Assembly (NCBI GenBank): GCA_001303785.1
Contig: LJUJ01000012.1
Span: 1 to 58,699 of the forward strand
Reading direction: 5' to 3'
DNA length: 58,699 bases
Origin: Caldifarciminota bacterium SM23_42
Lineage (GTDB): Bacteria > Hydrothermota > Tepidihabitantia > SM23-42
Positions within the stretch are counted from its first letter, which is position 1, and each line of letters begins with the position of its first letter. The position numbers and the translations under genes were made by a program. Below, piece by piece: positions 1-58,699 of the stretch. Under the pieces are notes generated by a model, which did not search any database, was not told the origin of the DNA, and saw only the letters and a list, made by a program, of their open reading frames with translations.

Positions 1-2
1 AC

Positions 3-1022
3 TTCATCGCACGCCCTTTGTTTGAACTTAAAGAAATGAGCCCAAAGGAACCCACTCTGTACCTCTCGAGCCGACTGCTATTGGTCAGAGCTTTTTCTGT
101 CCCAAGGCGAGATGCTAAGCTCGAGGTCGGTCCTGAGTCCTTAGGTCTTGTTAAGTACAAGCCACCCCTCCCAAAGTCATTAGACGACATCAAAGATGCA
201 ATGGCGGCGGTCAAAGAATCGAAACGCGTTGACGGGTTGGTTCTTAACAACATATGGGACCTCATAGCGTTTAACGAAGAAATTCTTGTCAACCAATACC
301 GTTTGTATAGAAAAAAGAACCGTATTAATAAAAGATTTCATATTATTGGTAATAGAAAGAATCTATATGTGTCAAAGGACGCAGAGGTCCACAAACAGGT
401 ATATTTTGACGCCAGTGACGGTCCAATTTATGTTGATTCGGGTGTTGCCATTCGCCCTTTTTCAATTATCATCGGACCGGCTTATATCGGGCCTGGAACA
501 ATCGTCGAGCGTGCGAAAATTGTAAAATCGAGCATCGGTCCACATTGTCGTATCGGCGGCGAGGTCGAGGCTTGCATATTCCAGGGGTATTCTAACAAAT
601 ATCACGAAGGGTTTATCGGACACTCATTTGTCGGGGAATGGGTGAACCTGGGTGCGCTCACCACCAATTCTGATTTGAAGAATAATTATGGACCGGTACG
701 GGTTGCAGTCAGGCAGAAACTTTTAGACACGGGGATGATGAAACTCGGTTGCTTTATTGGCGATCATACTAAGCTTGGCATTGGTACCTTGATTCCTACT
801 GGTGCCGTGATCGGCAGTTTTGTGAACTTTGCAGGTGGCGGTATGATGTCCAGATACGTGCCCGACTTCAACTGGATGATTCAGAACAAGCACGATAATT
901 ATGACTTGGAGAGGGCCATTAGTACTGCAAAGATTGTGATGAAGCGTAGAAATGTGAGAATGTCAAAGCAATACGAGCGTGTAATCAGAAACTTCCATGA
1001 GCAAATTCGTCGTAGCAATTGA
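3..1022 (+). CDS. GlmU-like sugar nucleotidyltransferase family protein, 5' truncated
   Basis: The open frame enters from the left edge: codons before the first possible start (TTG at 18) read FIARPLFEL, which resembles the 'TRP-x-x-EL' stretch found a short way into proteins of the putative sugar-nucleotidyltransferase (GlmU-like) family, so the true start lies outside the window. The 'IWDLIAFNEE' stretch near residue 80 matches the W-D-x-x-x-x-N signature that links the N-terminal domain to the C-terminal part. From about residue 130 the protein is a left-handed beta-helix with hexapeptide repeats (GPAYIGPGTIV, SSIGPHCRIGG), followed by the conserved GALTTNSDLKNNYG region. Likely an acyl- or nucleotidyl-transferase in sugar-nucleotide metabolism; substrate unknown. 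It overlaps cmk by 26 bases. Confidence 0.75.
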   Translation, partial: FIARPLFELKEMSPKEPTLYLSSRLLLVRAFSVPRRDAKLEVGPESLGLVKYKPPLPKSLDDIKDAMAAVKESKRVDGLVLNNIWDLIAFNEEILVNQYRLYRKKNRINKRFHIIGNRKNLYVSKDAEVHKQVYFDASDGPIYVDSGVAIRPFSIIIGPAYIGPGTIVERAKIVKSSIGPHCRIGGEVEACIFQGYSNKYHEGFIGHSFVGEWVNLGALTTNSDLKNNYGPVRVAVRQKLLDTGMMKLGCFIGDHTKLGIGTLIPTGAVIGSFVNFAGGGMMSRYVPDFNWMIQNKHDNYDLERAISTAKIVMKRRNVRMSKQYERVIRNFHEQIRRSN

Positions 1023-1692
1023 CGGCGGGGCAGGTTCGGGTAAGAGCACAACGGCGAGGGGTGTTGCCAAGAGGCTGAATTTCTTTTACCTTGATACGGG
1101 CGCTATGTATCGTGCCTTCACCTTAAAGTATCTCCAAAATAGACATAAGAGTGAAGATCGAATCAACATGGAGCTCGTGGAAAGACTACTCATCGACACC
1201 ACTATTGAACTTCGTCAAGAAAATGGTGAGACCAGGGTATATTTGGATGGTGATGATGTGACTCTGGCAATCAGGACGCCTGAAGTGAGTGGTTTTGTCT
1301 CTCAGGTCTCCGCGATACCTGATGTGCGGGTGTGGATGGTGGCTAAGCAAAGAGGAATTGCCGAAGGCAAGAATGTTGTCTGTGAAGGCCGTGATATAGG
1401 GACCGTGGTGTTCCCGGACGCGCAGGTGAAGATCTTCATGCAAGCAGATTTGAAGACCAGAACAGAGAGGAGGCTTAAAGAGTTGGCCGAAAAGAAAATC
1501 ACCACCGACACAGAAGAAGTTGCAGAAAACTTAAAATTCCGTGATAAGTACGACTCCGGCAGAGCGCATTCACCCTTGAAAAAAGCCGATGATGCAATTG
1601 TCGTGGATACCACAGATTTGACTATCGAACAAGAAATAAAGTTGGTGAGAAAGATTGTTGAAGAACGTTTCAGATCCCAGACCGGCGGATAA
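997..1692 (+). CDS. cmk: Cytidylate kinase
   Basis: 231 residues, the normal length for bacterial CMP kinase, which phosphorylates CMP and dCMP with ATP in the cytoplasm. The P-loop is IDGGAGSGKSTTA at residues 8-20, followed by the family motif YLDTGAMYRA and by GRDIGTVVFPDA. The arginine-rich C-terminal region (RTERRLKEL, then RDKYDSGRAHSPL) carries the lid and CMP-binding residues. The ATG at 997 lies inside the end of the upstream gene, so the two are probably translationally coupled. The 3' end overlaps the convergent miaA by 23 bases. Confidence 0.95.
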   Translation: MSKFVVAIDGGAGSGKSTTARGVAKRLNFFYLDTGAMYRAFTLKYLQNRHKSEDRINMELVERLLIDTTIELRQENGETRVYLDGDDVTLAIRTPEVSGFVSQVSAIPDVRVWMVAKQRGIAEGKNVVCEGRDIGTVVFPDAQVKIFMQADLKTRTERRLKELAEKKITTDTEEVAENLKFRDKYDSGRAHSPLKKADDAIVVDTTDLTIEQEIKLVRKIVEERFRSQTGG

Positions 1693-2575
1693 TCGAATCA
1701 ACTAAAACCGGATCGTCTGGGTTGTGCCACGTTAACCCCGGGATATTGTTAAACCAGGTTATCTGACGTTTAGCGAAGTTCCGGGTTCGGCGTTTTGCCT
1801 TATCGATTGCTTTGTCAAGGGTCAGGGCGCCCTGTAGATGTTCAACGATCTCTTTGTAGCCGATCGTTCTCAAGGCATTTGAACGTGGATCAAACCCGTG
1901 CGCCAGGAGCGAGTCGACTTCGCCAACAAGGCCTTGCTCGATCATGTTGTCGAAGCGTCGATTTATTTTATCATAGAGCATCTTACGCGGTAGATTCAGT
2001 CCTATATAATAAGGTAGAAAGCGGGCAACCTTCTCCTTCTTCCCGATCAGCCTGCTTAGAGGTTTCCCGGTTATCTTGTACACTTCCAGGCCCCTCATGA
2101 TCCTTTGTTTGTCTTGCGGCGTGATTCGCTTTGCCCACGTTGGGTCAACACGTTGGAGCTTATCGTACAGATACCCAAGGCCGTGTTTATCAATCATTGC
2201 TTGAAGATGTTCTTTTGTCTTCCTGTTGGATTTTGGTAATTCATCAAGCGGATGAAACAACGCTTTTATATACAGACCAGTACCACCACACACGATGGGG
2301 GTGCGGTTTCTATCTTGAATGTTCTCGATTCTCTGCTCAGCATCGCGAGCAAATTGCCCGCATGAGTAATCTTCGCCAGGTTCGACGAAATCGATTAGGT
2401 GGAATCGCACTTTGCGCTGTTGCTTAAGAGTCGGCTTTGCCGTACCGATGGTCAGGTGTCGGTAAATCTGACGTGAGTCGGCTGAGATGATTTCGCCAGA
2501 AACCCGTGCTCCGATCGCAACCGCAATGTCTGTTTTACCAACTGCAGTGGGGCCGACTATGGTTAGGATTTTCAT
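1670..2575 (-). CDS. miaA: tRNA dimethylallyltransferase
   Basis: Transfers dimethylallyl from DMAPP to N6 of A37 in tRNAs that read UNN codons. The chosen start (ATG at 2575) gives MKILTIVGPTAVGKTD with the P-loop immediately at the N-terminus, as in the family; the frame stays open for 17 more codons upstream, but that extension lacks conserved character. Other signatures: SADSRQIYR, GTAKPT, the GGTGLYIKAL motif and the C-terminal RRTRNFAKRQITWF tRNA-binding stretch. About 301 residues, normal length. Its last 23 bases overlap cmk on the other strand. A CACAGAA/CACTGAA repeat unit sits directly before the start codon. Confidence 0.95.
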   Translation of the reverse strand: MKILTIVGPTAVGKTDIAVAIGARVSGEIISADSRQIYRHLTIGTAKPTLKQQRKVRFHLIDFVEPGEDYSCGQFARDAEQRIENIQDRNRTPIVCGGTGLYIKALFHPLDELPKSNRKTKEHLQAMIDKHGLGYLYDKLQRVDPTWAKRITPQDKQRIMRGLEVYKITGKPLSRLIGKKEKVARFLPYYIGLNLPRKMLYDKINRRFDNMIEQGLVGEVDSLLAHGFDPRSNALRTIGYKEIVEHLQGALTLDKAIDKAKRRTRNFAKRQITWFNNIPGLTWHNPDDPVLVDSIIRRSGI

Positions 2576-2683
2576 ATCACAGAATGCACTGAAGGGAAAG
2601 AGTCCGTGGTCGGGTTTCGTACGCATGCGCGGAGAGAGTATTTGTATGAATACGCTATACGAACCACGATTACGGTAAGTACT

Positions 2684-3454
2684 TTACAAATAGACACCAA
2701 GGGCGGTAAGAATCCGATAGACTTGCGATTCCACGATGATCACGGCTATTCCTCCGATGGCAAGGAAAGGACCGAACGGTATTGGACTTTCCTTGCTCTG
2801 GTGTGTGGATACAATGAACGTTATTCCCAAGACAGCGCCAACTAGCGCGGCGATGAAGATGGCGGGTATGATGAGAGGAAAGCCGACGAATGCACCGATC
2901 ATGGCAGTCAGATAGACGTCGCCTAAACCCATTACTTCCTTCTTATAAACCTTACCGCCGATTACTCGGATTAAAAGAATCAATCCGCCACCGAAGAGCA
3001 TTCCTGCAAGACCTGCCAAGAATGTTCCCCTTATGACTTGAAATGCGATGCCGGCGATCATGCCTGGCATGGAGATGATATCTGGAATAACTTGAAATGA
3101 AAAATCGATGAACGCGATAACGGTCAATGCGCATAAGAAGAAGACTATGAAGAAGAATTCATAACTCAGCGCGTAGCGGCTAAAAGCATAGATAAACAAT
3201 AATCCTGTAAAAACCTCGACGACCGGATAACGGATCGCAATCGGCTTTTGACAAACACTGCATTTACCCCTCAGCAGGACGAAGCTTAATACCGGTATGT
3301 TCTCATGCCATTTTATCGCTTTCTTGCAGTTCGGGCAGAAAGAGTGGGGGGCAATGATCGATACTTGCCTGGGTAGTCTATAGATTAAGACGTTAAGGAA
3401 ACTACCGACCGCGGAGCCAAACATGAAAGCAAAGATATATGAAATTATCTGCAA
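2684..3454 (-). CDS. pilD: Prepilin peptidase / N-methyltransferase (PilD type)
   Basis: 256-residue polytopic inner-membrane aspartic protease that cleaves type IV prepilin leaders and methylates the new N-terminus. The two cytoplasmic cysteine pairs of the bifunctional enzyme are present (C40-x2-C43 and C65-x2-C68). The catalytic aspartates appear in the FIDFSFQVIPD segment and in the GLGDVYLTA motif (GxGD). At least seven hydrophobic segments are visible. It starts 2 bases after the stop of the HepT-like gene, so both share the promoter at 3883-3910. Its likely clients are pilins encoded elsewhere; the pilMNOPQ operon is 20 kb away in this window. Confidence 0.93.
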   Translation of the reverse strand: MQIISYIFAFMFGSAVGSFLNVLIYRLPRQVSIIAPHSFCPNCKKAIKWHENIPVLSFVLLRGKCSVCQKPIAIRYPVVEVFTGLLFIYAFSRYALSYEFFFIVFFLCALTVIAFIDFSFQVIPDIISMPGMIAGIAFQVIRGTFLAGLAGMLFGGGLILLIRVIGGKVYKKEVMGLGDVYLTAMIGAFVGFPLIIPAIFIAALVGAVLGITFIVSTHQSKESPIPFGPFLAIGGIAVIIVESQVYRILTALGVYL

Positions 3455-3456
3455 AA

Positions 3457-3876
3457 CTAGACCTCGCTTTCTTTCGTTCTAAAATGTTTGGTAAAAGCAT
3501 TCAAGCAGTGGTTAAGATCTTCGATACTATTGGTAATAATCTCAAGCAGTTCAGCATCTTCAAAGTTCTGTATTCTAGGCATTGCCATCGCTGCTTTTTT
3601 CAATCCTGGTACAATCGACGGGGATATTACGCTGTGCTCGGCGAGACTGATGAAGACATCGGCAGTGTTCAAGGGAGTTCGGAAGTCGCTTTCGATGATA
3701 ATTCCGTTACCGATGTCGACCATCGACCTGGCTATACTCTGGAATAAATACACGATTCTTTCGAATGAATTGCTGTTGAGTGGTTCGAGTAAATCACATG
3801 TCTTTGTTGTTGTTCTTACTTCATGGATGTTCTTCTTGATGTTTTCGCTGAGGCTCAGAAAGTCATCTGTGTTCAT
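3457..3876 (-). CDS. HepT-like (DUF86) protein without the usual catalytic motif
   Basis: 139 residues, predicted all-helical. The central part (ERIVYLFQSIARSMVDIGN, then PLNTADVFISLAEHSVISP) follows the DUF86/HepT pattern of minimal nucleotidyltransferase-associated antitoxin/toxin proteins. The family RNxxxH-x-Y active-site region should fall near residues 100-110, but the sequence there is AMAMPRIQNFEDAE with no histidine or tyrosine. No MNT-type nucleotidyltransferase gene is adjacent. The gene precedes pilD with a 2-base gap. The -10 box of its promoter ends 6 bases before the ATG, so its mRNA is probably leaderless. Family assignment is by pattern only; the function is unknown. Confidence 0.6.
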   Translation of the reverse strand: MNTDDFLSLSENIKKNIHEVRTTTKTCDLLEPLNSNSFERIVYLFQSIARSMVDIGNGIIIESDFRTPLNTADVFISLAEHSVISPSIVPGLKKAAMAMPRIQNFEDAELLEIITNSIEDLNHCLNAFTKHFRTKESEV

Positions 3877-3882
3877 TCTTTA

Positions 3883-3910
3883 ATTATACTATGTGCAAAG
3901 ATGAAGTCAA
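3883..3910 (-). promoter_or_regulatory. Promoter of the hepT-like/pilD operon
   Basis: On the minus strand: TTGACT (3910-3905), 16-base spacer, TATAAT (3888-3883). Only 6 bases (TAAAGA) separate the -10 box from the ATG at 3876, and no Shine-Dalgarno sequence fits in between, so transcription should start at or within a base of the start codon. Confidence 0.7.
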
Positions 3911-3943
3911 TATCTGGAGCGACGCGGAATTGGTTTATCATTT

Positions 3944-3973
3944 CAAAAAAAGAAGGGGGATTGCTCCCCCTTC
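3944..3973 (-). terminator. Intrinsic terminator of the lysine-rich gene
   Basis: A 9-bp perfect stem (GAAGGGGGA / TCCCCCTTC, 3952-3960 and 3965-3973) with a 4-base loop. On the minus strand it is followed by seven T residues. It lies 10 bases after the stop of the 35-codon gene and before the hepT-like promoter, so it insulates the two units. Confidence 0.85.
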
Positions 3974-3983
3974 ATAAAAACAA

Positions 3984-4091
3984 CTATTTCTTCTTTCTCT
4001 TCTTCTTTGTCTTTTTCTTCATTACCTTCTTCTTCTTAGTTGCCTTTTTCTTCTTAGTAGCCTTCCTCTTTGTTTTCTTCTTTGCAGGCAT
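3984..4091 (-). CDS. Lysine-rich basic miniprotein (35 aa)
   Basis: Starts at ATG 4091, preceded by a perfect AAGGAGG Shine-Dalgarno at good spacing. The frame extends upstream to 4172, but the ribosome site and promoter both support the short form. Of 35 residues 22 are Lys and 2 are Arg, with only M, P, A, T and V otherwise; ATKKKK occurs twice in tandem. Composition resembles the tails of histone H1 and of bacterial H1-like proteins, so nucleic-acid binding is a reasonable guess, not shown by any domain. The unit is monocistronic with its own consensus promoter and a strong terminator, which argues for real and high expression. Confidence 0.8.
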   Translation of the reverse strand: MPAKKKTKRKATKKKKATKKKKVMKKKTKKKRKKK

Positions 4092-4110
4092 TCTTACCTC
4101 CTTTTGTGAG

Positions 4111-4138
4111 ATTATAATCATTATTGAAATTTTGTCAA
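4111..4138 (-). promoter_or_regulatory. Consensus promoter of the lysine-rich gene
   Basis: Minus strand: TTGACA (4138-4133), 16-base spacer, TATAAT (4116-4111), both boxes perfect. The expected start is near 4104, giving a short leader that contains the AAGGAGG ribosome-binding site before ATG 4091. Confidence 0.85.
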
Positions 4139-4183
4139 GAGCTAATTTGATGTGTAGCATGGAATTTTGCATTAGGTCAGCTA

Positions 4184-4211
4184 TTGACTTAACCTTGGAA
4201 TTGAATATTCT
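4184..4211 (+). promoter_or_regulatory. Promoter of nfeD
   Basis: TTGACT (4184-4189), 16-base spacer, TATTCT (4206-4211). Five bases separate the -10 box from ATG 4217, and there is no Shine-Dalgarno sequence, which predicts a leaderless mRNA. Divergent from the lysine-rich gene promoter. Confidence 0.6.
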
Positions 4212-4216
4212 TTGTT

Positions 4217-5470
4217 ATGTTTGTTTTGTTCTTGTTGTTGTTTAATGTAAACGATATACTCATTGCGGATTTAGATGGGGTGATCAGCCCAGCGAGTAGT
4301 TCTTACCTGGTTAGAGTTGTTGATCTGGCTGAGGACCAAGAAGCAACATGCTTGATTTTCAAAATGGACACCCCGGGCGGTCTCGATGTTTCGATGCGCG
4401 AGATAACGAAACGAGTTCTCAATGCAAAGATACCGGTTGTGGTGTACGTTGCGCCCAAAGGTGCGCGCGCTGCCTCGGCTGGTGTTTTCATATTGTACGC
4501 GAGTCACGTTTCGGCGATGGCTCCTGGCACGAATGTCGGAGCTGCACATCCGGTGAGCATGGGTGGAGAGAAGATGGACAGCGTGATGGTTGAGAAGGTG
4601 ACGAATGATGCGGTAGCCTACCTGAAGGCATTGGCCAAAGAGAGGGGCCGAAACGCAGAGTGGGCAGAACAGGCGGTGCGCGAAAGCGCGTCGGTTGATG
4701 CCGAGACCGCGCTGAAGCTCGGTGTCAGCGACCTGATTGCTGAGGATGAGGAAGACTTGATCGAAAAGTTGGATGGGCGAAGGGTTGAGGTAGCTGATGA
4801 AGAGATAACGCTTCACACGCGCGGCAGCCGCACCAAGGAAGTAAAGATGACATTGCGCGAAAGATTGCTGTTGTTACTGACCAACCCTAACATCGCCTAT
4901 GTGCTGTTGCTGTTAGGAATATATGGGTTGTTTTTTGAATTACAGAATCCCGGGATGATTTTTCCTGGGGTGGTCGGTGGTATTTGTCTAATCTTAGGAT
5001 TTTATTCTTTACACGTGCTGCCGGTCAACTATGCGGGTCTGGCACTCATCGTCCTTTCCGCAATCCTATTTATCCTTGAGATATATATAACATCACAGGG
5101 GCTTCTGACGATTGGCGGTATAGTTGCTCTGATTTTTGGTTCATTGATTCTTTTTGAGAGCGATGTCCCCTATTTACGCGTTTCATGGGAGGTAATCATG
5201 CTTGTAGTGATCATAATTGCTGGATTTGTTATTTTCCTATTAACGTTGGGCGTTAAGGCACAGTTTCGGAGGAGGGCAACTGGCAGTGAGGGTATAGTGG
5301 GTGAGATCGGCATGGCTAGAACCGATATCAAACCATCTGGTGGTACCATCTTTGTCCACGGCGAGTTTTGGAACGCAGTCAGCGATAGTAAAATAAAGAA
5401 GGGCAGTAAGGTAAGAGTTATCGATGTTAAAGAAATGATTCTGAGGGTAGAAGCGATAGACTCGGAATAG
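4217..5470 (+). CDS. nfeD: NfeD-family membrane-bound serine protease (ClpP-like)
   Basis: 417 residues in the long NfeD architecture: N-terminal ClpP/crotonase-fold protease, transmembrane block, C-terminal OB-fold. A short hydrophobic N-terminus is followed by MDTPGG (residues 50-55). Ser87 in ASAGV is the expected nucleophile and Lys137 in YLKALAKERGRN the expected base of the Ser-Lys dyad, as in the archaeal 1510-N protease. NVGAAHPV forms the oxyanion-side motif. From about residue 210 there are roughly five membrane segments, then the soluble NfeD domain. Family members cleave stomatin-like proteins and act in membrane quality control; no stomatin gene is present here. The start is set by the -10 box 5 bases upstream. 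Confidence 0.9.
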   Translation: MFVLFLLLFNVNDILIADLDGVISPASSSYLVRVVDLAEDQEATCLIFKMDTPGGLDVSMREITKRVLNAKIPVVVYVAPKGARAASAGVFILYASHVSAMAPGTNVGAAHPVSMGGEKMDSVMVEKVTNDAVAYLKALAKERGRNAEWAEQAVRESASVDAETALKLGVSDLIAEDEEDLIEKLDGRRVEVADEEITLHTRGSRTKEVKMTLRERLLLLLTNPNIAYVLLLLGIYGLFFELQNPGMIFPGVVGGICLILGFYSLHVLPVNYAGLALIVLSAILFILEIYITSQGLLTIGGIVALIFGSLILFESDVPYLRVSWEVIMLVVIIIAGFVIFLLTLGVKAQFRRRATGSEGIVGEIGMARTDIKPSGGTIFVHGEFWNAVSDSKIKKGSKVRVIDVKEMILRVEAIDSE

Positions 5471-5488
5471 AGACAAGTACCTACGCCC

Positions 5489-6205
5489 TTGAAGATACTA
5501 CTACTTCTCAGTTGCTTTGATTCATTTCTGTTTCCTCGAAGTATATTATTTGAAAGGCAGTTCAATCCGGCAGAGCTTTGTCAAAGACGGTTTGAGGTGG
5601 TGCTGACCAGCGAAACTAGATTTGAACTATCCGAACTACGTACGTTTGGCATCTACTCACAGGTCGACAGATATAGCATTGCGGTAGCCAGCTTCGGCAG
5701 TGATTCGTATCGAGAGAATTATTTGGAACTCGCATTTGGGTTTCCCGTTGCCGGTAAATTTTCGTTTGGTTTAAGTGCGGCCGGTCTTAATTGCTGGATT
5801 AAAGACTTCAGCAATGAGTTTGCATATGCGCTCAAGGTCGGAGGTCGTTTCGAGAGTGGGCAGTTCTTAGTCGGCATTTGGGTCAATAACGTCAATGTGC
5901 CGAGGCTATCATCGGTCGATTACGCGCCCGTTAGCTACTCAATACGTTTCGATTACAGAGCACTCCGTAATCTCAATTTCGATTTTGCGATACGTGGTGT
6001 AGAAACGGCATTGCCGTTTTACAACTTGGGGCTAGCTTTTATGCCTCATAAGAATCTGTTAATAGGTTTGGGCGTGAACACAGAGCCGATTTTGCTTGAA
6101 TATGGATTGAAGGTTTCATTCGGCAAGATGTTTCTGAATTATTCGGGTAACCGACATCAACAACTTGGCTTGACTCATAATTTCTGTCTGGGTGTTATTC
6201 CGTAA
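5489..6205 (+). CDS. Predicted outer-membrane beta-barrel protein
   Basis: 238 residues beginning at a TTG codon (MKILLLLSCFDSFLF is a signal-peptide-like start), 18 bases after nfeD. The remainder alternates aromatic and polar residues in beta-strand fashion (YLELAFGFPVAGKFSFGLSA, FDYRALRNLNFDFAIRG) and ends in a strand-like NFCLGVIP. The pattern resembles small PorV/PorQ-type barrels, but no diagnostic motif is visible and function is unknown. Its stop overlaps the ATG of the next gene (TAATG), indicating coupling. Confidence 0.6.
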   Translation: MKILLLLSCFDSFLFPRSILFERQFNPAELCQRRFEVVLTSETRFELSELRTFGIYSQVDRYSIAVASFGSDSYRENYLELAFGFPVAGKFSFGLSAAGLNCWIKDFSNEFAYALKVGGRFESGQFLVGIWVNNVNVPRLSSVDYAPVSYSIRFDYRALRNLNFDFAIRGVETALPFYNLGLAFMPHKNLLIGLGVNTEPILLEYGLKVSFGKMFLNYSGNRHQQLGLTHNFCLGVIP

Positions 6206-7929
6206 TGCTGCTTTTTATATTGGTTATTGCCATAACCGAGGACATCATATTCAAGACCGAACAGGACATCGATTTTGAATTAATTTTGAACGACTTGGAG
6301 TATCTGAAAAACCATCCGATTGATATCAATAGCGCGAGCGTTGAAGAACTTACCCAAATAACGTTTCTGACAGTAAACAACTGTATCAAGATAGTGGAAT
6401 ACCGGGAACGACGCGGCTCGTTCGAATCGGTGAATGACCTACTGAATATTTCTGGTTTTGATGAAACGCTGGTCGATATGATCAGCCCGTATGTGACGGT
6501 TGGGATTAAGCGGATCGATGTAAAAAAGATCGCCGCGCGGACTCGGGTGCAGACGGAATTGCCCGCAGAAAAGCAGTCATCGGAATACCATACCAGAATG
6601 AGTATCTTAGTAGATCAGTATGGGTTTTATGCTGTGACCGAAAAGGATGAATTCGAGAGCAGGTTCTTTGACCATTACGCAGTTGGTTTGTCGGTTGACG
6701 ATGGCATACGGAAGTTTGCACTCGGTAAGTATAATCTAGATTTGGGGGCGGGTGCGGTGCTCTCGACAGTAGGGTCTTTCTTTAGGGGTATTGACTTCAG
6801 AATCATGCTCAATGAGAGACGCCTGCTACCTTATACATCAACGATTGAGAATGGTGGTTTTTTCGGGGCCGCATTCAGTGATTCTTTTTTCGTCAATTAC
6901 ACGCTGTTCTATTCGAATCAAAAGCTCGACGGAAGGATCGATTCACTGGGTTTTGCGCGCTCTTTCGATGAGTCTGGCATACATGTGGATTCATTATCCC
7001 TGAGCCGTCAGGATCAAATCAACGAGGAGATATTAGGATATGATATACGATATCGACGGCCAAAAATGTTGATTTCAAATCGCGCCTATCACTGTTCCTA
7101 CAATCCTGCATTTGTGGCTGCCGACTCGGTGGCCAAGTTTTACGGTGATGACTTCTTCACCACGAGTGTCGAGTTCAGGTATTTCGGTGATGTTTTTGTA
7201 ATGTTCAGCGAAGTTGCGCGTTCATGGAAAAACCGTATCGGTGGTATTTTTGGGTTCAGTGCTGTTTTTCCGTACATCGATTTCAATCTGGCTGGCAAGT
7301 ATTTCCCTAGTGGGTTCTATTCGCCAAAGGGGATCGAAGCGACGGCTAACTTGGCCGGCGGCACGGTAGATATAAAACATCACTCGCCGCTCATTGACGT
7401 TGGGTTGAATTTTGCTCTTGAAAATAGACTCGATGAAGATACTACCAGATATGATTTGAAATTGAGTTTTGCAAAACGGGTAGGCATATTGAATGCTCGA
7501 GTTAATTTCCGCCGACGTTATCGGGATGAGAACAAGGACTTGTCAGGATCCGAGGTCTTGTTACGCATCAGTCCCGTAAAATTCTTATTTTTCGACTTGC
7601 GTTTCGAAGAGAAGTCGGTGTACCAGGAACAAGTAGAAGACGGCATCTTCGGTGCGCTTGAGGTGGGCTTGGATTTTAAGACTATTGATGTCAGGGCACG
7701 CTATGGTGTTTTTCAAACCGATAGCTATGACGCCCGCGTCTATGCCTATGAAATTGACTTACCGGGAATTCTAAATAATCGTATGCTCTACGGAAGTGGT
7801 GACTACGGATTTGTCTATCTATCGGTGAGGATGTTGCAGAACGTCAAGCTAGGAATGAAGTGTTCGATGATTAATCGCGATTCGAAATCAAAGACGCAAA
7901 TAGGAGGACAGTTTGATTTCAGGTTTTAG
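6205..7929 (+). CDS. Helix-hairpin-helix protein with C-terminal outer-membrane barrel
   Basis: 574 residues. After a short hydrophobic start, residues 25-95 hold two helix-hairpin-helix-like units: DINSASVEELTQITFLTVNN and SVNDLLNISGFDETLVDMI, the pattern found in ComEA and other DNA-binding proteins. The remaining ~450 residues are beta-rich with regular aromatic girdles and end QIGGQFDFRF, with the terminal phenylalanine typical of barrels inserted by BamA. Such HHH-barrel proteins are seen in Bacteroidetes-like genomes. A role in surface DNA binding or uptake is a guess. Coupled to the preceding barrel gene by a TAATG overlap. Confidence 0.65.
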   Translation: MLLFILVIAITEDIIFKTEQDIDFELILNDLEYLKNHPIDINSASVEELTQITFLTVNNCIKIVEYRERRGSFESVNDLLNISGFDETLVDMISPYVTVGIKRIDVKKIAARTRVQTELPAEKQSSEYHTRMSILVDQYGFYAVTEKDEFESRFFDHYAVGLSVDDGIRKFALGKYNLDLGAGAVLSTVGSFFRGIDFRIMLNERRLLPYTSTIENGGFFGAAFSDSFFVNYTLFYSNQKLDGRIDSLGFARSFDESGIHVDSLSLSRQDQINEEILGYDIRYRRPKMLISNRAYHCSYNPAFVAADSVAKFYGDDFFTTSVEFRYFGDVFVMFSEVARSWKNRIGGIFGFSAVFPYIDFNLAGKYFPSGFYSPKGIEATANLAGGTVDIKHHSPLIDVGLNFALENRLDEDTTRYDLKLSFAKRVGILNARVNFRRRYRDENKDLSGSEVLLRISPVKFLFFDLRFEEKSVYQEQVEDGIFGALEVGLDFKTIDVRARYGVFQTDSYDARVYAYEIDLPGILNNRMLYGSGDYGFVYLSVRMLQNVKLGMKCSMINRDSKSKTQIGGQFDFRF

Positions 7930-7949
7930 CGGCATTAGGAGCCAGTAAT

Positions 7950-8555
7950 ATGCTTGAGTGGATTAGCAATCAAGGTGTGCTCCTGATATATCTGTTTTTC
8001 TTCTTCAATGCAATGTTTGAAAGTGTTTGCCCTCCATATCCGTCGGATCTCTTTGTAATGGTGTTTTCATTTCTAGCTGGGAGAGGTCTTTATGATCCTT
8101 ACGCGCTTTACTGTCTGACCGTGTTTGGTAGTATCACCGGTATCATGGTAATATACTATGTTGGCACAAAATACGGAGATCGGCTGTTGGCATTCTTTTC
8201 GCGGTCGTTTCTAGGTCGTCTGTTCCCGGTACGTATGATCGAAAGGGCGAAAAAAAAATTCAGCGAGCGAGGCGATTTGATAGTGCTGCTTAATCGGTTT
8301 CTTCCAGGAATGCGGGCACCGATTTGCTTTGCAGCTGGTATTGTGGGTATTAAGAGAGTGAAAGTATTTTGCTACAGTTTAGTGAGCGTGCTAATCTGGA
8401 ATCTTTTCCTGGTTATTGCAGGATTCTATGTGGGCAAAACCTGGGATGAGGCGTCGAGATTCTTAAGGAACTATACGATAATTGTAAGTTTGATACTAAT
8501 TGTTATTTTGGCGGTGCTGACGATCATCTATTTCAAGAGACGTGGCGCTGACTGA
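7950..8555 (+). CDS. DedA-family membrane protein
   Basis: 201 residues with about five hydrophobic segments. The DedA/SNARE-associated hallmarks are present: FESVCPPYPSDLFV near the N-terminus (the family E-x3-P-x-P-x-E/D region), GSITGIMVIYYVGTKYG, and the RFLPGMRAPICFAAGI motif with the conserved R/P/G residues. DedA proteins act in membrane homeostasis, and several flip undecaprenyl phosphate or phospholipids. It follows the barrel gene by 20 bases and converges on the kinase-helicase gene 12 bases further on. Confidence 0.9.
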   Translation: MLEWISNQGVLLIYLFFFFNAMFESVCPPYPSDLFVMVFSFLAGRGLYDPYALYCLTVFGSITGIMVIYYVGTKYGDRLLAFFSRSFLGRLFPVRMIERAKKKFSERGDLIVLLNRFLPGMRAPICFAAGIVGIKRVKVFCYSLVSVLIWNLFLVIAGFYVGKTWDEASRFLRNYTIIVSLILIVILAVLTIIYFKRRGAD

Positions 8556-8567
8556 TGTCTGATGGTT

Positions 8568-11096
8568 CTACGAAGATGTTGTCTTGAACATATCAACCAA
8601 GAATCGGGAAGCATGTTGATAGCGCCCATGACGCCATTTGGGATATAATAGATAGAGTCTTTTCTGCGCACGCGTCAGGGCGACGTAACACAACCTTCGT
8701 TCCTCGGCGATTTCTTTTTGCGATGACATTTTCTTGGTCAGGGGGAAGGTATCCTCGACCAGGTCGACAACAAAGACAACTGGAAATTCGAGCCCCTTGG
8801 CGCTGTGAATAGTCATCAGCTTGACCGCATCCTTACACCAATCGACCAGGTCTAGTTCCTGGATGAGTCGAATTTCGTTCAGGAATCCTGCCAGGTCGTG
8901 ATTCTTGTGGTTGCGCGCCAATGAACTCAGTTCCTCTATGCTGGCGCCTCTTATTCCCGTCACGTCGAGTATGTCTTCGATCAACTTATCTACCCCGATC
9001 ATTCCGAGATTGGTCAGATGATGTTTGAAGACTTTTTCTGCGCGCGGTTGAATTTTTTTAGGGACACTGAATATGCTCTGCGCCTTGCAAAGGAGCCCGT
9101 CGAGGCCATCTTTGCTGAGCGAGCTCCTTTCGAGCAACTCCAAGTATTCGATGAGCGGTTTTACGTCGGCGCGTTCATAAAAAGATGAGCCGCCGATTAC
9201 CTCATGGGGGATACGTGCCTTGACCAGCGCTTCTTTGTAGCCGCAGGCGAGATAGTTCATCCTATAAAGGATTGCGATGTCCTGATGGTTAACGTGCTCT
9301 TTTCTCAGACTTCTGATTTCTTTGACGATGTAATCTGCCTCATCCTGTTCTGATCTCGCGGCGTAGAGAAAAGCCTCGCCAGTGTGTGAACTCGGGATGA
9401 TTGTTGCCTCACGTTGCATTAAGCTGTTGGCAATATCGATTATGCCCTGAGCAAGTCGAAAACTTTTGCTGAGATTAAACATTTGAACATTCCCGTAATC
9501 CTTTGGCACGCGATATATGAGATCACGATTGGCACCCCGCCAGCTGTATATCGCCTGATCTTCATCACCAGTGAAGAATATACGTTTCTTATAGATAAGA
9601 CTGATTAATCTGTATTGTGCCGGACTTATGTCTTGCAACTCATCGACGAATACGTAATCAAAGAGATCCTGGTAGTATCGCCTGATGTCTTCATGATCCT
9701 CGAGCAACCTAACGGAAAGAAGGATGAGGTCGTCGAAATCGATTATGTTCTTTTCGCGCGAGTAATCATGATACTTTTGGTAGACATCCCTGCATGATTT
9801 TTCCCAGGCGTTTTGGGGACTGAATCTCTCCGGGGTGATACCTTTTGCCTTCAGGTTCTCAATGAATCTCGCAATTGCATTCACACGGTATTTCCCGACT
9901 TTAATCTGCATTTCCTGAAGTACTTTCTTGGGTTCGGCGATGATGAAGTCGGTGCTGATATCCAGCCGCTCAGCATCGCGACGGAGTATTCGAAATCCAA
10001 GAGTATGAAACGTACCGAGCCATAAATCATAAGGAGAGAATCCAACACTCTTCTCTAGTCTTTGCTTGATGTCATTTGCTGCCTTGTTGGTGAATGTACA
10101 TACCAGAATATTGGATACTGAAATGCCTCGCTTGATCAAGGCATTGACCGCACTGATCAGGGTAGTAGTCTTGCCACAACCGGCTTGGCCAAGGAGTAGG
10201 ACAGGTTTGTTCAGCGCCCGGAGTACTTCCTTTTGCACACTGCTGAGCCGCACTGTTGTTTCCTTGTTGTCGGTTAATCGAATGCGTCTTACAGCGCGCA
10301 CACCCGCCTCTTGTTTCTTCAATCTTTCCAACAATTCTTCAGCACGGGGGCGCGATTTAGGATCTGGCTTCAAGCTTTCGATAATGATCGCTTCTAAATA
10401 TTCAGGGATCTCATGTCGCAACACACTCGGCGCAAGAAACTTCGCTCTCTCAATTTTGTGTTGCAGCCCATCGAGGCTATCATCTAAAAAGGGCGGTACT
10501 CCTGTGAGTAGTTCGTAGAAAATGACACCTAAACTCCATATATCAGATTTTTCGCTGAAACTGCCAGACCATGCCTCAGGCGCCATGTATATCGGTGTGC
10601 CCGCACTGGATGCTGATATCGTTCCCGACCGGATAAACTTCGCCAGGCCAAAATCAGTTATCTTAACGGCACCCGGTACATTCTTGGCGGTGATGAGTAT
10701 GTTCTCAGGTTTCAGGTCACGATGCAGGACATTATTGCTGTGCGCGTAGGATAATGCGTCGAGTATCTGGATGATGATTTCGGTTGATTGCTTGGCATCG
10801 ATACCGCCTTCAAATATAATATCGCGCAGGTTGTTTCCCTCGATGTATTCCATGACCATGACGAATTTGCTTTCGATAACGTCGATATTATAGAAACGTA
10901 CAATATTGAAATGATCCAAGGAGGCGAGGAGCTTGGCTTCGTCTTTCAGCATCGCAATTTCTTCCTGTCTCATGCGAGATATCTTGAGGGCAAAATCCTT
11001 TTCCAGTATCGTGTCCCGGGCGAGAAAGACATCACCGAATCTTCCACCGCCTAGCCACTGAATAATTTCGTACTTGCCGAGCTTTTTTAACAGCAC
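8568..11096 (-). CDS. Ser/Thr protein kinase fused to UvrD/Rep-type helicase
   Basis: 842 residues, two complete enzymes in one chain. Residues 8-260 are a Hanks-type kinase: glycine loop GGGRFGDV (17-23), Lys38, Glu53, HRDLKPEN (125-132), DFG (148-150) and APE (172-174), all catalytic residues intact. From about 284 an SF1A helicase follows: Q-motif Gln288, Walker A GQAGCGKTTT (303-312), motif Ia CTFTNKAA, motif II DELQD (485-489), motif III GDEDQAIYSWRGA (510-522), motif V from 760 (TIHSAKGLEFPVV) and motif VI near 803 (CYVALTRAQ). The helicase part is about 560 residues, shorter than UvrD, so domain 2B is probably reduced. No membrane segment. Starts 3 bases after the ARPP-1-like gene. No characterised protein of this architecture comes to mind; substrate and role are open. 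Confidence 0.93.
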   Translation of the reverse strand: MLLKKLGKYEIIQWLGGGRFGDVFLARDTILEKDFALKISRMRQEEIAMLKDEAKLLASLDHFNIVRFYNIDVIESKFVMVMEYIEGNNLRDIIFEGGIDAKQSTEIIIQILDALSYAHSNNVLHRDLKPENILITAKNVPGAVKITDFGLAKFIRSGTISASSAGTPIYMAPEAWSGSFSEKSDIWSLGVIFYELLTGVPPFLDDSLDGLQHKIERAKFLAPSVLRHEIPEYLEAIIIESLKPDPKSRPRAEELLERLKKQEAGVRAVRRIRLTDNKETTVRLSSVQKEVLRALNKPVLLLGQAGCGKTTTLISAVNALIKRGISVSNILVCTFTNKAANDIKQRLEKSVGFSPYDLWLGTFHTLGFRILRRDAERLDISTDFIIAEPKKVLQEMQIKVGKYRVNAIARFIENLKAKGITPERFSPQNAWEKSCRDVYQKYHDYSREKNIIDFDDLILLSVRLLEDHEDIRRYYQDLFDYVFVDELQDISPAQYRLISLIYKKRIFFTGDEDQAIYSWRGANRDLIYRVPKDYGNVQMFNLSKSFRLAQGIIDIANSLMQREATIIPSSHTGEAFLYAARSEQDEADYIVKEIRSLRKEHVNHQDIAILYRMNYLACGYKEALVKARIPHEVIGGSSFYERADVKPLIEYLELLERSSLSKDGLDGLLCKAQSIFSVPKKIQPRAEKVFKHHLTNLGMIGVDKLIEDILDVTGIRGASIEELSSLARNHKNHDLAGFLNEIRLIQELDLVDWCKDAVKLMTIHSAKGLEFPVVFVVDLVEDTFPLTKKMSSQKEIAEERRLCYVALTRAQKRLYLLYPKWRHGRYQHASRFLVDMFKTTSS

Positions 11097-11099
11097 AGA

Positions 11100-11960
11100 C
11101 TAGTTAGGAAAAGCTGATAAATGGATTATTTGCTTCTGATGAATAATGCCTTGTCCGGAAAAACCCGGTCCCTTGACGCTGAAGTTTTCTCTTTTGCCAA
11201 CTTTCTTATTCTCCAAGGTTACGATGACTTGGTTCAAGAATTCGGCGACGTCAATTAAACCTCTGTTGTTTTTCTGATATTCTATTGCATCTAGTGCATA
11301 GGAACGAATCAACTTCGTTTCAAACTTACGATAAACAGTCGGGTGAGAAAAGACGTCGCAGCCAAGTATACGGTCGCCTGCGACGCCGATGAAACCAATT
11401 GCCTTGTGATCCAGACTCTGAAATCCTTCGACATACCTTAGTATTTCATCTTCCAGATTATTATAGATGTCGTGCATCGATGAGCTTTGCGAAATGGTCT
11501 TGGTTGCCGTGAGCTTGCGGTCGATTTCGCGCCAGATGACTTGCTGGGTATTGGTTTTCTTCGATGCGAGGAGTGAGCGGAGTCCGGGATAAGAGCAGAA
11601 TCCGGTAGCAAACCCCCCGATCTCGTCCCATCTGCCTTCTTCGGCACAAACAACCGGGATCGTTCTGGACATTCTCGCGGCGATGAGGTTTGAACTGGCG
11701 ATGATGCGGTTTTGCAGTGCGCCAGTCATCTCTTCGCCGTCGAGCACCAGCAGTGGGTAATCTCCTTGGTTATCGAATAATACTTCATTGATGTCAGGAT
11801 TTTCAAGTTCCCTGATCTCGACCTCGCATTTGTCAAATGCTTCATCCAGGGTTGTGATCTTGGGTGTTGTATTGTCGGTAGGATCGAAACTGTCGTACTC
11901 GATCGGATAAGCGATCAGGTTTCTCAAAAAAACCGGGTCGCCCAGGCTAAATCTTTTCAA
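11100..11960 (-). CDS. ARPP-1 (DUF6569)-family protein
   Basis: About 286 residues. The family core is clear: LLVLDGEEMTGALQNRII, then TIPVVCAEEGRW, matching the conserved 'LDGEEL-x-G-x-x-QNR' and 'P-V-x-C-x-E-x-GRW' segments of the ARPP-1 domain, named for association with ADP-ribosylglycohydrolase and rhodanese/phosphatase genes and proposed from gene context to act in ADP-ribose or NAD metabolism. Nothing is known biochemically. The start is uncertain: the frame is open from an ATG at 12050, inside the upstream lipoprotein gene, but the in-frame TTG at 11960, 19 bases past that gene's stop, is more economical. Sits between a lipoprotein and the kinase-helicase fusion. Confidence 0.75.
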   Translation of the reverse strand: MKRFSLGDPVFLRNLIAYPIEYDSFDPTDNTTPKITTLDEAFDKCEVEIRELENPDINEVLFDNQGDYPLLVLDGEEMTGALQNRIIASSNLIAARMSRTIPVVCAEEGRWDEIGGFATGFCSYPGLRSLLASKKTNTQQVIWREIDRKLTATKTISQSSSMHDIYNNLEDEILRYVEGFQSLDHKAIGFIGVAGDRILGCDVFSHPTVYRKFETKLIRSYALDAIEYQKNNRGLIDVAEFLNQVIVTLENKKVGKRENFSVKGPGFSGQGIIHQKQIIHLSAFPN

Positions 11961-11979
11961 TTTGCGCCAGCAAAAGCAA

Positions 11980-12414
11980 CTATGGTGAATACCATGTCGT
12001 AAAATGCCACGTCTCGGTCCAGTCCGTGTACCATTCCCATTCTCGAGCATATGCCCTCAGACGCCAGTAGCGGTGGCCGCCTGTTTCGATCTGGTAGGTG
12101 TATACGGTATCATAGACATTTTCACTGGTAACGCCAGTGAAATCGGTGCTCGTAGATACCTGTAGCTCGTAGTATTCAGTCCCGTCGACGCTACTCCATA
12201 CGAGGTCAAGGTTATTGGGATACGGGTCCCATTGTCCATACCATATGACCGTATCGTTTTCCGGACTAATAGGATTCGGTGCCGCCGGCGGTGGGTACAG
12301 TGAATCAAAAAGAGGTTGGTACTCGTGGGGATCTTTGCATCCCGGATTGAAATTCGCTAGGATCACTATGATGAAAACGGCCATAAATTTGAGCATAGCA
12401 AGACAAACTTTCAT
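11980..12414 (-). CDS. Lipoprotein with fibronectin-III-like domain
   Basis: 144 residues. The N-terminus has a hydrophobic stretch ending NFNPGC, a plausible though imperfect lipobox with Cys at about position 26. A proline-rich linker (LYPPPAAPNPISPENDT) leads to a single beta-sandwich domain of the kind common in cell-surface proteins (LVWSSVDGTEYYELQVS, YRWRLRAYA-type strands), which reads as fibronectin type III. GGAG precedes the ATG at 12414. It lies 13 bases after the TonB-dependent receptor gene, so it may be that receptor's surface partner. Confidence 0.65.
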   Translation of the reverse strand: MKVCLAMLKFMAVFIIVILANFNPGCKDPHEYQPLFDSLYPPPAAPNPISPENDTVIWYGQWDPYPNNLDLVWSSVDGTEYYELQVSTSTDFTGVTSENVYDTVYTYQIETGGHRYWRLRAYAREWEWYTDWTETWHFTTWYSP

Positions 12415-12427
12415 TATTACTCCTTCA

Positions 12428-15025
12428 CTAAAAACTCATACTTATCCCTACACGTGCCCGTCTCGGCTCGCTGTAGGCATTCACCCAGTCATCGGTTGCG
12501 TACAAGAAGTCTCGATAAAGTTCAAAGACTTCGCGCGGGGATATCATCCCATCGTGATTAATATCAGCCGCCGGGTTATATTCAATGGTGCCGATATCCT
12601 CGGTCACGGGCATCGCATAAATGTAATAATCAAGTGTTGATGGATCTATGTCATCCCAGTCGAGCAGTGGTTCATGATACGTGATCTCGTTCCTGATATC
12701 GAGCAGATTTATGATCTCGATGATTGCGTTGATCGAGAATCGACCGAACCTGATTGGCTTTGAAATGACACAATCAACTTGAAACTGATTAGGCAACAGA
12801 TTTATGTTTCTCTCTTCATATTTACCCTCAGGTCCCGGTGGGGTATAAGGAAATCCTTGCCCGATGAAGGCGAAGAGATGCAGATTTGTTTCAAATGGAA
12901 GCCGGGCCGTGCCTTGTACGAATATCTTGTGGCGTTGGTCAAAGTCAAGGTAGTATTCGGTTTTTGGGGGTACGACGGTCGTGTCACCGCCGGTTTGTCT
13001 GATCCACCAAAAATAGGATTCTGCGGCATAAGAACTGGTTCCCCGTGCCCAGGAAAGCGTATACGAAATTTTGCCCCTAAAGACTGTGTTCATAAACTCT
13101 ACTATCGCCTCAATACCTTTGATGTTGGCATATTCAACATTGTCATACTGCCAGTAATCGATCGGCATGGCATTGACAAAACGGGTTCCGATGAGATCAG
13201 ATACATCCTTGTAGAACATATTGAGTGTGCCCACAAGATTCTCGCGTATTTCACCCTGAAAACCTATTTCATAACTGGTTGTCTTTTCCGGTTTAAGGTC
13301 CGGGTTACCAACCGGTGGCAGAAATTCGGCAGTGGCGATATGAGATGGTAAAGGTAGTAGATTATATAGACTATACATATAATCGTACAGCGGTGGTTGT
13401 GCAAAGCGACTGACATTAGCGCGGAAAAGGAATTTATCAGTCACCAAGAAGGAAAAGCCAAACCGCGGTGAAATCATGATCTTGGGTTCGACATCTTCGA
13501 TATCCGCGTCAAAGTAATCGTAGCGGCAGCCGACTTTGGCATACAGACCTTTATAATCAATGTTGTCCTGAAGGTACAGCATATACTCCCTTGGTTTGTG
13601 TTGATACTCGTCGGTAATCGGCGCGGCCGTGTCGCTTACATAATAGGTGAAGTTTTCAAAATCCTGATATGCATACTCGAATCCTGCCTTTATTTCGTGG
13701 TATCTATGTGCCTGTAGGTTGGTGCTGACATTGCCTTTTATGATATGTGAAGTCTTCTCTTGATATTGAGGGTAGTTACCTGAAAAATACGGTGCAGAGA
13801 TGCCGGTAAGAAAGGAACCCTCCCAGACCCCAAATGGATTTGGCGTAGTCGTTCCCGGCCACTGTAGGTTTTGGTAGTCACGAAATCTGAAATTGTCCAA
13901 TACCCCGTATGGTCCCTCTTCGCGGACCCCGTATATCCTTTTGGTATGCAGCCTGCTCAGTGTCATCTTGAATAGACTCTTTGAATTGGGCATGTAACTA
14001 GCGTTGAACACCTCTAGGTCGCTATTCCGCATGTCGGAACGATAATCATCGAGTATATACTTGTAGCGCGTGTCGTAGCGATCAAACTGACTACGTGCTT
14101 TTACCCCACTCAGGGTTATCTGCAGTTTCCCCGAAGGCGAAAAATACCACTTTCCGTATAAGGAATAGTCAGAACGCTGTTTGTGCGGCAAGATGAAGAG
14201 CTTAGGGTTCCAGTCATCCGTATGCATGACGTCGAATGAGAAGAACCCTTTGGCTTTTCGGGAAATTGGGAGGTGAATCGAAGATTGATAGTTCTGATAT
14301 CCGAAATCGTAGTAAAAGGGCATGATCGTTTCGGTTTTTGAGTAGAGCTTACCCTGAACGTTGTTTGCCGGATGGGCAGTTAGCAAATTGATGACGCCAG
14401 ACATGGCGCGTCCGTATTCGGCATCAAATCCACCAGGTAAAAAGATTACTTCATTCACGCTACCCTTCGATACATAAACCGTTGGATCACCGGTTTGTGG
14501 ATCAAGTACCGAGACGTTATCGACCAAGTATAGTACCTCAGTAGCTCTGCCTCCTCGTACGTGAAATGCAGTGTCGGAGCGGACTACTGAGGGCTGAAAA
14601 GCGATTGCGCTCACGGCGTAATCGACAGGCAAGATTGCCAGTTCAGACCTACGGACGATGTAGGTTGTTCCTACCATGTCCTTGGTTACTGAAGGAAGTT
14701 CGCTGGTCACGGTTACCGGCGGTATTTCGATTGCGGTTTGTTTTAGACGCACCATCAGGCGGGCAGTCTGGTCAAATTCTACGATTACATAATCCACTAT
14801 TTGTGTTTGATATCCGAGACAGGAAATCTCGACTCGATATCTGCCGCTGGGTACGTTCAGAATGAAAAAATTACCATCTTGGTCCGTGGCGGCGCCTAGC
14901 TCGGTATTCTGAATCATGACGTTTGCGTAAGGTATTGGTTCACCGGTGTTCTCGTCGGTTACCGTACCTTGAATCTTGCCGCCGGTTGTATTAAAGAGCA
15001 TGATCATTATGCAGAATGGTGTCAT
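12428..15025 (-). CDS. TonB-dependent receptor with carboxypeptidase-regulatory-like domain
   Basis: 865 residues. Residues 12-95 form the carboxypeptidase-regulatory-like (CarboxypepD_reg) beta-sandwich: GKIQGTVTDENTGEPIPYAN and YRVEISCLGYQTQIVD. The plug domain follows (AFHVRGGRATEVLYLVDNV, GGFDAEYGRAMSGVINL), then a long 22-strand-type barrel ending RARVGISMSF. This is the organisation of FCB-group TonB receptors that import large nutrients or metal complexes; the ligand is unknown. A perfect EF-hand-like loop (DINHDGMISPRE) lies near the C-terminus. Start ATG 15025 is preceded by AAAGGAGG; the visible signal peptide is unusually short. First gene of a four-gene operon ending in the kinase-helicase fusion. 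Confidence 0.88.
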   Translation of the reverse strand: MTPFCIMIMLFNTTGGKIQGTVTDENTGEPIPYANVMIQNTELGAATDQDGNFFILNVPSGRYRVEISCLGYQTQIVDYVIVEFDQTARLMVRLKQTAIEIPPVTVTSELPSVTKDMVGTTYIVRRSELAILPVDYAVSAIAFQPSVVRSDTAFHVRGGRATEVLYLVDNVSVLDPQTGDPTVYVSKGSVNEVIFLPGGFDAEYGRAMSGVINLLTAHPANNVQGKLYSKTETIMPFYYDFGYQNYQSSIHLPISRKAKGFFSFDVMHTDDWNPKLFILPHKQRSDYSLYGKWYFSPSGKLQITLSGVKARSQFDRYDTRYKYILDDYRSDMRNSDLEVFNASYMPNSKSLFKMTLSRLHTKRIYGVREEGPYGVLDNFRFRDYQNLQWPGTTTPNPFGVWEGSFLTGISAPYFSGNYPQYQEKTSHIIKGNVSTNLQAHRYHEIKAGFEYAYQDFENFTYYVSDTAAPITDEYQHKPREYMLYLQDNIDYKGLYAKVGCRYDYFDADIEDVEPKIMISPRFGFSFLVTDKFLFRANVSRFAQPPLYDYMYSLYNLLPLPSHIATAEFLPPVGNPDLKPEKTTSYEIGFQGEIRENLVGTLNMFYKDVSDLIGTRFVNAMPIDYWQYDNVEYANIKGIEAIVEFMNTVFRGKISYTLSWARGTSSYAAESYFWWIRQTGGDTTVVPPKTEYYLDFDQRHKIFVQGTARLPFETNLHLFAFIGQGFPYTPPGPEGKYEERNINLLPNQFQVDCVISKPIRFGRFSINAIIEIINLLDIRNEITYHEPLLDWDDIDPSTLDYYIYAMPVTEDIGTIEYNPAADINHDGMISPREVFELYRDFLYATDDWVNAYSEPRRARVGISMSF

Positions 15026-15080
15026 TCAGACCTCCTTTCTTCTTATGAATCAAACAGCCGTTCAAATCGAACATTCGTAC

Positions 15081-15108
15081 ATCTTATGTTAGCATGCGTT
15101 ATCAACAA
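15081..15108 (-). promoter_or_regulatory. Possible promoter of the TonB receptor operon
   Basis: Minus strand: TTGTTG (15108-15103), 16-base spacer, TAAGAT (15086-15081). Weak boxes but the same spacing as every other promoter in the window; leader of about 50 bases with an AAAGGAGG site before ATG 15025. The rest of the 302-base divergent gap holds one CACAGAATACAC repeat unit (near 15128) and nothing else recognised. Confidence 0.4.
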
Positions 15109-15282
15109 TCTCTCACATAGAGGCTCACAGAATACACGGCGCTCCCATTGTATATTAGGCAAAAAAGCCGATATTGTCAAGAAAATTGGGATATATTGAG
15201 GTTGATGAATGAGGGTTCTCGTAAGGATACTATATAATAATGAAGCGAGACATGTTGCGCTGCCGGTTACGCCACTAGAATC

Positions 15283-15310
15283 TTGATTTTTGTATCAATT
15301 TATTTATAAT
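15283..15310 (+). promoter_or_regulatory. Promoter of metK-ahcY
   Basis: TTGATT (15283-15288), 16-base spacer, TATAAT (15305-15310). The expected start near 15317 leaves a leader of about 11 bases consisting almost only of the AAAGGAGG ribosome site, so no SAM riboswitch can be accommodated. Confidence 0.75.
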
Positions 15311-15327
15311 ACGGAAAAAGGAGGCAA

Positions 15328-16470
15328 ATGGAACACTATTTCATTACTTCTGAGTCAGTTACCGAAGGGCATCCCGATAAAATTTGTGATCAAGTATCAG
15401 ATGCGATTCTAGATGCGATACTGGAAAAAGATCCCTTTGGCCGGGTGGCCTGCGAAACGCTAGCAACCAGAGGCATGATCTTCGTTGCCGGAGAAATATC
15501 AACGAATTGCTACGTTGAGTTTGCGGACATTGTGCGGGCGCTCTTGTATGATGTTGGTTACTCGGACGCGGACATGGGAATTGATGCGCACACCTGTGCA
15601 GTAATTTCCGCGATTCAAGAACAATCGAGCGATATTGCTCTTGGCGTTAACATCGGGGGTGCTGGAGATCAGGGCATGATGTACGGCTACGCGACCGATG
15701 AGACGCCCGAACTCATGCCCCTGCCGATAATGCTTGCCCACAAATTAGTCCGCCGTCTCTCTGAGATCAGAAAAACGAATGTCGTGAATTATCTACACCC
15801 GGATGGTAAATCCCAAGTGACCATCGAGTATAGAAAAAACAGCCCGGTGAGAGTTGACACAATCATTCTATCGGCGCAACACCATCCGAATGTAACTAAC
15901 GAAAAAATGCATGCCGATCTAAAAAAACTGGTTATCGACGATGTTGTTCCCAAGAAACTTGTTGACGACAAGACGAAAATGTGGATCAATCCGACTGGTC
16001 GATTTGTTATCGGCGGTCCGCAGGGAGACACCGGCGTCACGGGTAGGAAAATCATGGTTGACACTTACGGCGGTGTTGGACATCATGGTGGAGGATGCTT
16101 TTCGGGAAAAGATCCCACAAAGGTAGACCGCTCAGCATCCTATATGTCACGTTATGTCGCCAAGAACATTGTTGCAGCAGGAATATGCAAAAAGGTCGAG
16201 GTTTCGGTTTCGTATGCGATCGGTGTTGCTGAACCCACGTCGATTACCGTGGATACGTTCGGCACATCGAAGATAAGTGATAGCAAAATTGTATCCATCA
16301 TCCGCAAGCTCTTCGATTTCACACCACAGGGGATGATTGACAAACTGAATTTACGGCGTCCCATATTCCGTCGGACCGCATGCTACGGACATTTCGGGCG
16401 TGAAGAAGAGGGGTTCGATTGGGAACTTTGTGATATGGCAGATGCATTGAAACGTGAGGCAGGTATTTAA
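15328..16470 (+). CDS. metK: S-adenosylmethionine synthase
   Basis: 380 residues, normal length for bacterial MAT. Makes SAM from methionine and ATP in the cytoplasm. Motifs: [17 protein letters not shown] (His and Asp of the triphosphate site), [26 protein letters not shown] and the DTYGG / [15 protein letters not shown] loop. Start ATG 15328 follows AAAGGAGG by 3 bases. Its stop overlaps the ATG of ahcY (TAATG), so SAM synthesis and SAH recycling are co-expressed. Confidence 0.97.
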
Positions 16471-17729
16471 TGAAGATAGGAAAAGTGGTGAAATACAATA
16501 TACGCGACAAGTCATTGGCGCAGGAAGGCTATAAAAGAATTGACTGGGCCGATGCAAAGATGCCGGTGTTGAAGCTCGTCCGTGAGCGACTCAGGAAGAC
16601 GAGGACGCTTCGAAACCGACGCATTGGTTGCTGTTTGCATGTCACAACCGAGACGGCAAATCTGATGCGTGCCTTAAGAGCAGCCGGTGCCGAGGTTGCC
16701 TTGTGTGCCTCAAATCCGTTGTCGACCCAAGATGACGTCGCCGCCGCGTTGGCCCTCGAAAACATAAGTGTTTTCGCCTGCCGGGGTGATTCACGTAAGG
16801 AATACTACGCAAACATGTATCAGGTGATTGCGCGTCGGCCAGAAGTGTTGATCGACGATGGAGCCGATTTAATTTCTACCGTGCACAAGAAGAGATTAAC
16901 AGGGATTTTGGCCGGCACCGAGGAGACAACAACGGGTGTAATAAGACTCAAACAGATGGAGCGTGATCATGTTTTAAGATTTCCAATCATTGCGGTCAAC
17001 GATTCTTTGACCAAACATCTCTTCGACAACCGATATGGTACTGGACAGTCGACTATCGATGGCATTCTGCGGGCAACAAACATTCTTATTAGCGGTAGTA
17101 ATTTTGTGGTCGCGGGTTATGGTTGGTGTGGCCGGGGTCTGGCCATGCGTGCCAAGGGTATGGGTGCACAGGTCATCGTCACCGAGGTGGATCCAGTTAA
17201 GGCGCTTGAGGCACGCATGGATGGCTATACGATTATGCCCATGTCTGAGGCGGCAAAGTCGGGCGACGTTTTCGTTACGGTAACCGGTGATATCAACGTC
17301 ATCAGAAAAGAACACATGTTGAAGATGAAGGACGGTGCGGTGATTGCTAACTCTGGTCATTTCGACGTGGAAATTGACAAACCGGGTTTGAGAAAAATAA
17401 CCAAGAGAAAACGTCTGATAAGAAAATCCTGTGAGGAACATGCGTTGAAGAATGGTAGGAAGATATACTTGCTTGCCGAGGGTAGATTAGTCAATCTGGC
17501 AGCGGCAGAAGGTCATCCGGCAATGGTTATGGATATGTCATTTGCCAATCAGGCACTTGCCGTAGAATACATTCTAAATCATCGTGATCTGGACAAGCGT
17601 GTATACTGTCTACCATTAGAGTTGGACCAAGAAATAGCCAACCTGAAGTTAAAATCGATGGGTATAAAGATGGATAAACTCACGCCCGAACAGCGGCGAT
17701 ATCTGTCGTCATGGAAGATGGGAACGTAG
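16470..17729 (+). CDS. ahcY: Adenosylhomocysteinase
   Basis: 419 residues. Hydrolyses S-adenosylhomocysteine to adenosine and homocysteine, removing the inhibitor of methyltransferases. Visible signatures: [12 protein letters not shown] (substrate-binding His and TE pair), the Rossmann loop [13 protein letters not shown] for tightly bound [12 protein letters not shown] and [10 protein letters not shown]. Length matches the short archaeal/thermophile type that lacks the ~40-residue insertion of many mesophilic bacterial enzymes. The C-terminal [18 protein letters not shown] ends in the variant lacking the KPxxYRY tail of the long type, which also fits the short group. Confidence 0.95.
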
Positions 17730-17747
17730 TCTTGGTTTTGCTTGAAG

Positions 17748-17773
17748 CCAGGCAGCTGACGTGAATTGCCTGG
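17748..17773. other. Hairpin between ahcY and dprA
   Basis: 7-bp inverted repeat CCAGGCA / TGCCTGG with a 12-base loop in the 57-base space between two convergent genes. There is no T run on either side, so it is at best a weak bidirectional terminator. Confidence 0.3.
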
Positions 17774-17786
17774 TGAGCTGCATCAT

Positions 17787-18866
17787 CTATTCAAAGCTTT
17801 TGACAAACGACATCCCGGGCAGCTGTTTCACATAACCCTTGATTTCCAGTCTCAGTAGTACGTTCAGTAATGCACTGGTGGGTTGATTGACTTTAACGGC
17901 GAGGGCATCAAGATAGATAGGTTCCAAGGAAAGTGCGTTCCAGATGATCCTTTCGGTGTTGTCGAGCAGAACTTCTGTGGTTTCTTTCTCCCTTCTCGTG
18001 TACGTCATGTTCAAGTAGTCTAATACTTCTTCACCCGATGTCACGGGTATTGCGCCATCCTTAATCAAACGATTTGTACCGTATGAAGTCTTCGAGTAGA
18101 TATTGCCCGGGATAGCAAAGACTTCCTTGTTTTGTTCCAGAGCCCACTTGACAGTGCTCATGACCCCAGATTTTTCTTTCGCTTCTATGGCGACGACGGC
18201 TTTGGCCAACCCTGATACTATCCGGTTGCGTTTCGGGAAGTTTTGTGCAAAGGGTGGAGTGCCGAAGTCGAATTCAGAGACAACTGCACCATGGTCGACG
18301 ATTTTTTCCATCAGCTCTCGATTTTCTGGTGGATAACATATGTCGATGCCACAACCTAAAACGGCAATGGTGCGTCCCTCATGCTTGAGCGTGGCCAAAT
18401 GGGCTTCGGTATCAATACCTCGTGCCATACCACTGATTACTGTCACACCAGCCTTGGCAAACTCTCCGGCGAATCTGCGGGCGATCTCTTTACCGTAGAC
18501 CGTCGCGCCTCTGGTGCCGATCACCGCAATTGAAGTTTCGTCTTCAGGCAATATGTCACCTCGGATGAACATCACCGGTGGGAAATGGTCGGTGTTCTTC
18601 AACCAGGAAGGGTAGTCTGCCGAGTAGTAAGAGACTAACTTTACTGCCAGCCTCTCGATCAATTCGTTTTTCTTGCGAAGCGTATCATCGACGGAGAATT
18701 GAGTTATTTTTCGAGCCGCGTCTGGACCCACGGAAGGTTTTAGTTTCTCATAGGATGCCGATATGACATTGCGTGCTGAACCGAAGTGTTTGAGGAGGTC
18801 GCAAAGTTTTTTTTCGGATAAGTTGGTGATGGAAAGTAGATGAAGCAGCTCAAACTTCTCGTTCAT
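17787..18866 (-). CDS. dprA: DNA-processing protein A
   Basis: 359 residues. Loads RecA on incoming single-stranded DNA in natural transformation and is widespread even in bacteria not known to be competent. Helical N-terminal (HhH/SAM-like) domain, then the Rossmann-like core with TRGATVYGKEIARRFAGEF, VTVISGMARGIDTEAH and GCGIDICYPPENREL, then a C-terminal winged helix (LDALAVKVNQPTSALLNVLL). It overlaps the HEAT gene by 17 bases and is the last gene of an obg-HEAT-dprA operon. With the pilus secretin operon and HHH-barrel proteins nearby, DNA uptake is plausible. Confidence 0.93.
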   Translation of the reverse strand: MNEKFELLHLLSITNLSEKKLCDLLKHFGSARNVISASYEKLKPSVGPDAARKITQFSVDDTLRKKNELIERLAVKLVSYYSADYPSWLKNTDHFPPVMFIRGDILPEDETSIAVIGTRGATVYGKEIARRFAGEFAKAGVTVISGMARGIDTEAHLATLKHEGRTIAVLGCGIDICYPPENRELMEKIVDHGAVVSEFDFGTPPFAQNFPKRNRIVSGLAKAVVAIEAKEKSGVMSTVKWALEQNKEVFAIPGNIYSKTSYGTNRLIKDGAIPVTSGEEVLDYLNMTYTRREKETTEVLLDNTERIIWNALSLEPIYLDALAVKVNQPTSALLNVLLRLEIKGYVKQLPGMSFVKSFE

Positions 18867-19383
18867 CTATCAGTTGTGTTCTGATTTTATCATACAGCTC
18901 GATGTCCGCACGCTCGATTACGAACATCACGGTTCGAAGCTTGCTTGTGTGGAGCTCCATGTCGGCCAATCTTGCGGCGAACTTTTCAGGTTTCTTGCGG
19001 GCAAGATTAAGTAATGCGTTCGACGCTTCCTTTATTACGGTAGGATTTTCGTCTTTGAGTAGGGTCGTTACGATCGCGTCCACGCTTCGTAAGTCAGCTA
19101 TTTGGCCCAACGCTAGACACGCCGAAGCCCGAGTATACCAATAGCCTTTCTTCAATAACCGCTGCAAACGTCCAGAAATTCTGGGTCCATAATCGGCCAG
19201 TTTGTGGGCAGCTTTCTCCCGCATGCACCATGACTTGTCGTCTAACATTTTAATAAGAATTTTTATGGTGTCCTTCTCATCTACGCCGTCGAGTCTATCC
19301 AAGACCTTCAGCTTTTTCGCGATATCGTCGGACTTTAAGATTCTTAGAATTGCGTCTTTATCCTGCTTTAGCTTGATTCTCAT
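18850..19383 (-). CDS. HEAT-repeat protein
   Basis: 177 residues, all-helical, with about four HEAT/PBS-lyase-type repeats: KDTIKILIKMLDDKSWCMRE, KAAHKLADYGPRISGRLQRL, YWYTRASACLALGQIADLRS and AIVTTLLKDENPTVIKEASN. This is a protein-interaction scaffold; the partner is unknown. It overlaps obg by 26 bases and dprA by 17 bases, so it is translated with both. No enzyme motif or membrane segment is visible. Confidence 0.75.
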   Translation of the reverse strand: MRIKLKQDKDAILRILKSDDIAKKLKVLDRLDGVDEKDTIKILIKMLDDKSWCMREKAAHKLADYGPRISGRLQRLLKKGYWYTRASACLALGQIADLRSVDAIVTTLLKDENPTVIKEASNALLNLARKKPEKFAARLADMELHTSKLRTVMFVIERADIELYDKIRTQLIDEREV

Positions 19384-20323
19384 TTTTTAGATGTTTTACC
19401 AGTTGATCGATACCGGTGCCTTTGAGGGCCGAAATGTAGAACATTTTTTCTCGGAGCTTGAAATGCGGCACTTCATCAATCAGGTCGATTTTGTTGAAAA
19501 CTACGATACGGGGTTTTTCCAGCAATGCACGCTTGTATCGTTTGAACTCATTCAGCAAAGTGGTATACTGGTCTCTTGGTTTCGGGCTTGAAATATCGAT
19601 CAGTAAGACCAACAGCTTCGTTCTTTCGATGTGCCTTAGGAATTGCATTCCGATGCCCTTACCCTCATGCGCGCCCTCGATAATTCCCGGCATATCGGCG
19701 ATTACTACATTGCTGATGTTATCCCTCAGGACTCCTAAATTCGGGGTGAGTGTAGTAAACGGATAACTGTCGATTCTCGGCCGTGCGTTAGTCATGGCTT
19801 TCAGTAGTGTCGATTTACCGGCATTGGGTAAGCCGACGATTCCGATGTTCGAAATGAGCTTGAGTACAATCTTAAGCGTCATTTGTTCTCCGGACATGCC
19901 CTGTTCAGCGTGACGGGGTGCTTGGTTGGTTGGCGAGACAAAACAAGCATTACCACGGCCACCCTTGCCTCCTCGGGCCAAGATGAGTCGCTCGCCATGC
20001 TTGAGTATCTCTCCTAATGGTTCGTCTTCGTGAAGTACGATGATGCCCAGTGGCACGGGTATCGTCACATCTGTGCCCGTCCGGCCGTTCATTTTCTTCC
20101 CCTTGCCGTGTTTACCGCGCCCCGCTCGGTAGTGTGGCCTGATCTTTAGGTCATAGAGCGTCTGGAGGTCTTTACTCCCAATTAGATATACTGAACCTCC
20201 GTCGCCGCCATTGCCCCCATCCGGACCGCCTCTCGGGACGTACTTCTCGCGGCGAAATGATATACATCCGTTGCCGCCGGGGCCTGATTCAACAAAGATT
20301 TTGGCTTCGTCAACAAATTTCAT
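19358..20323 (-). CDS. obg: GTPase Obg (CgtA)
   Basis: 321 residues. Ribosome-associated GTPase acting in 50S assembly. N-terminal glycine-rich Obg fold (SGPGGNGCISFRREKYVP, GGPDGGNGGDGGSV, RGGKGGRGNACF), then the G domain: G1 GLPNAGKST, G3 DMPG, G4 NKID and a G5-like SALKG. It ends shortly after the G domain, without the optional C-terminal OCT extension. The -10 box of its promoter lies 9 bases upstream of the ATG, leaving a 2-3 base leader with no ribosome-binding sequence. Confidence 0.95.
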   Translation of the reverse strand: MKFVDEAKIFVESGPGGNGCISFRREKYVPRGGPDGGNGGDGGSVYLIGSKDLQTLYDLKIRPHYRAGRGKHGKGKKMNGRTGTDVTIPVPLGIIVLHEDEPLGEILKHGERLILARGGKGGRGNACFVSPTNQAPRHAEQGMSGEQMTLKIVLKLISNIGIVGLPNAGKSTLLKAMTNARPRIDSYPFTTLTPNLGVLRDNISNVVIADMPGIIEGAHEGKGIGMQFLRHIERTKLLVLLIDISSPKPRDQYTTLLNEFKRYKRALLEKPRIVVFNKIDLIDEVPHFKLREKMFYISALKGTGIDQLVKHLKNENQAKAG

Positions 20324-20332
20324 GGACGAAAA

Positions 20333-20360
20333 AGTATATCAAATATCAACCTTAAGTCAA
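20333..20360 (-). promoter_or_regulatory. Promoter of obg-HEAT-dprA
   Basis: Minus strand: TTGACT (20360-20355), 16-base spacer, TATACT (20338-20333), then 9 bases (TTTTCGTCC) to ATG 20323. Predicts an almost leaderless transcript. Confidence 0.65.
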
Positions 20361-20482
20361 CTGCACGATTGCGAATGTTTTAGTATTCTTGGACGTATGT
20401 GATATAAAACAAATGCTACGGGTGCCGAAGAAGCGGAATGTCTTGACTGGTGATGTGCGTATAAGTTGCGCGCAGTAAAGCG

Positions 20483-20968
20483 CTACTTTCTGGCGAGCTT
20501 CCTGCGCAACGCCTTGGCGACCAAGGGCGGTACCATCTTGGAGACGTCACCGTTGAGCGCCGTGATTTCCTTGACCAAAGAGGAGCTCACGAAGATGTAC
20601 TTCTCCGAAGGCATGAGGAAAATAGTCTCGATCAGCGGCGCCAACTTGCGGTTCGTTAAGGTCAGTTGTAGTTCATAGTCAAAATCAGAAACCGCGCGCA
20701 TGCCGCGAATAATGGTCTGTGCCCCTATTTCTTTGGCGAAATCTACCAGGAGTGACGAGAATCCTAGCACTTCGATGTTTTTGTTCTTAGAAAAGACACG
20801 ACGCACGAGTTGTGTTCTTTCCTTGTGCGTGAAAAACGTGGTCTTGGGGCCGGCACTTACCCCAACCACGATTTTTTCGAATATTTTTGTCGCCCGCGAG
20901 ATGACATCGACATGGCCGTAGGTGATGGGATCAAATGTGCCGGCGTAGATTGCTTTCCTCATTTTCAA
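20483..20968 (-). CDS. coaD: Phosphopantetheine adenylyltransferase
   Basis: 161 residues. Adenylates 4'-phosphopantetheine, the penultimate step of coenzyme A synthesis. Motifs: YAGTFDPITYGHVDVI with the T/H-x-G-H nucleotidyltransferase signature, IRGMRAVSDFDYELQL, and EKYIFVSSSLVKEI near the C-terminus. Two starts are possible: ATG 20968 or ATG 20962 (MRKAIYAGTF, closer to family norm). No strong ribosome site before either. Probably transcribed with rsmD, 138 bases upstream; this pair is adjacent in many bacteria. Confidence 0.95.
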   Translation of the reverse strand: MKMRKAIYAGTFDPITYGHVDVISRATKIFEKIVVGVSAGPKTTFFTHKERTQLVRRVFSKNKNIEVLGFSSLLVDFAKEIGAQTIIRGMRAVSDFDYELQLTLTNRKLAPLIETIFLMPSEKYIFVSSSLVKEITALNGDVSKMVPPLVAKALRRKLARK

Positions 20969-20974
20969 TCACAC

Positions 20975-21125
20975 TTGTTCGTTCATACAGAATACACTGA
21001 ACCGCATACGGCAGGCACTGAATTCACTGAATGCGTCCAGATTTGTTGTATCTGTGTTTTTCAGTGTCCACCGAGGGTGGCTTCTGTGAGTTCTGTGTTC
21101 GTACATTCAGTGCTTTCTGTGTCTA
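20975..21125. repeat. CACTGAA/TTCTGTG intergenic repeat cluster
   Basis: The rsmD-coaD spacer is built from short units: CAGAATACACTGAA, CACTGAATTCACTGAA on the left and inverted TTCAGTG, TTCTGTGAGTTCTGTG, TTCAGTGCTTTCTGTG on the right. The two halves are inverted relative to each other and could fold into an imperfect long hairpin. The right end runs into rsmD. Related units occur before miaA (about 2577-2593) and at 15126-15140. Confidence 0.6.
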
Positions 21126-21643
21126 AGGAAGGATAATTGTGTGTCGCCGTATTTCTTTGACTTGAACGGCGCCAATGAATCAGTTGCCTCGAGCTCGTCA
21201 CCGGTCGCGTGTTCAAGAACGATGATTCCACCATTTCTTAAGAGGTTGTAGTATTCGATTAGCATCAATGTTTTGTACGTATAACGTTTTCCATAAGGCG
21301 GATCAGCGAAGATAACATCGAATTTCTGATCCTTCAACTTTTTCAACGCTGGTCGAAAATCACTGGATAATACTACTATCGATTGACGGGGCGAGAAGGT
21401 TTTGATGTTGTGATACAGAATGCGCGGCAGCTTTTCGACAAATGTACAGCTCTTTGCTCCACGCGAAATTGCCTCCAAGCCTAATGCGCCGCTGCCCGCA
21501 TAAATGTCTAGTACTTCAGCATCGGCAATCTTATCACCAATAACATCAAAGATCGCGCCCCTGACGATGCTCTTGGTTGGTCTGATTCCCTTTCTGGGGA
21601 CTTTAATGTGTCGACCCTTCCATGTCCCTCCGACAATCCGCAT
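21107..21643 (-). CDS. rsmD: 16S rRNA (guanine966-N2)-methyltransferase
   Basis: 178 residues. SAM-dependent methylation of G966 of 16S rRNA. Motifs: N-terminal MRIVGGTWKGRHI and RPTKSIVRGAIFDVI typical of RsmD, SAM-binding VLDIYAGSGALGLEA, and the catalytic DPPYGKRY. The last codons (RHRKH-stop) are read from a CACAGAAAGCACTGA repeat unit, so the C-terminus has been rewritten or extended by the intergenic repeat. 39 bases after pilQ, perhaps co-transcribed. Confidence 0.93.
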   Translation of the reverse strand: MRIVGGTWKGRHIKVPRKGIRPTKSIVRGAIFDVIGDKIADAEVLDIYAGSGALGLEAISRGAKSCTFVEKLPRILYHNIKTFSPRQSIVVLSSDFRPALKKLKDQKFDVIFADPPYGKRYTYKTLMLIEYYNLLRNGGIIVLEHATGDELEATDSLAPFKSKKYGDTQLSFLRHRKH

Positions 21644-21682
21644 CAGAGACCACGCGTGTATTTGAGTTTTACGAAAAGCTGC

Positions 21683-23284
21683 CTAACCCCTTATTATGGT
21701 CGGCGTGATGAAAATCAACAACTCAAGGTCTTCGTACGTAGTCGATTTCTCTCTAAATAAAGCGCCAAGAAGTGGAATATGCATGAGTATCGGTACACCA
21801 CGAACCAACTCTGCTTCCCGCTGCCTGATGAAACCGCCAATGACCACAGTGTTGCCATCCTTGACTAATACCTTGGAACTTGCCTCGGACGTCGTGACGA
21901 TGGGCCGTCCGGCAAGAGCCGATGGTCGGTCGAGGTCACTGACTTCCACCCCAATGTCCATGGTAATTTCTTCAAGTGAATTGATGTGCGGTGTCACATT
22001 AAGCTTGGTTCCGGCTTCATAGAATTGAATAACCGTATTTCCCGAGATATCCAGTGTCGGTACGCCAAACCGCTCACCTTGGAGAACCTCGGCTTCTTCG
22101 TTATCGACTGCTGAGACACGCGGTGCAGCGATGGTCCTGGCTTTGCCACGCTCTTCGAGCATATCGATCGCCAGAGACAGCTGTGCGAGTGAGGGGACGG
22201 TTCCGATATTGAATTCACCAAAGCCCAGTATCGTAGGTATTTCGTTGCTCTGGAAATCCGCGCGTAATATTCTACTCTCCAATCCCTGCAGGGTCCATTG
22301 AACACCCAGTTCCTTGGTGGCATTTGTGGCAACATTGACCACCCTGACCGCTATTTCGACCTGAGGCGTTGGGGTGTCGAGCAGCTGTATTAATTGATGG
22401 ATGCGGTCGTGGACAGGAGCAACCTCAGTCACAACGATCGCATTAGTACGCACGTCAACATGCGCCTTGCCTTTTGGCGAAAGCATTGCCGTGACCTTAT
22501 CAAGCATCTTGCCTGGTTCTGCGAATTCCAGTTTATATACCTTCGAACTCACCGGTAGGTCATAGTCTTGTTTGTCGAGATTCTCGGCTGTGTCGACACG
22601 AATGACACCCGGGTCTTCGCGATATGCATAGCCTGAAGCCCGAAGTATAATTTCCAGCGCACGGCGCCATGGGACATTGTGCAGACGAACTGTCACTGTG
22701 CCCTTGACATCTTTGCCGGCGACGATGTTTACCCCGGCATACTCGGACAATGCCCGGAGTATGGTTAGTATGTCCGCGTCTTCGAAATCACAGGAGATTG
22801 GTCGGCCCGTTACGGTAGCCGTAGGCTTGGGCGCAGGTGCCACCGGAGGTTGCGGTTCTTCGCTGGGCATTGTTGGCGCAGGATTACTGGCTGAGGCTTG
22901 CCACTGCAAGAACGTATTACTCGCGCCGGCAAGCAGTGTGAGTACGAAATTATCGCCTTCTGTTGAAGTCAGGAATGAGTAATCGCGATCCAGAGTTCCT
23001 ATTACTCGGACGAGATCTGGTTGCTCGGTGAATCCGGTGATCGATAATTCCTTAATACCACCCCGGTTAAGCGTATATTTCTTACCAATCAAGTCACTCG
23101 AAACTCCAGAACAGTCAATGACTATTCGTGATGGATCCTTGAGTGCAAAGGAATTGGCGACAAATGGTGCATCTGCTTTGACAACAATCTTGGTGTTGAT
23201 GTCTTCTGGGGCTAGTACTATATCACTAATCGCCGCACCATTGGCCAAGGAAATTGACAAAGCGAGGATGATTACATTTCTCAT
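21683..23284 (-). CDS. pilQ: Type IV pilus secretin PilQ
   Basis: 533 residues with a signal peptide (MRNVIILALSISLANGA). An N-terminal AMIN domain (about 25-115) is followed by a proline-rich linker (PTMPSEEPQPPVAPAPKPTA), a secretin N0/STN domain (NIVAGKDVKGTVTVRLHNVP), an N1-type domain, and the C-terminal secretin barrel (VTPHINSLEEITMDIGVEVS, GNTVVIGGFIRQ, GVPILMHIPLLGALF). It forms the outer-membrane pore for pilus fibres. Only one AMIN domain, so shorter than proteobacterial PilQ. Last pil gene of the operon, 3 bases after pilP. Confidence 0.93.
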   Translation of the reverse strand: MRNVIILALSISLANGAAISDIVLAPEDINTKIVVKADAPFVANSFALKDPSRIVIDCSGVSSDLIGKKYTLNRGGIKELSITGFTEQPDLVRVIGTLDRDYSFLTSTEGDNFVLTLLAGASNTFLQWQASASNPAPTMPSEEPQPPVAPAPKPTATVTGRPISCDFEDADILTILRALSEYAGVNIVAGKDVKGTVTVRLHNVPWRRALEIILRASGYAYREDPGVIRVDTAENLDKQDYDLPVSSKVYKLEFAEPGKMLDKVTAMLSPKGKAHVDVRTNAIVVTEVAPVHDRIHQLIQLLDTPTPQVEIAVRVVNVATNATKELGVQWTLQGLESRILRADFQSNEIPTILGFGEFNIGTVPSLAQLSLAIDMLEERGKARTIAAPRVSAVDNEEAEVLQGERFGVPTLDISGNTVIQFYEAGTKLNVTPHINSLEEITMDIGVEVSDLDRPSALAGRPIVTTSEASSKVLVKDGNTVVIGGFIRQREAELVRGVPILMHIPLLGALFREKSTTYEDLELLIFITPTIIRG

Positions 23285-23287
23285 TTT

Positions 23288-23695
23288 TTACCTCCTTTCC
23301 TTTTCTTGAAGTCTCAACTCATATTTGGTTAAAACCCCAGCCTGTGTCATTTGGAATATTATCCCTTGACGGTTTATTTCAGATACTTTACCGCCGACGA
23401 CTCGGTCACCTCTCTTTAGGATGTATCCTTGGCCTACACCGTCTTTCACAAGAGCGTAGTATCCTCGATCACCCCATAAGATACCGATCAGCGTGATATT
23501 CTCAACACTCAAGTGACTCGCCTTACCGCTTCGGGACAACTCAGTACCGATTAACGGTACAAAAGGATCGCGTCTTCCTTTCATGTTATATTGCCACTGT
23601 TCGACCGGGAATAAAGTATCAGCCGCTGGTGGTGTTGTTGGTGTTTGGCTGATTAGCATTAAACATATTAAACTACCGACGAGTTGCAGCACCAC
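23288..23695 (-). CDS. pilP: Type IV pilus protein PilP-like
   Basis: 135 residues. Hydrophobic N-terminus (MVLQLVGSLICLMLISQT) without a lipobox cysteine, then a short linker and the small beta domain of PilP: GRRDPFVPLIG, ENITLIGILWGDRGYYALVK, YILKRGDRVVGGKVSEIN. Links the inner-membrane PilNO complex to the secretin. It overlaps pilO by 23 bases. The missing acylation cysteine suggests a cleaved or signal-anchored form, different from the proteobacterial lipoprotein. Confidence 0.82.
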   Translation of the reverse strand: MVLQLVGSLICLMLISQTPTTPPAADTLFPVEQWQYNMKGRRDPFVPLIGTELSRSGKASHLSVENITLIGILWGDRGYYALVKDGVGQGYILKRGDRVVGGKVSEINRQGIIFQMTQAGVLTKYELRLQEKERR

Positions 23696-24245
23696 TTTGC
23701 ACCTCCTTTCCTTTTGTCACAGTGTAGGTGAGTGTTCTGAGTTCAGCCTCGCAGCTACGGTCCTTACCGGTTGCAATTTTGATAGATGGGACATTCACAA
23801 TCCTTGCCAGGTTCCCGACGTTTGAGAGGAACGTGCCGAGCTGATGATAACCACACGTTACTTTAATCTGGACCGGTATTTCTGAGTAGTTGATTTTAGG
23901 AACAATCTTGCTTGGTCTAAACAACACGAAACTGACCCCTGCCTTGGTCCCGGAATTCGAAATCTGTTGAATCAATGAAGGAATCTCTTTTTCCTTAGGC
24001 AACATTTCTCTTGCTCTTTCCCATTCAACCTCGAGGCGTGCGATCTTTTCCTGTAATTCAGGCAATCTGATGCGCGCTGCCTCTGCTTTTTGAACCTCGA
24101 TCTGTAGAGAATCTCTTCTTGAGCGCAAGTGGTCAACTTTTTCTTTATTCGCCGAATAAGGGAACCGGAAGAACAAAATGAGTATAACTACCAAAATAAT
24201 CAGGAAGATCACAACTTGCTGTGTTTTTCGTTCTCTCAAATTCAT
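23673..24245 (-). CDS. pilO: Type IV pilus assembly protein PilO
   Basis: About 190 residues. One N-terminal transmembrane helix (VVIFLIILVVILILFFRF), a coiled coil (DSLQIEVQKAEAARIRLPEL), then the ferredoxin-like periplasmic domain. The ATG at 24245 has GGAGG six bases upstream, so it is preferred over the TTG at 24257. The ATG overlaps the pilN stop (ATGA). PilO pairs with PilN to form the alignment complex between PilM and PilP/Q. Confidence 0.85.
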   Translation of the reverse strand: MNLRERKTQQVVIFLIILVVILILFFRFPYSANKEKVDHLRSRRDSLQIEVQKAEAARIRLPELQEKIARLEVEWERAREMLPKEKEIPSLIQQISNSGTKAGVSFVLFRPSKIVPKINYSEIPVQIKVTCGYHQLGTFLSNVGNLARIVNVPSIKIATGKDRSCEAELRTLTYTVTKGKEVQSGAATRR

Positions 24246-24847
24246 CGTTGCCTCCAAGCCACGGAATCGACACCAACGTTGGCAGTTAAGGTGAATTCCA
24301 TCATCTCTTGTTTTTCAATCACCTTCTTTTCCAGAACGGTCAGATCGACATTGTGTATGTAGGGAGATTCTTCAAGACGATTCATGAAGTCAGCAACGAG
24401 CAGATTTGAGGCAGCAACTCCCTTTATGCCCATGCCTGTAGAATCCGTGGTCAACATTGTTAGCCAGGTGAAATCAGGTAGACGCGTTGAGACTTCGTCA
24501 AGGATATGCGCGATAAAAAATCGGTTCTTGTTCAATTGTCTGATGGGGGCAATCAAAGTTGCGAGTTCACGTTCCCGGGTTTCCAGACTGTCCACCGCTG
24601 CCTTGTAAACCTTTAATTCATCAAGTTTTACGTTTAGTTGATTTATGTTGCCGCTGTAATTACGCATTTGTATGTTTTGACTCAGGAGCAAAACCACAAC
24701 AATGATTACAACGATTACGATGCCTATTATATAAACGATTGCTGTCTGAATGGGCGGAATCTTGATGCCCGGACGTGGTACCCTAGCTGCCCTGGCTTTC
24801 GGAGCACGTCCTTTCTTAGTAGTTGGTGCTAAATTGATTTTTATCAT
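24242..24847 (-). CDS. pilN: Type IV pilus assembly protein PilN
   Basis: 201 residues. The N-terminal MIKINLAPT is the conserved PilN 'INLLP'-like peptide that binds PilM, followed here by an unusual basic stretch (KKGRAPKARAARVPRPGIK), a transmembrane helix (TAIVYIIGIVIVVIIVVVLL), a coiled coil and a ferredoxin-like periplasmic domain. It overlaps pilM by 4 bases and pilO by 4 bases. Confidence 0.9.
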   Translation of the reverse strand: MIKINLAPTTKKGRAPKARAARVPRPGIKIPPIQTAIVYIIGIVIVVIIVVVLLLSQNIQMRNYSGNINQLNVKLDELKVYKAAVDSLETRERELATLIAPIRQLNKNRFFIAHILDEVSTRLPDFTWLTMLTTDSTGMGIKGVAASNLLVADFMNRLEESPYIHNVDLTVLEKKVIEKQEMMEFTLTANVGVDSVAWRQR

Positions 24848-25887
24848 CTTTCCCCCCTTAATGCTAGACCAACGGCTTGAGCCAAGATTGGCCCGGTAAC
24901 ATCCGCGCCCATTGGTACGAAAATATTCGGATCATAAACGATATTCTTGAGGGGATTGAGGATTTCGATCGGAATGCCGAAACGGCGCTTTAGATAGTCT
25001 AGAAGATTCGGTACAGATGAACCGCCGCCCGACAGATACATACGGCCGACCTTTTCCTCGCCGGTGACAGTTGAAAGAAACTGAAGGCTTCTTTCGATAT
25101 GCGTTCCAAGGTCGCTCACAAAGGACTCGAATACGCCTTGAATCGAATCTTGAGAGACGCCAACGGGTACGGTTCCCTTGGCTGCGTTAGCCGCATCCTC
25201 GTAATTGAAGCCGACTTCCTTTTGCAGTTTGCTGATGTACGCGTTAACTCCGTAGTATACGTCACGTGCGGACAGGCTAGAACCACCTTTAACCACATTG
25301 ATCACCGTCATCCCGGCACCGATGTGAATCAAGCAGATAATTTCATCGGGGACGGTCTCGTAATTGTGTTCGTAGGCGTGCTGAATGGAAAAAGCGGTCG
25401 TGTCGATGATGATTGGCGTTAGGTTCAGGTCCTTCAATAGCGAAGTCAGGTTATTGATGAGTTCGTTTTTTGCGGCGACTAGAATAACCTCCTGTTGGTT
25501 TTCTCCAAAATTCGGGTTCACAACATCGAAATCTAGCGTTACCTCATTGATGTCGAAGGGAACGTACTGCTCGGCTTCCCACTTGATTTGTTCACGTGTA
25601 TCTGCTTCACTCATTCGGTCCATTGTTATTCTTTTTATGATGACATCACGTCCGGCGATACCAAGCACTACGTCTTTTGTGGAAAATCCCTTAGTTTCTA
25701 TTAAGGTTCTGATGGAATCTAAGACCGCCTCCCTATCGATAATTTCACCTTCAACTATAGCGTCAGGTAAGACCTTAGAAATACCGAAATTTAGTAATTT
25801 CTTGTTCTTACCTGCGCTAAGTTCAACTATTTTTGTTTGGCTTGAGCCTATATCAAGACCAAGTACTTTTTTCTTTCTCCCGAACAT
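24844..25887 (-). CDS. pilM: Type IV pilus assembly ATPase-fold protein PilM
   Basis: 347 residues with the actin/FtsA-like fold: LGLDIGSSQTKIVEL (phosphate 1), IDTTAFSIQHAYEH, IHIGAGMTVINVVKG (phosphate 2) and YLSGGGSSVPNLLDYL (adenosine loop). Cytoplasmic; binds the N-terminal peptide of PilN and connects to the motor ATPases. First gene of pilMNOPQ, with AAGGAG before ATG 25887 and a consensus promoter just upstream. Motor ATPases and pilins are not in this window. Confidence 0.93.
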   Translation of the reverse strand: MFGRKKKVLGLDIGSSQTKIVELSAGKNKKLLNFGISKVLPDAIVEGEIIDREAVLDSIRTLIETKGFSTKDVVLGIAGRDVIIKRITMDRMSEADTREQIKWEAEQYVPFDINEVTLDFDVVNPNFGENQQEVILVAAKNELINNLTSLLKDLNLTPIIIDTTAFSIQHAYEHNYETVPDEIICLIHIGAGMTVINVVKGGSSLSARDVYYGVNAYISKLQKEVGFNYEDAANAAKGTVPVGVSQDSIQGVFESFVSDLGTHIERSLQFLSTVTGEEKVGRMYLSGGGSSVPNLLDYLKRRFGIPIEILNPLKNIVYDPNIFVPMGADVTGPILAQAVGLALRGER

Positions 25888-25915
25888 AATAGCTCCTTTT
25901 CAATTTAATTGTGTA

Positions 25916-25943
25916 ATTATATATATAATTCATTTTGTGTCAA
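25916..25943 (-). promoter_or_regulatory. Promoter of pilMNOPQ
   Basis: Minus strand: TTGACA (25943-25938), 16-base spacer, TATAAT (25921-25916). Both boxes are perfect; leader of about 22 bases with AAGGAG before the pilM ATG. Confidence 0.85.
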
Positions 25944-26042
25944 GAGGAAAATTTACAGACACGTGTCAGAATGAAGATATTCTTAGTTTTGGGGCAAATC
26001 ACCGAGCAGAAATCGTACAATCATGTAGTACGAGACGTTATT

Positions 26043-27151
26043 CTATGGATTTCGGAAGTCAAATTTCTGTTTACTTTTCTTTGAGAAAGTTGCGAAAGTT
26101 CCGCTGCTAATATGCTTCCTGATGTCGGACATCAGTTTTGTATAGAAATAGATATTGTGATAACTCACCAGACGTCCAGCGAGTGCTTCGCCGGCATTGA
26201 AGAGATGCCGTAAATAGGCGCGGGAGAAGTTGCGGCAGGTATAGCAAGCGCATTTTTTATCAAGCGGTGCCTTGTCAGCGGCATAGCGGCTGCCTTTTAT
26301 GATGATTTTTCCGTGCGAGGTGAATGCCATGCCAGTCCTTCCGTTTCTGGTAGGAAGAACACAGTCGAAAAGATCGACCCCGCGTCCTACCGCCTCTACG
26401 ATATCCTCGGGGTATCCGCAACCCATGAGATAACGTGGTTTATTCGGGGGGATGACCTCATTTACCTCGTCGACCATCTCAGCTGTCAAAGAAGGCGGTT
26501 CGCCAATCATCAATCCTCCGATGCCATAGCCAGGAAAATCCAGGTTTACGATGCGTTCTGCGCACTCACGCCGTAAATTCTTGTACGTTGCGCCTTGAAT
26601 TATGCCAAATAGGGGGACTTTTTTTTTACCTCGAGGCTGCGTGTTGCCCAATTCACGGTGCGCTCGACCGCAATCCGTGCTTCGAGAAATTCGGTCGGAT
26701 ATGAACTGAAAAAATCAAGACACATAGCGATATCTGGCTTGAGTTCTTCCTGGACAGTAACCGCAATTTCTGGACTGAGAAAGTGTCTAGAGCCGTCCAG
26801 GTGCGAGGAAAACTCTATGCCTTCATCGGTGATTTTTCTTAGATCGGTCAAGGAATATGCCTGAAACCCACCGGAATCGGTCAGGATGGCGCGCTCCCAG
26901 TTCATGAAATGATGCAAGCCGCCTAATCTGTTGATGACCGATGAAGAGGGACGTAACATTAGGTGATAGGTATTACAGATTATGATTTGAACACCGATTT
27001 TCTTGAGGTCAGCGGGCGACTGTGTTTTTACGGTTGCCTGCGTGGCGACCGGCATGAAGTTCGGCGTTTGAACCACAAAATGCTTTGTCTTCAATCTACC
27101 ACAGCGAGCATTAGTCTTTCTGTCTTCTTTCGTAACCGTGAATCTTGTCAT
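26043..27151 (-). CDS. tgt: Queuine tRNA-ribosyltransferase, frame interrupted at an A9 run
   Basis: Exchanges guanine 34 for a queuosine precursor in GUN tRNAs. Two overlapping frames together give ~369 residues, the normal Tgt length. The first (27151 down to about 26627) holds ILTDSGGFQ with the catalytic-site Asp and ends VNWATRSLEVKKK; the second (from about 26627 to 26043) resumes KKKVPLFGIIQG and holds LFDCVLPTRNGRTG and the zinc site C-x-C-x2-C...H (CACYTC, then HLF). The break lies exactly at a run of nine A residues (26619-26627); ten would keep one frame. Either a sequencing or real 1-base deletion, or RNA polymerase/ribosome slippage on the run. It overlaps the FAD oxidoreductase gene by 4 bases. 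Confidence 0.9.
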
Positions 27152-28278
27152 CTCATCACTTCTTTGCCCGCGAAGTCGCGGCGCAAACTGAATTCATCAA
27201 TATCATACGGAGGTTTTCCTTCAGCGATGCACTCCGCGGCAAGATACCCGATTTCAGGACCGAGCATGAAGCCATGTCCGCACATTCCGCCTACAATCCA
27301 GAAGCCTTCAATGTCCGATCTATCAAGGATAGGATTGCCATCGGGTGTCATTTCGTAGCTGCCCGACCACTGGCGTATTATCTTGACGTTACTCAATCTT
27401 GGTATCAGACGGGCCATCCGACGCCCCATCTCCTTGGCGAATTCAAAAGACGCGCCAAGATCGAGGCCTGGAACATTTGGTATGGGTGTGTAACATCCGA
27501 TAATGCTTCCCTTGCCCCATTTCTGATTGAAGTAGCATCCATCCGGGCGGTAGTCAACAATCATCATGTCGAAAAATCTTTCCATCTGTTCGGTTATCAG
27601 CGCCTCGTGGCGCTCCGAGTAAATGGGAATATCTACGTTCACCATTTGCGCAATATTCCTCGCAAACGGCCCGGCTGCATCAACGACGATGGGTGAGCAA
27701 AACGTATCATTATCCTTAGTTTTCACGGAAGTGACTTTTCCGTTCTCCACTCTTATCTGAGTCACTTCCTTATGCGTAAAGATTTCACCATTTTTGCGTA
27801 TTTCTTTCGCATAACCGTCGACGATCAGGAAAGGATTTGCCTGAGCATCACTTGGGCAATATGCACCGCCCAGCAGGTCTGCTGTATTAATGCCCGGCAC
27901 CAGTCTTTCGATTTCCGAAACACCGATGTATTGTACGTCTAATCCCATTTTCCTCTGTATTTCGATGAGATTCAAATAGGTTTGCTTCTTCTCTTCGTCA
28001 TGGGCGAGAAACAGATAACCACCCTGATGGAATTCAACATCTTGCCCTAGTTCATCCTTCATCGCGACGAATTTGCTCATCGATTCCATAGCGACGTGGA
28101 TGCTCGTTTCGGTTGAAAACTGCTGCCGAACGCCACCGATGCATCGGCCGGTTGAACCAGCCGTCAAGTAATTCTTTTCCAAGAGGTGAATCTTGAAACC
28201 CTTTTTTGTAAGGTAATACCCAGTGGCGCATCCAATGATACCACCGCCGATTATGATAACGTCGGAAGTGTTGTTCAT
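27148..28278 (-). CDS. FAD-dependent amine/amino-acid oxidoreductase (DAO family)
   Basis: 376 residues. N-terminal dinucleotide-binding IIIGGGIIGCATGYYL and LLEKNYLTAGSTGR. CIGGVRQQFST matches the flavin-contact region of the sarcosine oxidase beta/glycine oxidase group, and the C-terminal GFWIVGGMCGHGFMLGPEIG closes the FAD site. The substrate cannot be read from sequence; candidates are sarcosine, glycine, proline or a related N-alkyl amino acid. Its place next to kbl and tdh, whose pathway yields glycine, makes glycine or sarcosine attractive. It overlaps tgt by 4 bases. The 140 bases upstream hold no clear promoter. Confidence 0.85.
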   Translation of the reverse strand: MNNTSDVIIIGGGIIGCATGYYLTKKGFKIHLLEKNYLTAGSTGRCIGGVRQQFSTETSIHVAMESMSKFVAMKDELGQDVEFHQGGYLFLAHDEEKKQTYLNLIEIQRKMGLDVQYIGVSEIERLVPGINTADLLGGAYCPSDAQANPFLIVDGYAKEIRKNGEIFTHKEVTQIRVENGKVTSVKTKDNDTFCSPIVVDAAGPFARNIAQMVNVDIPIYSERHEALITEQMERFFDMMIVDYRPDGCYFNQKWGKGSIIGCYTPIPNVPGLDLGASFEFAKEMGRRMARLIPRLSNVKIIRQWSGSYEMTPDGNPILDRSDIEGFWIVGGMCGHGFMLGPEIGYLAAECIAEGKPPYDIDEFSLRRDFAGKEVMR

Positions 28279-28418
28279 CGTTGATTGTTATGGTCCTGAG
28301 GCATCGCTGCCAGTATCGCCATATGGCATCGTTAATCGCTTTGAAAAACGCAGCCGATTAACATCCAACAACACGGGAGGCGACGCCCTATAACATTCAG
28401 CGACTGACATAGATTTCA

Positions 28419-29666
28419 TCATAATCCATATTTCGCGATGATTTCGTCTTTTGTTTTACCCAGTATTTTATATTTCTCTCCGATTTTGATGAATGCAGCG
28501 ATGGCTTTATCCAGATGATCTTTTTCATGAGCGGCAGATATTTGAACCCGAATCCTTGCCTGTCCTTTCGGAACCACCGGAAAGGAAAATCCTATGACGT
28601 ATATTCCTTCGTCGTACAAATCACGTGCCATGTCCTGGGCGAGTTTGGCATTATACAACATAATCGGCACAATCGGGTGTATACCCTTTCTCATGTCAAA
28701 TCCGGCGGTGGTCATTTTCTCTCGAAAATATTTTGTGTTACCTTCTAGTTTATCACGCAAGCGCGTCGAACCTACCAGCAAATCGACTGCCTTGATAGCT
28801 GCGGCGATTACGACCGGGCATACCGTATTTGAAAACAGGTACGGCCGTGACCGCTGTCGTAATGTATCGATGATTTCTTTTCTCCCGGAGGTGCAACCAC
28901 CCGAGGCGCCGCCCATGGCTTTGCCTAACGTCGTGGTGATAATGTCGATCTTATCCATGACGCCGCAATGTTCGTGGGTGCCCCGGCCGGTTTTGCCGAC
29001 GAAACCCGTTGCGTGGGAATCATCAACCATTACCAAAGTATCATACTTTTCCGCGAGCGCGCATATTTCATCGAGCTTTGCTATATCGCCGTCCATAGAA
29101 AACACGCCATCCGTGGCGATCATGCGAAACCTCTTATTTTGTGTCTGCTTGAGGTGTTCTTCTAAATCCTGCATGTCCATGTGTTTGAATCTATGACGCT
29201 CAGCTTTGCACAGTCTTATTCCATCGATTATCGAGGCATGGTTTAGTTCATCAGAAATCACTGCGTCATCTTGTGTGAGAAGTGTTTCAAATAATCCGCC
29301 GTTGGCATCAAAACAGGAGGAATAAAGAATCGTATCATCGGTCCTGAGAAATTCGGATATTTTTCTTTCCAGGTCTTTATGAATATCCTGAGTGCCACAG
29401 ATAAAGCGGACTGAGGACATGCCGTATCCTCTTTCGCTGAGGCCTTTTGTTGCCGATTCGATTAATTCCTTGTCACTCGAAAGTCCCAAGTAGTTGTTGG
29501 CGCAGAAGTTTATGACTTCCTTTACCGGTGCGCCGTCGGGATACACAACTTTGATGTCGGCGGCCTGAGGAGAAACAATATTGCGTTCCTCCTTATAAAG
29601 TCCACTATCTCGAATTTCTTCTAATTGATTGAGGAGAAATGTCTTGACCTTTTTAGTGTAAGCCAT
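28419..29666 (-). CDS. kbl: 2-amino-3-ketobutyrate CoA ligase (glycine C-acetyltransferase)
   Basis: 415 residues, slightly longer than the ~398 of E. coli Kbl. PLP-dependent alpha-oxoamine synthase that splits 2-amino-3-ketobutyrate with CoA into glycine and acetyl-CoA. Motifs: [41 protein letters not shown] and [14 protein letters not shown] with the PLP-binding lysine. GGAGG precedes ATG 29666. Downstream of tdh by 246 bases, so the pair performs two-step threonine degradation. Confidence 0.95.
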
Positions 29667-29675
29667 ATAACCTCC

Positions 29676-29694
29676 TATCCGCCAAAAGCGGATA
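29676..29694 (-). promoter_or_regulatory. Hairpin directly upstream of the kbl ribosome site
   Basis: Perfect 7-bp stem TATCCGC / GCGGATA with a 5-base loop; on the minus strand its 3' arm abuts the GGAGG of kbl. Could be a processing or stability element in a tdh-kbl transcript. No T run follows. Confidence 0.35.
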
Positions 29695-29696
29695 AA

Positions 29697-29880
29697 TCAC
29701 AAATACCAAACACCAAATTTCAAACAAATTTCAAATCCCAATATCCAAACACAGCAAACAGTGACACAAGTTATGTGTTTTGAATATTGGTGCTTGGGAT
29801 TTATTTGTGATTTGTGATTTGTGATTTGGAATTTCAAGCTTGAATTTTCTTGTTTTGTACTTTTAATAGATTCAGTTGCG
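29697..29880. repeat. AT-rich imperfect inverted repeat between kbl and tdh
   Basis: Left half reads CACAAATACCAAACACCAAA then AATCCCAATATCCAAACA; right half is an imperfect inverse (TTGAATATTGGTGCTTGGGA) followed by TGTGATT three times in tandem. A 67-codon open frame here is only a product of the repeat. Similar word style occurs at 46093-46400. Confidence 0.6.
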
Positions 29881-29912
29881 AAGTAATTCAGGTACGACAT
29901 ATTGTTCCAGGC

Positions 29913-30953
29913 TTAAGGGTATAGTAGTATTTTTCCACAATCACCACTCTTCATCAATTCCATGCCTTTCTCGTATTCGTCGAGGGAGAAGCGATGGGTG
30001 ATGATGGGTTCCAAATTGAGTCGCCCGGAGCTGAGAAATCTTGTCGTTTTATGCCAGGTGGAAAACATTAAGCGACCGTTAATACCCTGCACGGTGGCGT
30101 ATTTGAATACGATGTCATTACCCAGGTCGATTTCCATCGGCTTATCCGGTATGCCAAGAATCGAATAGCGTCCACCCGGCCTTAGTACCTGGAAAGCCTC
30201 TCTTATGGCCGTTGGATTACCAGACATTTCCAATACCACGTCAACGCCGAGGCCGTCGGTGTTGTCTAAAATACGCGGCACGATTTTTTCTTTTTTAGGG
30301 TTCAACACTAGGTCGGCGCCGGCCTTTTTCGCCAACTGCAGGCGAAAATCGTTTACTTCGGTTGCAAAAATCTGCGTTGCTCCGCAAATGCGTGATACGG
30401 CAATGCTCATTAGTCCGATCGGACCGCAGCCCGTTACGAGAACGTTGTTTCCCGTTATTTCACCAGCCAGTACCGTATGTACGGCGTTGCCCAGCGGTTC
30501 CATGACCGATGCGTAATCCTTCGGTATCTTCTTGTCCAGCACCCAGGCGTTATTTGCTGGAACCACTGCGTAGTCGGCAAAGACGCCGTTAATGTCTACA
30601 CCAAATATGCGTCCGTGGATGCAAATGTGTGCACTACCAGTATGACATAAGTAACAATGTCCACAGGCAATGTGGGTCTCTGCTGAAATGATATCGCCCT
30701 TTTTTAAATTCTTTACGTTCTTACCGACATCGACTATCTCGCCGCATAACTCATGCCCCATTATGAGGGGAAGTTGCTTGATGCGGCTCTGAGCCCACTC
30801 ATTCCATTCAAAAATATGTAGATCGGTACCACAGATTGAAGTGGCCAATACTTTTGCCAGGACCTCGTCGGGCCCTGGCGTTGGTGTGTTAATTTCAATG
30901 ATCTCCGCACCGGAGGCGGGTTTTGTCTTTGCTACGGCTTTCATTTTTGGCAT
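29913..30953 (-). CDS. tdh: L-threonine 3-dehydrogenase
   Basis: 346 residues. Zinc medium-chain dehydrogenase that oxidises threonine to 2-amino-3-ketobutyrate with NAD. Catalytic zinc ligands in SICGTDLHIFEWNEWA (Cys and the adjacent Thr-Asp-x-His) and GHELCGEIVDVG; the structural zinc lobe carries a Cys cluster (CGHCYLCHTGSAHIC); Rossmann loop VTGCGPIGLMSIAV. Strong match in length and motifs to bacterial Tdh. GGAG lies 8 bases before ATG 30953. Confidence 0.94.
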   Translation of the reverse strand: MPKMKAVAKTKPASGAEIIEINTPTPGPDEVLAKVLATSICGTDLHIFEWNEWAQSRIKQLPLIMGHELCGEIVDVGKNVKNLKKGDIISAETHIACGHCYLCHTGSAHICIHGRIFGVDINGVFADYAVVPANNAWVLDKKIPKDYASVMEPLGNAVHTVLAGEITGNNVLVTGCGPIGLMSIAVSRICGATQIFATEVNDFRLQLAKKAGADLVLNPKKEKIVPRILDNTDGLGVDVVLEMSGNPTAIREAFQVLRPGGRYSILGIPDKPMEIDLGNDIVFKYATVQGINGRLMFSTWHKTTRFLSSGRLNLEPIITHRFSLDEYEKGMELMKSGDCGKILLYP

Positions 30954-30967
30954 TTGTGCTCCGGTCT

Positions 30968-30995
30968 ATTATATACATATAAGGAGTTGCGTCAA
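30968..30995 (-). promoter_or_regulatory. Promoter of tdh
   Basis: Minus strand: TTGACG (30995-30990), 16-base spacer, TATAAT (30973-30968). Leader of about 8 bases carrying GGAG. Between here and the flavodoxin gene (30996-31218) nothing is recognised apart from GTTCCGAAAA occurring twice. Confidence 0.75.
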
Positions 30996-31218
30996 GCCAG
31001 CGGTTTTTCGGATAGAAGGGGTATTATTTGAGTATCCTTGTATCATCTTCGAGTTTATGCGATTCTAGTGTCGCATATGTTAAGAAGTTCCGAAAAATAC
31101 GCTGGGATAATAGAACAAAGCAGGTGAAAAGCAACCATATTCGGTATTTCGCCTGTTCCGAAAAGATGATGCGGTGGTTTCGGAATTGCAGAAGCGATAT
31201 TACGTACTGACTATGTGT

Positions 31219-31695
31219 TCAATTACCGAAGACCTTTTTCGTGAGCCGGGCGATCTTCTGACCATACTCAATACACATCTTGTGGACTTTGGCATCGGGC
31301 TCGCCGATGGCGAGGGGCCCGTAGTGTTGTATAGTTGCATCACCGATAACAATCATACCATGAATCATGAGCGCCTCGAGAATGCTGAGGATTGTTGTTT
31401 CCCCGCCGCCGCCGATCATACCACTCGAAGTGAATGCGCCGCCGACCCTGCCGGCCAACTTGCCATGATGTTTTACGCTATCGTCGAGCAGTTTTTTCAT
31501 CTCGGCGGCCATTGATCCATAATAAGTGGGTGCGCCGAAGATCAGCGCTTCGTATTCGAGTAACTGATCGATTTCGACATCTGTAATTTCTTTAAGATCA
31601 CAGGTAGCACCTTCATCACGCACACCTCGGGCGATTGCTTCAGCCATTTTTTTTGTGTTACCGGTTCTTGAATAATAGCTGATGAGAATTTTCAT
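31219..31695 (-). CDS. Flavodoxin / WrbA-like FMN-binding protein
   Basis: 158 residues. Flavodoxin fold with the FMN phosphate loop SYYSRTGNTKKMAE at the N-terminus, FGAPTYYGSMAAEMK as the 60-loop, and GGAFTSSGMIGGGGETT as the 90-loop. Resembles the NAD(P)H:quinone oxidoreductase (WrbA) group more than electron-carrier flavodoxins, but is about 40 residues shorter than WrbA. AAGGAGG precedes ATG 31695. Appears to stand alone. Confidence 0.82.
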   Translation of the reverse strand: MKILISYYSRTGNTKKMAEAIARGVRDEGATCDLKEITDVEIDQLLEYEALIFGAPTYYGSMAAEMKKLLDDSVKHHGKLAGRVGGAFTSSGMIGGGGETTILSILEALMIHGMIVIGDATIQHYGPLAIGEPDAKVHKMCIEYGQKIARLTKKVFGN

Positions 31696-31721
31696 AAGAC
31701 CTCCTTGACTAAAGGGCTCAT

Positions 31722-31826
31722 AGAAGACTTAAAGAAGGCTGACAAAAGGCTCAAGAAGGCTATAAAGGCTATCCACGGCGCCTTTAGTCGCCCTGTTTAA
31801 GCCCTTTTCTGAGCCTTTTTATGCTT
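31722..31826. repeat. AAGGCT-type repeat cluster
   Basis: The flavodoxin-S9 peptidase spacer holds several AAGGCT/AGGGCT units (AAGGGCTCATAGAAG, AAAAGGCTCAAGAAGGCT, ATAAAGGCTAT) facing inverse units (AAGCCCTTTTCTGAGCCTTT). The outer pair AAAAGGCTCA / TGAGCCTTTT could form a 10-bp stem. May act as a terminator or transcript stabiliser for the S9 peptidase operon. Confidence 0.5.
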
Positions 31827-31827
31827 T

Positions 31828-33765
31828 TTATTGTTTGCTGATTAGATATTTCTCAAGGAACAAAACTAGGGCTTGTTGAAAGAAGTTGCGATTCGATTTC
31901 CTGCTCAGACCGTGTCCTTCATCTTCAGCCAGTAAGTACCAGACATCAACGTCATTCTTGCGGATAGCCTTCACTATCTGTTCGGCCTCGGAAACCGGTA
32001 CCCTGGGATCATGCAACCCCTGAACGATAAACATAGGTCCTCTTATTCTTTCGGCGTTGGTGAGAGGGGATATCCGATTAAGAAACTCGCGCATTTTTGG
32101 ATCACGTTCGTCGCCATACTCTGTACGCCTTACATCCTGGCGGTATTCACCCGTGCTTTTGAGAAAGGTGACAAAGTTGCTGATACCATACTCATCGATG
32201 CCACAATGCAACCGGTCATTATAGTGAATCATAGCGGCAAGCACCATATACCCACCGTAAGAACCACCCCAGATGCCAACACGCTGGGCATCAAGCTGCG
32301 GTTGGGTTTCAATCCAGTCTAACAATGCACCAATATCCTTGATTGCATCTTCTCGCTTATAACCATCATCAAGCATCATGAATTCCTTACCGTAACCAGA
32401 TGAACCTCGCACGTTGGGAGTGATTATGGCAATTCCCAGTTCATTCAATAAGAATTGCCGGAAATATGAAAAATAAGCATCTGCCTGCGCAGCCGGTCCA
32501 CCGTGTACATCGATCAAGACCGGAAAGGGTGCCTTAAATCTTATGGGTTTGTAGTAAAAGACAGGTATCGATCTGGGCTGACCATCGGCGCTATCGAACG
32601 TCTGATAGTGTGTCAAGTCTGGCGATACGAATAGTGTAGAATCGAGTCCCCCGACTTCGCTGTGAGTCCAGCGAAGAAAAGTCCTTGAGGTTAAATTCAA
32701 CGTGTAGATTTCAGTCGGTGCCGTTGTTGTGATTATTGAGAAGGCGAGCTCGTTGCCATCTGGTTTGAACTGCAGATTGTAAATTTGTCCGTCGGGTAAG
32801 CTCACGCGGTTGAGGCTGCGGCTCTTCGTGTCCATCAGGTATAGTCTGGAATAACCGTTCTCATTACTGGTGAACGCCACCGTGTTTCCCGAAGGAGAGA
32901 TTTCCGTTTCACCGATGTCCCAGGGAATTTGTTTCGTGAGAATTTCGAATCTTTTGCTTTGGATATCGTAGTACAGAAGTTGTTTGAAATTTCCGAATTT
33001 GTCAGAAACGATGTAAATACCATCCATGTCTGGAGACCAACGTGCGGTTCCATAGGCCACTCCCTTGGCCTCTGGGTCTATTTGCGTTATGTCTCCGCTT
33101 CCCACATCGATAATGTAGTAATAAGATTCATTTGAAGACACATACTTTTTGACCAAAAGCTTTTTATCATCGGGCGAGAACGTTACTGGATACCAGTAGC
33201 CTCCTTCTTGTAGTATCGGCCTAAAACTCTTCATACCACTCAAGTCACCGAGATAAATATCATAATCGCGTCGGTTGCGCCTGGTGCTGCGCAGGGCGAA
33301 TTTATCGCCTTTCCTCGACCACACTACTGAGTTAAATCTGGATTCGCCGTCGCTCAATAGCCCATAGTCCCCGGTTACATAGTCATACTTGTAGATTTGA
33401 TGCACTTCGTTGCCTGCAGAATCCTTGGTGAAGAGAAATACTGACTGGCGCGAATCCGGGCATACGGTGCATTCATCGATTGGTTCGCCGAAGAACGTGA
33501 GTTGATGGCGCATGCCCATGGGTAATTCAATTAAGTGTATTTGTCTGGTTTCGCCGAATCTGGTTTTCATCAGTATTCCTTTTTCCTTGGGTAGCCAGTC
33601 AGCGAATACGGAGTAGCGAACGTTTTGATATGGACGGAGGCGTGCCCCGAGCGAGGCGGGTATTTCAGGAATTTCTTCCAGCACTAGATTATTCTTGCGG
33701 TAGCGGTGGACATCACCGGCAAGTAAAATAATAGCGATTACTGCTAAGAATAGCGTCTTTTTCAT
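31828..33765 (-). CDS. S9 family (prolyl-oligopeptidase type) serine peptidase
   Basis: 645 residues with an N-terminal signal or anchor (LFLAVIAIILLAGDV). Residues ~50-390 are a seven-bladed TolB/DPP-like propeller (repeated SPDDKKLLV, SPSGNTVAFTSN style). The C-terminal alpha/beta hydrolase has Ser502 in GGSYGG, the acid in GLHDPRVPVSEAEQI and His in EDEGHGLSRKSN. Probably exported and degrades peptides. Last gene of ubiA-uppP-peptidase, overlapping uppP by 4 bases. Confidence 0.9.
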   Translation of the reverse strand: MKKTLFLAVIAIILLAGDVHRYRKNNLVLEEIPEIPASLGARLRPYQNVRYSVFADWLPKEKGILMKTRFGETRQIHLIELPMGMRHQLTFFGEPIDECTVCPDSRQSVFLFTKDSAGNEVHQIYKYDYVTGDYGLLSDGESRFNSVVWSRKGDKFALRSTRRNRRDYDIYLGDLSGMKSFRPILQEGGYWYPVTFSPDDKKLLVKKYVSSNESYYYIIDVGSGDITQIDPEAKGVAYGTARWSPDMDGIYIVSDKFGNFKQLLYYDIQSKRFEILTKQIPWDIGETEISPSGNTVAFTSNENGYSRLYLMDTKSRSLNRVSLPDGQIYNLQFKPDGNELAFSIITTTAPTEIYTLNLTSRTFLRWTHSEVGGLDSTLFVSPDLTHYQTFDSADGQPRSIPVFYYKPIRFKAPFPVLIDVHGGPAAQADAYFSYFRQFLLNELGIAIITPNVRGSSGYGKEFMMLDDGYKREDAIKDIGALLDWIETQPQLDAQRVGIWGGSYGGYMVLAAMIHYNDRLHCGIDEYGISNFVTFLKSTGEYRQDVRRTEYGDERDPKMREFLNRISPLTNAERIRGPMFIVQGLHDPRVPVSEAEQIVKAIRKNDVDVWYLLAEDEGHGLSRKSNRNFFQQALVLFLEKYLISKQ

Positions 33766-34514
33766 CTTAGCACAAACAGCAGTACTATGCTTACAATTAA
33801 GCAGTAGGGTCCAAAAAGGTAAAACCTGCGGTACACCGTGCTACGCAGAATTTTCAGCGCGACAAGGCCGCTGACGAAACTGAAGACCATGCCGACAAGC
33901 AATTCAGGAAAATCGTTCAGGTTGTGTACGTTCTTCAGTTCAAAGATATTTGCGCCGAGTACGGCCGGAATTGATAGCAGGAAAGAAAACCTGAAGGCGC
34001 GCTCTGGTTCGACTCCACAAAATATTCCGGCGGAAATGGTCATGCCCGACCGTGATATGCCGGGTAGGATTGCGAACATCTGCCCGATGCCGATGAGTAT
34101 TGCCGACATCAGCCCAATCTGTTGCTGTTTCTTTCTAGTAATACCAGTCAGGAGCACGACCGTGCCCGTTATTCCGAGCAGGATAGCGACCAGCTTCATG
34201 TTGGTAAAAGTGCTTGTAACCCAAGATTCGAAGAGGATCGCGAATACAACAATCGGGACAGAACCGATGACAATCTTAATCAAATATGAAAGGCTTTCTC
34301 GCTCGCCCTTGAATACTCCCGAGACCAGCTCGATAAGAGGCTTGCGGAAGTATACCAGAATTGCGACGAGAGTACCGAAATGCAGAAAGACGGCAAGGGT
34401 CACGGGTTCGCGGATGCCAAACAACTTTTCTAGGATTGCCAGGTGGCCTGAGCTGGATACGGGCAGAAATTCAGTTACACCTTGTACGATACCAAGAATT
34501 ACGGTCTTGATCAT
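33762..34514 (-). CDS. uppP: Undecaprenyl-diphosphate phosphatase
   Basis: 250 residues, eight hydrophobic segments. Recycles the cell-wall lipid carrier. BacA signatures: GIVQGVTEFLPVSSSGHLAI at the N-terminus (Glu and Ser/His active site) and PGISRSGMTISAGIFCG (Arg). Overlaps both neighbours by 4 bases, so lipid-carrier recycling is co-expressed with a polyprenyl transferase. Confidence 0.95.
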   Translation of the reverse strand: MIKTVILGIVQGVTEFLPVSSSGHLAILEKLFGIREPVTLAVFLHFGTLVAILVYFRKPLIELVSGVFKGERESLSYLIKIVIGSVPIVVFAILFESWVTSTFTNMKLVAILLGITGTVVLLTGITRKKQQQIGLMSAILIGIGQMFAILPGISRSGMTISAGIFCGVEPERAFRFSFLLSIPAVLGANIFELKNVHNLNDFPELLVGMVFSFVSGLVALKILRSTVYRRFYLFGPYCLIVSIVLLFVLR

Positions 34515-35323
34515 GATACAATCATTGCGACAAGCCCGACGCCCATGGATACCTTTATGAGGTTACTGATCCGAGGCAATTCGTCGGCCGATGGGTTTCT
34601 TGACAGCCGCCATATCGTGTACAGCAGAATCGGATACGCAACCAGCAGGATGATGGTAATGTAACCAATGCCCAGTATCCCGAGGATAAAGGGTAAGGGG
34701 AGTAGGAGACACAAGATTGCTAACAGCACGGCGCTGATGTTGTAGGCTCGAGTAATTCCGGCCACAATGGGCAGCGTCATGGCACCAGTTATCCCGTCAC
34801 CCTTCATATCAATCACGTCTTTTACGATTTCGCGTGGCAAGTGGATGAATATCGAGCAGACGAACGGTACTACGCACGCTAGGTTGCGGCCTACCACCCC
34901 ACCGAAAATGAAACTGAGACCAGTGATCAAGGCGACCGTGAGATTGCCGGTAAGCGTTTTCTTCAGGTATACCGAGTATAGATAAAGCAAGATAAGCGCC
35001 GTGATTACGACTAAAAATGGGTAAACTCCGAGAAACATGGCCCCGACGGCAGCGACGATGAAAAAAACAATTGCCACGAGCCAGGCGACATTCTTCTTCA
35101 CTCGACCCGAAGGGATGGGACGTTGCGGGTTGTTAATCTTGTCGATTTCGATGTCCTTTATGTCATTCACAATGTTGCCAAAAGCACATACAAGAAAGCC
35201 GATGAGGGCGGCGATAATCAAGTGAACCGATGTGAATAGTGCTTTCCCGATCCAGGCACCAACAAATATTGATATTAAAGTTATGAGACAATTAACGGGC
35301 CGAATGATGCGTAAATACGCCAC
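34511..35323 (-). CDS. UbiA-family prenyltransferase, DGGGP-synthase-like
   Basis: About 270 residues and eight or nine membrane helices. The two Asp-rich motifs are NDIKDIEIDKINNPQRPIPS and REIVKDVIDMKGD. The second, with its REI-x-KD-x-x-D-x-x-GD pattern, and the NP-x-RPIPSG ending are typical of digeranylgeranylglyceryl phosphate synthase, the archaeal ether-lipid enzyme also found in FCB-type bacteria. The frame is open to 35356, but GTG 35323 gives MAYLRIIRPVNCL, the normal UbiA start, and lies 5 bases after the -10 box, so a leaderless GTG start is preferred. A UbiA enzyme of quinone synthesis is the alternative. Confidence 0.75.
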   Translation of the reverse strand: MAYLRIIRPVNCLITLISIFVGAWIGKALFTSVHLIIAALIGFLVCAFGNIVNDIKDIEIDKINNPQRPIPSGRVKKNVAWLVAIVFFIVAAVGAMFLGVYPFLVVITALILLYLYSVYLKKTLTGNLTVALITGLSFIFGGVVGRNLACVVPFVCSIFIHLPREIVKDVIDMKGDGITGAMTLPIVAGITRAYNISAVLLAILCLLLPLPFILGILGIGYITIILLVAYPILLYTIWRLSRNPSADELPRISNLIKVSMGVGLVAMIVS

Positions 35324-35328
35324 ATAAT

Positions 35329-35356
35329 ATTCTATAGAAATCGCTCGCAAAGTCAA
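35329..35356 (-). promoter_or_regulatory. Promoter of ubiA-uppP-S9 peptidase
   Basis: Minus strand: TTGACT (35356-35351), 16-base spacer, TAGAAT (35334-35329), then 5 bases to GTG 35323. Divergent from, and 6 bases from, the ruvX -35 box. Confidence 0.65.
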
Positions 35357-35362
35357 TAAATA

Positions 35363-35390
35363 TTGACAGAAATAAATATATCTGTATAAT
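35363..35390 (+). promoter_or_regulatory. Promoter of the ruvX-mltG-cyclase operon
   Basis: TTGACA (35363-35368), 16-base spacer, TATAAT (35385-35390); both perfect. The two divergent -35 boxes form an inverted repeat GTCAATA-AA-TATTGAC (35352-35367), and CTCGCAA (35344-35350) / TTGCGAG (35391-35397) brackets it, a possible operator. Confidence 0.8.
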
Positions 35391-35400
35391 TTGCGAGAAG

Positions 35401-35811
35401 ATGAGGCGAATTATGGCTATTGACTATGGCAGGAAGAGGGTCGGTGTGGCGATCACGGATCCGCTGTGTACGATTGCGCAGCCGTTGATGACCATTAGGC
35501 ACAAATCGGATTTTGACTTGATAAAACGACTTAAGTGTCTTGCAGTGGAAAATGATGTCGGATTGATTCTTTTTGGCAATCCACTTTCTATGAAGGGAGA
35601 GCCGACCGAAATGTCCCAGGAGATAGAACGCTTTGTGAAGAAATTGAAAAGACTCATCGACATTGAGGTAAAGCTGTGGGACGAACGTCACGTAAGTAAG
35701 TACGCGGTGAACAAACTGAAAGGTATGGGTCTGGGTAGCAGAAAGGAAGTCATCGATCGGGTTGCCGCGTCCATTATTTTAGAAGAGTTTCTCGAATCGA
35801 AGAGAGTTTAG
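35401..35811 (+). CDS. ruvX: Holliday-junction resolvase-like / pre-16S rRNA nuclease RuvX (YqgF)
   Basis: 136 residues. RNase H fold: MAIDYGRKRVGVAITD with the first catalytic Asp, LILFGNPLSMKGEPT with the conserved GNP loop, and ELKLWDERHVS-type strand plus DRVAASIILEEFL at the end with the last acidic residues. Two starts are possible: ATG 35401, about 4 bases after the predicted transcript start, or ATG 35413 with GAGG six bases upstream. Stop is followed immediately by mltG. Confidence 0.92.
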   Translation: MRRIMAIDYGRKRVGVAITDPLCTIAQPLMTIRHKSDFDLIKRLKCLAVENDVGLILFGNPLSMKGEPTEMSQEIERFVKKLKRLIDIEVKLWDERHVSKYAVNKLKGMGLGSRKEVIDRVAASIILEEFLESKRV

Positions 35812-36768
35812 ATGAGTAAAAAATATCTCTTGATTGCGCTTGCCGTGTTAATCATCGTCGCTTGGTGGCAACCTCTGAACTTTGGCCAAACCGAAGTGAC
35901 GATTCCCGGTGATGTGAGTGCTCGCGAAATTGCACACTTCTTGGCTTATCAGCGTATTGTCCGCAATGTCGAAGAATTTCTTTTTTGGTTGAAAATAACG
36001 GGGCGTGAGAGGAATCTGAAATCAGGTACCTATGAATTACACAAGTACAAGAACCCTCTCTATGTAATTGGTCGGCTCGCCAGTGGAGGAAAATCAGAGA
36101 TCGTCGTCACGTTACCCGAGGGATTAACAATGTATGAGACCGCTCGGATTCTAGCTGAACGCGGATTGGTAGATGAGAATCGATTCCTTGAGTTGTGTCA
36201 TGACGAGAAGTTCATAAATGAAATAGGCCTCAAGGTACCTTCTCTGGAGGGCTACTTTTTTCCTGATACCTACTCGTTTAGCAGATTACAGAATGAGGCG
36301 GCAATCATCACGACATTTACAAGGAATTTCTTTAGCCGCATCGCCAAGATTGGCTTAATGGATAACGATTCACTGCACCAGGTGATAATACTCGCCTCGA
36401 TTGTTGAGAAGGAGGCGAAATATGAAGACGAAAGGCCAATCATTGCGAAGGTATTTCTCAATCGACTAAAGTCAAGACGTCCCTTGGAGTCGTGTGCTAC
36501 GATCTTCTTTATATTGAAAGTGAAGGACCCGCTAACCACGTCCCAAAGACTCACCGACCGCGATCTGCAAATCGGCTCACCGTACAACACGTATTTACAC
36601 CTTGGGTTACCACCAGGTCCGATATGTTCGCCGGGCGAGAGTGCGATAACGGCGGTGATGTCGCCGGCCGATGTTGATTATCTATACTTCGTTGCCAAGG
36701 GCGATGGGCGGCACCATTTTTCGCGCACATACAGAGAACATATGGCGGCAAAGGATACATACCAATGA
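35812..36768 (+). CDS. mltG: Endolytic murein transglycosylase MltG (YceG-like)
   Basis: 318 residues. One N-terminal transmembrane helix (KKYLLIALAVLIIVAWWQ), a LysM-like segment (PEGLTMYETARILAERGL), SLEGYFFPDTYSF, and the catalytic IILASIVEKEAKYEDE with the conserved Glu. GLPPGPICSPGESAI and the SRTYREH ending are typical. Cleaves nascent glycan strands and sets their length. The usual LQ-x-DPT motif is replaced by LESCATIFF, an unusual substitution near the active site. ATG 35812 directly follows ruvX; a 4-base overlap joins it to the first cyclase-like gene. Confidence 0.92.
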   Translation: MSKKYLLIALAVLIIVAWWQPLNFGQTEVTIPGDVSAREIAHFLAYQRIVRNVEEFLFWLKITGRERNLKSGTYELHKYKNPLYVIGRLASGGKSEIVVTLPEGLTMYETARILAERGLVDENRFLELCHDEKFINEIGLKVPSLEGYFFPDTYSFSRLQNEAAIITTFTRNFFSRIAKIGLMDNDSLHQVIILASIVEKEAKYEDERPIIAKVFLNRLKSRRPLESCATIFFILKVKDPLTTSQRLTDRDLQIGSPYNTYLHLGLPPGPICSPGESAITAVMSPADVDYLYFVAKGDGRHHFSRTYREHMAAKDTYQ

Positions 36769-39182
36769 TTGAAAAAGGTCTTGAAGAAAGCGTGATTCGT
36801 GAGACTCCGTATTACGAGAAACTGCGCGCGACATACCGCGATAGTGCAAACTTCAAGAGGTATTTTAACATCTTAAAGAGAGTTGCACGGCGGGATCCGT
36901 TCATAGAGAAATTAGAAAAGAACGGCGGAAAAGAATTGGTATATCTTGGCAGAAGGATTTACACCCTTCAGGATGATTTCGTCTTGAATTACATTGAGTT
37001 CCTGCGCGACGAGTCACAAATAGAACGCTGGGATAAATTCTTTGAAAGATACAGTCAGCATATATTCGATATTTATGAGGACTTTGTGAATGGTATTAGT
37101 GCCAACGTGGTTATATTCGAGATCGCGAACCGTAAGTTACTCCGTGACATTCTCACTAAGAGAACGCTGAAGGCATCCCTCGATACGAAAACGCTGATCG
37201 CCGAACGATGTGGTACAGTGGTGAATCATCTTTTCAATTATATACGGAATTCATTGACGAAACGTACGGTGGTAGTCGATAACATGATTGTCGATTCGTA
37301 CGAGCACATTCCCTTCGTTCCCAAGACGAGCAATATTGAGACGATGAGGATACTCAGTCAGTCTCTAAAGAAGAAAGGACTCCCCGAACCAATATTCAGC
37401 GCGATTCTTAAAGGAATGACACGTTCCTACTACGCTGATGAGAAGTTGAGAATAATCGAAGCGATAGCTAAATTGCCTTCGCTGACCAAAAAGGCGATAA
37501 GTGACATCTTTGAGTCACAATTTTTCTATCCGGATGAGCAGACGTTAACCGAGATCATCGATGCGCTGCAAAAACGTGGGCGTAAGTTGATGGCCGACGT
37601 CACTAGCAAGAAAAAGAACATAGAAGAAAAGATGCAGAACATTAGGAGAAAGATAACGGATACGACAAACATCATGAGTGATAGTCTGATAAACCTTGCC
37701 GAAGACTTCTCGACCGAGGAAGCCATCGAAAACATGGTGAAACGGTTACATCGAAATGTGATAGGCAATGCTTACGACCTGAAGATTCTAAAATGGGAAT
37801 ATCAAGAATGTCAGGACAAAGAAAATAACCTTAAGGATATCATGCGCTTCAAGCCCGCGGATCTTACCAGGCTTGTCGTCAAGGAAGAATGGGACCCATA
37901 CATAATGCAGGTGCTTCATAGACATGATGAGGTAGCAGATGACAAGCTGCAGTTGATACTCAAGGACGCGGCCAATGATATTAAACATGATGAAGCTGCA
38001 CAACAGATTATGAATCAGTACCGGATGGCGGCTTTCCTCAAAGAGAAATATGATAGCCATCAGATCATGGATAGATTCAACAAGATTGTCGACGAAGTAA
38101 TCACGCCACTTGTGAAATCAATAATATTAGAGGAACTGGTTGACTATTACCCGAAACTATCAGAGATAACGACAACCGAGGGTATTCGTTTCTTGGGCGA
38201 GGAGGCTGCAGCGGGGCGTGTTTCGATGATTGAGAAGGATATAAATGTCACATCATCCGAAGAATCTGCCTCGGACGTGAATGTACTACGTTACAAGAAT
38301 TTGGTTTCGGTCCTGGTGTATGACATAAGGGGATCGACGTTCATGGGCGCGAAATTGCTGAATGCCGAGAAGGAGAGTGCAATACGAAATCTATTTCAAG
38401 AATCGATGCTCTTCGTAGCCGAGAAATATGGAGGTATTCCAATCAAAGATACCGGCGATGGTGGTGTGATATTCTTCGCACGGAATCACTACGACATAAA
38501 GGATGAGAAGACCTTACGTCCGGAAACTGGAAATGTGTTACCGGCGGTGCGTTGCGCAATTGAGATGGTGCAGGAGGCGAAGTTATTTGTACAGAAAAAT
38601 ATCCACCGGTATGGAGACTGGTTCCGTGACGTCCAGGAACGGGAGATTGACTTTGAAGGAGCCGCCTATGCCAAGCTTCCACCTTCATATCAGTCAATAT
38701 TCCAGGTGGGAATAGGTCTTGCCTCGGGTTACTATCCGCGCGAAGTATATTTGGACAAGAATGCGTTTGGTGAGCATGACTTGACAGGAATGCTCGTTCG
38801 CGAAGCGAATCTGTATTCTACGGTAAAGGCGAAAGGAAAATCAACCGTGATATGTGACGACGCAACGGTCTACAATGTTTTGCTGAATGTTGACCGATTT
38901 TCCTTTTTGAACGAGGCTGGGTTGCGTATTGACCCGGTACAGCTTAACATCCAGCAGGCTTTGGAGTATTGGATAAGACAGAGAACAACGCGTAAAGGAT
39001 TCATTCTTGACATCTTTAAGATATTTGTTGCAAGATTTGGCCGCGAGATGGCGGATACGGAAAACTTGAAGATCGTACTGGATGACAGTGATATTGTTAT
39101 TAACGATGGTATCGACGTTCAACTTAAGAAAATGGAGCGTAGCAAAATGCTTTTTGAGTTGTACGCGGAGGTAGTGAAATGA
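36765..39182 (+). CDS. Class III nucleotidyl-cyclase-like protein, long helical N-terminus (A)
   Basis: 805 residues, no membrane segment or signal peptide. Residues ~1-500 are mostly helical with coiled-coil stretches (SKKKNIEEKMQNIRRKI). Residues ~510-720 are a class III adenylate/guanylate cyclase domain: Asp520 in LVYDIRGST and Asp565 in GDGG are the two metal ligands, Lys561 in IKDTGD sits at the purine-selecting Lys, and FQVGIGLASG is the next core strand. The region equivalent to V-N-x-A-x-R reads LVREANLYST (677-686), so the transition-state Asn and Arg are not in place. An extra ~60 residues sit between the GDGG hairpin and GIGLASG. Paralogue of the next gene, overlapping it by 4 bases. 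Confidence 0.75.
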   Translation: MIEKGLEESVIRETPYYEKLRATYRDSANFKRYFNILKRVARRDPFIEKLEKNGGKELVYLGRRIYTLQDDFVLNYIEFLRDESQIERWDKFFERYSQHIFDIYEDFVNGISANVVIFEIANRKLLRDILTKRTLKASLDTKTLIAERCGTVVNHLFNYIRNSLTKRTVVVDNMIVDSYEHIPFVPKTSNIETMRILSQSLKKKGLPEPIFSAILKGMTRSYYADEKLRIIEAIAKLPSLTKKAISDIFESQFFYPDEQTLTEIIDALQKRGRKLMADVTSKKKNIEEKMQNIRRKITDTTNIMSDSLINLAEDFSTEEAIENMVKRLHRNVIGNAYDLKILKWEYQECQDKENNLKDIMRFKPADLTRLVVKEEWDPYIMQVLHRHDEVADDKLQLILKDAANDIKHDEAAQQIMNQYRMAAFLKEKYDSHQIMDRFNKIVDEVITPLVKSIILEELVDYYPKLSEITTTEGIRFLGEEAAAGRVSMIEKDINVTSSEESASDVNVLRYKNLVSVLVYDIRGSTFMGAKLLNAEKESAIRNLFQESMLFVAEKYGGIPIKDTGDGGVIFFARNHYDIKDEKTLRPETGNVLPAVRCAIEMVQEAKLFVQKNIHRYGDWFRDVQEREIDFEGAAYAKLPPSYQSIFQVGIGLASGYYPREVYLDKNAFGEHDLTGMLVREANLYSTVKAKGKSTVICDDATVYNVLLNVDRFSFLNEAGLRIDPVQLNIQQALEYWIRQRTTRKGFILDIFKIFVARFGREMADTENLKIVLDDSDIVINDGIDVQLKKMERSKMLFELYAEVVK

Positions 39183-41446
39183 ACAAGCACAGCGTGAGCG
39201 TTGTCCAGGATTTTGTCGAGAAGAAGAGTAACTACTTCAGTATAATCACAAGGAGATTCGTCAGCGAAGAAAAATACAAAGAGAATCTTTCGGCAGTCGA
39301 GCAAGGGTTGGTATGTTTGGGAATCGCCAAGGATACGATCAAAGTATTCGAAAAGCGAAGCAACTTCATTATCTATCTCGGGCAAAAGCTGACCAAGTAC
39401 GAAGGTTATGAGCTGCCTCTCTATATCGGACATAAGAAAAAAGGTTTACCCATTCCCGAGGCCTTGGTCGAAAAATGTCCTACGGAAGTCACGGCATTGA
39501 TTGAACAAGTAAGCGGGCGCAAGCATATAAATGAGTACAGCAAAGAACTTCGTCAGGATGCGCTTTCTACGGAAATCTTGTTGGCAATACATAGCAGTAT
39601 TGTCGCCGCACGGGTTGAGACATTATTGCCCGATCTGTTGTCCGATGTCGAGCGACTTGGTTTTGCTAGCATCAAGGAGGCGTTAGGGAAAATACCTTCG
39701 ATCTATTTAGAGTATCTGTCACCGACATCGTTAGCAAAGCTATTAAAAAAACTTGCGGGGATGCTACGTGATTTGAAGGGTAAAATGGAGGGGGAGCTCA
39801 AGAGTATTGATCTGTATGCAACACGTATACGCGAGCAACTGGAGGGTCTTTATCTTGAGACTCATCAGGGGTTGCGTGATATAATCGAAAACGACGTCGT
39901 GCAAGGTACGGATACAAATATTATCACCCAGAAAGTATCGAACCTCTTTTCCAGATTGGATCGAATGTTCTTGGGTAATATTTATCATCTTAAGGATTAT
40001 CAAAGAAGAAAGAGAGACATACTTGATAATCTGGGACAGGAAGAAGGGTTCAAGCGCCAGGCCGAGAAACGATCCGTTGAACTAAGAAAGCCGCTCAGTG
40101 AATTGTATGATGAATACATGTTCATACGTAAATTCGGACCTTTGACAAAAGATGAGAACAGGAATTTTCAGAAGTTGTTGACGCAGGAATTGGAAGGTCT
40201 TTATCGTAAGAAGAGCCGAAGCGTATCGCTGCTCAAGAAATTTGAAAGGAGAGGTCTTATTTCAGTTGACCTCGATATTGATACGTTGATCGAAACCTAT
40301 CATTCATTCATGAAGAAAATAATCATCCCGGAATACGTTGGACATTGTTTGCTTGATCTGGTTAGCTGTTTGCCGCCCGCCGACGACGAAGCTCAGAGAG
40401 TGGCGATTGATATGGCGAACCTGAAGACCGTTTTCTTAGCCGGACAGAATATTCTGCAATTAATAGAGAAGGATGATGAGTATCCACGCGAAGTCGTTGA
40501 ATATGTCAACAAATGCCGCAAGTGTGCTACAATACTGGTGTACGACATACGGGGTTCTTCTTATATGGGCATTAAACTGAACGACGCGGTCAAGGAGCAG
40601 AGGATTAAATACAAGTTTGCCAAAGAAATGGCACAGGTCGTGAAGAAATACGAGGGATTTCTGCTCAAGGACACGGGAGATGGTGGTCTGGTATGGTTCT
40701 CTGAGAATTCTGGTTCTTTGTACAATTATCTGTACACGGAATCGGTGACCGGGAAGGGAACCAAGCTACGTTATTCAATATGTTCAGGCGGTGAGTGTGA
40801 TATCATACCGGCCACTGATGCCGCGCGTCGAGCCATACTATGTGCTCGTGATATGGTAATGCGGGCCGAGGAATTCGTGCGCGCGAATTTTGTGCACTAT
40901 CGCGAGTGGTTTGCCGACGTCGCCGAACGGACACTGGAACTCGACGGCATAACCTACGCATTGCTGCCGCCTGAATTCAAGAGTCTATTCCGTATCGGAA
41001 TCGGTATCGCTTCAGGCGTGCCCGACCGGGATGTTATATTTGCAGCTAACTCCTATGGTGACCCTGACCTCGTCGGACCTATTTTGTCTGATGCGAGTCT
41101 CTACTCAAGGGAAAGGCAACCCGGCCGTTCCGTGATCATATGCGATCTACCGACTCTGTTGAATCTCATTCTGAACGTTGAAAACTTCGAATATCCGATC
41201 GAAGAAAAGGATTTTGAGAAGTACTGCAAAACCCTTGAGGGATTGCGTAAGACAACACATGGGTATTGCCTCTCGGACCTTAAAATATCGATTCTCCCAA
41301 AAGGAATTCACTTCTTAGGAGAATTGAACAAGAATAAGGCAATAATTGATGCACGCATCGATGATTTCATGATTGATGAACACCGTAATCTCTACGACGA
41401 TGATAAGAGGAGAATTAAGATGTTATACGAAGTCTTAACTCTCTAA
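39179..41446 (+). CDS. Class III nucleotidyl-cyclase-like protein, long helical N-terminus (B)
   Basis: 755 residues, paralogue of the preceding protein and equally soluble. Helical N-terminal half with coiled coils (RRKRDILDNLGQEEGFKRQA). Cyclase-like domain from ~450: Asp456 in LVYDIRGSS, Lys497 and Asp501 in LKDTGDGG, FRIGIGIASG. The catalytic-helix segment reads GPILSDASLYSRER, again without the canonical Asn/Arg arrangement. Both proteins share a ~50-residue tail ending in MLFELYAEV / MLYEVLTL. Sequence-level identity is low outside the cyclase motifs, which suggests an old duplication into non-identical partners and possibly a heterodimer. Overlaps the next gene by one base. Confidence 0.75.
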   Translation: MNKHSVSVVQDFVEKKSNYFSIITRRFVSEEKYKENLSAVEQGLVCLGIAKDTIKVFEKRSNFIIYLGQKLTKYEGYELPLYIGHKKKGLPIPEALVEKCPTEVTALIEQVSGRKHINEYSKELRQDALSTEILLAIHSSIVAARVETLLPDLLSDVERLGFASIKEALGKIPSIYLEYLSPTSLAKLLKKLAGMLRDLKGKMEGELKSIDLYATRIREQLEGLYLETHQGLRDIIENDVVQGTDTNIITQKVSNLFSRLDRMFLGNIYHLKDYQRRKRDILDNLGQEEGFKRQAEKRSVELRKPLSELYDEYMFIRKFGPLTKDENRNFQKLLTQELEGLYRKKSRSVSLLKKFERRGLISVDLDIDTLIETYHSFMKKIIIPEYVGHCLLDLVSCLPPADDEAQRVAIDMANLKTVFLAGQNILQLIEKDDEYPREVVEYVNKCRKCATILVYDIRGSSYMGIKLNDAVKEQRIKYKFAKEMAQVVKKYEGFLLKDTGDGGLVWFSENSGSLYNYLYTESVTGKGTKLRYSICSGGECDIIPATDAARRAILCARDMVMRAEEFVRANFVHYREWFADVAERTLELDGITYALLPPEFKSLFRIGIGIASGVPDRDVIFAANSYGDPDLVGPILSDASLYSRERQPGRSVIICDLPTLLNLILNVENFEYPIEEKDFEKYCKTLEGLRKTTHGYCLSDLKISILPKGIHFLGELNKNKAIIDARIDDFMIDEHRNLYDDDKRRIKMLYEVLTL

Positions 41447-42837
41447 TGCAAGTATTGGTATACGACCCGGACCGTCTTAGACTGAGCACCATTTCACGAA
41501 ATCTGCGTGAATTGGGGTTGACTAACACAACTGTTTCCAGCATTAATGAATTGCGTAAGACAATTCAGAAGAAGCAATTCGATATTATGATTCTCGATGA
41601 AACTGCGTTGGGATTGTTGGATCAGTTCAAGAAGCAACATGGCGAAGTGCCGATCATAGTGGTTGCCGAAAGGAATTCGATCGTGAATTATGAACGGGCA
41701 ATTTTCGCCGGCATCGCAGGATTGTTGCTTCGCCCGTACCGCCGTGATTTTCTGCTCAGAGTGGTCGACAAGGCGATGAAGAGAAGGAACGAGATCATAT
41801 GTAATCGGCAAACGGTGTTGTCTCTCAGGTGGAAGGTACAAGTACTTCAGACTCTCAATGAAGTAGTGCAGGCAATCAATTCATCTCTCAAGCCCAAGGA
41901 GATTCTCAACACGATTATGGTGAAGGCGGCAGAACTGATAAGGGCGGAAGGCTGGTCGGTGTTGCTACTCGACGAGAATACTAATGAACTTGTCTTTGAG
42001 GCGGCTTCGGGAAAGGCTGGCAAGAAGCTCCTGGGCATGAGATTGAAGATCGGACAAGGAGTTGCCGGCTGGGTAGCACGTTACGGGCAGTCCTTGATTG
42101 TTCCAGATGTCACAAAGGACCCTAGATTTTATTCCGGCGTCGATAAGAGGACAAAATTTACCACGAAATCGGTTCTCTGTGTGCCGATGAAGAGCAGCGA
42201 TAGGATTATCGGAGTCGTTGAAGTTGTCAATAAGGTTGGCGGTGAGCAATTCACTCAGGATGACTACGAGATATTCGAGAACGTAGTAGCCCACCTGACG
42301 ATTGCGCTTGAGAAGGCGCGAATGTATCGAAAAATGGAGGAGGCAAGCCAGGTTGACGATCTGACACAATTATACAATACACGCTACTGTAATCACTTTC
42401 TGGATAACTTCCTGCTCGAGAGAAAGGAAACACGGGGTATCATTTCACTGATATTTCTCGACATCGATTTCTTTAAACTCGTTGATGACAACTTTGGACA
42501 TTTGGTGGGCAGTGAAACGCTAAAAATCGTAGGTGAGAGAATGTCTCGCGTCGTACGCAAGAACGATGTGATCGTGCGCTACGGTGGTGATGAGTACATT
42601 GTGTTGCTGCCCAATACCGACAAAAAAACCGCCGCAATCATTGCGGAGCGTATCAGAAAAGAGATAAGCCGTGAGCCATTTTACGCATTTGGCAATAAGA
42701 AATTCAACATCGCCGTGACCTTGGGTGTCGCGACATATCCGGATGATGCCAAGACCCGTGACGAACTGATCGGTAAGGCAGATCGGGCCATGTATGAAGG
42801 TAAGATGTCCGGGCGCAACAAGGTCGTACTCGCCTAG
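41446..42837 (+). CDS. REC-GAF-GGDEF diguanylate cyclase
   Basis: 463 residues. Residues 1-115: receiver domain with acidic Asp7/Asp9 and phospho-acceptor Asp51 (MILDE); the usual Lys of the K-P pair is Arg96-Pro97. Residues ~130-285: GAF domain (ILNTIMVKAAELIRAEGWSV, GQGVAGWVARYGQ, SVLCVPMKSSDRIIGVVEVV). Residues ~300-463: GGDEF domain with DDLTQLYNTRY, FLDIDFFKLVDDNFGH and GGDEY at 380-384. RKND five residues before it is an intact RxxD inhibitory c-di-GMP site. The active-site Phe is Tyr. Probably makes c-di-GMP. Translationally linked to the two cyclase-like genes. Confidence 0.92.
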   Translation: MQVLVYDPDRLRLSTISRNLRELGLTNTTVSSINELRKTIQKKQFDIMILDETALGLLDQFKKQHGEVPIIVVAERNSIVNYERAIFAGIAGLLLRPYRRDFLLRVVDKAMKRRNEIICNRQTVLSLRWKVQVLQTLNEVVQAINSSLKPKEILNTIMVKAAELIRAEGWSVLLLDENTNELVFEAASGKAGKKLLGMRLKIGQGVAGWVARYGQSLIVPDVTKDPRFYSGVDKRTKFTTKSVLCVPMKSSDRIIGVVEVVNKVGGEQFTQDDYEIFENVVAHLTIALEKARMYRKMEEASQVDDLTQLYNTRYCNHFLDNFLLERKETRGIISLIFLDIDFFKLVDDNFGHLVGSETLKIVGERMSRVVRKNDVIVRYGGDEYIVLLPNTDKKTAAIIAERIRKEISREPFYAFGNKKFNIAVTLGVATYPDDAKTRDELIGKADRAMYEGKMSGRNKVVLA

Positions 42838-42883
42838 ATGAGTTCTTTGGATAATTCACCCGATACTTTCTGAAAGCTTGGTA

Positions 42884-42911
42884 TTGAAAATGTCCATTTT
42901 TTCTGTATAAT
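42884..42911 (+). promoter_or_regulatory. Promoter of the CBS-antiporter operon
   Basis: TTGAAA (42884-42889), 16-base spacer, TATAAT (42906-42911), then 6 bases (ATATTC) to ATG 42918. No ribosome site fits, so the mRNA is predicted to be leaderless. Confidence 0.75.
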
Positions 42912-42917
42912 ATATTC

Positions 42918-43406
42918 ATGGATATCGAAAAACTTTCGGTCGCATCGGTGATGAGACAAGATGCGCCTACAGTCAAACCTTCGACTACCTTACAACAACT
43001 GATCGAGTTTATGCGTAAGACTAATCAATATATGCTGCCGGTCGTTGATGATGACAACATTCTCTTGGGAATCGTGAACTACCGAGGCATTCTGAACATC
43101 TTCCGACCCTTTTCCAAGTCGGTCAGCGAAATAGTCGAACGAATGCCTTTTGTCGAAAAAAACGCTGATGAAGATTTGAATCTAGAACTCTCACCCGAAA
43201 TGGGAACGCTGATTCTGGTTGCTGATATCATCAACACCAATTTTGTCTCGATCGAAGAAACTAGTACAGTTCGTGAAGCACGACGCTTGATGAGACTGCA
43301 CAATATAGAAACCCTACCCGTTGTTTCAGATAAGAAGCTAATGGGTGTTTTGTCGTTGCTTGACATTCTTGTCTACATCTTCAAAGAGCACGATATCCTA
43401 AAGTGA
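42918..43406 (+). CDS. CBS-domain pair protein
   Basis: 162 residues made of two CBS domains: VASVMRQDAPTVKPSTTLQQ ... LPVVDDDNILLGIV, and TNFVSIEETSTVREARRLM ... LPVVSDKKLMGVLSL. Such pairs bind adenine nucleotides and regulate attached or neighbouring proteins. Its stop overlaps the GTG start of the first antiporter (GTGA), so a role as nucleotide sensor for the antiporters is a reasonable inference. Start fixed by the -10 box 6 bases upstream. Confidence 0.9.
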   Translation: MDIEKLSVASVMRQDAPTVKPSTTLQQLIEFMRKTNQYMLPVVDDDNILLGIVNYRGILNIFRPFSKSVSEIVERMPFVEKNADEDLNLELSPEMGTLILVADIINTNFVSIEETSTVREARRLMRLHNIETLPVVSDKKLMGVLSLLDILVYIFKEHDILK

Positions 43407-44581
43407 ATAGTCTGCTCAGCGCCGGTCTGATATTACTGTTGGGATTTGTCGGCGCGCGCCTGTTGAAGCTAATTCGTTTGCCTAATGTAACCGCATTCCT
43501 TCTAGTCGGCATTCTTATTGGACCCCATATATTGAATTTAGTTACACCCGATATTTTCACGGCTTCGGAGTTTTTCTCCAACTTAGTATTAGGCATAATT
43601 GCGTTCAGCCTGGGTGAGAATTTCCGTTTAGACAAAATTCGAGTGGGCATGAAGCAGGTCATGTGGATTTCGATCGTCGCTGCTTTGGGTGCTTGGGTTC
43701 TGGTTTCGGCGGCGTTGATCATCTACTTTGTGACCATCGAGATACCCATATATCCGGCTATTGTGCTCGGTGCAGCTGCTTCTGCCACTGCCCCGGCGGC
43801 TACGGTTTTAGTTATTCGAGAATACCGTGCCAGCGGCATGCTAACAGAACTCTTGCTAAAAGTGGTGGCGATTGATGATGCCTGGTGTCTCATTTTTGCC
43901 GCCATGGCTATTGCCGCCGGTAATGCAATGCGTGCGGAAGTATTTCAAATGTCAATTGTTTTTGCAGGATTGGGCGAAATCTTTGGCGCGCTTTTGATTG
44001 GCGGTATATTAGGATACATCTCCTCGCGACTGAGTAAGTTTGTTCGGACGAGAGAAGAACTTCTGATATACACTCTAGGCTTGGTGCTTTTCAACGTAGG
44101 ACTCTCAATTGCGTTGGAAGTGTCGGTACTTCTGTCATCCATGATGATGGGTCTCGTCATGGTCAATATGGCGCGTGAAAACTATAAGTTTTTTGAAGTG
44201 TTGCGTTCCGTAGATACGCCGCTTTACCTCGCTTTTTTCATCATATCTGGTGCTCATCTGGATTTTGGCATACTCTACAAGATGGGTATTGCCGGAATTC
44301 TCTACGTGACGTTTCGTACAATTGGCAAAGTGTATGGAGCAAAGTTGGGCGCGCGAATAAGCGATGCACCAGAAGCCGCCGGAAGGTGGTTGGGGTTGAG
44401 CCTGGCACCGCAGGCAGGTGTTGCACTGGGCATTGGGCTTGTAGCCAAAACAGCCTTTCCTGAATATGGTGACTACATCTTTACCATAATCGCGGCAACT
44501 TCGGTCATATTTGAGCTGGTCGGACCGCTTCTCACAAAATATAGCCTCATGAGGGCTGGGGAGATAGCATCAACTGAATAG
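43403..44581 (+). CDS. Cation:proton antiporter (CPA2/KefB-like), copy 1
   Basis: 392 residues, 11-13 membrane segments. Starts at GTG 43403 overlapping the CBS stop. Family features: LGFVGARLLKLIRLPNVTAF in helix 1-2, GIIAFSLGENFRL, the Ala-rich GAAASATAPAATVLVIREYR stretch with KVVAIDDAW (the paired-Asp region of CPA2 ion sites), and GLSLAPQAGVALGIGLVAKT near the end. Lacks the C-terminal RCK/TrkA-N domain of KefB, which fits regulation by the separate CBS protein. Transported ion (Na+ or K+) cannot be told. Confidence 0.88.
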   Translation: MNSLLSAGLILLLGFVGARLLKLIRLPNVTAFLLVGILIGPHILNLVTPDIFTASEFFSNLVLGIIAFSLGENFRLDKIRVGMKQVMWISIVAALGAWVLVSAALIIYFVTIEIPIYPAIVLGAAASATAPAATVLVIREYRASGMLTELLLKVVAIDDAWCLIFAAMAIAAGNAMRAEVFQMSIVFAGLGEIFGALLIGGILGYISSRLSKFVRTREELLIYTLGLVLFNVGLSIALEVSVLLSSMMMGLVMVNMARENYKFFEVLRSVDTPLYLAFFIISGAHLDFGILYKMGIAGILYVTFRTIGKVYGAKLGARISDAPEAAGRWLGLSLAPQAGVALGIGLVAKTAFPEYGDYIFTIIAATSVIFELVGPLLTKYSLMRAGEIASTE

Positions 44582-45740
44582 CATTTTAGGTTTTGCCTTC
44601 ATTATAGTATGTGGCTACGTTGGGGCAAAACTTCTACGTCGAATTCGATTTCCTGCAGTTACTGCATATCTAGTAATTGGTATTGTTATTGGTCCACGTT
44701 TGCTGTACCTCATACCTGCGAAAGTCATGGACGTTTCTGATTTCATTTCCAACTTTGTGTTGGGAATGATTGCTTTCGCTCTTGGTTCGAACTTCACCGT
44801 TAAACAGCTCAGAAGCGCGGGTAAGCCGGTATTATGGATTTCGATCTTGGAGGCAGGATTTGCGTGGATTTTAGTTACACTGGTAATGATACTGTACTTT
44901 GTCATAAAACACCTACCAATTCACCCGGCTCTCGTATTGGGAGCGGCGGCTGCAGCAACTGCGCCTGCGGCAACTGTCATGGTCATCCGGGAGTATCGCG
45001 CGACTGGGCCAGTAACTGAAATGTTAATGCGAGTTGTTGCAATTGACGACGCCTGGTGTCTATTGTTTTCTGCCCTGGCCATAGCGTCAGCAAATGCGCT
45101 CACGTTGGGTATATTCAACACACACGTGGTGATGGAGGCATTTTTCGAAATATTTGCCGCCTTGATCTTGGGTGGCATTCTGGGTGCTCTGCTATACTTC
45201 GTTTCAAGGTTTATCGTAACTAGAGAAGAAGTTTTAGTAGCGACTGTTGGTTTTATACTTCTGGCTGTTGGATTGTCTATGCGATTGAGACTATCACCGT
45301 TACTGACTAATATCGCTTTTGGTATTTTCGTTGCCAATATTGCAAAGAATAGTGAACTATTCTTCGCAGCATTAAGAGAGGTTGATAGCGTTCTTTTTCT
45401 CGCTTTCTTTGTTCTGGTTGGTGCAAATTTAGAGCTCGACATTGTGCCACGGATTGGTGTCATGGGATTGCTATACATCATTTTTAGGGTTGTAGGCAAA
45501 ATCCTAGGGGTCAAATTGGGTGCTTGGATATCTGGGGCCGGTTCTAATATTGGCAATTACCTAGGTTGGGGATTGGTGCCGCAGGCAGGCGTTGCCCTCG
45601 GTGTGGCCCTGAGTGCTAAAGCGTTATATCCCGAGTACGGCGATATTATATTCACCACCATCACCGCAACGACAGTAATATATGAACTAGTTGGACCGAT
45701 ATTTGCCAAGTACGGACTGCAGAAAGCAGGAGAGATTTGA
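44574..45740 (+). CDS. Cation:proton antiporter (CPA2/KefB-like), copy 2, CTG start
   Basis: About 388 residues and a close tandem paralogue of copy 1 (VVAIDDAW, GAAAAATAPAATVMVIREYR, GWGLVPQAGVALGVALSAK). The first ATG/GTG/TTG of the frame is TTG 44700, which would delete the first helix. The frame is open back to 44568, and the codons from CTG 44574 read LNSILGFAFIIVCGYVGAK, aligning with MNSLLSAGLILLLGFVGAR of copy 1 at the same position relative to the upstream stop. Translation therefore probably starts at CTG 44574 (or ATT 44583), overlapping the stop of copy 1. Confidence 0.8.
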   Translation: MNSILGFAFIIVCGYVGAKLLRRIRFPAVTAYLVIGIVIGPRLLYLIPAKVMDVSDFISNFVLGMIAFALGSNFTVKQLRSAGKPVLWISILEAGFAWILVTLVMILYFVIKHLPIHPALVLGAAAAATAPAATVMVIREYRATGPVTEMLMRVVAIDDAWCLLFSALAIASANALTLGIFNTHVVMEAFFEIFAALILGGILGALLYFVSRFIVTREEVLVATVGFILLAVGLSMRLRLSPLLTNIAFGIFVANIAKNSELFFAALREVDSVLFLAFFVLVGANLELDIVPRIGVMGLLYIIFRVVGKILGVKLGAWISGAGSNIGNYLGWGLVPQAGVALGVALSAKALYPEYGDIIFTTITATTVIYELVGPIFAKYGLQKAGEI

Positions 45741-45893
45741 CAATCTTGACGTTCGTAATTTTCAAATTAAACACCGCATCCTGATTGATACAACAACCGA
45801 GGTCAGCTCTACCTTCGTAATCTTTTGCTAAGAGGGGCTTTGAACATAACTCATAGCGAGCGCCAAGTGCTGTAATGCGCTAGCCGACAATTA

Positions 45894-45944
45894 AGAAAAG
45901 CGCATCAGAGTATCAGAAAATCAGCATACCAGGATATCAGAACA
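45894..45944. repeat. ATCAGAGTATCAG / CATACCAG repeat copy
   Basis: Reads AAAAGCGCATCAGAGTATC then AGAAAATCAGCATACCAGG and ATATCAGAA; the same words recur at 54046-54192. The rest of the 398-base gap between the antiporter and tRNA (45741-46138) holds no gene; it contains a purine-rich AGGCGGAGATAATGGCGAT-type stretch around 46032-46075 and the left arm of the tRNA-flanking inverted repeat. Confidence 0.5.
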
Positions 45945-46092
45945 AGATACTGTAGATTCAGGGGAATCTGGTGGTTTTGAATTTTGAAATTATGATTTGT
46001 TTCGGATTTAGGTAGAAAACAAAGGCAGAAGAAGGCGGAGATAATGGCGATAGAGGGCTACGAAGGCAAACATCTAAGACACGAAGTTGCTG

Positions 46093-46123
46093 TTTTGATA
46101 TTGGAATTTCGTGCTTAGAATTT
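46093..46123. repeat. Left arm of inverted repeat flanking tRNA-Pro
   Basis: TTTTGATATTG followed by TTTCGTGCTTAGAATTT, inverse of the copy at 46278-46312 on the other side of the tRNA apart from a short indel between the two blocks. Confidence 0.65.
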
Positions 46124-46138
46124 AGAGTTTTAAGGAAA

Positions 46139-46212
46139 TCGGGGCGATCGGATTTGAACCGACGACCTCCAGCACCCCAAGCTGGCGCGCTAAGCCACTG
46201 CGCCACGCCCCG
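46139..46212 (-). tRNA. tRNA-Pro(GGG)
   Basis: 74 bases. Acceptor stem CGGGGCG / CGCCCCG starts with C1 as in proline tRNAs; D arm GCGC-AGTGGCTTA-GCGC; anticodon stem CCAGC/GCTGG with loop TTGGGGT, anticodon GGG; variable loop AGGTC; T arm GTCGG-TTCAAAT-CCGAT; discriminator A. CCA is not encoded. Its promoter's -10 box ends 7 bases before the first tRNA base, so there is almost no 5' leader. Confidence 0.95.
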
Positions 46213-46219
46213 ATTGACC

Positions 46220-46247
46220 ATTATAGTGAGTGAAAGACATGTGTCAA
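46220..46247 (-). promoter_or_regulatory. Promoter of tRNA-Pro
   Basis: Minus strand: TTGACA (46247-46242), 16-base spacer, TATAAT (46225-46220), both perfect, 7 bases (GGTCAAT) before the tRNA. Confidence 0.85.
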
Positions 46248-46277
46248 GCACCAAGCGATAAAGAGATTGAAAATTCG

Positions 46278-46400
46278 AAATTCTAAGCACGAAACTCTAA
46301 ACAATATCAAAATTCGAATATCAAATGACCAAAAACCTGTTTTGAAATTGGGACATTCGTGCTTTGAATTTGTTTAGAATTTAGATATTAGGAATTAGAA
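46278..46400. repeat. Right arm and further copies of the GTGCTTAGAATTT repeat
   Basis: 46278-46312 (AAATTCTAAGCACGAAA ... CAATATCAAAA) is the inverse of the left arm at 46093-46123. A third, diverged, copy in the left-arm orientation follows (ACATTCGTGCTTTGAATTT, about 46351-46369). The words run to the end of nikR. Confidence 0.6.
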
Positions 46401-46402
46401 TT

Positions 46403-46822
46403 TTAAGTAAGTCGTCTGCCGGTCGTAGTCGTTGTCAGTTTGCCGTGTTTGACCCCCTTCGTACTCATCAATCGGTCGGCGATCCTCTTTATCTGTTTAC
46501 CCTTGCCCTTAACCACGAGCACTTCAAGGCAGTTGTGTTTATCTAAATGGATGTGCATCGTGGAGATTATCTGTTTGTGATATTTGTGTTGCAGCGCGGT
46601 CAGGACTTCGGTAAGTTCGTGAACGTCATGACTGTAGACGAGGGTGATCGTGCCGACAGTTTCTTTATTGGTCAATTGCCATTCCTGTTTTACCAGGCGT
46701 TCGCGTATGAGATCACGTATTGCTTCGGAACGGTTTCGATAACCCGTGGCTTTGATTAGTTGATCAAACGTCTTGAGCAGATCTTTGCTCATCGAGACGC
46801 CGAATCTTACTGCACCAACCAT
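46403..46822 (-). CDS. nikR: NikR-type nickel-responsive regulator
   Basis: 139 residues. N-terminal ribbon-helix-helix ([35 protein letters not shown]) for DNA binding, C-terminal ACT-like domain with the nickel ligands in [20 protein letters not shown] (His, His, Cys) and the upstream [10 protein letters not shown] His. Represses nickel uptake genes in other bacteria; no nickel transporter or nickel enzyme is in this window. GGAG precedes ATG 46822. The C-terminal [10 protein letters not shown] runs up to the flanking repeat. Confidence 0.9.
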
Positions 46823-46836
46823 TTGACTCCTTTGGT

Positions 46837-46857
46837 ATGTTGTCTTTTTGTCAACAT
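46837..46857. promoter_or_regulatory. Inverted repeat upstream of nikR
   Basis: ATGTTG-N9-CAACAT, 14 bases before the nikR start codon, at the position of a possible autoregulatory operator. It does not match the E. coli NikR site. Confidence 0.35.
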
Positions 46858-46870
46858 TGTGATATGCATT

Positions 46871-48121
46871 TTACAGCTTTGAACGTATTTCAATAGGAAT
46901 TGAACGGTAGATTATGGTCGTGAATACAAGAATCACTAAGAGAACGATGCTGACGAAACGAATAATCATGAAAGGACTCAGTATCGTTGATATCACACCA
47001 ACCATCACCGCCCATACTACGAATGTTACATTTGCGATAAATTCCTTTGTCGCGAAGATTCGCCCCCGGATGCCTTTCAGCACATCCTCTTGTAGAATCG
47101 TGTCTTGAGAAATACCTATGAACGAATATACAATACCTACGATAAACGCCAGTACATAAAGGAAGACGGGAGAGATGAAAAAGGGGCCGATAAAGAAGAA
47201 AACCACTAAAGTCGAAATGCTGAAAATTATTATCAGCCCCCGACTGAAATATCGGCCAAAGTGTCCGATCAGCAGAGCGCCAGCGAGCATTCCGACACCG
47301 ATGATGCCGCCCAGAAGCCCAACCCCTGGTGTGCCCATTCCGAATTCTTGTTGTACCAAGTATATGAGAACCGTGTAACCGACGGCAGACACAAATGGCA
47401 GCACAAACACCGATATCATGACAAGAATAACCATGCGGTCTCTTAACAGTAATAAACTAAGCTCTTTCAAATCGGAACGGAACGTATTGAATGATTTCTT
47501 CAATTCCGTAGAAAACGAGAAATCAACTTTTCTAACCGGTTCAAAGAGCTTTTTCGCTCCCATGCCAAGAACTAATGTCCCGGCAATAAGATGTGTGGAA
47601 GCATCGATAAAAAAACCGACCTGCCATCCGACCCAGGCTATTAAAAAACCGCCGCCGACCATGCCGATGAATGTCGCGATTCGATTAAGGGCTAGTATCA
47701 TGGAATTGGCGGATACCAGCTGATCATATTCAACCAGATCAGGTACGACGCTGTTCTTTGACGTATTGTTGAAGAGATCCAGAGAGAAGAACAATACGAC
47801 CAATACCCAGACGGGAATGATGCTGCGCGTAAGCATGATGAAGAAGGGGGTCAGGAAGATGATGCCGGACTGGATTAAGTGACATCGGAACATAATCTGT
47901 TGTTTATTGAAGTGGTCCACGATAACCCCGGCAAATGGTGAAAGGATCACTATCGGCAGGGAGATTGTGACCGAGAATTGACTGAACGCGGAAATTCGCC
48001 CCGGAAACATTATACCGATTAGGGTAATGATGACCATATGAGTGAGGCGGTCACCAAGTTGCGATATCGTAGTGGAGAGGCCCAGAAAGAGGATACCTCT
48101 CTTTTTGAGTAGACTAAACAT
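46871..48121 (-). CDS. MFS transporter (EntS/MFS_3-like exporter)
   Basis: 416 residues, 12 membrane helices. The N-terminal half carries LGDRLTHMVIITLIG and SPFAGVIVDHFNKQQIMF (the MFS motif A loop between helices 2 and 3), and DLFNNTSKNSVVPDLV is typical of the MFS_3 group that exports siderophores, macrolides or other small molecules. Its start overlaps the cupin stop by one base. Substrate unknown. Confidence 0.85.
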   Translation of the reverse strand: MFSLLKKRGILFLGLSTTISQLGDRLTHMVIITLIGIMFPGRISAFSQFSVTISLPIVILSPFAGVIVDHFNKQQIMFRCHLIQSGIIFLTPFFIMLTRSIIPVWVLVVLFFSLDLFNNTSKNSVVPDLVEYDQLVSANSMILALNRIATFIGMVGGGFLIAWVGWQVGFFIDASTHLIAGTLVLGMGAKKLFEPVRKVDFSFSTELKKSFNTFRSDLKELSLLLLRDRMVILVMISVFVLPFVSAVGYTVLIYLVQQEFGMGTPGVGLLGGIIGVGMLAGALLIGHFGRYFSRGLIIIFSISTLVVFFFIGPFFISPVFLYVLAFIVGIVYSFIGISQDTILQEDVLKGIRGRIFATKEFIANVTFVVWAVMVGVISTILSPFMIIRFVSIVLLVILVFTTIIYRSIPIEIRSKL

Positions 48122-48459
48122 TAAAGAGGGATGACACAGATGAATTTGAGGGTTTGTTGTGTTTGATTTACGAAACTGTGCTTTTCGCCGGCTGGGATAA
48201 AAAGAACATCCCCGGATCTAATCGGGATTTTCTCCTTGCTATCATCCAGTAAGCCTTTACCCTCAATTATGTAGATCTCATGTTCTGTATCCTCATGTTC
48301 GTGTAAGGGTATGGTGCCACCGGGCCGGAGTGTGAAAAGCCGCATGGCATATCTCTTTGCGCCCTGCTCGTTGCTGATGAGCCATTGTACGGTGCATCCT
48401 TTTGTCCCGGCAAGGCTTGGCGCATCTTCTTTCACTTCGGTGTAGTGTCTTTTTAACAT
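48121..48459 (-). CDS. Small cupin-domain protein
   Basis: 112 residues from ATG 48459. The frame is open to 48651, but the upstream part overlaps the divergent transcription unit and is not family-like, and a -10 box lies 7 bases before ATG 48459. Cupin motif 1 is GGTIPLHEHEDTEHEIYIIEG (metal ligands His, His, Glu, with spacing slightly extended) and motif 2 is GDVLFIPAGEKHSFVN (His). A metal-binding single-domain cupin, function unknown. Coupled to the MFS gene, suggesting a detoxification or efflux unit. Confidence 0.85.
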   Translation of the reverse strand: MLKRHYTEVKEDAPSLAGTKGCTVQWLISNEQGAKRYAMRLFTLRPGGTIPLHEHEDTEHEIYIIEGKGLLDDSKEKIPIRSGDVLFIPAGEKHSFVNQTQQTLKFICVIPL

Positions 48460-48466
48460 ACACGTA

Positions 48467-48494
48467 AAGGTATCTAAAATAATGTCAAAGTCAA
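48467..48494 (-). promoter_or_regulatory. Promoter of cupin-MFS
   Basis: Minus strand: TTGACT (48494-48489), 16-base spacer, TACCTT (48472-48467), 7 bases before ATG 48459. The -10 box is weak, but position and spacing match the other leaderless units. Confidence 0.5.
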
Positions 48495-48529
48495 GAACAG
48501 GGCAAACAATGGCTACAGAGTTTCTGCCC

Positions 48530-48557
48530 TTGACGTCATAAAGGTTACATATAATAT
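48530..48557 (+). promoter_or_regulatory. Promoter of the small ORF / membrane protein / lipoprotein unit
   Basis: TTGACG (48530-48535), 16-base spacer, TAATAT (48552-48557) within a TATAATATATAAT tract, so the exact -10 is ambiguous. Transcript start expected near 48564. Confidence 0.5.
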
Positions 48558-48577
48558 ATAATAGCGCAGGAGTAGAG

Positions 48578-48676
48578 ATGAATTCCAATCGTAATGATAT
48601 CACGGCTGTAAAACAATGCCAAAATGCTTCAGATCCTGCAGTACATTTCAAAAGTACAAACTATATAAGGAGGTAG
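48578..48676 (+). CDS. Small upstream ORF (32 aa) overlapping the next ribosome site
   Basis: ATG 48578 is preceded by CAGGAG five bases upstream. It encodes 32 residues (starts MNSNRNDITAV, ends STNYIRR). The last codons AGG AGG TAG are themselves the ribosome-binding site of the next gene, whose ATG is 2 bases after the stop. This arrangement would couple translation, as in leader peptides, or it may encode a real small protein. No similarity recognised. Confidence 0.45.
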   Translation: MNSNRNDITAVKQCQNASDPAVHFKSTNYIRR

Positions 48677-48677
48677 A

Positions 48678-49085
48678 ATGACAGCGTTATTAGTAATCTG
48701 TATCTCTGCATCGTCAGTGAATGATACCATAGCTCCAGTCAAGCCTGCACGGGTCAGTTATTCAAAGCAGGTATGGGTAAACGGCTTGATTTTTGTCGGT
48801 TGTGCAATTGGAACCGGGGTTTTCTACCGCATGGGTGATAGCGCCTATGAAGAATACAAGGAGAGCGAGACCATCAGGTCAGCTCTGGAAAATTATGATA
48901 AGGCGCAATTATATGATAACATTAGAAATGTTTTCGCAGTGGGAGCAGTGGTGTTTCTGTCCCGGGCATTGTACTATCAGATTAAGAACGTCAAGGCGTC
49001 TAAATCCTACAGCTATACGCCAGTGATCGAGATCGAGTGTACACGCCACGCCAAATTAGTCTTTGGTATGCAAAAGGATCTTTAA
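48678..49085 (+). CDS. Small membrane protein, function unknown
   Basis: 135 residues. Signal-like N-terminus (MTALLVICISASSVNDT), then two hydrophobic helices (VNGLIFVGCAIGTGVFYRM; NVFAVGAVVFLSRALYYQI) separated by a charged helix with YEEYKESETIRSALENYDKA. The layout resembles small envelope proteins with a DUF5683-like hairpin, but no family is certain. AAGGAGG lies just upstream. Followed by a lipoprotein gene 9 bases later, so probably an envelope pair. Confidence 0.7.
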   Translation: MTALLVICISASSVNDTIAPVKPARVSYSKQVWVNGLIFVGCAIGTGVFYRMGDSAYEEYKESETIRSALENYDKAQLYDNIRNVFAVGAVVFLSRALYYQIKNVKASKSYSYTPVIEIECTRHAKLVFGMQKDL

Positions 49086-49094
49086 GGAGGAGTG

Positions 49095-49571
49095 ATGAAG
49101 TTGCATATAAAGATGATGCTAGCGTTGATCCTATTATTGTTGTCCTGCCGGGAGAGAGTAAGCCAATTGGACATTATGTCTGACGATTTCGTCTCACCGC
49201 CACCCACCGACGCAGAGGTTACCGGACTATATTATCAGGCTGGGAATCTAGTAGGTATTCAATTCACTATGCTTTTTGCTGAGGCATCCCAAGGAAATGT
49301 TGATGTAACCAATGTGTTCTTCCAGGATATAAGTGAACGATTACGAACGGTTACTACAATCCATACAGGAGATCAGCATTACGTGATTGAGATATTCGGA
49401 CCCTACGAATTGGGAGACTACAGCTTAAGACTATTTTTTGGGGAAATAGCGATTGGGGCACGCATTTTTTCTATTGTTCAAGAAAAAGGACAGATGGTCA
49501 TACACAGTGTTCCTGAAGTAAGGAGGGTTCTCGACAAAGCACAAGAGTGGAGAGTTGTGATCTCTCCTTGA
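49095..49571 (+). CDS. Predicted lipoprotein
   Basis: 158 residues from ATG 49095 (AGGAGG at 49085-49090; a GTG one codon earlier is less likely). Signal peptide with lipobox LLLLSC, Cys at about position 18. The mature part is a single beta-rich domain (TGLYYQAGNLVGIQFTML, YVIEIFGPYELGDYSLRLFF). No family recognised. Its TGA abuts the tolB stop codon on the other strand with no base between. Confidence 0.72.
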   Translation: MKLHIKMMLALILLLLSCRERVSQLDIMSDDFVSPPPTDAEVTGLYYQAGNLVGIQFTMLFAEASQGNVDVTNVFFQDISERLRTVTTIHTGDQHYVIEIFGPYELGDYSLRLFFGEIAIGARIFSIVQEKGQMVIHSVPEVRRVLDKAQEWRVVISP

Positions 49572-50819
49572 TTATTGATTCGGTTTCCCGCCTGGTGGCG
49601 ACCAGTCCGGTGCATTCGCGATGATGCCGCGCGTCAGCTTGCGTAAACGGGAACCGTCCCAGTTCATCGTATACAGCTCATAGGACCCGGTACGATTAGA
49701 TGAGAATACGATGTGTAAACCATCTGGAGACCAGGCTGGCTCTTCGTTATTACCCAAATAGGTGAGCCGGACTGGACTGAAATCGGTTGGATCGGTCACG
49801 TAGACCTGTTGTGAATTATCCTTTTCCCTCGACACGTATGTAATGATATCACCCCGTGGTGACCATGATGGCGACGTGTTGTAATTGCCGTGAAATGTGA
49901 GGCGCCGCACGTTTCCGCCGTGGGTATCCATGACATAAACTTGAGGATTGCCTGATCGGTCGGAAACAAAAGCAATCTCGCGGCTATTTGGCGAAAAGGA
50001 AGGTGAAGTATCGATCGCGGAGTTGTTTGTCAGGCGATGCATTTTCTTTGTCTGCAAATCAAGCAAGTAAAGCTCGGCGTTACCATCTTTTGAGAGACTC
50101 ATGCAAATCTTTGAGCCATCGGGTGCCCAGCATGGAGCAAAATTCAGCCCCTGAAACGAAGAAACGGCTTCGATTTGTTTCTCTGAAAAATCATAAAGGT
50201 ATATGCTCAACCGGTCATCTGAGTATGTTGAGAAGAGTATTCGCCCGCCGTCAGGGGCGTAGGCCGGGAACAGATTGAAATTGCGGTTGTTAGTTATTCG
50301 AGTGAAGTTATATCCATCATAGTCAACCATGCCGATTTCCTTCCCGTTTTCTGTCTTATAGGAGAAGACTATTTTAGTGGAAGCGATACCCTGCTCGCCT
50401 GTTAAGATATTTACGATATCATCCGAAATGGTATGCGCTGTTTTTCTGAGGTCCTTTTCTATCTCGTAGATGCGTTCGGAAATTTTCTCACGCGTTTCGA
50501 AATCTTCTAGCTGTACTGTTAGATTATTGCCCTCGGCGTTCGCGTTGAGCACCACGCCCTGAGTATTGTCGGGCCCGACGTTCACTGTATCCGCTATGAT
50601 TTCGAAATACAAGGAGTATTCCAGGTCATTCTTGAGAACATGTTCAATAACCATGTTGTTGCGTTCCATCTCATTAAGTGTCGAGGCCGAACCTTGCGCA
50701 GTGAATGTTTGCACGATTAGGTTGATTTTGCCGCCGCCGTAATCGGTGAGACGTAGATATACATCCTGGCCGGGTGCTATGTTTATGATGAAGAGCAATG
50801 AAATGATCAAAGGTTTCAC
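49572..50819 (-). CDS. tolB: Tol-Pal system protein TolB
   Basis: 415 residues with a signal peptide (MKPLIISLLFIINIAPG). N-terminal alpha/beta domain to ~150 (IEHVLKNDLEYSLYFEI), then a six-bladed WD40-like propeller with DPP-type repeats: YDGYNFTRITNN, FAPCWAPDGSKICMSL, TSPSFSPNSREIAFVSDRSG, TSPSWSPRGDIITYVS, EPAWSPDGLHIVFSSNRTG. Periplasmic; binds Pal. Overlaps the TolA/TonB gene by 4 bases and ends the pal-to-tolB operon. Confidence 0.93.
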   Translation of the reverse strand: MKPLIISLLFIINIAPGQDVYLRLTDYGGGKINLIVQTFTAQGSASTLNEMERNNMVIEHVLKNDLEYSLYFEIIADTVNVGPDNTQGVVLNANAEGNNLTVQLEDFETREKISERIYEIEKDLRKTAHTISDDIVNILTGEQGIASTKIVFSYKTENGKEIGMVDYDGYNFTRITNNRNFNLFPAYAPDGGRILFSTYSDDRLSIYLYDFSEKQIEAVSSFQGLNFAPCWAPDGSKICMSLSKDGNAELYLLDLQTKKMHRLTNNSAIDTSPSFSPNSREIAFVSDRSGNPQVYVMDTHGGNVRRLTFHGNYNTSPSWSPRGDIITYVSREKDNSQQVYVTDPTDFSPVRLTYLGNNEEPAWSPDGLHIVFSSNRTGSYELYTMNWDGSRLRKLTRGIIANAPDWSPPGGKPNQ

Positions 50820-51436
50820 TGGGCGGTGAGGAATTCTAAGTGAACCTTTAGATAATCATCAGCGAACTCATCGGGGAGCGGCGGTAGGCGCTTCGTGATT
50901 ACGACCGCCCGCATCGCAGTCTCGTTATACAATGCGTTGCCCGAGTCTTCTTCGAGCCGCACGCTGTAAATATGGCCGTTCTTATCGACTTCGAAATATA
51001 CGATGCTTCGCAAGACAATGTCCTTTCCTCTAAACGGGTTGTGCCAATTATTGCCTATCTTGCTCAGCAATATGTTCAAGTAGTATGAATAAGTGAATCC
51101 CCTTCCGCTTCCTGTGTAAATCTTAGGTTTGATGTCGGGTAAGCCTTTCTTGACGACTTCCTCAGTCTTCTTCTCGACCTTTTTCTCTGGCGGTTGGGCC
51201 TTTTTCTCTTCTTTCTCGGGTGGTGCTTTCTCCTCGGGTTTTTTCTCTTCCGTTACTTCCTCGGGTTCCTCTGTTACCTCTTCGGGCTGAATGATCTGCG
51301 GCTGGGGCAGGGGCGCGAGGCTGACCTTGTAGACCTCTAACTTAGGTATTGGCTTGAGATGAGCACGCCCCGAGATGAATATCGCTGCGAAGACCAGGGT
51401 GTGAAGCAGAATTGAGAAAATGTGGAAACGGTTCAT
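50816..51436 (-). CDS. TolA/TonB-like energy-transducing protein
   Basis: 206 residues. One N-terminal membrane helix (SILLHTLVFAAIFISG), a Pro/Glu/Lys-rich periplasm-spanning linker (residues ~45-100: EEVTEEPEEVTEEKKPEEKA style), and a C-terminal TonB/TolA domain (YYLNILLSKIGNNWHNPFRG, VLRSIVYFEVDKNGHIYSVR, YNETAMRAVVITKRLPPLPD). Position between tolR and tolB suggests the TolA role, while the C-terminal sequence has TonB-family features. It might also serve the TonB receptor of this window. Confidence 0.88.
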   Translation of the reverse strand: MNRFHIFSILLHTLVFAAIFISGRAHLKPIPKLEVYKVSLAPLPQPQIIQPEEVTEEPEEVTEEKKPEEKAPPEKEEKKAQPPEKKVEKKTEEVVKKGLPDIKPKIYTGSGRGFTYSYYLNILLSKIGNNWHNPFRGKDIVLRSIVYFEVDKNGHIYSVRLEEDSGNALYNETAMRAVVITKRLPPLPDEFADDYLKVHLEFLTAQ

Positions 51437-51828
51437 TCAGGAGGAATTTCGGCAACCAGTCCAAGCTCTTTGACTCCAGCCTTGCGCATGCGGCCGACGA
51501 CTTCCACGACAAAGCCGTAGTCGACCTCTTTGTCGGCGCGCAAATAGATTATTATTCCGGGCGGCTTGGTTCTGATGATTTGTGCGATTCTTGCTTCAAA
51601 TTCATCCGTTTCCATCTTGTTGCCTTCGATGAAGATCTCACGTTCATTGTTTACGGAAACGGTAACACCTTCTTCATCGTGGGGCAACGAAGCGTCGGTG
51701 CGCGGCAGATTGACATCGATGCCGGGCGTCATCATTGGTGCAGTGATGATGAATATGACGAGCAGCGTGATACTCACATCTGCTAGTGAGGTGATGTTGA
51801 TTTCGCCGATCAGCCCCTTGGTGTTCAT
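51433..51828 (-). CDS. tolR: TolR/ExbD-family protein
   Basis: 131 residues. N-terminal cytoplasmic tail, one membrane helix with the critical Asp17 (SLADVSITLLVIFIITAPMM) and a periplasmic ExbD/TolR domain (VSVNNEREIFIEGNK, PGIIIYLRADKEVDYGFVVE). Forms the proton channel with TolQ. Overlaps both neighbours by 4 bases. Confidence 0.92.
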   Translation of the reverse strand: MNTKGLIGEINITSLADVSITLLVIFIITAPMMTPGIDVNLPRTDASLPHDEEGVTVSVNNEREIFIEGNKMETDEFEARIAQIIRTKPPGIIIYLRADKEVDYGFVVEVVGRMRKAGVKELGLVAEIPPE

Positions 51829-52529
51829 TGAGCCAGAGTCATTAGTTCTTTTCGCAAGTAAGCGTAGATCTCGCTGATGAATTTATCAATTTCACTGCTG
51901 TAATTATTGACCCGGCTTCGGAATATGTTGTAGAATATCAAGGCGGGAATTGCCACGAGTAGGCCGTATACCGTGGTGATCAGGGCGTCGGAGATGCCGG
52001 GGGCGACGATTGTGATATGTGCTGAGCCACGCGCGCGGATTTCCAAAAATGCCTCCATGATACCCCATACCGTACCTAGCAGGCCAAGAAACGGGCTGAC
52101 ACTGACGAATGTGCTCAGGGTTGGTAAGGACCATTCCAGTTGAGTGATTTCGCTTATTTTTGTTCTTTCCATTGCCAGACGCATGTTGTCGGCGAGTTCG
52201 TTTATGAAACCTCGTTCTTTTTGTCGGGCTTCCTGTTGCATTAGCCGTGCGCTGACCTTCACTTTCAGTTTCTTGTATTCTTCGAGCCCGCTCGCCAATA
52301 TTCTACCGCAGGGATTATCGCCGAGCTGAAAACCCATGCTGTCCCACTCCTTGATTTCTTTCCGGAAGCGGTAGTTTGACAAAAACTTCTTTGTCCGACG
52401 GTTGACCCCTGCGAAGTTGAATAACTTACTGAAGAATATTGCCCAGGACCAGATCGAGAAGATAACGAGAACGATCATGATTATCTGAGCCGCGGTGCTC
52501 GATTCCAAAAAGATTCTGAATATGTTCAT
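51825..52529 (-). CDS. tolQ: TolQ/ExbB-family proton channel protein
   Basis: 234 residues, three membrane helices: one N-terminal (AQIIMIVLVIFSIWSWAIFF), then a long cytoplasmic loop, then two (LSTFVSVSPFLGLLGTVWGIMEAF and PGISDALITTVYGLLVAIPALIFYNIF). The helix-2 Thr and the G-L-L-G-T-V-W-G motif are family hallmarks. Co-encoded with tolR and just after the cpoB-like gene. Confidence 0.93.
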   Translation of the reverse strand: MNIFRIFLESSTAAQIIMIVLVIFSIWSWAIFFSKLFNFAGVNRRTKKFLSNYRFRKEIKEWDSMGFQLGDNPCGRILASGLEEYKKLKVKVSARLMQQEARQKERGFINELADNMRLAMERTKISEITQLEWSLPTLSTFVSVSPFLGLLGTVWGIMEAFLEIRARGSAHITIVAPGISDALITTVYGLLVAIPALIFYNIFRSRVNNYSSEIDKFISEIYAYLRKELMTLAQ

Positions 52530-52532
52530 GGG

Positions 52533-53246
52533 CTACTTGTTTTTGTTCCTGGCGAGGGTTGCTTCTGGCGAGTTCGGAAAGTCTTTGACGACGAGGTTAT
52601 AGTAGAAGCGCGCCGTCTTCAGGTCTCCACCCTCCTCATAGATGATACCCATTTTGTATAGTGCCGGGGGTACTCTTGCGCTCTTCGGATACTTGTTGAC
52701 GAGCTCTTGGAATGTATTCACTGCTTTCTGTAGCTGACCTAGTGCGGCATATGACTCGCCAATCCAATAGAGAGCATTGTCGACGAGTGGACCGTCCTCG
52801 GCAGCTTTCTGATACATTTCAAAGCCCTCAATGGCTTCACGGTAGCTGCCTCTCACGTAGTTCTTATAGGCGGATTCGTAGAGCAGACGAGCTTCGGGAC
52901 TGATTTGGGACATTGTGGCCGAATCTGTGATGGCTTTCTGGGAAGGTCCCAGCTTTTCGTAGAGCTGTGTAATTTGAGTTTCTGATTCACCCAATCGGGA
53001 GTTGAGCATATCAAACTTTTGGCTGAGTTCGCTTGTTTTTGTATACAGATCGATGCGGAGTTGTTCGATTTCGTTACTTTGTACCGATAGCAAGCTATCA
53101 ATTTTTTTTGTGTAGTATCGAAGGCTATCGAGTTGCCAACTATAATTCCTGAATCTCTGTGTGCTCAAACAACCGGTGTTCATCATCAGTAACAGAACTG
53201 ACAACTGCGCCAGTACTAAAGCACTCAAGATTCTTTGAATGCGCAT
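52533..53246 (-). CDS. CpoB/YbgF-like Tol-Pal accessory lipoprotein
   Basis: 237 residues. Signal peptide with lipobox MNTGC (Cys ~26), so unlike E. coli CpoB it is probably lipidated. A coiled coil (residues ~55-105, SVQSNEIEQLRIDLYTKTSE) is followed by three TPR units ending in NKYPKSARVPPALYKMGIIY and VKDFPNSPEATLARNKNK, the standard CpoB C-terminus. Coordinates peptidoglycan synthesis with outer-membrane constriction in E. coli. Sits between pal and tolQ. Confidence 0.88.
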   Translation of the reverse strand: MRIQRILSALVLAQLSVLLLMMNTGCLSTQRFRNYSWQLDSLRYYTKKIDSLLSVQSNEIEQLRIDLYTKTSELSQKFDMLNSRLGESETQITQLYEKLGPSQKAITDSATMSQISPEARLLYESAYKNYVRGSYREAIEGFEMYQKAAEDGPLVDNALYWIGESYAALGQLQKAVNTFQELVNKYPKSARVPPALYKMGIIYEEGGDLKTARFYYNLVVKDFPNSPEATLARNKNK

Positions 53247-53272
53247 TTTGCTATGAGTTCTAGATGAGTTGG

Positions 53273-53746
53273 CTATCTTCTCCTGAATTCACACCTTCGG
53301 TTCTGTTCCAGGTCAGTCGGGTCAAGCGGTCTTTCTTCGCCATAGCTGACCGTGGATATCCGTGCGGGCTCAACGCCCAGCATGATCAGGTAATCGTATG
53401 CCGCCTTTGCGCGTCTTTCTCCCAGGGCAAGGTTATATTCGGCGGTTCCGATTTCACAACAGTGCCCCTCGATTGTGATATTCACCGCCGGATAGAGTTC
53501 TAGCATTTCGGCATTCTTCCTCAAGCCTTCGGCAGCATCGGCCCGGATGTCTGATTTATCAAAATCAAAGAATATGCGTGTCATCTCAAATGGTGGCCGC
53601 TCTGGTTCTTCAGGAAGCACTATCTCTTCCGGGATCTCGACTTCTTCTGGTACTTCCTCAGCCGGTTGTACTACTTGTTTCTTCGGGCAACCAGCAAACA
53701 ATACCAAAATGAGGATTATTGGTATACCCAGTTTAATGTAACGCAT
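53273..53746 (-). CDS. pal: Pal: peptidoglycan-associated OmpA-family lipoprotein
   Basis: 157 residues. Lipobox VLFAGC (Cys20), acidic Pro/Glu-rich linker (EEVPEEVEIPEEIVLPEE), then an OmpA-like domain: IFFDFDKSDIRADAAEGLRK, EGHCCEIGTAEYN and ARISTVSYGEERPL. In most Pal proteins the second motif is EGH-x-DE-x-GT; here the peptidoglycan-contacting Asp is Cys. The tail NRRCEFRRR has a third cysteine where Val is usual. First gene of the tol operon with AGGAGG before ATG 53746. Confidence 0.93.
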   Translation of the reverse strand: MRYIKLGIPIILILVLFAGCPKKQVVQPAEEVPEEVEIPEEIVLPEEPERPPFEMTRIFFDFDKSDIRADAAEGLRKNAEMLELYPAVNITIEGHCCEIGTAEYNLALGERRAKAAYDYLIMLGVEPARISTVSYGEERPLDPTDLEQNRRCEFRRR

Positions 53747-53770
53747 GTAACCTCCTATATTTATTGCCTA

Positions 53771-53798
53771 ATTATAATTATGAATGTCATGCTGTCAA
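53771..53798 (-). promoter_or_regulatory. Promoter of the pal-tol operon
   Basis: Minus strand: TTGACA (53798-53793), 16-base spacer, TATAAT (53776-53771), both perfect; leader of about 20 bases with AGGAGG. Confidence 0.85.
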
Positions 53799-54045
53799 GT
53801 AAAAGCGTGGGACCTACTCGGTGCCACCGTCCACGAGGGGAAAATGATGCTTTTTGTTCGAGCTTGTCGAGAAGTGACCCATCAATCAATATTGATTGCT
53901 AGCATCACTAACAGAAATCACCGTAGCCCTTAAGGTCTACCCTGCATCGCTTCTCGACTCACTGCCGCTCACTCGAAGCCTAACCGTGTCTTGTTGACAA
54001 AACCAACCTGTTAACCGAAAACTGGTCCGCGATACGAACGAATTG

Positions 54046-54192
54046 CTTATCAGAATATTAGATTACCAGTGGGCAGAATATCAGAGTATCAGAATACCAG
54101 GAAAAGCATATAGGGTGTACAGCGTCAACCATGCCTGTTCTGCTGGTATGTTGATGCCCTGCTTACTGATACGCTGATCATCTGATCTGCTT
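54046..54192. repeat. TATCAGAATACCAG inverted-repeat element
   Basis: Left half: TTATCAGAATATTAGATTACC, then GGGCAGAATATCAGAGTATC and AGAATACCAGG; right half inverse: CTGCTGGTATGTTGAT, TTACTGATACGCTGATCATC. The arms could form an imperfect long hairpin. The same words occur once at 45894-45944. In the rest of the 545-base gap (53747-54291) only the pal promoter is recognised. Confidence 0.55.
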
Positions 54193-54291
54193 CTTGTGAG
54201 GACAGCTTAGTGCGTAATGCGTATAGTGTTGTATGACGGGACGGGCGTACGCGCCTCACTCCTATGAGCAAGGGACATATGTTGACTTTTC

Positions 54292-56853
54292 CTAGAATGA
54301 CCCGGCTATCTTTGCCGATACGAGGTGTGTTGTCGACCCGCTTAATATCACATTCGCCTCGTAATCAAACCGGAGAAAGAGAAATTGGATGAGGTTAAGA
54401 TTAACGCTAAAGCCGGGGAGAAGTGAGTTAGTGATACCGGTTGCATACCGATCTTGTCGCTTAGCTCCAAGGTTGATATTCACGTACGACCTTCCACCAA
54501 ACCTCCACAACGTCTCAAATCTGACGTTCGATTCCGAATTCTCGGTTTGTGCCGTTTCATAATCATCTAGGTCGTTTCTCACATTACCACTCAACTTTGT
54601 GCGTAGCCTGGCAGACCACGGTTTTGTCCACTCGAGATATATGTTTCGTATTGTTTGGGCGGGATAGATATGGCGTTCGCTCAGGTAAAGCGTTGATGTC
54701 AGAAATCCGATTTTCTCGTGATCGTATTCAACTCTCGCCTCATTGATATATGTCGGTCTTAGTTCGGGTATGTCATAATATGCGGTGCCGCTTTTTAATC
54801 GGGTGTGCTTTAGTTCGATATTCAAGTTGGAGAATGGCGTTAGAAATATTCTCGCGTAGGTGTTTCTCGCATCGGTGAGCGTGGCAATATTTTCTTCGAG
54901 TGGGCTGAATATGATGGATGGTACGTCCTGATCGGCTGCTAAGTTGTCTATGTATTGATCGAAATTGCTGCCTATGCCAAATGAAAAGTTGATAATACTA
55001 AACGCTGAGTACCAGCGGCCGGGTGCGATGTTGAGATTGTTATAGAGGTAATGTCTTATTGACAGGTCCTTTGAAGAAGCCAGGTAAAATAGTTCTTTTT
55101 TCTGTTGGAAATTGCCGGTGTAATACAATCCGGGTATGAAATCGGCATTCAGGGCAAGGCGAATTTCGTTTTCATCCTTATCCCGGTTATCATTATCGTA
55201 CAAGTCTACGCCGTGCAGATAGATATCCACACGCAGCGGGAAACGGAGCGAGATGTTGGTGTTTACCACATATTCAAATGTTTTTCTTTCGTTTTCTGCG
55301 TCGAAGGTGAGTACATCACGACGCGCAACCGAGCTAAATCTCATCTTGTTATCATACACTTGAAAATTGTAGTTGGTGTTTAGCTGATATTTAATTTTTT
55401 CATATTCTGGCAGGGTATTTTTCGCTACAAGCAGAAAGGCGTTCGGCAATCTCGGGTTAAGATACTCGATTCTCCCGGCCACATATTGAGTTTTCTGATC
55501 TACATCAGATGAATCGACAAGCGCTTCTCTGTTTACGGTACCCTTCAGTCTCACATAGGTGATTGGCTCGAGACCTAATGAGACCGTGCCACTATGTCTT
55601 AATTGGCCGTATCTGCGGTCGCTGAGCCCGAAGGACTCAAAGTCTTCAGAGTAGCCACGGTAGTTCGCGTTCACGGTGAACATGTGATAGTTGGCAACCA
55701 AAAGATGATCCTGCCCCCAGGCTCTTTCTTCGTTGATTGCCAGCTGGGGCACAACCATGAGTGATTTGTTCTCAACACTCTTCTGGTACTTTCCGGACAG
55801 ATGTCCAAACCTCTCGTCATCTATTTGGCTGAAACCGGGTGCGAAATTTATGTCACTGCCGATCTTGATGTTGGGCTGAACCGAATAGAATATGTCCTCA
55901 CGGTCTCTCTCTACTGAGACATACTGAATCTCGATTTCGCTGAATGCGGATACAACATCTTCACTCAAGAATAGAACCGTGCCTGATGAGTAGTCTACGA
56001 TATAATGGTGATCTCTAGTCAGTTGTTCACCATCCACGACAACTTTTTCACTGCCGATCATAACCGGGTTCTCTGATAGATAATAGAACAACGATTGGGT
56101 TGAGAATTCGTAGTCCATCAGATAAACGTTGATTTGCTGTTCGTATACCTCATCGGGGAATGGTCGGGTTTGCGGAAAGATAAGATAACCCAGGCGGTAA
56201 TTAATGAACTCAGCGTCGACCTGGTTATTATCATCATTATCGATGCCGAAATCGTTTAAGGGATGTAGTGTACCAAGTGTATCATAGATGCTTAACTCCA
56301 AAGAAGCGGGTACGATATCGGGGCCAAGTGCGTAAACGTTCTCCAACATGTTACCTTGAATCTGGTCAGATTGAATGACGATTTCTTGTTCGTTACTTTT
56401 CAGTACTACGATGTAATCATCTTCGATCCTACTCAGAAAGTGGATGATATTTCGATCATAATCCATGAAGTAATGGAAACCATTTATGAGGGGGTCAAAA
56501 TCCCCAGTGATACCACCAATCGTCAAATTCACCCTCGTATCGATTTCATTTGTTTCTGGTAGCCGGTCGTCAACGAATATCGTGTCTGTACCCTCACGGA
56601 TGGGAGCGCTTGGAGGCGGCACCTTATAGAACGTATTCTTGAGATATTGAACATCCATCACCGTGTCGCGGTGCGTGAAGGACTTTCCGTAGAAGAATTC
56701 ACTTCGGAAACTTGATTTGAGTTGTCCGCCTTGTAGGGCAAGTGAGTGGGTGACGTGTCTCAATTTAGTATTAGCACCGAAGGTCGAGAATCTCGGGACA
56801 AGATTGAATTCGTAGTATTCTGAACTCAGGAATCCGCCGTTCACGCGGTACAC
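54292..56853 (-). CDS. Large outer-membrane barrel protein (SprA-like repeats)
   Basis: 853 residues from GTG 56853, which has no ribosome-binding sequence. Beta-rich throughout. One repeat reads VDGEQLTRDHHYIVDYSSGT then FLSEDVVSAFSEIEIQYV, the 'G-x-x-L-x-x-x-x-DY-x-VDY-x-x-G' pattern of SprA-type cell-surface proteins; related blocks occur at ~115-165. The C-terminal half alternates like a barrel and ends LVSAKIAGSF with terminal Phe. The same frame remains open upstream of 56853 and reads plausible protein (TYGFGYRGLESDF), so this may be the C-terminal part of a larger protein beginning in the next gene. Confidence 0.7.
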   Translation of the reverse strand: MYRVNGGFLSSEYYEFNLVPRFSTFGANTKLRHVTHSLALQGGQLKSSFRSEFFYGKSFTHRDTVMDVQYLKNTFYKVPPPSAPIREGTDTIFVDDRLPETNEIDTRVNLTIGGITGDFDPLINGFHYFMDYDRNIIHFLSRIEDDYIVVLKSNEQEIVIQSDQIQGNMLENVYALGPDIVPASLELSIYDTLGTLHPLNDFGIDNDDNNQVDAEFINYRLGYLIFPQTRPFPDEVYEQQINVYLMDYEFSTQSLFYYLSENPVMIGSEKVVVDGEQLTRDHHYIVDYSSGTVLFLSEDVVSAFSEIEIQYVSVERDREDIFYSVQPNIKIGSDINFAPGFSQIDDERFGHLSGKYQKSVENKSLMVVPQLAINEERAWGQDHLLVANYHMFTVNANYRGYSEDFESFGLSDRRYGQLRHSGTVSLGLEPITYVRLKGTVNREALVDSSDVDQKTQYVAGRIEYLNPRLPNAFLLVAKNTLPEYEKIKYQLNTNYNFQVYDNKMRFSSVARRDVLTFDAENERKTFEYVVNTNISLRFPLRVDIYLHGVDLYDNDNRDKDENEIRLALNADFIPGLYYTGNFQQKKELFYLASSKDLSIRHYLYNNLNIAPGRWYSAFSIINFSFGIGSNFDQYIDNLAADQDVPSIIFSPLEENIATLTDARNTYARIFLTPFSNLNIELKHTRLKSGTAYYDIPELRPTYINEARVEYDHEKIGFLTSTLYLSERHIYPAQTIRNIYLEWTKPWSARLRTKLSGNVRNDLDDYETAQTENSESNVRFETLWRFGGRSYVNINLGAKRQDRYATGITNSLLPGFSVNLNLIQFLFLRFDYEANVILSGSTTHLVSAKIAGSF

Positions 56854-56891
56854 GAAGTCTGACTCGAGACCGCGGTATCCGAAGCCATATG

Positions 56892-58109
56892 TTACTTGTT
56901 CTTTGTCTGTGTCGTCGTAATATAACGATAATATACGGTTAGCAGGTTGATGTTCTCGTAATCCGTACTTGTGGTACTGTCGGAGATGACTGTGGATAAA
57001 GAATAATATGCCCGTCCCTGCAGTCTGATATCCAAATCACGAACGATGTCGGCGTGTAGTCCAGCTTCGTCATAATGCAAAACTCTTGCTCTAATCCCCT
57101 TGATAGGCGCCAGGTTTTCGACATGCCAGATGCCCGTTTCCTTTTCGAGATATTGGATGTTGTCTCGTCCGATGGCAAAGATGTAGTTGCTGGTCTCGTA
57201 CGCATCGATTGTAGAATCACTTTGCATGCCGTTTGCTCGGCTGTACACGTCGCGTGATTTGGTGAGCCAGTTGTACAAAACCAAACCTTTATCAGTGGCA
57301 AACGTTATGTAGCTTGACGCCCGGGGGTTGATCGATATTCCGTTTACTTTATCGAGTCCTTTGACTTCAACAAATTCCTGCCAGTTATTGGTTGCCGGAT
57401 TAAACAGTAGTACGCTTCCGTTGCTGATGACAAAGAGAGAATCGCCCAATATTGAATAATCGGTAATATCGAGTGCAGTATGCTCAGACCACGATTCAGT
57501 ATTCTTCTCATATGCCACGAAGTAATCATCGGAGAGAAACCAAATTCTCGACCTAGTGTCGATAATGTAGTTGTAATCGCATTTCGGTGCCGTGTACATC
57601 TCCTCAATTCTTTCGAATTCACGATCGTATCTGAATATGCCTTTCGACACTGCGATCCAGAGGTATGTTTTATCGAACAAGATATCATTCGCCGGCTTGT
57701 CATATATATCTTCCCACGACTCGACATACTTGTCGAACCTCTTCATGCCAAAATCACCCGTAATCCAGACGTAGTTTTCGTCGAAGGCAATGCCGGTAAT
57801 CTTCCCCGTCAGTTCATATGTTTGCCAATCGTTGAGACGGACATCCGCCGACGCCAATCCTTGCGGGGTAGCCACCCATAAGATACCTTCGTCAAGGCCA
57901 ATGATATCCACCTGGTTGTCGGGCAGGCCGTCCCTGGTCGTTATGCTTTTCCATGTTTTGGCAATGCGGTCAAATGTGTAGACGCCGGATGGCGTGGTTA
58001 CCAGAATGTATTCTGAGGCATAGCGGCTTGTGAGGGCATCGATGATTATTGGATTATCACTGATTTGTTTCTGTGAAAAAGCGAAAAGAAAGAGAAGAAT
58101 CGGGATCAA
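56892..58109 (-). CDS. Two-component-regulator-type propeller protein
   Basis: 405 residues with a signal peptide (MIPILLFLFAFSQ). Residues ~20-340 hold repeated ~40-residue blades of the regulator-propeller type (VYTFDRIAKTWKSITTRDGL, ASADVRLNDWQTYELTGKI, MKRFDKYVESWEDIYDKPA, LLFNPATNNWQEFVEVKGL). The end (YENINLLTVYYRY-ITTTQTKNK) looks like a strand that is broken off. Deleting two bases in the TTATATTAC tract near 56920 would read straight into the downstream barrel frame. Exported, function unknown. Overlaps the ferredoxin gene by 4 bases. Confidence 0.75.
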   Translation of the reverse strand: MIPILLFLFAFSQKQISDNPIIIDALTSRYASEYILVTTPSGVYTFDRIAKTWKSITTRDGLPDNQVDIIGLDEGILWVATPQGLASADVRLNDWQTYELTGKITGIAFDENYVWITGDFGMKRFDKYVESWEDIYDKPANDILFDKTYLWIAVSKGIFRYDREFERIEEMYTAPKCDYNYIIDTRSRIWFLSDDYFVAYEKNTESWSEHTALDITDYSILGDSLFVISNGSVLLFNPATNNWQEFVEVKGLDKVNGISINPRASSYITFATDKGLVLYNWLTKSRDVYSRANGMQSDSTIDAYETSNYIFAIGRDNIQYLEKETGIWHVENLAPIKGIRARVLHYDEAGLHADIVRDLDIRLQGRAYYSLSTVISDSTTSTDYENINLLTVYYRYITTTQTKNK

Positions 58110-58699
58110 TTGTCGATGATGAAGCCTGAGGGTACGTCTTCCACCTTTTCCTCACAGGCACGCAAGTTGACCTTCTCTTCGGTAATGTACGAACCATGGC
58201 GTTTGCGTTCCTCACTGATGGAGAAGACTTCGATTGCTGCGCGTCCCTCGATCGGGCAGCGCGCCTCGCATAACCCGCAGCCCGTGCAGATACGTTCGTC
58301 GACAAATGGTCTGAGCAGTGTAGTGTCGCGGATCGTCTCGTTGAGTGAATTGATTGCATTGTACGGGCACGCCTCATCACAAATCAGACACACCTTATCC
58401 TGCTCCCAGGCAATGCACCTGGCTCGATCGATCACCGCGGTACCCATTTTCACGTAGGTTTTTTCCTCGAGGGGCAAGTTCCTGATGGCCGAGGTCGGGC
58501 AGACCTGACCGCACATGTTGCAGTTCTTCTCGCAACCACCGATGCGCGCGACAAGCCTCGGTGTCCATATGCCGTTTATGCCGGCTTCGAGTATGCAGGG
58601 CTGCAGGCCGTTTGTTGGACATACCTTCATGCACTTACCGCAGTGTATACAGGTGTTGACGAAATCAGATTCGGGTATTGAGCCCGGGGGACGGATCAA
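58106..58699 (-). CDS. Multi-cluster 4Fe-4S ferredoxin, 5' truncated
   Basis: 197 residues visible; the frame enters from the right edge at RPPGSIPESDFV, so the N-terminus is missing. Four cysteine clusters are seen: CIHCGKCMKVCP, CEKNCNMCGQVCP, CLICDEACP and CTGCGLCEARCP, each ready for a [4Fe-4S] centre. This string of clusters with the RPPG segment resembles NapG/MauM-type or similar electron-transfer proteins in which the missing N-terminus is a membrane or NapH-like part. Electron donor and acceptor unknown. First visible gene of an operon continuing into the propeller and barrel genes. Confidence 0.85.
   Translation of the reverse strand: MIRPPGSIPESDFVNTCIHCGKCMKVCPTNGLQPCILEAGINGIWTPRLVARIGGCEKNCNMCGQVCPTSAIRNLPLEEKTYVKMGTAVIDRARCIAWEQDKVCLICDEACPYNAINSLNETIRDTTLLRPFVDERICTGCGLCEARCPIEGRAAIEVFSISEERKRHGSYITEEKVNLRACEEKVEDVPSGFIIDN

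Follow-up and report, generated by a model that had tools for sequence, protein, structure and literature searches.

Background

Is a Ser/Thr kinase joined to a UvrD-type DNA helicase a real protein, and if so, what could it serve? This is the question raised by one long frame in the window, meaning here the whole 58,699-nucleotide stretch of DNA that we analysed. A preliminary description had read that frame as a kinase and a helicase encoded by 842 uninterrupted codons, and knew of no characterised protein like it. We examined the frame itself, its conservation, its neighbouring genes, and its likeness to known systems.

Domain architecture of the fusion

We found a complete PknB-like Ser/Thr kinase and a complete UvrD/PcrA-type SF1A helicase in one chain, the kinase-helicase fusion (KH; Table 1). 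Its frame has no interruption on the minus strand, and the plus strand of the same interval holds many stops. The Pfam matches are Pkinase at residues 9-257 (E 3.5e-57), UvrD-helicase at 286-534 (7.1e-62), and UvrD_C at 722-818 (1.5e-45). Together, frame and domains bear out the reading of a single kinase-helicase protein. Most residue numbers given previously were also correct (Lys38, HRD 125-127, DFG 148-150, APE 172-174, Walker A from 303, and motif VI at 798-809); the Walker A lysine, however, is Lys309 rather than Lys310, with GQAGCGKT spanning 303-310.

Table 1. Features of the two-gene locus (positions are those of the window)
Feature	Positions	Strand	Details	Basis
KH, kinase-helicase fusion	8568..11096	minus	842 aa; GTG start at 11096	Open frame, Pfam
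Kinase half	10302..11096	minus	Residues ~1-265; PknB-like RD kinase	Pfam
Kinase residues			K38, E53, H125-R126-D127, N132, D148-F149-G150, E174	
SF1A (UvrD/PcrA/Rep-type) helicase half	8568..10253	minus	Residues ~282-842	Pfam, motifs, PDB sequence matches
Helicase motifs			I 303-310; Ia 334-336; II DELQD 485-489; III GDxxQxIYxxR 510-520; IV FR 546-547; V 762-770; VI 798-809	
2B-like helicase region	8823..9173	minus	Residues ~642-757; 116 aa	Alignment of 62 sequences
ARPP-1 (PF20208), cytoplasmic type	11100..12050	minus	316 aa as called	Pfam (E 9.8e-62), neighbour alignment, tree, signature residues

The kinase half carries the VAIK lysine, the alpha-C glutamate, the HRD aspartate, the asparagine, the DFG aspartate, and the APE glutamate, and is thus predicted to be an active Hanks-type kinase. 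The helicase half has motifs I to VI, including Ia, with the Walker A lysine, DExQ, and the motif VI arginine, as in UvrD/Rep-like SF1A enzymes. The linker between them measures just 24-35 aa in the 62-sequence alignment, and KH holds no sensor domain besides kinase and helicase.

At the structural level, the AF2 models of KH and of its neighbour ARPP-1 were each built from 6-9 sequences. The KH model (pTM 0.43) is usable domain by domain, leaving aside kinase-helicase contacts, and shows a largely helical 2B-like region. A Foldseek search with it recovered UvrD/PcrA and PknB; the rmsd is high for the helicase half because the domain packing in the model is unreliable. For ARPP-1, the low quality of the model (mean pLDDT 54.5) ruled out a structure search, and no relative was found in the PDB by sequence.

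Conservation and origin of the fusion

Using tblastn against 147 genomes of the phylum (WOR-3/Stahlbacteria), we retrieved a KH match from 64, one per genome and free of internal stops. The majority extend over the kinase and the greater part of the helicase; contig ends truncate a few. Other genera and families have full-length homologues at 55-71% identity, so the join is not confined to this assembly, and the same domain order recurs in six genomes of two other phyla (G160, and five of nine genomes in the phylum of G314). No further genome with KH appeared among 386 sampled around the phylum of G314.

We aligned 62 KH sequences, five of them from other phyla. In the kinase half, K38, E53, H125, D127, N132, D148, F149, G150, and E174 are invariant, K129 is invariant or nearly so, and R126 is Arg in 58 sequences and Gly in four. 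In the helicase half, K309, D485, Q488, D489, G510-D511, Q514, R547, K767-G768, E798, and R809 are invariant, and E486 and R801 are each kept in 61. Between close pairs, dN/dS ranged from 0.00 to 0.19 in the kinase and from 0.01 to 0.22 in the helicase. Since three phyla keep the fusion with the active sites of kinase and helicase intact, functional coupling of the two halves is very likely, as judged from sequence. The sequences favour neither of the directions suggested earlier, unwinding gated by phosphorylation or a kinase activated by DNA binding.

When compared to stand-alone proteins, the KH kinases form one clade (support 97), and so do the KH helicases (support 98). Thus, the join most likely arose once. 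The KH-positive genomes we looked at also carry a separate, ordinary UvrD in a clade distinct from the KH helicase half, so KH is an addition to the normal enzyme; we rejected the idea that it replaces it. Where KH is missing, the genomes encode ordinary UvrD helicases and kinases rather than split KH halves.

These results bear directly on the concern that two genes were wrongly joined during assembly or annotation. The same join at 31-71% identity in many independent MAGs as well as in some single-contig assemblies, and the monophyly of both halves speak against it; we found no point in its favour. With the fusion present in phylum relatives and in two other phyla, an artefact is refuted, and we give it practically no weight.

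The ARPP-1 partner

The gene directly upstream of KH, absent from the preliminary description, encodes a member of the ARPP-1 family and turns a lone odd fusion into an obligate-looking two-gene module. A gap of 3 nt separates its stop codon from the KH start, which suggests translational coupling. The protein scores 209 bits against a PF20208 gathering cut-off of 27 and has the invariant Cys and Gln. Among 117 aligned sequences, Q113 is present in all and C135 in 116, and both are found in every KH-adjacent protein. R115, E137, R140, and R158 are conserved as well, and E107, P155, S191, and H193 are signature residues common to most KH-type ARPP-1s. The true start may lie downstream of 12050, because the first ~34 aa are unconserved.

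Within the phylum, ARPP-1 was detected in 61 of the 64 KH-positive genomes and in 20 of the 83 KH-negative ones (Fisher p 6.5e-20, uncorrected for shared ancestry), and all 61 have the cytoplasmic form. Clear matches to a cytoplasmic ARPP-1 in KH-negative genomes came only from G021 and G047, both fragmented MAGs whose congeners carry KH. No ARPP-1 was detected in three KH-positive genomes (G017, G048, and G050), two of which are 94-98% complete; KH may thus manage without it. Outside this phylum, ARPP-1 lies directly upstream of KH in all six KH-positive genomes, and four KH-negative genomes from the same two phyla have no ARPP-1 at all.

The two genes are adjacent on the same strand in 43 of 67 paired genomes, 31 of them within ~31 nt. 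ARPP-1 comes first in 41 genomes and KH in two (G121 and G122), and in several families of the phylum the genes are unlinked. The KH-type ARPP-1s form one cytoplasmic clade of 66 rows (support 99, in a quick tree search without bootstraps), apart from the exported forms and from the ARPP-1s of KH-negative outsiders. All full-length cytoplasmic ARPP-1s of KH-positive genomes, 42 adjacent and 23 unlinked, account for 65 of these rows. KH is therefore paired nearly one-to-one with a single ARPP-1 subclade, and the persistence of the pairing where the genes are unlinked suggests that ARPP-1 is more than a bystander.

We separated cytoplasmic (~290-305 aa) from exported ARPP-1s (with a signal peptide, ~315-410 aa) by N-termini read by eye. 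The exported class (e.g. L109:6468-7352, equal to G000:C24:48470-49321, and ~40 other loci) occurs in many of the same genomes on a separate branch and is not tied to KH.

Genomic context and mobility

KH is flanked by chromosomal household genes: S-adenosylmethionine synthetase (metK), S-adenosylhomocysteine hydrolase (ahcY), a DedA-type protein, NfeD, and a TonB-dependent receptor. In related genomes, too, KH sits among such neighbours. Plasmid and phage records gave no match covering at least 80% of the KH query, and searches of plasmids, phages, and viral contigs yielded no ARPP-1; we rejected a mobile or viral origin on these grounds. The IMG/VR matches were single kinases or helicases, with unfused pairs in the two contigs examined. 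Overall, KH and ARPP-1 behave as a vertically inherited, single-copy chromosomal two-gene module.

ARPP-1 genes were also seen in other settings. In G250 (L248:3167-5795), one lies 12 nt from a NERD/UvrD-type SF1 helicase gene that seems split in two frames. In G224 (L243:5443-8827), one directly precedes Cas6 and further CRISPR-associated genes. In G266 (L244:2260-8903), ARPP-1 accompanies an ADP-ribosylglycohydrolase (ARG), a PD-(D/E)XK nuclease, and an SNF2-type helicase, as in the ARG-centred neighbourhoods already published.

Comparison with known systems

Like PcrA, UvrD, and Rep, KH has all the SF1A motifs and a C-terminal PSRFL-like motif, and the best PDB sequence matches of its helicase half are PcrA, UvrD1, UvrD, and Rep. 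Unlike them, it has an N-terminal kinase and a 2B-like region of 114-155 aa, the part with the greatest length variation in the 62-sequence alignment. The 2B region of UvrD is longer, at roughly 170 aa. KH scores far below the full-length NCBIfam equivalog cut-offs of these helicases (PcrA, TIGR01073, 395 vs. 911 bits; TIGR01075, 318 vs. 1144; TIGR01074, 328 vs. 951).

The kinase half resembles PknB/Stk1-type Hanks kinases in its complete RD kinase, its PknB-like sequence, and its predicted fold, and PknB is its nearest bacterial solved kinase. It differs in having a helicase where a C-terminal sensor usually sits. KH has no PASTA match and reaches 217 of the 450 bits set for PASTA kinases (NF033483).

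The closest functional precedent we found is YabT of Bacillus subtilis, a Hanks kinase activated by DNA, with a recombinase as a substrate (PMC3708118). Like KH, it associates a bacterial Ser/Thr kinase with DNA binding and repair; unlike KH, it has a DNA-binding motif rather than a fused helicase, and is a putative membrane kinase (PMC3708118).

The ARPP-1 family was first described in predicted conflict systems, and its members were proposed to act on ribose or other sugars, perhaps through a covalent cysteine link as in SRAP (PMC9503650). Elsewhere in bacteria, ARPP genes occur in two-gene neighbourhoods with HIRAN genes, whose products bind DNA 3' ends (PMC9503650). The ARPP-1 upstream of KH is a clear member of this family, but a kinase-helicase is not among the neighbourhoods given there. 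No ARG, phosphatase, or WYL gene was present among the flanking genes scanned (4217-17729), so the scanned region does not hold the ADP-ribosylglycohydrolase and phosphatase that mark an ARG-centred ADP-ribose conflict system.

Regarding defence systems, many PADLOC models (GajB, PD-T4-6, mad6) match the two KH halves at the domain level only. The closest of the curated NCBIfam defence models score far below their cut-offs (MAD6, 180.8 vs. 460 bits; PglW, 96.3 vs. 990). Partner genes of Gabija (GajA), BREX, or MADS were absent from the flanking genes scanned, and KH is not assigned to Gabija, PglW, or MADS.

Each kind of KH domain and the ARPP-1 family were known already; what is best called new is the fused architecture and the two-gene module. 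In the open-access literature searched, with narrow phrase searching, we found no description of a kinase-UvrD fusion or of its pairing with ARPP-1, in line with the earlier statement that no characterised protein like it was known.

Proposed function and alternatives

UvrD/PcrA-type motors bind single-stranded DNA and move 3'-5'. KH would load on single-stranded or 3'-tailed DNA through such a motor, and DNA engagement would alter the motor conformation and switch on the N-terminal kinase in cis, probably accompanied by activation-loop autophosphorylation around Ser161/Ser163. The kinase may then phosphorylate KH itself, ARPP-1, or other DNA-metabolism proteins. In the DNA opened by the helicase, ARPP-1 would act on an exposed sugar, such as an abasic site or an ADP-ribose adduct, using the invariant Cys135 together with Gln113, Arg115, Glu137, and Arg140. 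Genome maintenance would thus be the role of the module: a helicase that responds to DNA stress, carries its own kinase, and works with a partner handling lesions or adducts.

We hold this explanation as a whole, a DNA-gated kinase-helicase with a sugar-acting ARPP-1 in genome maintenance, only tentatively, at a probability of roughly 45%. It is favoured by the conservation and single origin of the fusion, the low dN/dS, the ARPP-1 pairing, and the chromosomal housekeeping setting. The sugar proposal and the HIRAN neighbours of ARPP (PMC9503650) and the YabT precedent (PMC3708118) point the same way, as does the second link between ARPP and a helicase, in G250. Against it count the families of the phylum where the two genes are unlinked, the three KH-positive genomes with no detected ARPP-1, and the shared ancestry behind the co-occurrence statistic. 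A bolder version, which we consider improbable, would make KH a checkpoint-type bacterial kinase activated by DNA: its translocating helicase would link the recognition of abnormal DNA directly to protein phosphorylation within one chain, as a functional analogue of the eukaryotic DNA-damage kinases, and ARPP-1 would be its dedicated partner, shielding sugar lesions covalently or repairing them.

The main rival to genome maintenance is anti-phage defence: the helicase would sense foreign or damaged DNA, the kinase would be a toxic effector, and ARPP-1 would counter or read phage-driven ADP-ribosylation. Defence systems often contain kinases, and often UvrD-like helicases; the PADLOC matches, the first description of ARPP-1, and its position beside ARG, nuclease, and SNF2 genes or CRISPR genes in other phyla all fit this idea. 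Those PADLOC matches, however, reflect generic domains, and the MAD6 and PglW scores fall well short. Moreover, KH is a phylum-wide single copy among housekeeping neighbours, with low dN/dS and no sign of mobility, all of it concordant with vertical descent. This pattern sets defence back, and we regard it as disfavoured and unlikely.

DNA sensing could also be dispensed with. Another signal would trigger autophosphorylation that switches an auxiliary UvrD/Rep-like helicase, acting for example in replication-transcription conflicts, and ARPP-1 would be merely a co-regulated metabolic enzyme. The helicase half is indeed a close relative of PcrA/UvrD/Rep, KH exists in addition to the canonical UvrD, and the most length-variable part of KH is the 2B region, which has an established autoregulatory role in Rep and UvrD. 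Against this stand the short linker, the lack of a further domain that could receive the signal, and a pairing with one ARPP-1 subclade that is nearly one-to-one and holds where the genes are unlinked. We find this reading quite improbable.

A kinase and a DNA motor in one chain make it possible to test directly if Ser/Thr kinases of bacteria can read the state of DNA, with no need to identify an upstream sensor. The pairing also assigns ARPP-1 a particular partner and hints at a function connected with DNA or nucleotide sugars; a DNA-related job shared by the two proteins is putative.

Additional observations

The window also contains three large open frames with no Pfam match, at 36765-39182, 39179-41446, and 54292-56853 (805, 755, and 853 aa). 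In another genome, the ordinary UvrD match (G054:C1:499489-500823) has one in-frame TAA, either an error or a real interruption.

In two prophage-like IMG/VR contigs (L166:4950-8847 and L181:4737-8740), separate genes for a Ser/Thr kinase and a small UvrD-like helicase are adjacent, followed by a third gene with no Pfam or PADLOC match where scanned. These pairs place the same two activities of KH side by side; unlike KH, they are unfused, the helicase is much shorter and closest to the PADLOC 'NERD+UvrD' model C3a187, and the third gene is unrelated. Kinase, small helicase, and third gene are possibly an undescribed defence trio.

Follow-up and report, generated by a model that had tools for sequence, protein, structure and literature searches.

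An ARPP-1 gene and a kinase-UvrD helicase fusion gene form a co-inherited pair kept in at least four phyla

ARPP-1 proteins were first described by Iyer et al. 2022 (PMC9503650) within predicted conflict systems, and were proposed to be enzymes acting on sugar moieties, perhaps covalently. The contexts reported there are ARG/phosphatase, HIRAN, WYL and deacetylase; "protein kinase", UvrD or a kinase-helicase context are not mentioned in that paper. Hanks-type kinases tied to DNA have been described elsewhere: YabT of Bacillus is reported to be a kinase of this type activated by DNA (PMC3708118, PMC6333020), and a DNA-damage-responsive one is reported in Deinococcus (PMC6052341). In the searchable literature, no description was found of a pairing between ARPP-1 and a kinase-helicase, or of a kinase domain fused to UvrD.

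The window, i.e. the whole stretch of 58,699 nucleotides analysed here, is a single contig of a 2.53 Mb genome (G000), 97% complete, whose named relatives are MAGs of candidate division WOR-3 / Candidatus Stahlbacteria. The initial annotation had described four genes on one strand, separated by gaps of 13, 19 and 3 bases, and all of this was confirmed, the common strand being the minus strand. In the order of transcription, the genes encode a TonB receptor of 865 aa (15025-12428), a small putative lipoprotein of 144 aa (12414-11980), an apparently cytosolic ARPP-1 protein of 286 aa (11960-11100) and a kinase-helicase, hereafter KH, of 842 aa (11096-8568), in which a Hanks-type Ser/Thr kinase is joined to a UvrD/PcrA-like SF1 helicase. 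The longest ORF for ARPP-1 begins at 12050, within the lipoprotein gene. KH is flanked by ARPP-1 on one side and by a 201-aa gene, on the opposite strand, on the other.

Strong Shine-Dalgarno sequences precede the TonB (ggaggt) and lipoprotein (aggag) genes, whereas none is found ahead of ARPP-1 and KH, which start with TTG and GTG, respectively. The same is seen in most of the relatives inspected, and fits a coupled, lower-level translation of the latter two genes. The one candidate promoter of the initial annotation does exist as a site, TTGACA-17-TAATAT, located upstream of the TonB gene (15180..15152, minus strand) and matching 10 of 12 consensus positions. The evidence for its function is weak, since promoter-like sites across the region are at chance frequency (14 found, 13.1 expected from shuffled sequence), and it is plausible by position only. 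No consensus site for a separate promoter was detected between the lipoprotein gene and ARPP-1, in a scan which itself runs at chance level. A hairpin resembling a terminator, with seven T after it, was also observed at 11933-11945 (minus strand), about 15 bases inside the ARPP-1 coding sequence; such hairpins occur at chance frequency, but this one could possibly act as an attenuator separating TonB/lipoprotein from ARPP-1/KH.

ARPP-1 and KH were searched separately in the same genomes, and gene maps were obtained for 80 loci, by using a simple ORF script on genomes which are mostly MAGs. Among 147 genomes of the phylum, 61 contain both genes, 3 KH only, 2 an ARPP-1 of the KH-associated clade only, and 81 neither (Fisher p 5e-35, calculated by ignoring relatedness; the co-occurrences are not to be taken as independent events). 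Every one of the five exceptions comes from a family in which the remaining members carry both genes, and some are incomplete genomes. At the family level, both genes were found in 19 families, and one only in none. They are adjacent in 37 genomes, belonging to nine families (f1, f2, f3, f4, f8, f10, f28, f29 and f36). The order is swapped, with KH first, in f28 (L146) and f29 (L163), so that adjacency has persisted through this rearrangement. Both genes are present and lie apart in 23 further genomes, from ten families; no third gene recurs near these unlinked KH copies beyond close relatives. G020, whose locus is interrupted by the end of a contig, is left out of this comparison. In family f4, both genes occur in genera g15 and g17, while g19 has neither; the absence of both from g19, although its sister genera possess them, indicates that the correlation does not reflect one single split. 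The two genes are present as a single copy, at a fixed syntenic position in most genera of the family, and whole families carry them in almost every member. ARPP-1 and KH are a true pair, inherited together.

When ARPP-1 was used as query, an adjacent KH was also found in Aminicenantes (L190, L250), in L188 and in two MAGs labelled 'Aquificota' (L194) and 'Thermodesulfobacteriota' (L228), which GTDB assigns to one phylum despite their different labels. A search by KH alone, which is not biased towards ARPP-1, identified KH in four genomes of the phylum holding Aminicenantes, where three other matches cover the helicase part only, in 5 of the 9 genomes of the small phylum holding L194 and L228, and in the sole genome of the phylum of L188. 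ARPP-1 adjoins KH in all 10 of the 10 KH genes found in these three further phyla, and the pairing is therefore kept in at least four phyla. Recurrence of the pair in unrelated contexts, the test originally put forward for a functional unit, is thus observed in nine families and three other phyla.

A tree was built by a quick method from 128 ARPP-1 proteins, with long branches for L125, Aminicenantes and L194/L228. All proteins from KH loci or genomes fall within a single clade, which has 66 members (SH-aLRT 99), and the genes of the remaining 62 are never next to KH; the row L119 is labelled 'noKH', though its gene map shows an adjacent KH. As a negative control, 32 genomes with other ARPP-1 types were searched: none gave a match spanning kinase and helicase, and separate helicases and kinases only were found.

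The identification of KH as a kinase-helicase was upheld by Pfam, the kinase half matching Pkinase (PF00069; 194 bits, 3.5e-57) and the helicase half UvrD-helicase (PF00580; 210 bits, 7.1e-62) and UvrD_C (PF13361; 156.6 bits). The kinase domain (residues 9-257; 10326..11072, minus strand) contains the Gly-loop, VAIK Lys, HRD, DFG and APE motifs of Hanks-type kinases, and its residues K38, D127, D148-F149-G150 and E174 are invariant in 56 homologues. In the helicase domain (residues 286-818; 8643..10241, minus strand), motifs I to VI of the UvrD/PcrA/Rep SF1A type are all present, with G308, K309, T310, D485, Q514, R547 and R809 invariant and E486 98% conserved in the same homologues. Judged by these residues, both enzymes are catalytically intact. 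AlphaFold predicts two folded halves (pLDDT 79, pTM 0.45), joined by a linker predicted to be disordered (residues 265-281; 10254..10304, minus strand; pLDDT below 50); at this pTM, the kinase is not confidently placed relative to the helicase. The nearest solved proteins to the kinase half are calcium-dependent and PknB kinases. Separate UvrD/PcrA-type and AddA-type helicases (types judged from length and score) are also encoded by the window's genome, where KH is therefore an extra enzyme; in G121, KH is the only UvrD-family match.

The ARPP-1 assignment was equally sound: the protein matches PF20208 over its full length (profile positions 3-297 of 297; 6.8e-62; 209.9 bits, against a gathering cut-off of 27). 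Its structure, predicted by AlphaFold2 from 42 sequences, has a mean pLDDT of 92.7 and a pTM of 0.91. No solved relative was found by sequence search, and the predicted fold gave no convincing match within the PDB (best Foldseek E 0.13), a best VIA-align Z of 4.6, over 63 residues of an Ig-like part, and no hit below 0.09 in a viral library. The model may represent a new enzyme fold, a view which the fold searches neither prove nor exclude. We know of no ARPP-1 with a known function, activity or solved structure.

The residues kept in ARPP-1 include G75, E76, G80, Q83, R85, C105, E107, R110, W111, R128, Q139 and W143. Gln83 and Cys105 are invariant in two alignments (A1 and A2), and reach 90% or more in both subsets of the 128 sequences. 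Cys105 (codon 11646..11648, minus strand) is near-universal in all three sets, together with Gln83, Arg85, Glu107, Arg110 and Trp111, and this near-invariant Cys/Gln/Glu/Arg set looks catalytic. The KH-linked clade is set apart by F11, R13, P125, S161 and H163. Residue 161 (codon 11478..11480, minus strand) is Ser in 97% of this clade and Ala in 81% of the other ARPP-1 proteins, and its clade specificity makes it a candidate phosphorylation site; since Ala is found at this position in the Aminicenantes pairs, it cannot be the sole one. WYL-type neighbours recur, by eye, at ARPP-1 loci. In Desulfofundulus (L193, L196), ARPP-1 is followed downstream by an OB+HD protein resembling, by eye, exonuclease YhaM, and then by a WYL-type regulator. 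A second, distant ARPP-1, 25% identical, is present in the window's genome (contig 24:48470-49321; L076, L126); it has an N-terminal extension like a signal peptide, and this exported-looking type forms its own clade.

The initial annotation had linked ARPP-1 to ADP-ribose/NAD chemistry. Both the family name and the published context (PMC9503650) would suit a unit that processes ADP-ribose/NAD, of the kind proposed for the ARG-associated ARPP systems, and is regulated by KH. The ADP-ribosylglycohydrolase on which such systems are centred (PF03747) is absent, however, from 18 of the 19 KH genomes, of four phyla, including the window's, so that the link is unsupported here, and the resulting unit appears improbable.

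The upstream half of the locus behaves differently from the ARPP-1/KH pair. The receptor contains TonB_dep_Rec_b-barrel (PF00593) and CarbopepD_reg_2 (PF13715) domains, the latter N-terminal and CarboxypepD_reg-like. For its partner, the 144-aa protein, neither Pfam nor NCBIfam gave a match; this protein had been annotated as an FN3 lipoprotein, and its N-terminus (..NPGC) is indeed that of a putative lipoprotein, while FN3 was not confirmed by Pfam. Within the window's order (two families), ARPP-1 is preceded by a TonB gene in 22 of 24 informative loci, and by a lipoprotein gene, a homologue located in the gap between TonB and ARPP-1, in 19 of 24; outside this order, no ARPP-1/KH pair is preceded by either. 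A second TonB receptor, 55% identical, was found in the window's genome (contig 24:29332-31932; L279), with a lipoprotein gene 13 bases downstream and no ARPP-1/KH after it. The restriction to one order, together with this second copy, indicates that TonB and lipoprotein are an independent outer-membrane unit, accessory to ARPP-1/KH and located upstream on the same probable transcript in the window's order only.

Two interpretations of the four genes had been offered at first. The better fit is that of transcription running on from an import pair into a regulatory one, as TonB and lipoprotein are also found alone in the same genome. According to the other, the four genes would form one surface-to-DNA module. 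In such a module, a ligand would be sensed or imported by TonB and lipoprotein, which would then signal to ARPP-1 and KH. Short intergenic gaps and the constancy of TonB within the order speak for it, the receptor preceding ARPP-1/KH even in family f2, which has lost the MetK/SahH outer flank and carries additional, inserted genes. The four-gene version is nevertheless confined to the window's order, two members of which (L091, L098) keep the pair without TonB, and the receptor and lipoprotein exist without the pair in the same genome. Ribosome-binding strength, moreover, is sharply different in the two halves, and neither ARPP-1 nor KH shows, by eye, a signal peptide or membrane segment, which leaves no evident route across the envelope. 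We regard such a module as improbable; what holds of the original interpretation is the ARPP-1/KH pair, and not a four-gene unit beyond the window's order.

A role in defence had also been considered. As an anti-phage system, KH would be the effector, acting with ARPP-1, a family which was itself first described in predicted conflict systems (PMC9503650). When PADLOC models were used, the helicase half scored against GajB, and the kinase half against MAD6 and PD-T4-6; PcrA models outscore GajB, ARPP-1 matches no PADLOC model and no nuclease partner is found, and the similarities of KH reflect kinases and UvrD helicases in general. Vertical inheritance, as one copy at a fixed locus that almost every member of whole families possesses, speaks against defence, which we consider very improbable.

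Starting from the pairing, the co-inheritance, the conservation of catalytic residues and the confident ARPP-1 fold, all shown above, we infer a mechanism, and favour it tentatively. ARPP-1 and KH would form an obligate two-protein, chromosomal, vertically inherited unit for the control of DNA transactions, in which the DNA-engaged helicase would fire the kinase and control ARPP-1. By its intact motifs and by what is known of its family, the UvrD/PcrA-like half would bind, where DNA is stalled or damaged, to ssDNA or to a 3' end, and translocate. By analogy with YabT, DNA engagement might join or relieve kinase halves through the flexible linker, so that the kinase fires. ARPP-1 and/or the helicase would then be phosphorylated, with ARPP-1 Ser161 as the best candidate site, and ARPP-1 could have as its target either a sugar or nucleotide end present there, or a nucleotide signal that the same stress produces; it may be a kinase substrate, or work at the same DNA site as KH. 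Besides pairing and co-occurrence, this control unit is suggested by the single ARPP-1 clade, the 0 of 32 matches in the control genomes, the intact enzymes, the disordered linker, the extra helicase and the clade-specific Ser161. Its link to DNA comes from the helicase half only, which counts against it.

The main rival to this reading is nucleotide signalling, in which ARPP-1 would sense or degrade an alarmone or nucleotide second messenger, such as pppGpp or c-di-AMP, and set the kinase, and the helicase would be gated by starvation or stress rather than by a DNA lesion. It is suggested by the frequent location of unlinked ARPP-1 genes of the KH clade beside RelA/SpoT, CdaA and GGDEF genes, a location which suits nucleotide signalling better than an action at DNA ends. 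In f18/f19 (L142, L145, L149, L164, L135, L136), ARPP-1 runs directly into RelA/SpoT, with a 23-base overlap in L142, L145, L149 and L164. In f20/f21 (L139, L150, L159, L160, L162), the diadenylate cyclase CdaA directly follows ARPP-1, at -4 to +1 base, and in f26 (L147, L155, L156, L157) the gene upstream of it encodes a protein of GGDEF-AAA type (GGDEF by eye), about 1050 aa long. In L210, a Rubrobacter MAG, a RelA-like HD hydrolase also adjoins ARPP-1. None of these neighbourhoods, however, extends beyond one or two related families, and each may reflect synteny by chance; ARPP-1, besides, has no recognisable nucleotide-binding fold. Nucleotide signalling seems to us rather unlikely.

The co-inheritance of ARPP-1 and KH suggests that a control system not described so far acts on DNA, the two surface-protein genes being a local add-on to it. 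That this is a form of DNA-stress signalling, spread over at least four phyla, in which a helicase senses DNA and drives its own fused kinase, with ARPP-1 as dedicated substrate or partner, is conceivable but rather doubtful. With a kinase built into a helicase, the state of the DNA would be passed straight on to protein phosphorylation, by an unusual route which the bacteria concerned are not known to use. The function of ARPP-1 becomes directly testable, thanks to a strict partner carrying kinase and helicase, to a candidate phospho-site specific to the clade and to a Cys centre that is nearly invariant.

When compared to known systems, the TonB/lipoprotein pair differs from SusC/D-type pairs on both sides: the receptor scores 69 bits against the SusC model TIGR04056 (cut-off 368), and the 144-aa lipoprotein matches no family, SusD-like ones included. 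Gabija GajAB resembles the present unit in being encoded by two genes, one of them for a UvrD-like helicase (GajB), but KH has no GajA nuclease beside it, is fused to a kinase, and is inherited vertically rather than by mobile elements. The helicase half has all the motifs of PcrA, UvrD and Rep, its nearest solved structure being PcrA (1pjr; 2.8e-85); it differs by the N-terminal kinase, by a variable region before motif V and by a score far below the curated cut-off of the PcrA equivalog TIGR01073 (395.3 against 911.2 bits). YabT and the Deinococcus kinase share with KH a Ser/Thr kinase tied to DNA or DNA damage, a likeness which may be one of functional analogy only; neither is known to be fused to a helicase. 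For ARPP, a covalent DNA-sugar linkage of the SRAP type has been suggested, the hallmark of which is a covalent adduct with an abasic sugar. Also close are the small two-gene units of Iyer et al. (PMC9503650), in which ARPP-1 neighbours HIRAN, WYL or deacetylase proteins and one of which includes a DNA 3'-end binder: they share with the pair described here the same ARPP-1 domain, with its conserved Cys and Gln, whereas the window's genome lacks the ADP-ribosylglycohydrolase, its ARPP-1 belongs to a sequence-distinct clade, and the partner is a kinase-UvrD fusion.

Follow-up and report, generated by a model that had tools for sequence, protein, structure and literature searches.

The known class III cyclases are enzymes or the dead halves of heterodimers. 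What, then, is the role of two paralogues of this fold that are encoded together with a diguanylate cyclase and lack the catalytic arginine? A family with every substrate-binding residue but with a fixed loss of this Arg across more than one phylum, travelling with a diguanylate cyclase gene, would be either a sensor use of the fold or a cyclase whose catalytic arrangement differs. Here, we analyze such a locus from Caldifarciminota bacterium SM23_42 (contig LJUJ01000012.1); the window is the whole stretch of 58,699 nucleotides. The two cyclase-fold genes are named A and B, and the diguanylate cyclase encoded by the third gene, 3' of both, is named DGC. For this uncultured group, the locus would offer a concrete link of nucleotide state to c-di-GMP.

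All features of the locus are on the + strand. A promoter-like site (35363..35390), matching the sigma-70 consensus at 12/12 positions, lies directly 5' of ruvX (35401..35811; Pfam RuvX, E 7.3e-35), which is followed by mltG of the YceG family (35812..36768; Pfam YceG, E 4.3e-78), A (36765..39182, 805 amino acids), B (39179..41446, 755 amino acids), and DGC (41446..42837, 463 amino acids). The ORF coordinates agree with the overlaps given in the earlier note, i.e., 4 bases between mltG and A, 4 between A and B, and 1 between B and DGC. A second promoter-like site, 11/12 against the same consensus (42884..42911), precedes a CBS gene. Both sites come from a consensus scan only; their positions fit one unit, ruvX-mltG-A-B-DGC, and the second suggests that the genes downstream of DGC are probably a separate unit.

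Fold and active site of A and B

A and B are paralogues with 30% identity across ~500 residues (E 1.7e-48), and hydropathy marks both as soluble (the highest Kyte-Doolittle mean over 19 residues is 1.33 for A and 1.44 for B). AlphaFold models of A (m405b71ca50bb, pLDDT 83.9, 52-row alignment) and B (m42f0bf596feb, pLDDT 85.1, 50-row alignment) contain the helical N-terminus of ~450-500 residues that had been proposed from the sequence, followed by a cyclase-fold domain, residues 512-805 of A (38298..39179) and 448-755 of B (40520..41443), delimited by model, fold match, and alignment. The best solved match of both is CyaB of Pseudomonas aeruginosa (3r5g; Z 19.2, rmsd 2.6, 182 residues for A; Z 17.6, rmsd 2.3, 182 residues for B), and 50/50 among the matches listed for each model (VIA-align) are nucleotidyl cyclases or proteins containing such a domain; the match lists are taken up by the cyclase domain and not by the N-terminus. 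CyaB is also retrieved by sequence with a profile of 46 family domains (E 5.6e-5, PDB sequences), whereas the full-length profile found chiefly helical-protein noise from the N-terminus, and the profile alignment of the family to nine canonical cyclases taken from the retrieved loci has a probability of 97. Pfam (E up to 1, PF00211 included) and NCBIfam gave no match of note for either protein. The divergent class III cyclase fold that the earlier note had recognized is thus borne out by the models and the fold matches to CyaB, and within the class III nucleotidyl-cyclase fold, A and B form an ancient branch that is new as a family. With CyaB they have in common the fold, the two metal Asp, the Lys, and the DIRG loop; they differ from it and from class III cyclases in the missing transition-state Arg, the altered Asn slot, an insertion before β4, and the long helical N-terminus outside PF00211.

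Conservation was followed in 94 domains, i.e., a 90-row alignment (98 ORFs found minus 8 incomplete or N-broken) plus four rows from outside the phylum; residue numbers are those of A unless B is named. The metal Asp pair and the Lys are where they had been placed, D520/D565 and K561 in A and D456/D501 and K497 in B, and the second adenine-binding Asp, D672 in A and D630 in B, which the earlier note had not mentioned, is retained as well. Seven positions are invariant, D520, R522, K561, D565, N666, D672, and S693; the two metal Asp and K561 and D672, the adenine-selecting pair of the adenylate type, are therefore retained in 94/94 domains.

The active-site helix is different. Model helices and the profile alignment identify VREANLYST in α4 of A (residues 676-685, 38790..38819) and ILSDASLYSR in α4 of B (residues 634-643, 41078..41107) with the canonical V-N-x-A-x-R helix, as had been read from the sequence, and both transition-state residues are missing in the window's proteins: the Asn slot is R679 in A and S637 in B, and the Arg slot, L683 and L641. 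Across the family, no domain has Arg in the Arg slot assigned by the profile alignment (0/94), and the transition-state Asn is found in 22/94, every one of the B clade. The Asn slot of the A clade is Arg in 42/42 rows, an invariance that had been missed before; that of the B clade (n=52) holds Asn in 22, Ala in 16, Ser in 8, Asp in 5, and Gly in 1, with Ala or Ser in the relatives of the window's B. The shared insertion before the GIG(L/I)ASG strand is real, ~36 residues long, and modeled with low confidence (pLDDT ~50-60); it lies between α3 and β4 in A (residues 612-647, 38598..38705; model and profile alignment) and before β4 in B (residues 570-605, 40886..40993; model and alignment). The basic residues that never vary differ between the clades: they are R541 and R679 in A (42/42 each), where position 621 is also K or R in 41/42, and R531, R575, and R605 in B (52/52 each), of which R575 and R605 are within the insertion and the R605 position is Gln in 41/42 A-clade rows. 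These clade-specific Arg (R541 and R679; R531, R575, and R605) could be candidate substitutes for the lost Arg.

Since the metal, Lys, and Asp sites are kept in 94/94 domains and Arg in 0/94, in ancient sister clades, the losses are old fixed traits and not decay. A and B are under purifying selection, with pN/pS of ~0.15 each against the nearest relative (synonymous sites are close to saturation); this value and homologues in 53/147 genomes of the phylum indicate that the genes are not chance ORFs. Two precedents bear on the altered helix. Ma1120, a natural adenylyl cyclase with Ala in the Asn slot and Lys plus Asp as its ATP pair, is active (PMC4215837), so Asn loss alone is compatible with activity and only the Arg loss argues against catalysis. 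The DUF2652 cyclase-like proteins, too, are divergent members of class III in which the Asn slot is non-canonical, with Ile there in the mycobacterial set; their Arg is reported as kept (PMC4886424). A and B have lost the Arg, and DUF2652 is not among their Pfam matches at E up to 1.

The family across genomes

Matches to A or B occur in 53 of the 147 genomes of the window's phylum, the WOR-3/Stahlbacteria group. A scan of 84,980 species returned 58 loci, four of them beyond the phylum's genomes (including UBP2, Edwardsbacteria, and TA06 SM23_40); the scan used exact back-translated motifs, which relatives with altered motifs escape, and these family limits are lower bounds. The phylum of the Edwardsbacteria locus has one copy in 10/10 genomes. 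A tree of 69 non-redundant domains, made by a quick method and with four long branches, separates A (34 rows) from B (35 rows) with SH-aLRT 99 each, and the A/B split predates the families of the phylum. A viral origin was considered and dropped, two IMG/VR scans having returned no relative; the same applies to a defence system, for which PADLOC gave only weak matches of unnamed candidates. Split B genes in two genomes, G085 and G087 (L114, L116, L139, L140), were rejected as true variants because the breaks fall at runs of N. Both are single-contig assemblies, and B of G085 is also repeated elsewhere; we consider these scaffold artefacts.

The third gene of the locus has the REC-GAF-GGDEF architecture assigned to it before (GGDEF E 4.5e-40; GAF E 2.2e-17), although its REC is degenerate and stays under the Pfam cut-off. 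It has an RxxD I-site and, as RYGGDEY, the GG[DE]EF motif expected of an active diguanylate cyclase. Among 44 partner DGCs examined, RYGGDE[FY] is present in 44/44, the RxxD I-site in 23/44, and an NK...F...D motif of the GAF domain in 40/44. The last is common among bacterial GAF domains generally and not diagnostic, and GAF is missing in families f20 and f21; we therefore rejected the GAF as a cyclic-nucleotide receptor. By Pfam, none of the partner DGCs scanned has a cNMP-binding domain, and that of f20/f21 has no GAF, REC, or cNMP domain.

The link to c-di-GMP, proposed from a single locus, is supported: in 54/61 B-clade loci a DGC gene is directly 3' of B, with a gap of -61 to +21 bases. 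The 61 are the loci with at least 300 bases beyond B (L139 and L140 are from one genome); 52 of the pairs were found by ORF and two, L221 and L222, by tblastn. The seven without an adjoining DGC are L084, L095-L099, and L109. Chance would not be expected to bring the two genes side by side in this way, as the window's own genome has just 10 GGDEF matches in 2.53 Mb. The search for the paired genes in other genomes thus had two outcomes: the B-DGC pair is widespread, while A and B adjoin in some families only.

The B-DGC pair stays together as its surroundings change, being found in a pyrimidine operon, beside type IV pilus genes, after ruvX-mltG-A, and in another phylum. Neighbor genes were named by Pfam on one representative each and BLAST to the remainder. 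The genes 5' of B are pyrR-pyrB-pyrC in 13 loci of four families (DGC is absent in 6/13, i.e., f11 and L084), pilB-pilB-pilT in 5 loci (f20, f21), mltG-A in f1, f2, and f5, and a creatininase-like gene in L169. L086:2687-11044 and 12 further loci have B directly after pyrR-pyrB-pyrC, then, in some, DGC and a uridine-kinase-like gene. The pyrR-pyrB-pyrC-B order may hint at a link of pyrimidine supply to c-di-GMP. Apart from B, A directly follows rplQ in 6 loci and precedes valS in 11, in an rpsD-rpoA-rplQ...valS operon of other families; A-clade genes between rplQ and valS in this ribosomal protein-rpoA operon are seen at L078, L075, L080-L082, and L107. Judged by these neighbor genes (pyr genes, rplQ, valS), the surroundings of A and B are growth-related. 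The earlier note had also hinted at cell-wall control from the ruvX-mltG linkage; this linkage occurs only in the order of the window and in one additional family, giving way elsewhere to rplQ/valS, pyrimidine, and pilus operons, and a cell-wall role is accordingly not specifically indicated.

Sensor, enzyme, or heterodimer

A nucleotide-binding sensor is the leading reading: A and B would be Mg-ATP-binding cyclase-fold regulators of the co-encoded DGC, weak or inactive as cyclases, which we rate slightly below an even chance. It is supported by the fold, the 94/94 retention of the metal sites and the Lys/Asp pair together with Arg in 0/94, the B-DGC pairing, the GGDE[FY] motif of 44/44 DGCs, the growth-related surroundings, and the purifying selection. 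The 7/61 B loci without an adjoining DGC count against it, and two metal Asp plus a full adenine pair in every row seem more than a sensor needs and would fit an active enzyme at least as well. The latter possibility, unusual adenylate cyclases making cAMP with an Arg substitute (R679 in A, R575 or R531 in B) and acting on CRP-type proteins or the DGC GAF, can draw on those invariant residues, on the clade-invariant Arg in the insertion and on α4, on the dispensable Asn of Ma1120 (PMC4215837), and on 3 cNMP-binding-domain matches in the window's own genome as a potential cAMP reader. It also has a precedent in Xanthomonas, where the class III guanylate cyclase gene XC_0250 stands beside XC_0249, which encodes a cNMP-GGDEF protein (PMC3770947). 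Both loci pair a cyclase-fold gene with one for a diguanylate cyclase; the A/B locus differs in that, among the partner DGCs scanned with Pfam, there are REC/GAF or neither of these and in no case a cNMP domain, and that the substrate pair is Lys/Asp and the catalytic Arg is missing. That Arg is missing in 94/94 domains, the GAF motif seen in 40/44 DGCs is of a common kind, and a cyclic nucleotide acting on a GAF, REC, or cNMP domain cannot cover all cases, as the f20/f21 DGC has none of them; we regard active adenylate cyclases as rather unlikely.

An obligate A-B heterodimer of the mammalian adenylyl cyclase type, in which one site works, does not hold as a general rule, although the earlier note had raised mutual dependence: of the 53 WOR-3 genomes that encode a homologue, both clades are present in 40, B alone in 12, and A alone in 1. 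A is also without B in TA06 L173, where it is directly after an mltG-like gene, a neighboring phylum has a single copy in 10/10 genomes, A and B are in different operons in f16, f28, f29, and f30, and neither has lost a metal Asp. On the other side, A and B adjoin in f1, f2, f5, and f15, and the Asn was lost from B in just two lineages, both with A (f30; f1/f2/f5), while 12/12 WOR-3 genomes with B alone keep it. The pattern would fit relaxation of the B helix in lineages with A to help it, but it comes from two loss events only, and we consider the obligate heterodimer improbable. A different product, i.e., a palm-like site making, for example, a dinucleotide (linear or cyclic) or a cyclic nucleotide with a base other than adenine, possibly tied to pyrimidine supply, would suit the altered helix, in which A always has Arg at the Asn slot, and the pyrimidine operons of B in four families. 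The Pycsar cyclase PycC has the fold (7r65, Z 16.7 with A). R142 of EaPycC is four residues before the metal D146 (PMC11224242), and its slot is K561 in A; there A and B have the invariant Lys and PycC has pyrimidine-specific residues, so the invariant ATP pair K and D is unlike what is reported for pyrimidine cyclases. PADLOC gave no match of the pyrimidine-cyclase kind, and A and B are in a conserved core-genome setting, not in defence. A different product is, in our opinion, very improbable.

We return to the Mg-ATP-binding regulators. B, paired with itself or, in genomes that have A, with A, would bind Mg-ATP at the dimer interface and cyclize it slowly or not at all; its bound or unbound state would reach the co-translated DGC via the helical N-terminus, through direct contact, and c-di-GMP output would then track the nucleotide or growth state of the cell. 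Direct contact is favored over a diffusible cyclic nucleotide in f20/f21, whose partner DGC has no GAF, REC, or cNMP domain. MshEN pilus ATPases would be the likely c-di-GMP reader: the window's own genome has two MshEN matches and no PilZ match, which makes type IV pilus ATPases a plausible end point, and pilB-pilT 5' of B in f20/f21 supports the pilus link. In the fullest form of this reading, a phylum-wide family would have given up cyclization and would instead sense Mg-ATP (nucleotide charge), switching the synthesis of c-di-GMP through direct contact, with the DGC moving along between pyrimidine, pilus, and housekeeping operons; this we put forward tentatively, and with more doubt than belief.

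Novelty and neighboring genes

In the open-licence literature we found nothing on the A/B family, and no paper joining WOR-3 with adenylate cyclase or Stahlbacteria with cyclic di-GMP. The cyclase fold is already known, as is a cyclase gene beside a GGDEF gene (PMC3770947); what is new is the A/B family itself, together with the active-site change that is fixed in it and its persistent pairing with a diguanylate cyclase.

At 42918-45740 of the window, 3' of DGC and with their own promoter-like site, are one gene for a CBS-domain protein and two for paralogues resembling Na+/H+ antiporters; the order DGC-CBS-nhaP-nhaP is found again in many f1 genomes. The sole tRNA of the window, tRNA-Pro (GGG), is on the - strand at 46138-46213, and an ORF that overlaps it (45958-46290) is probably spurious.
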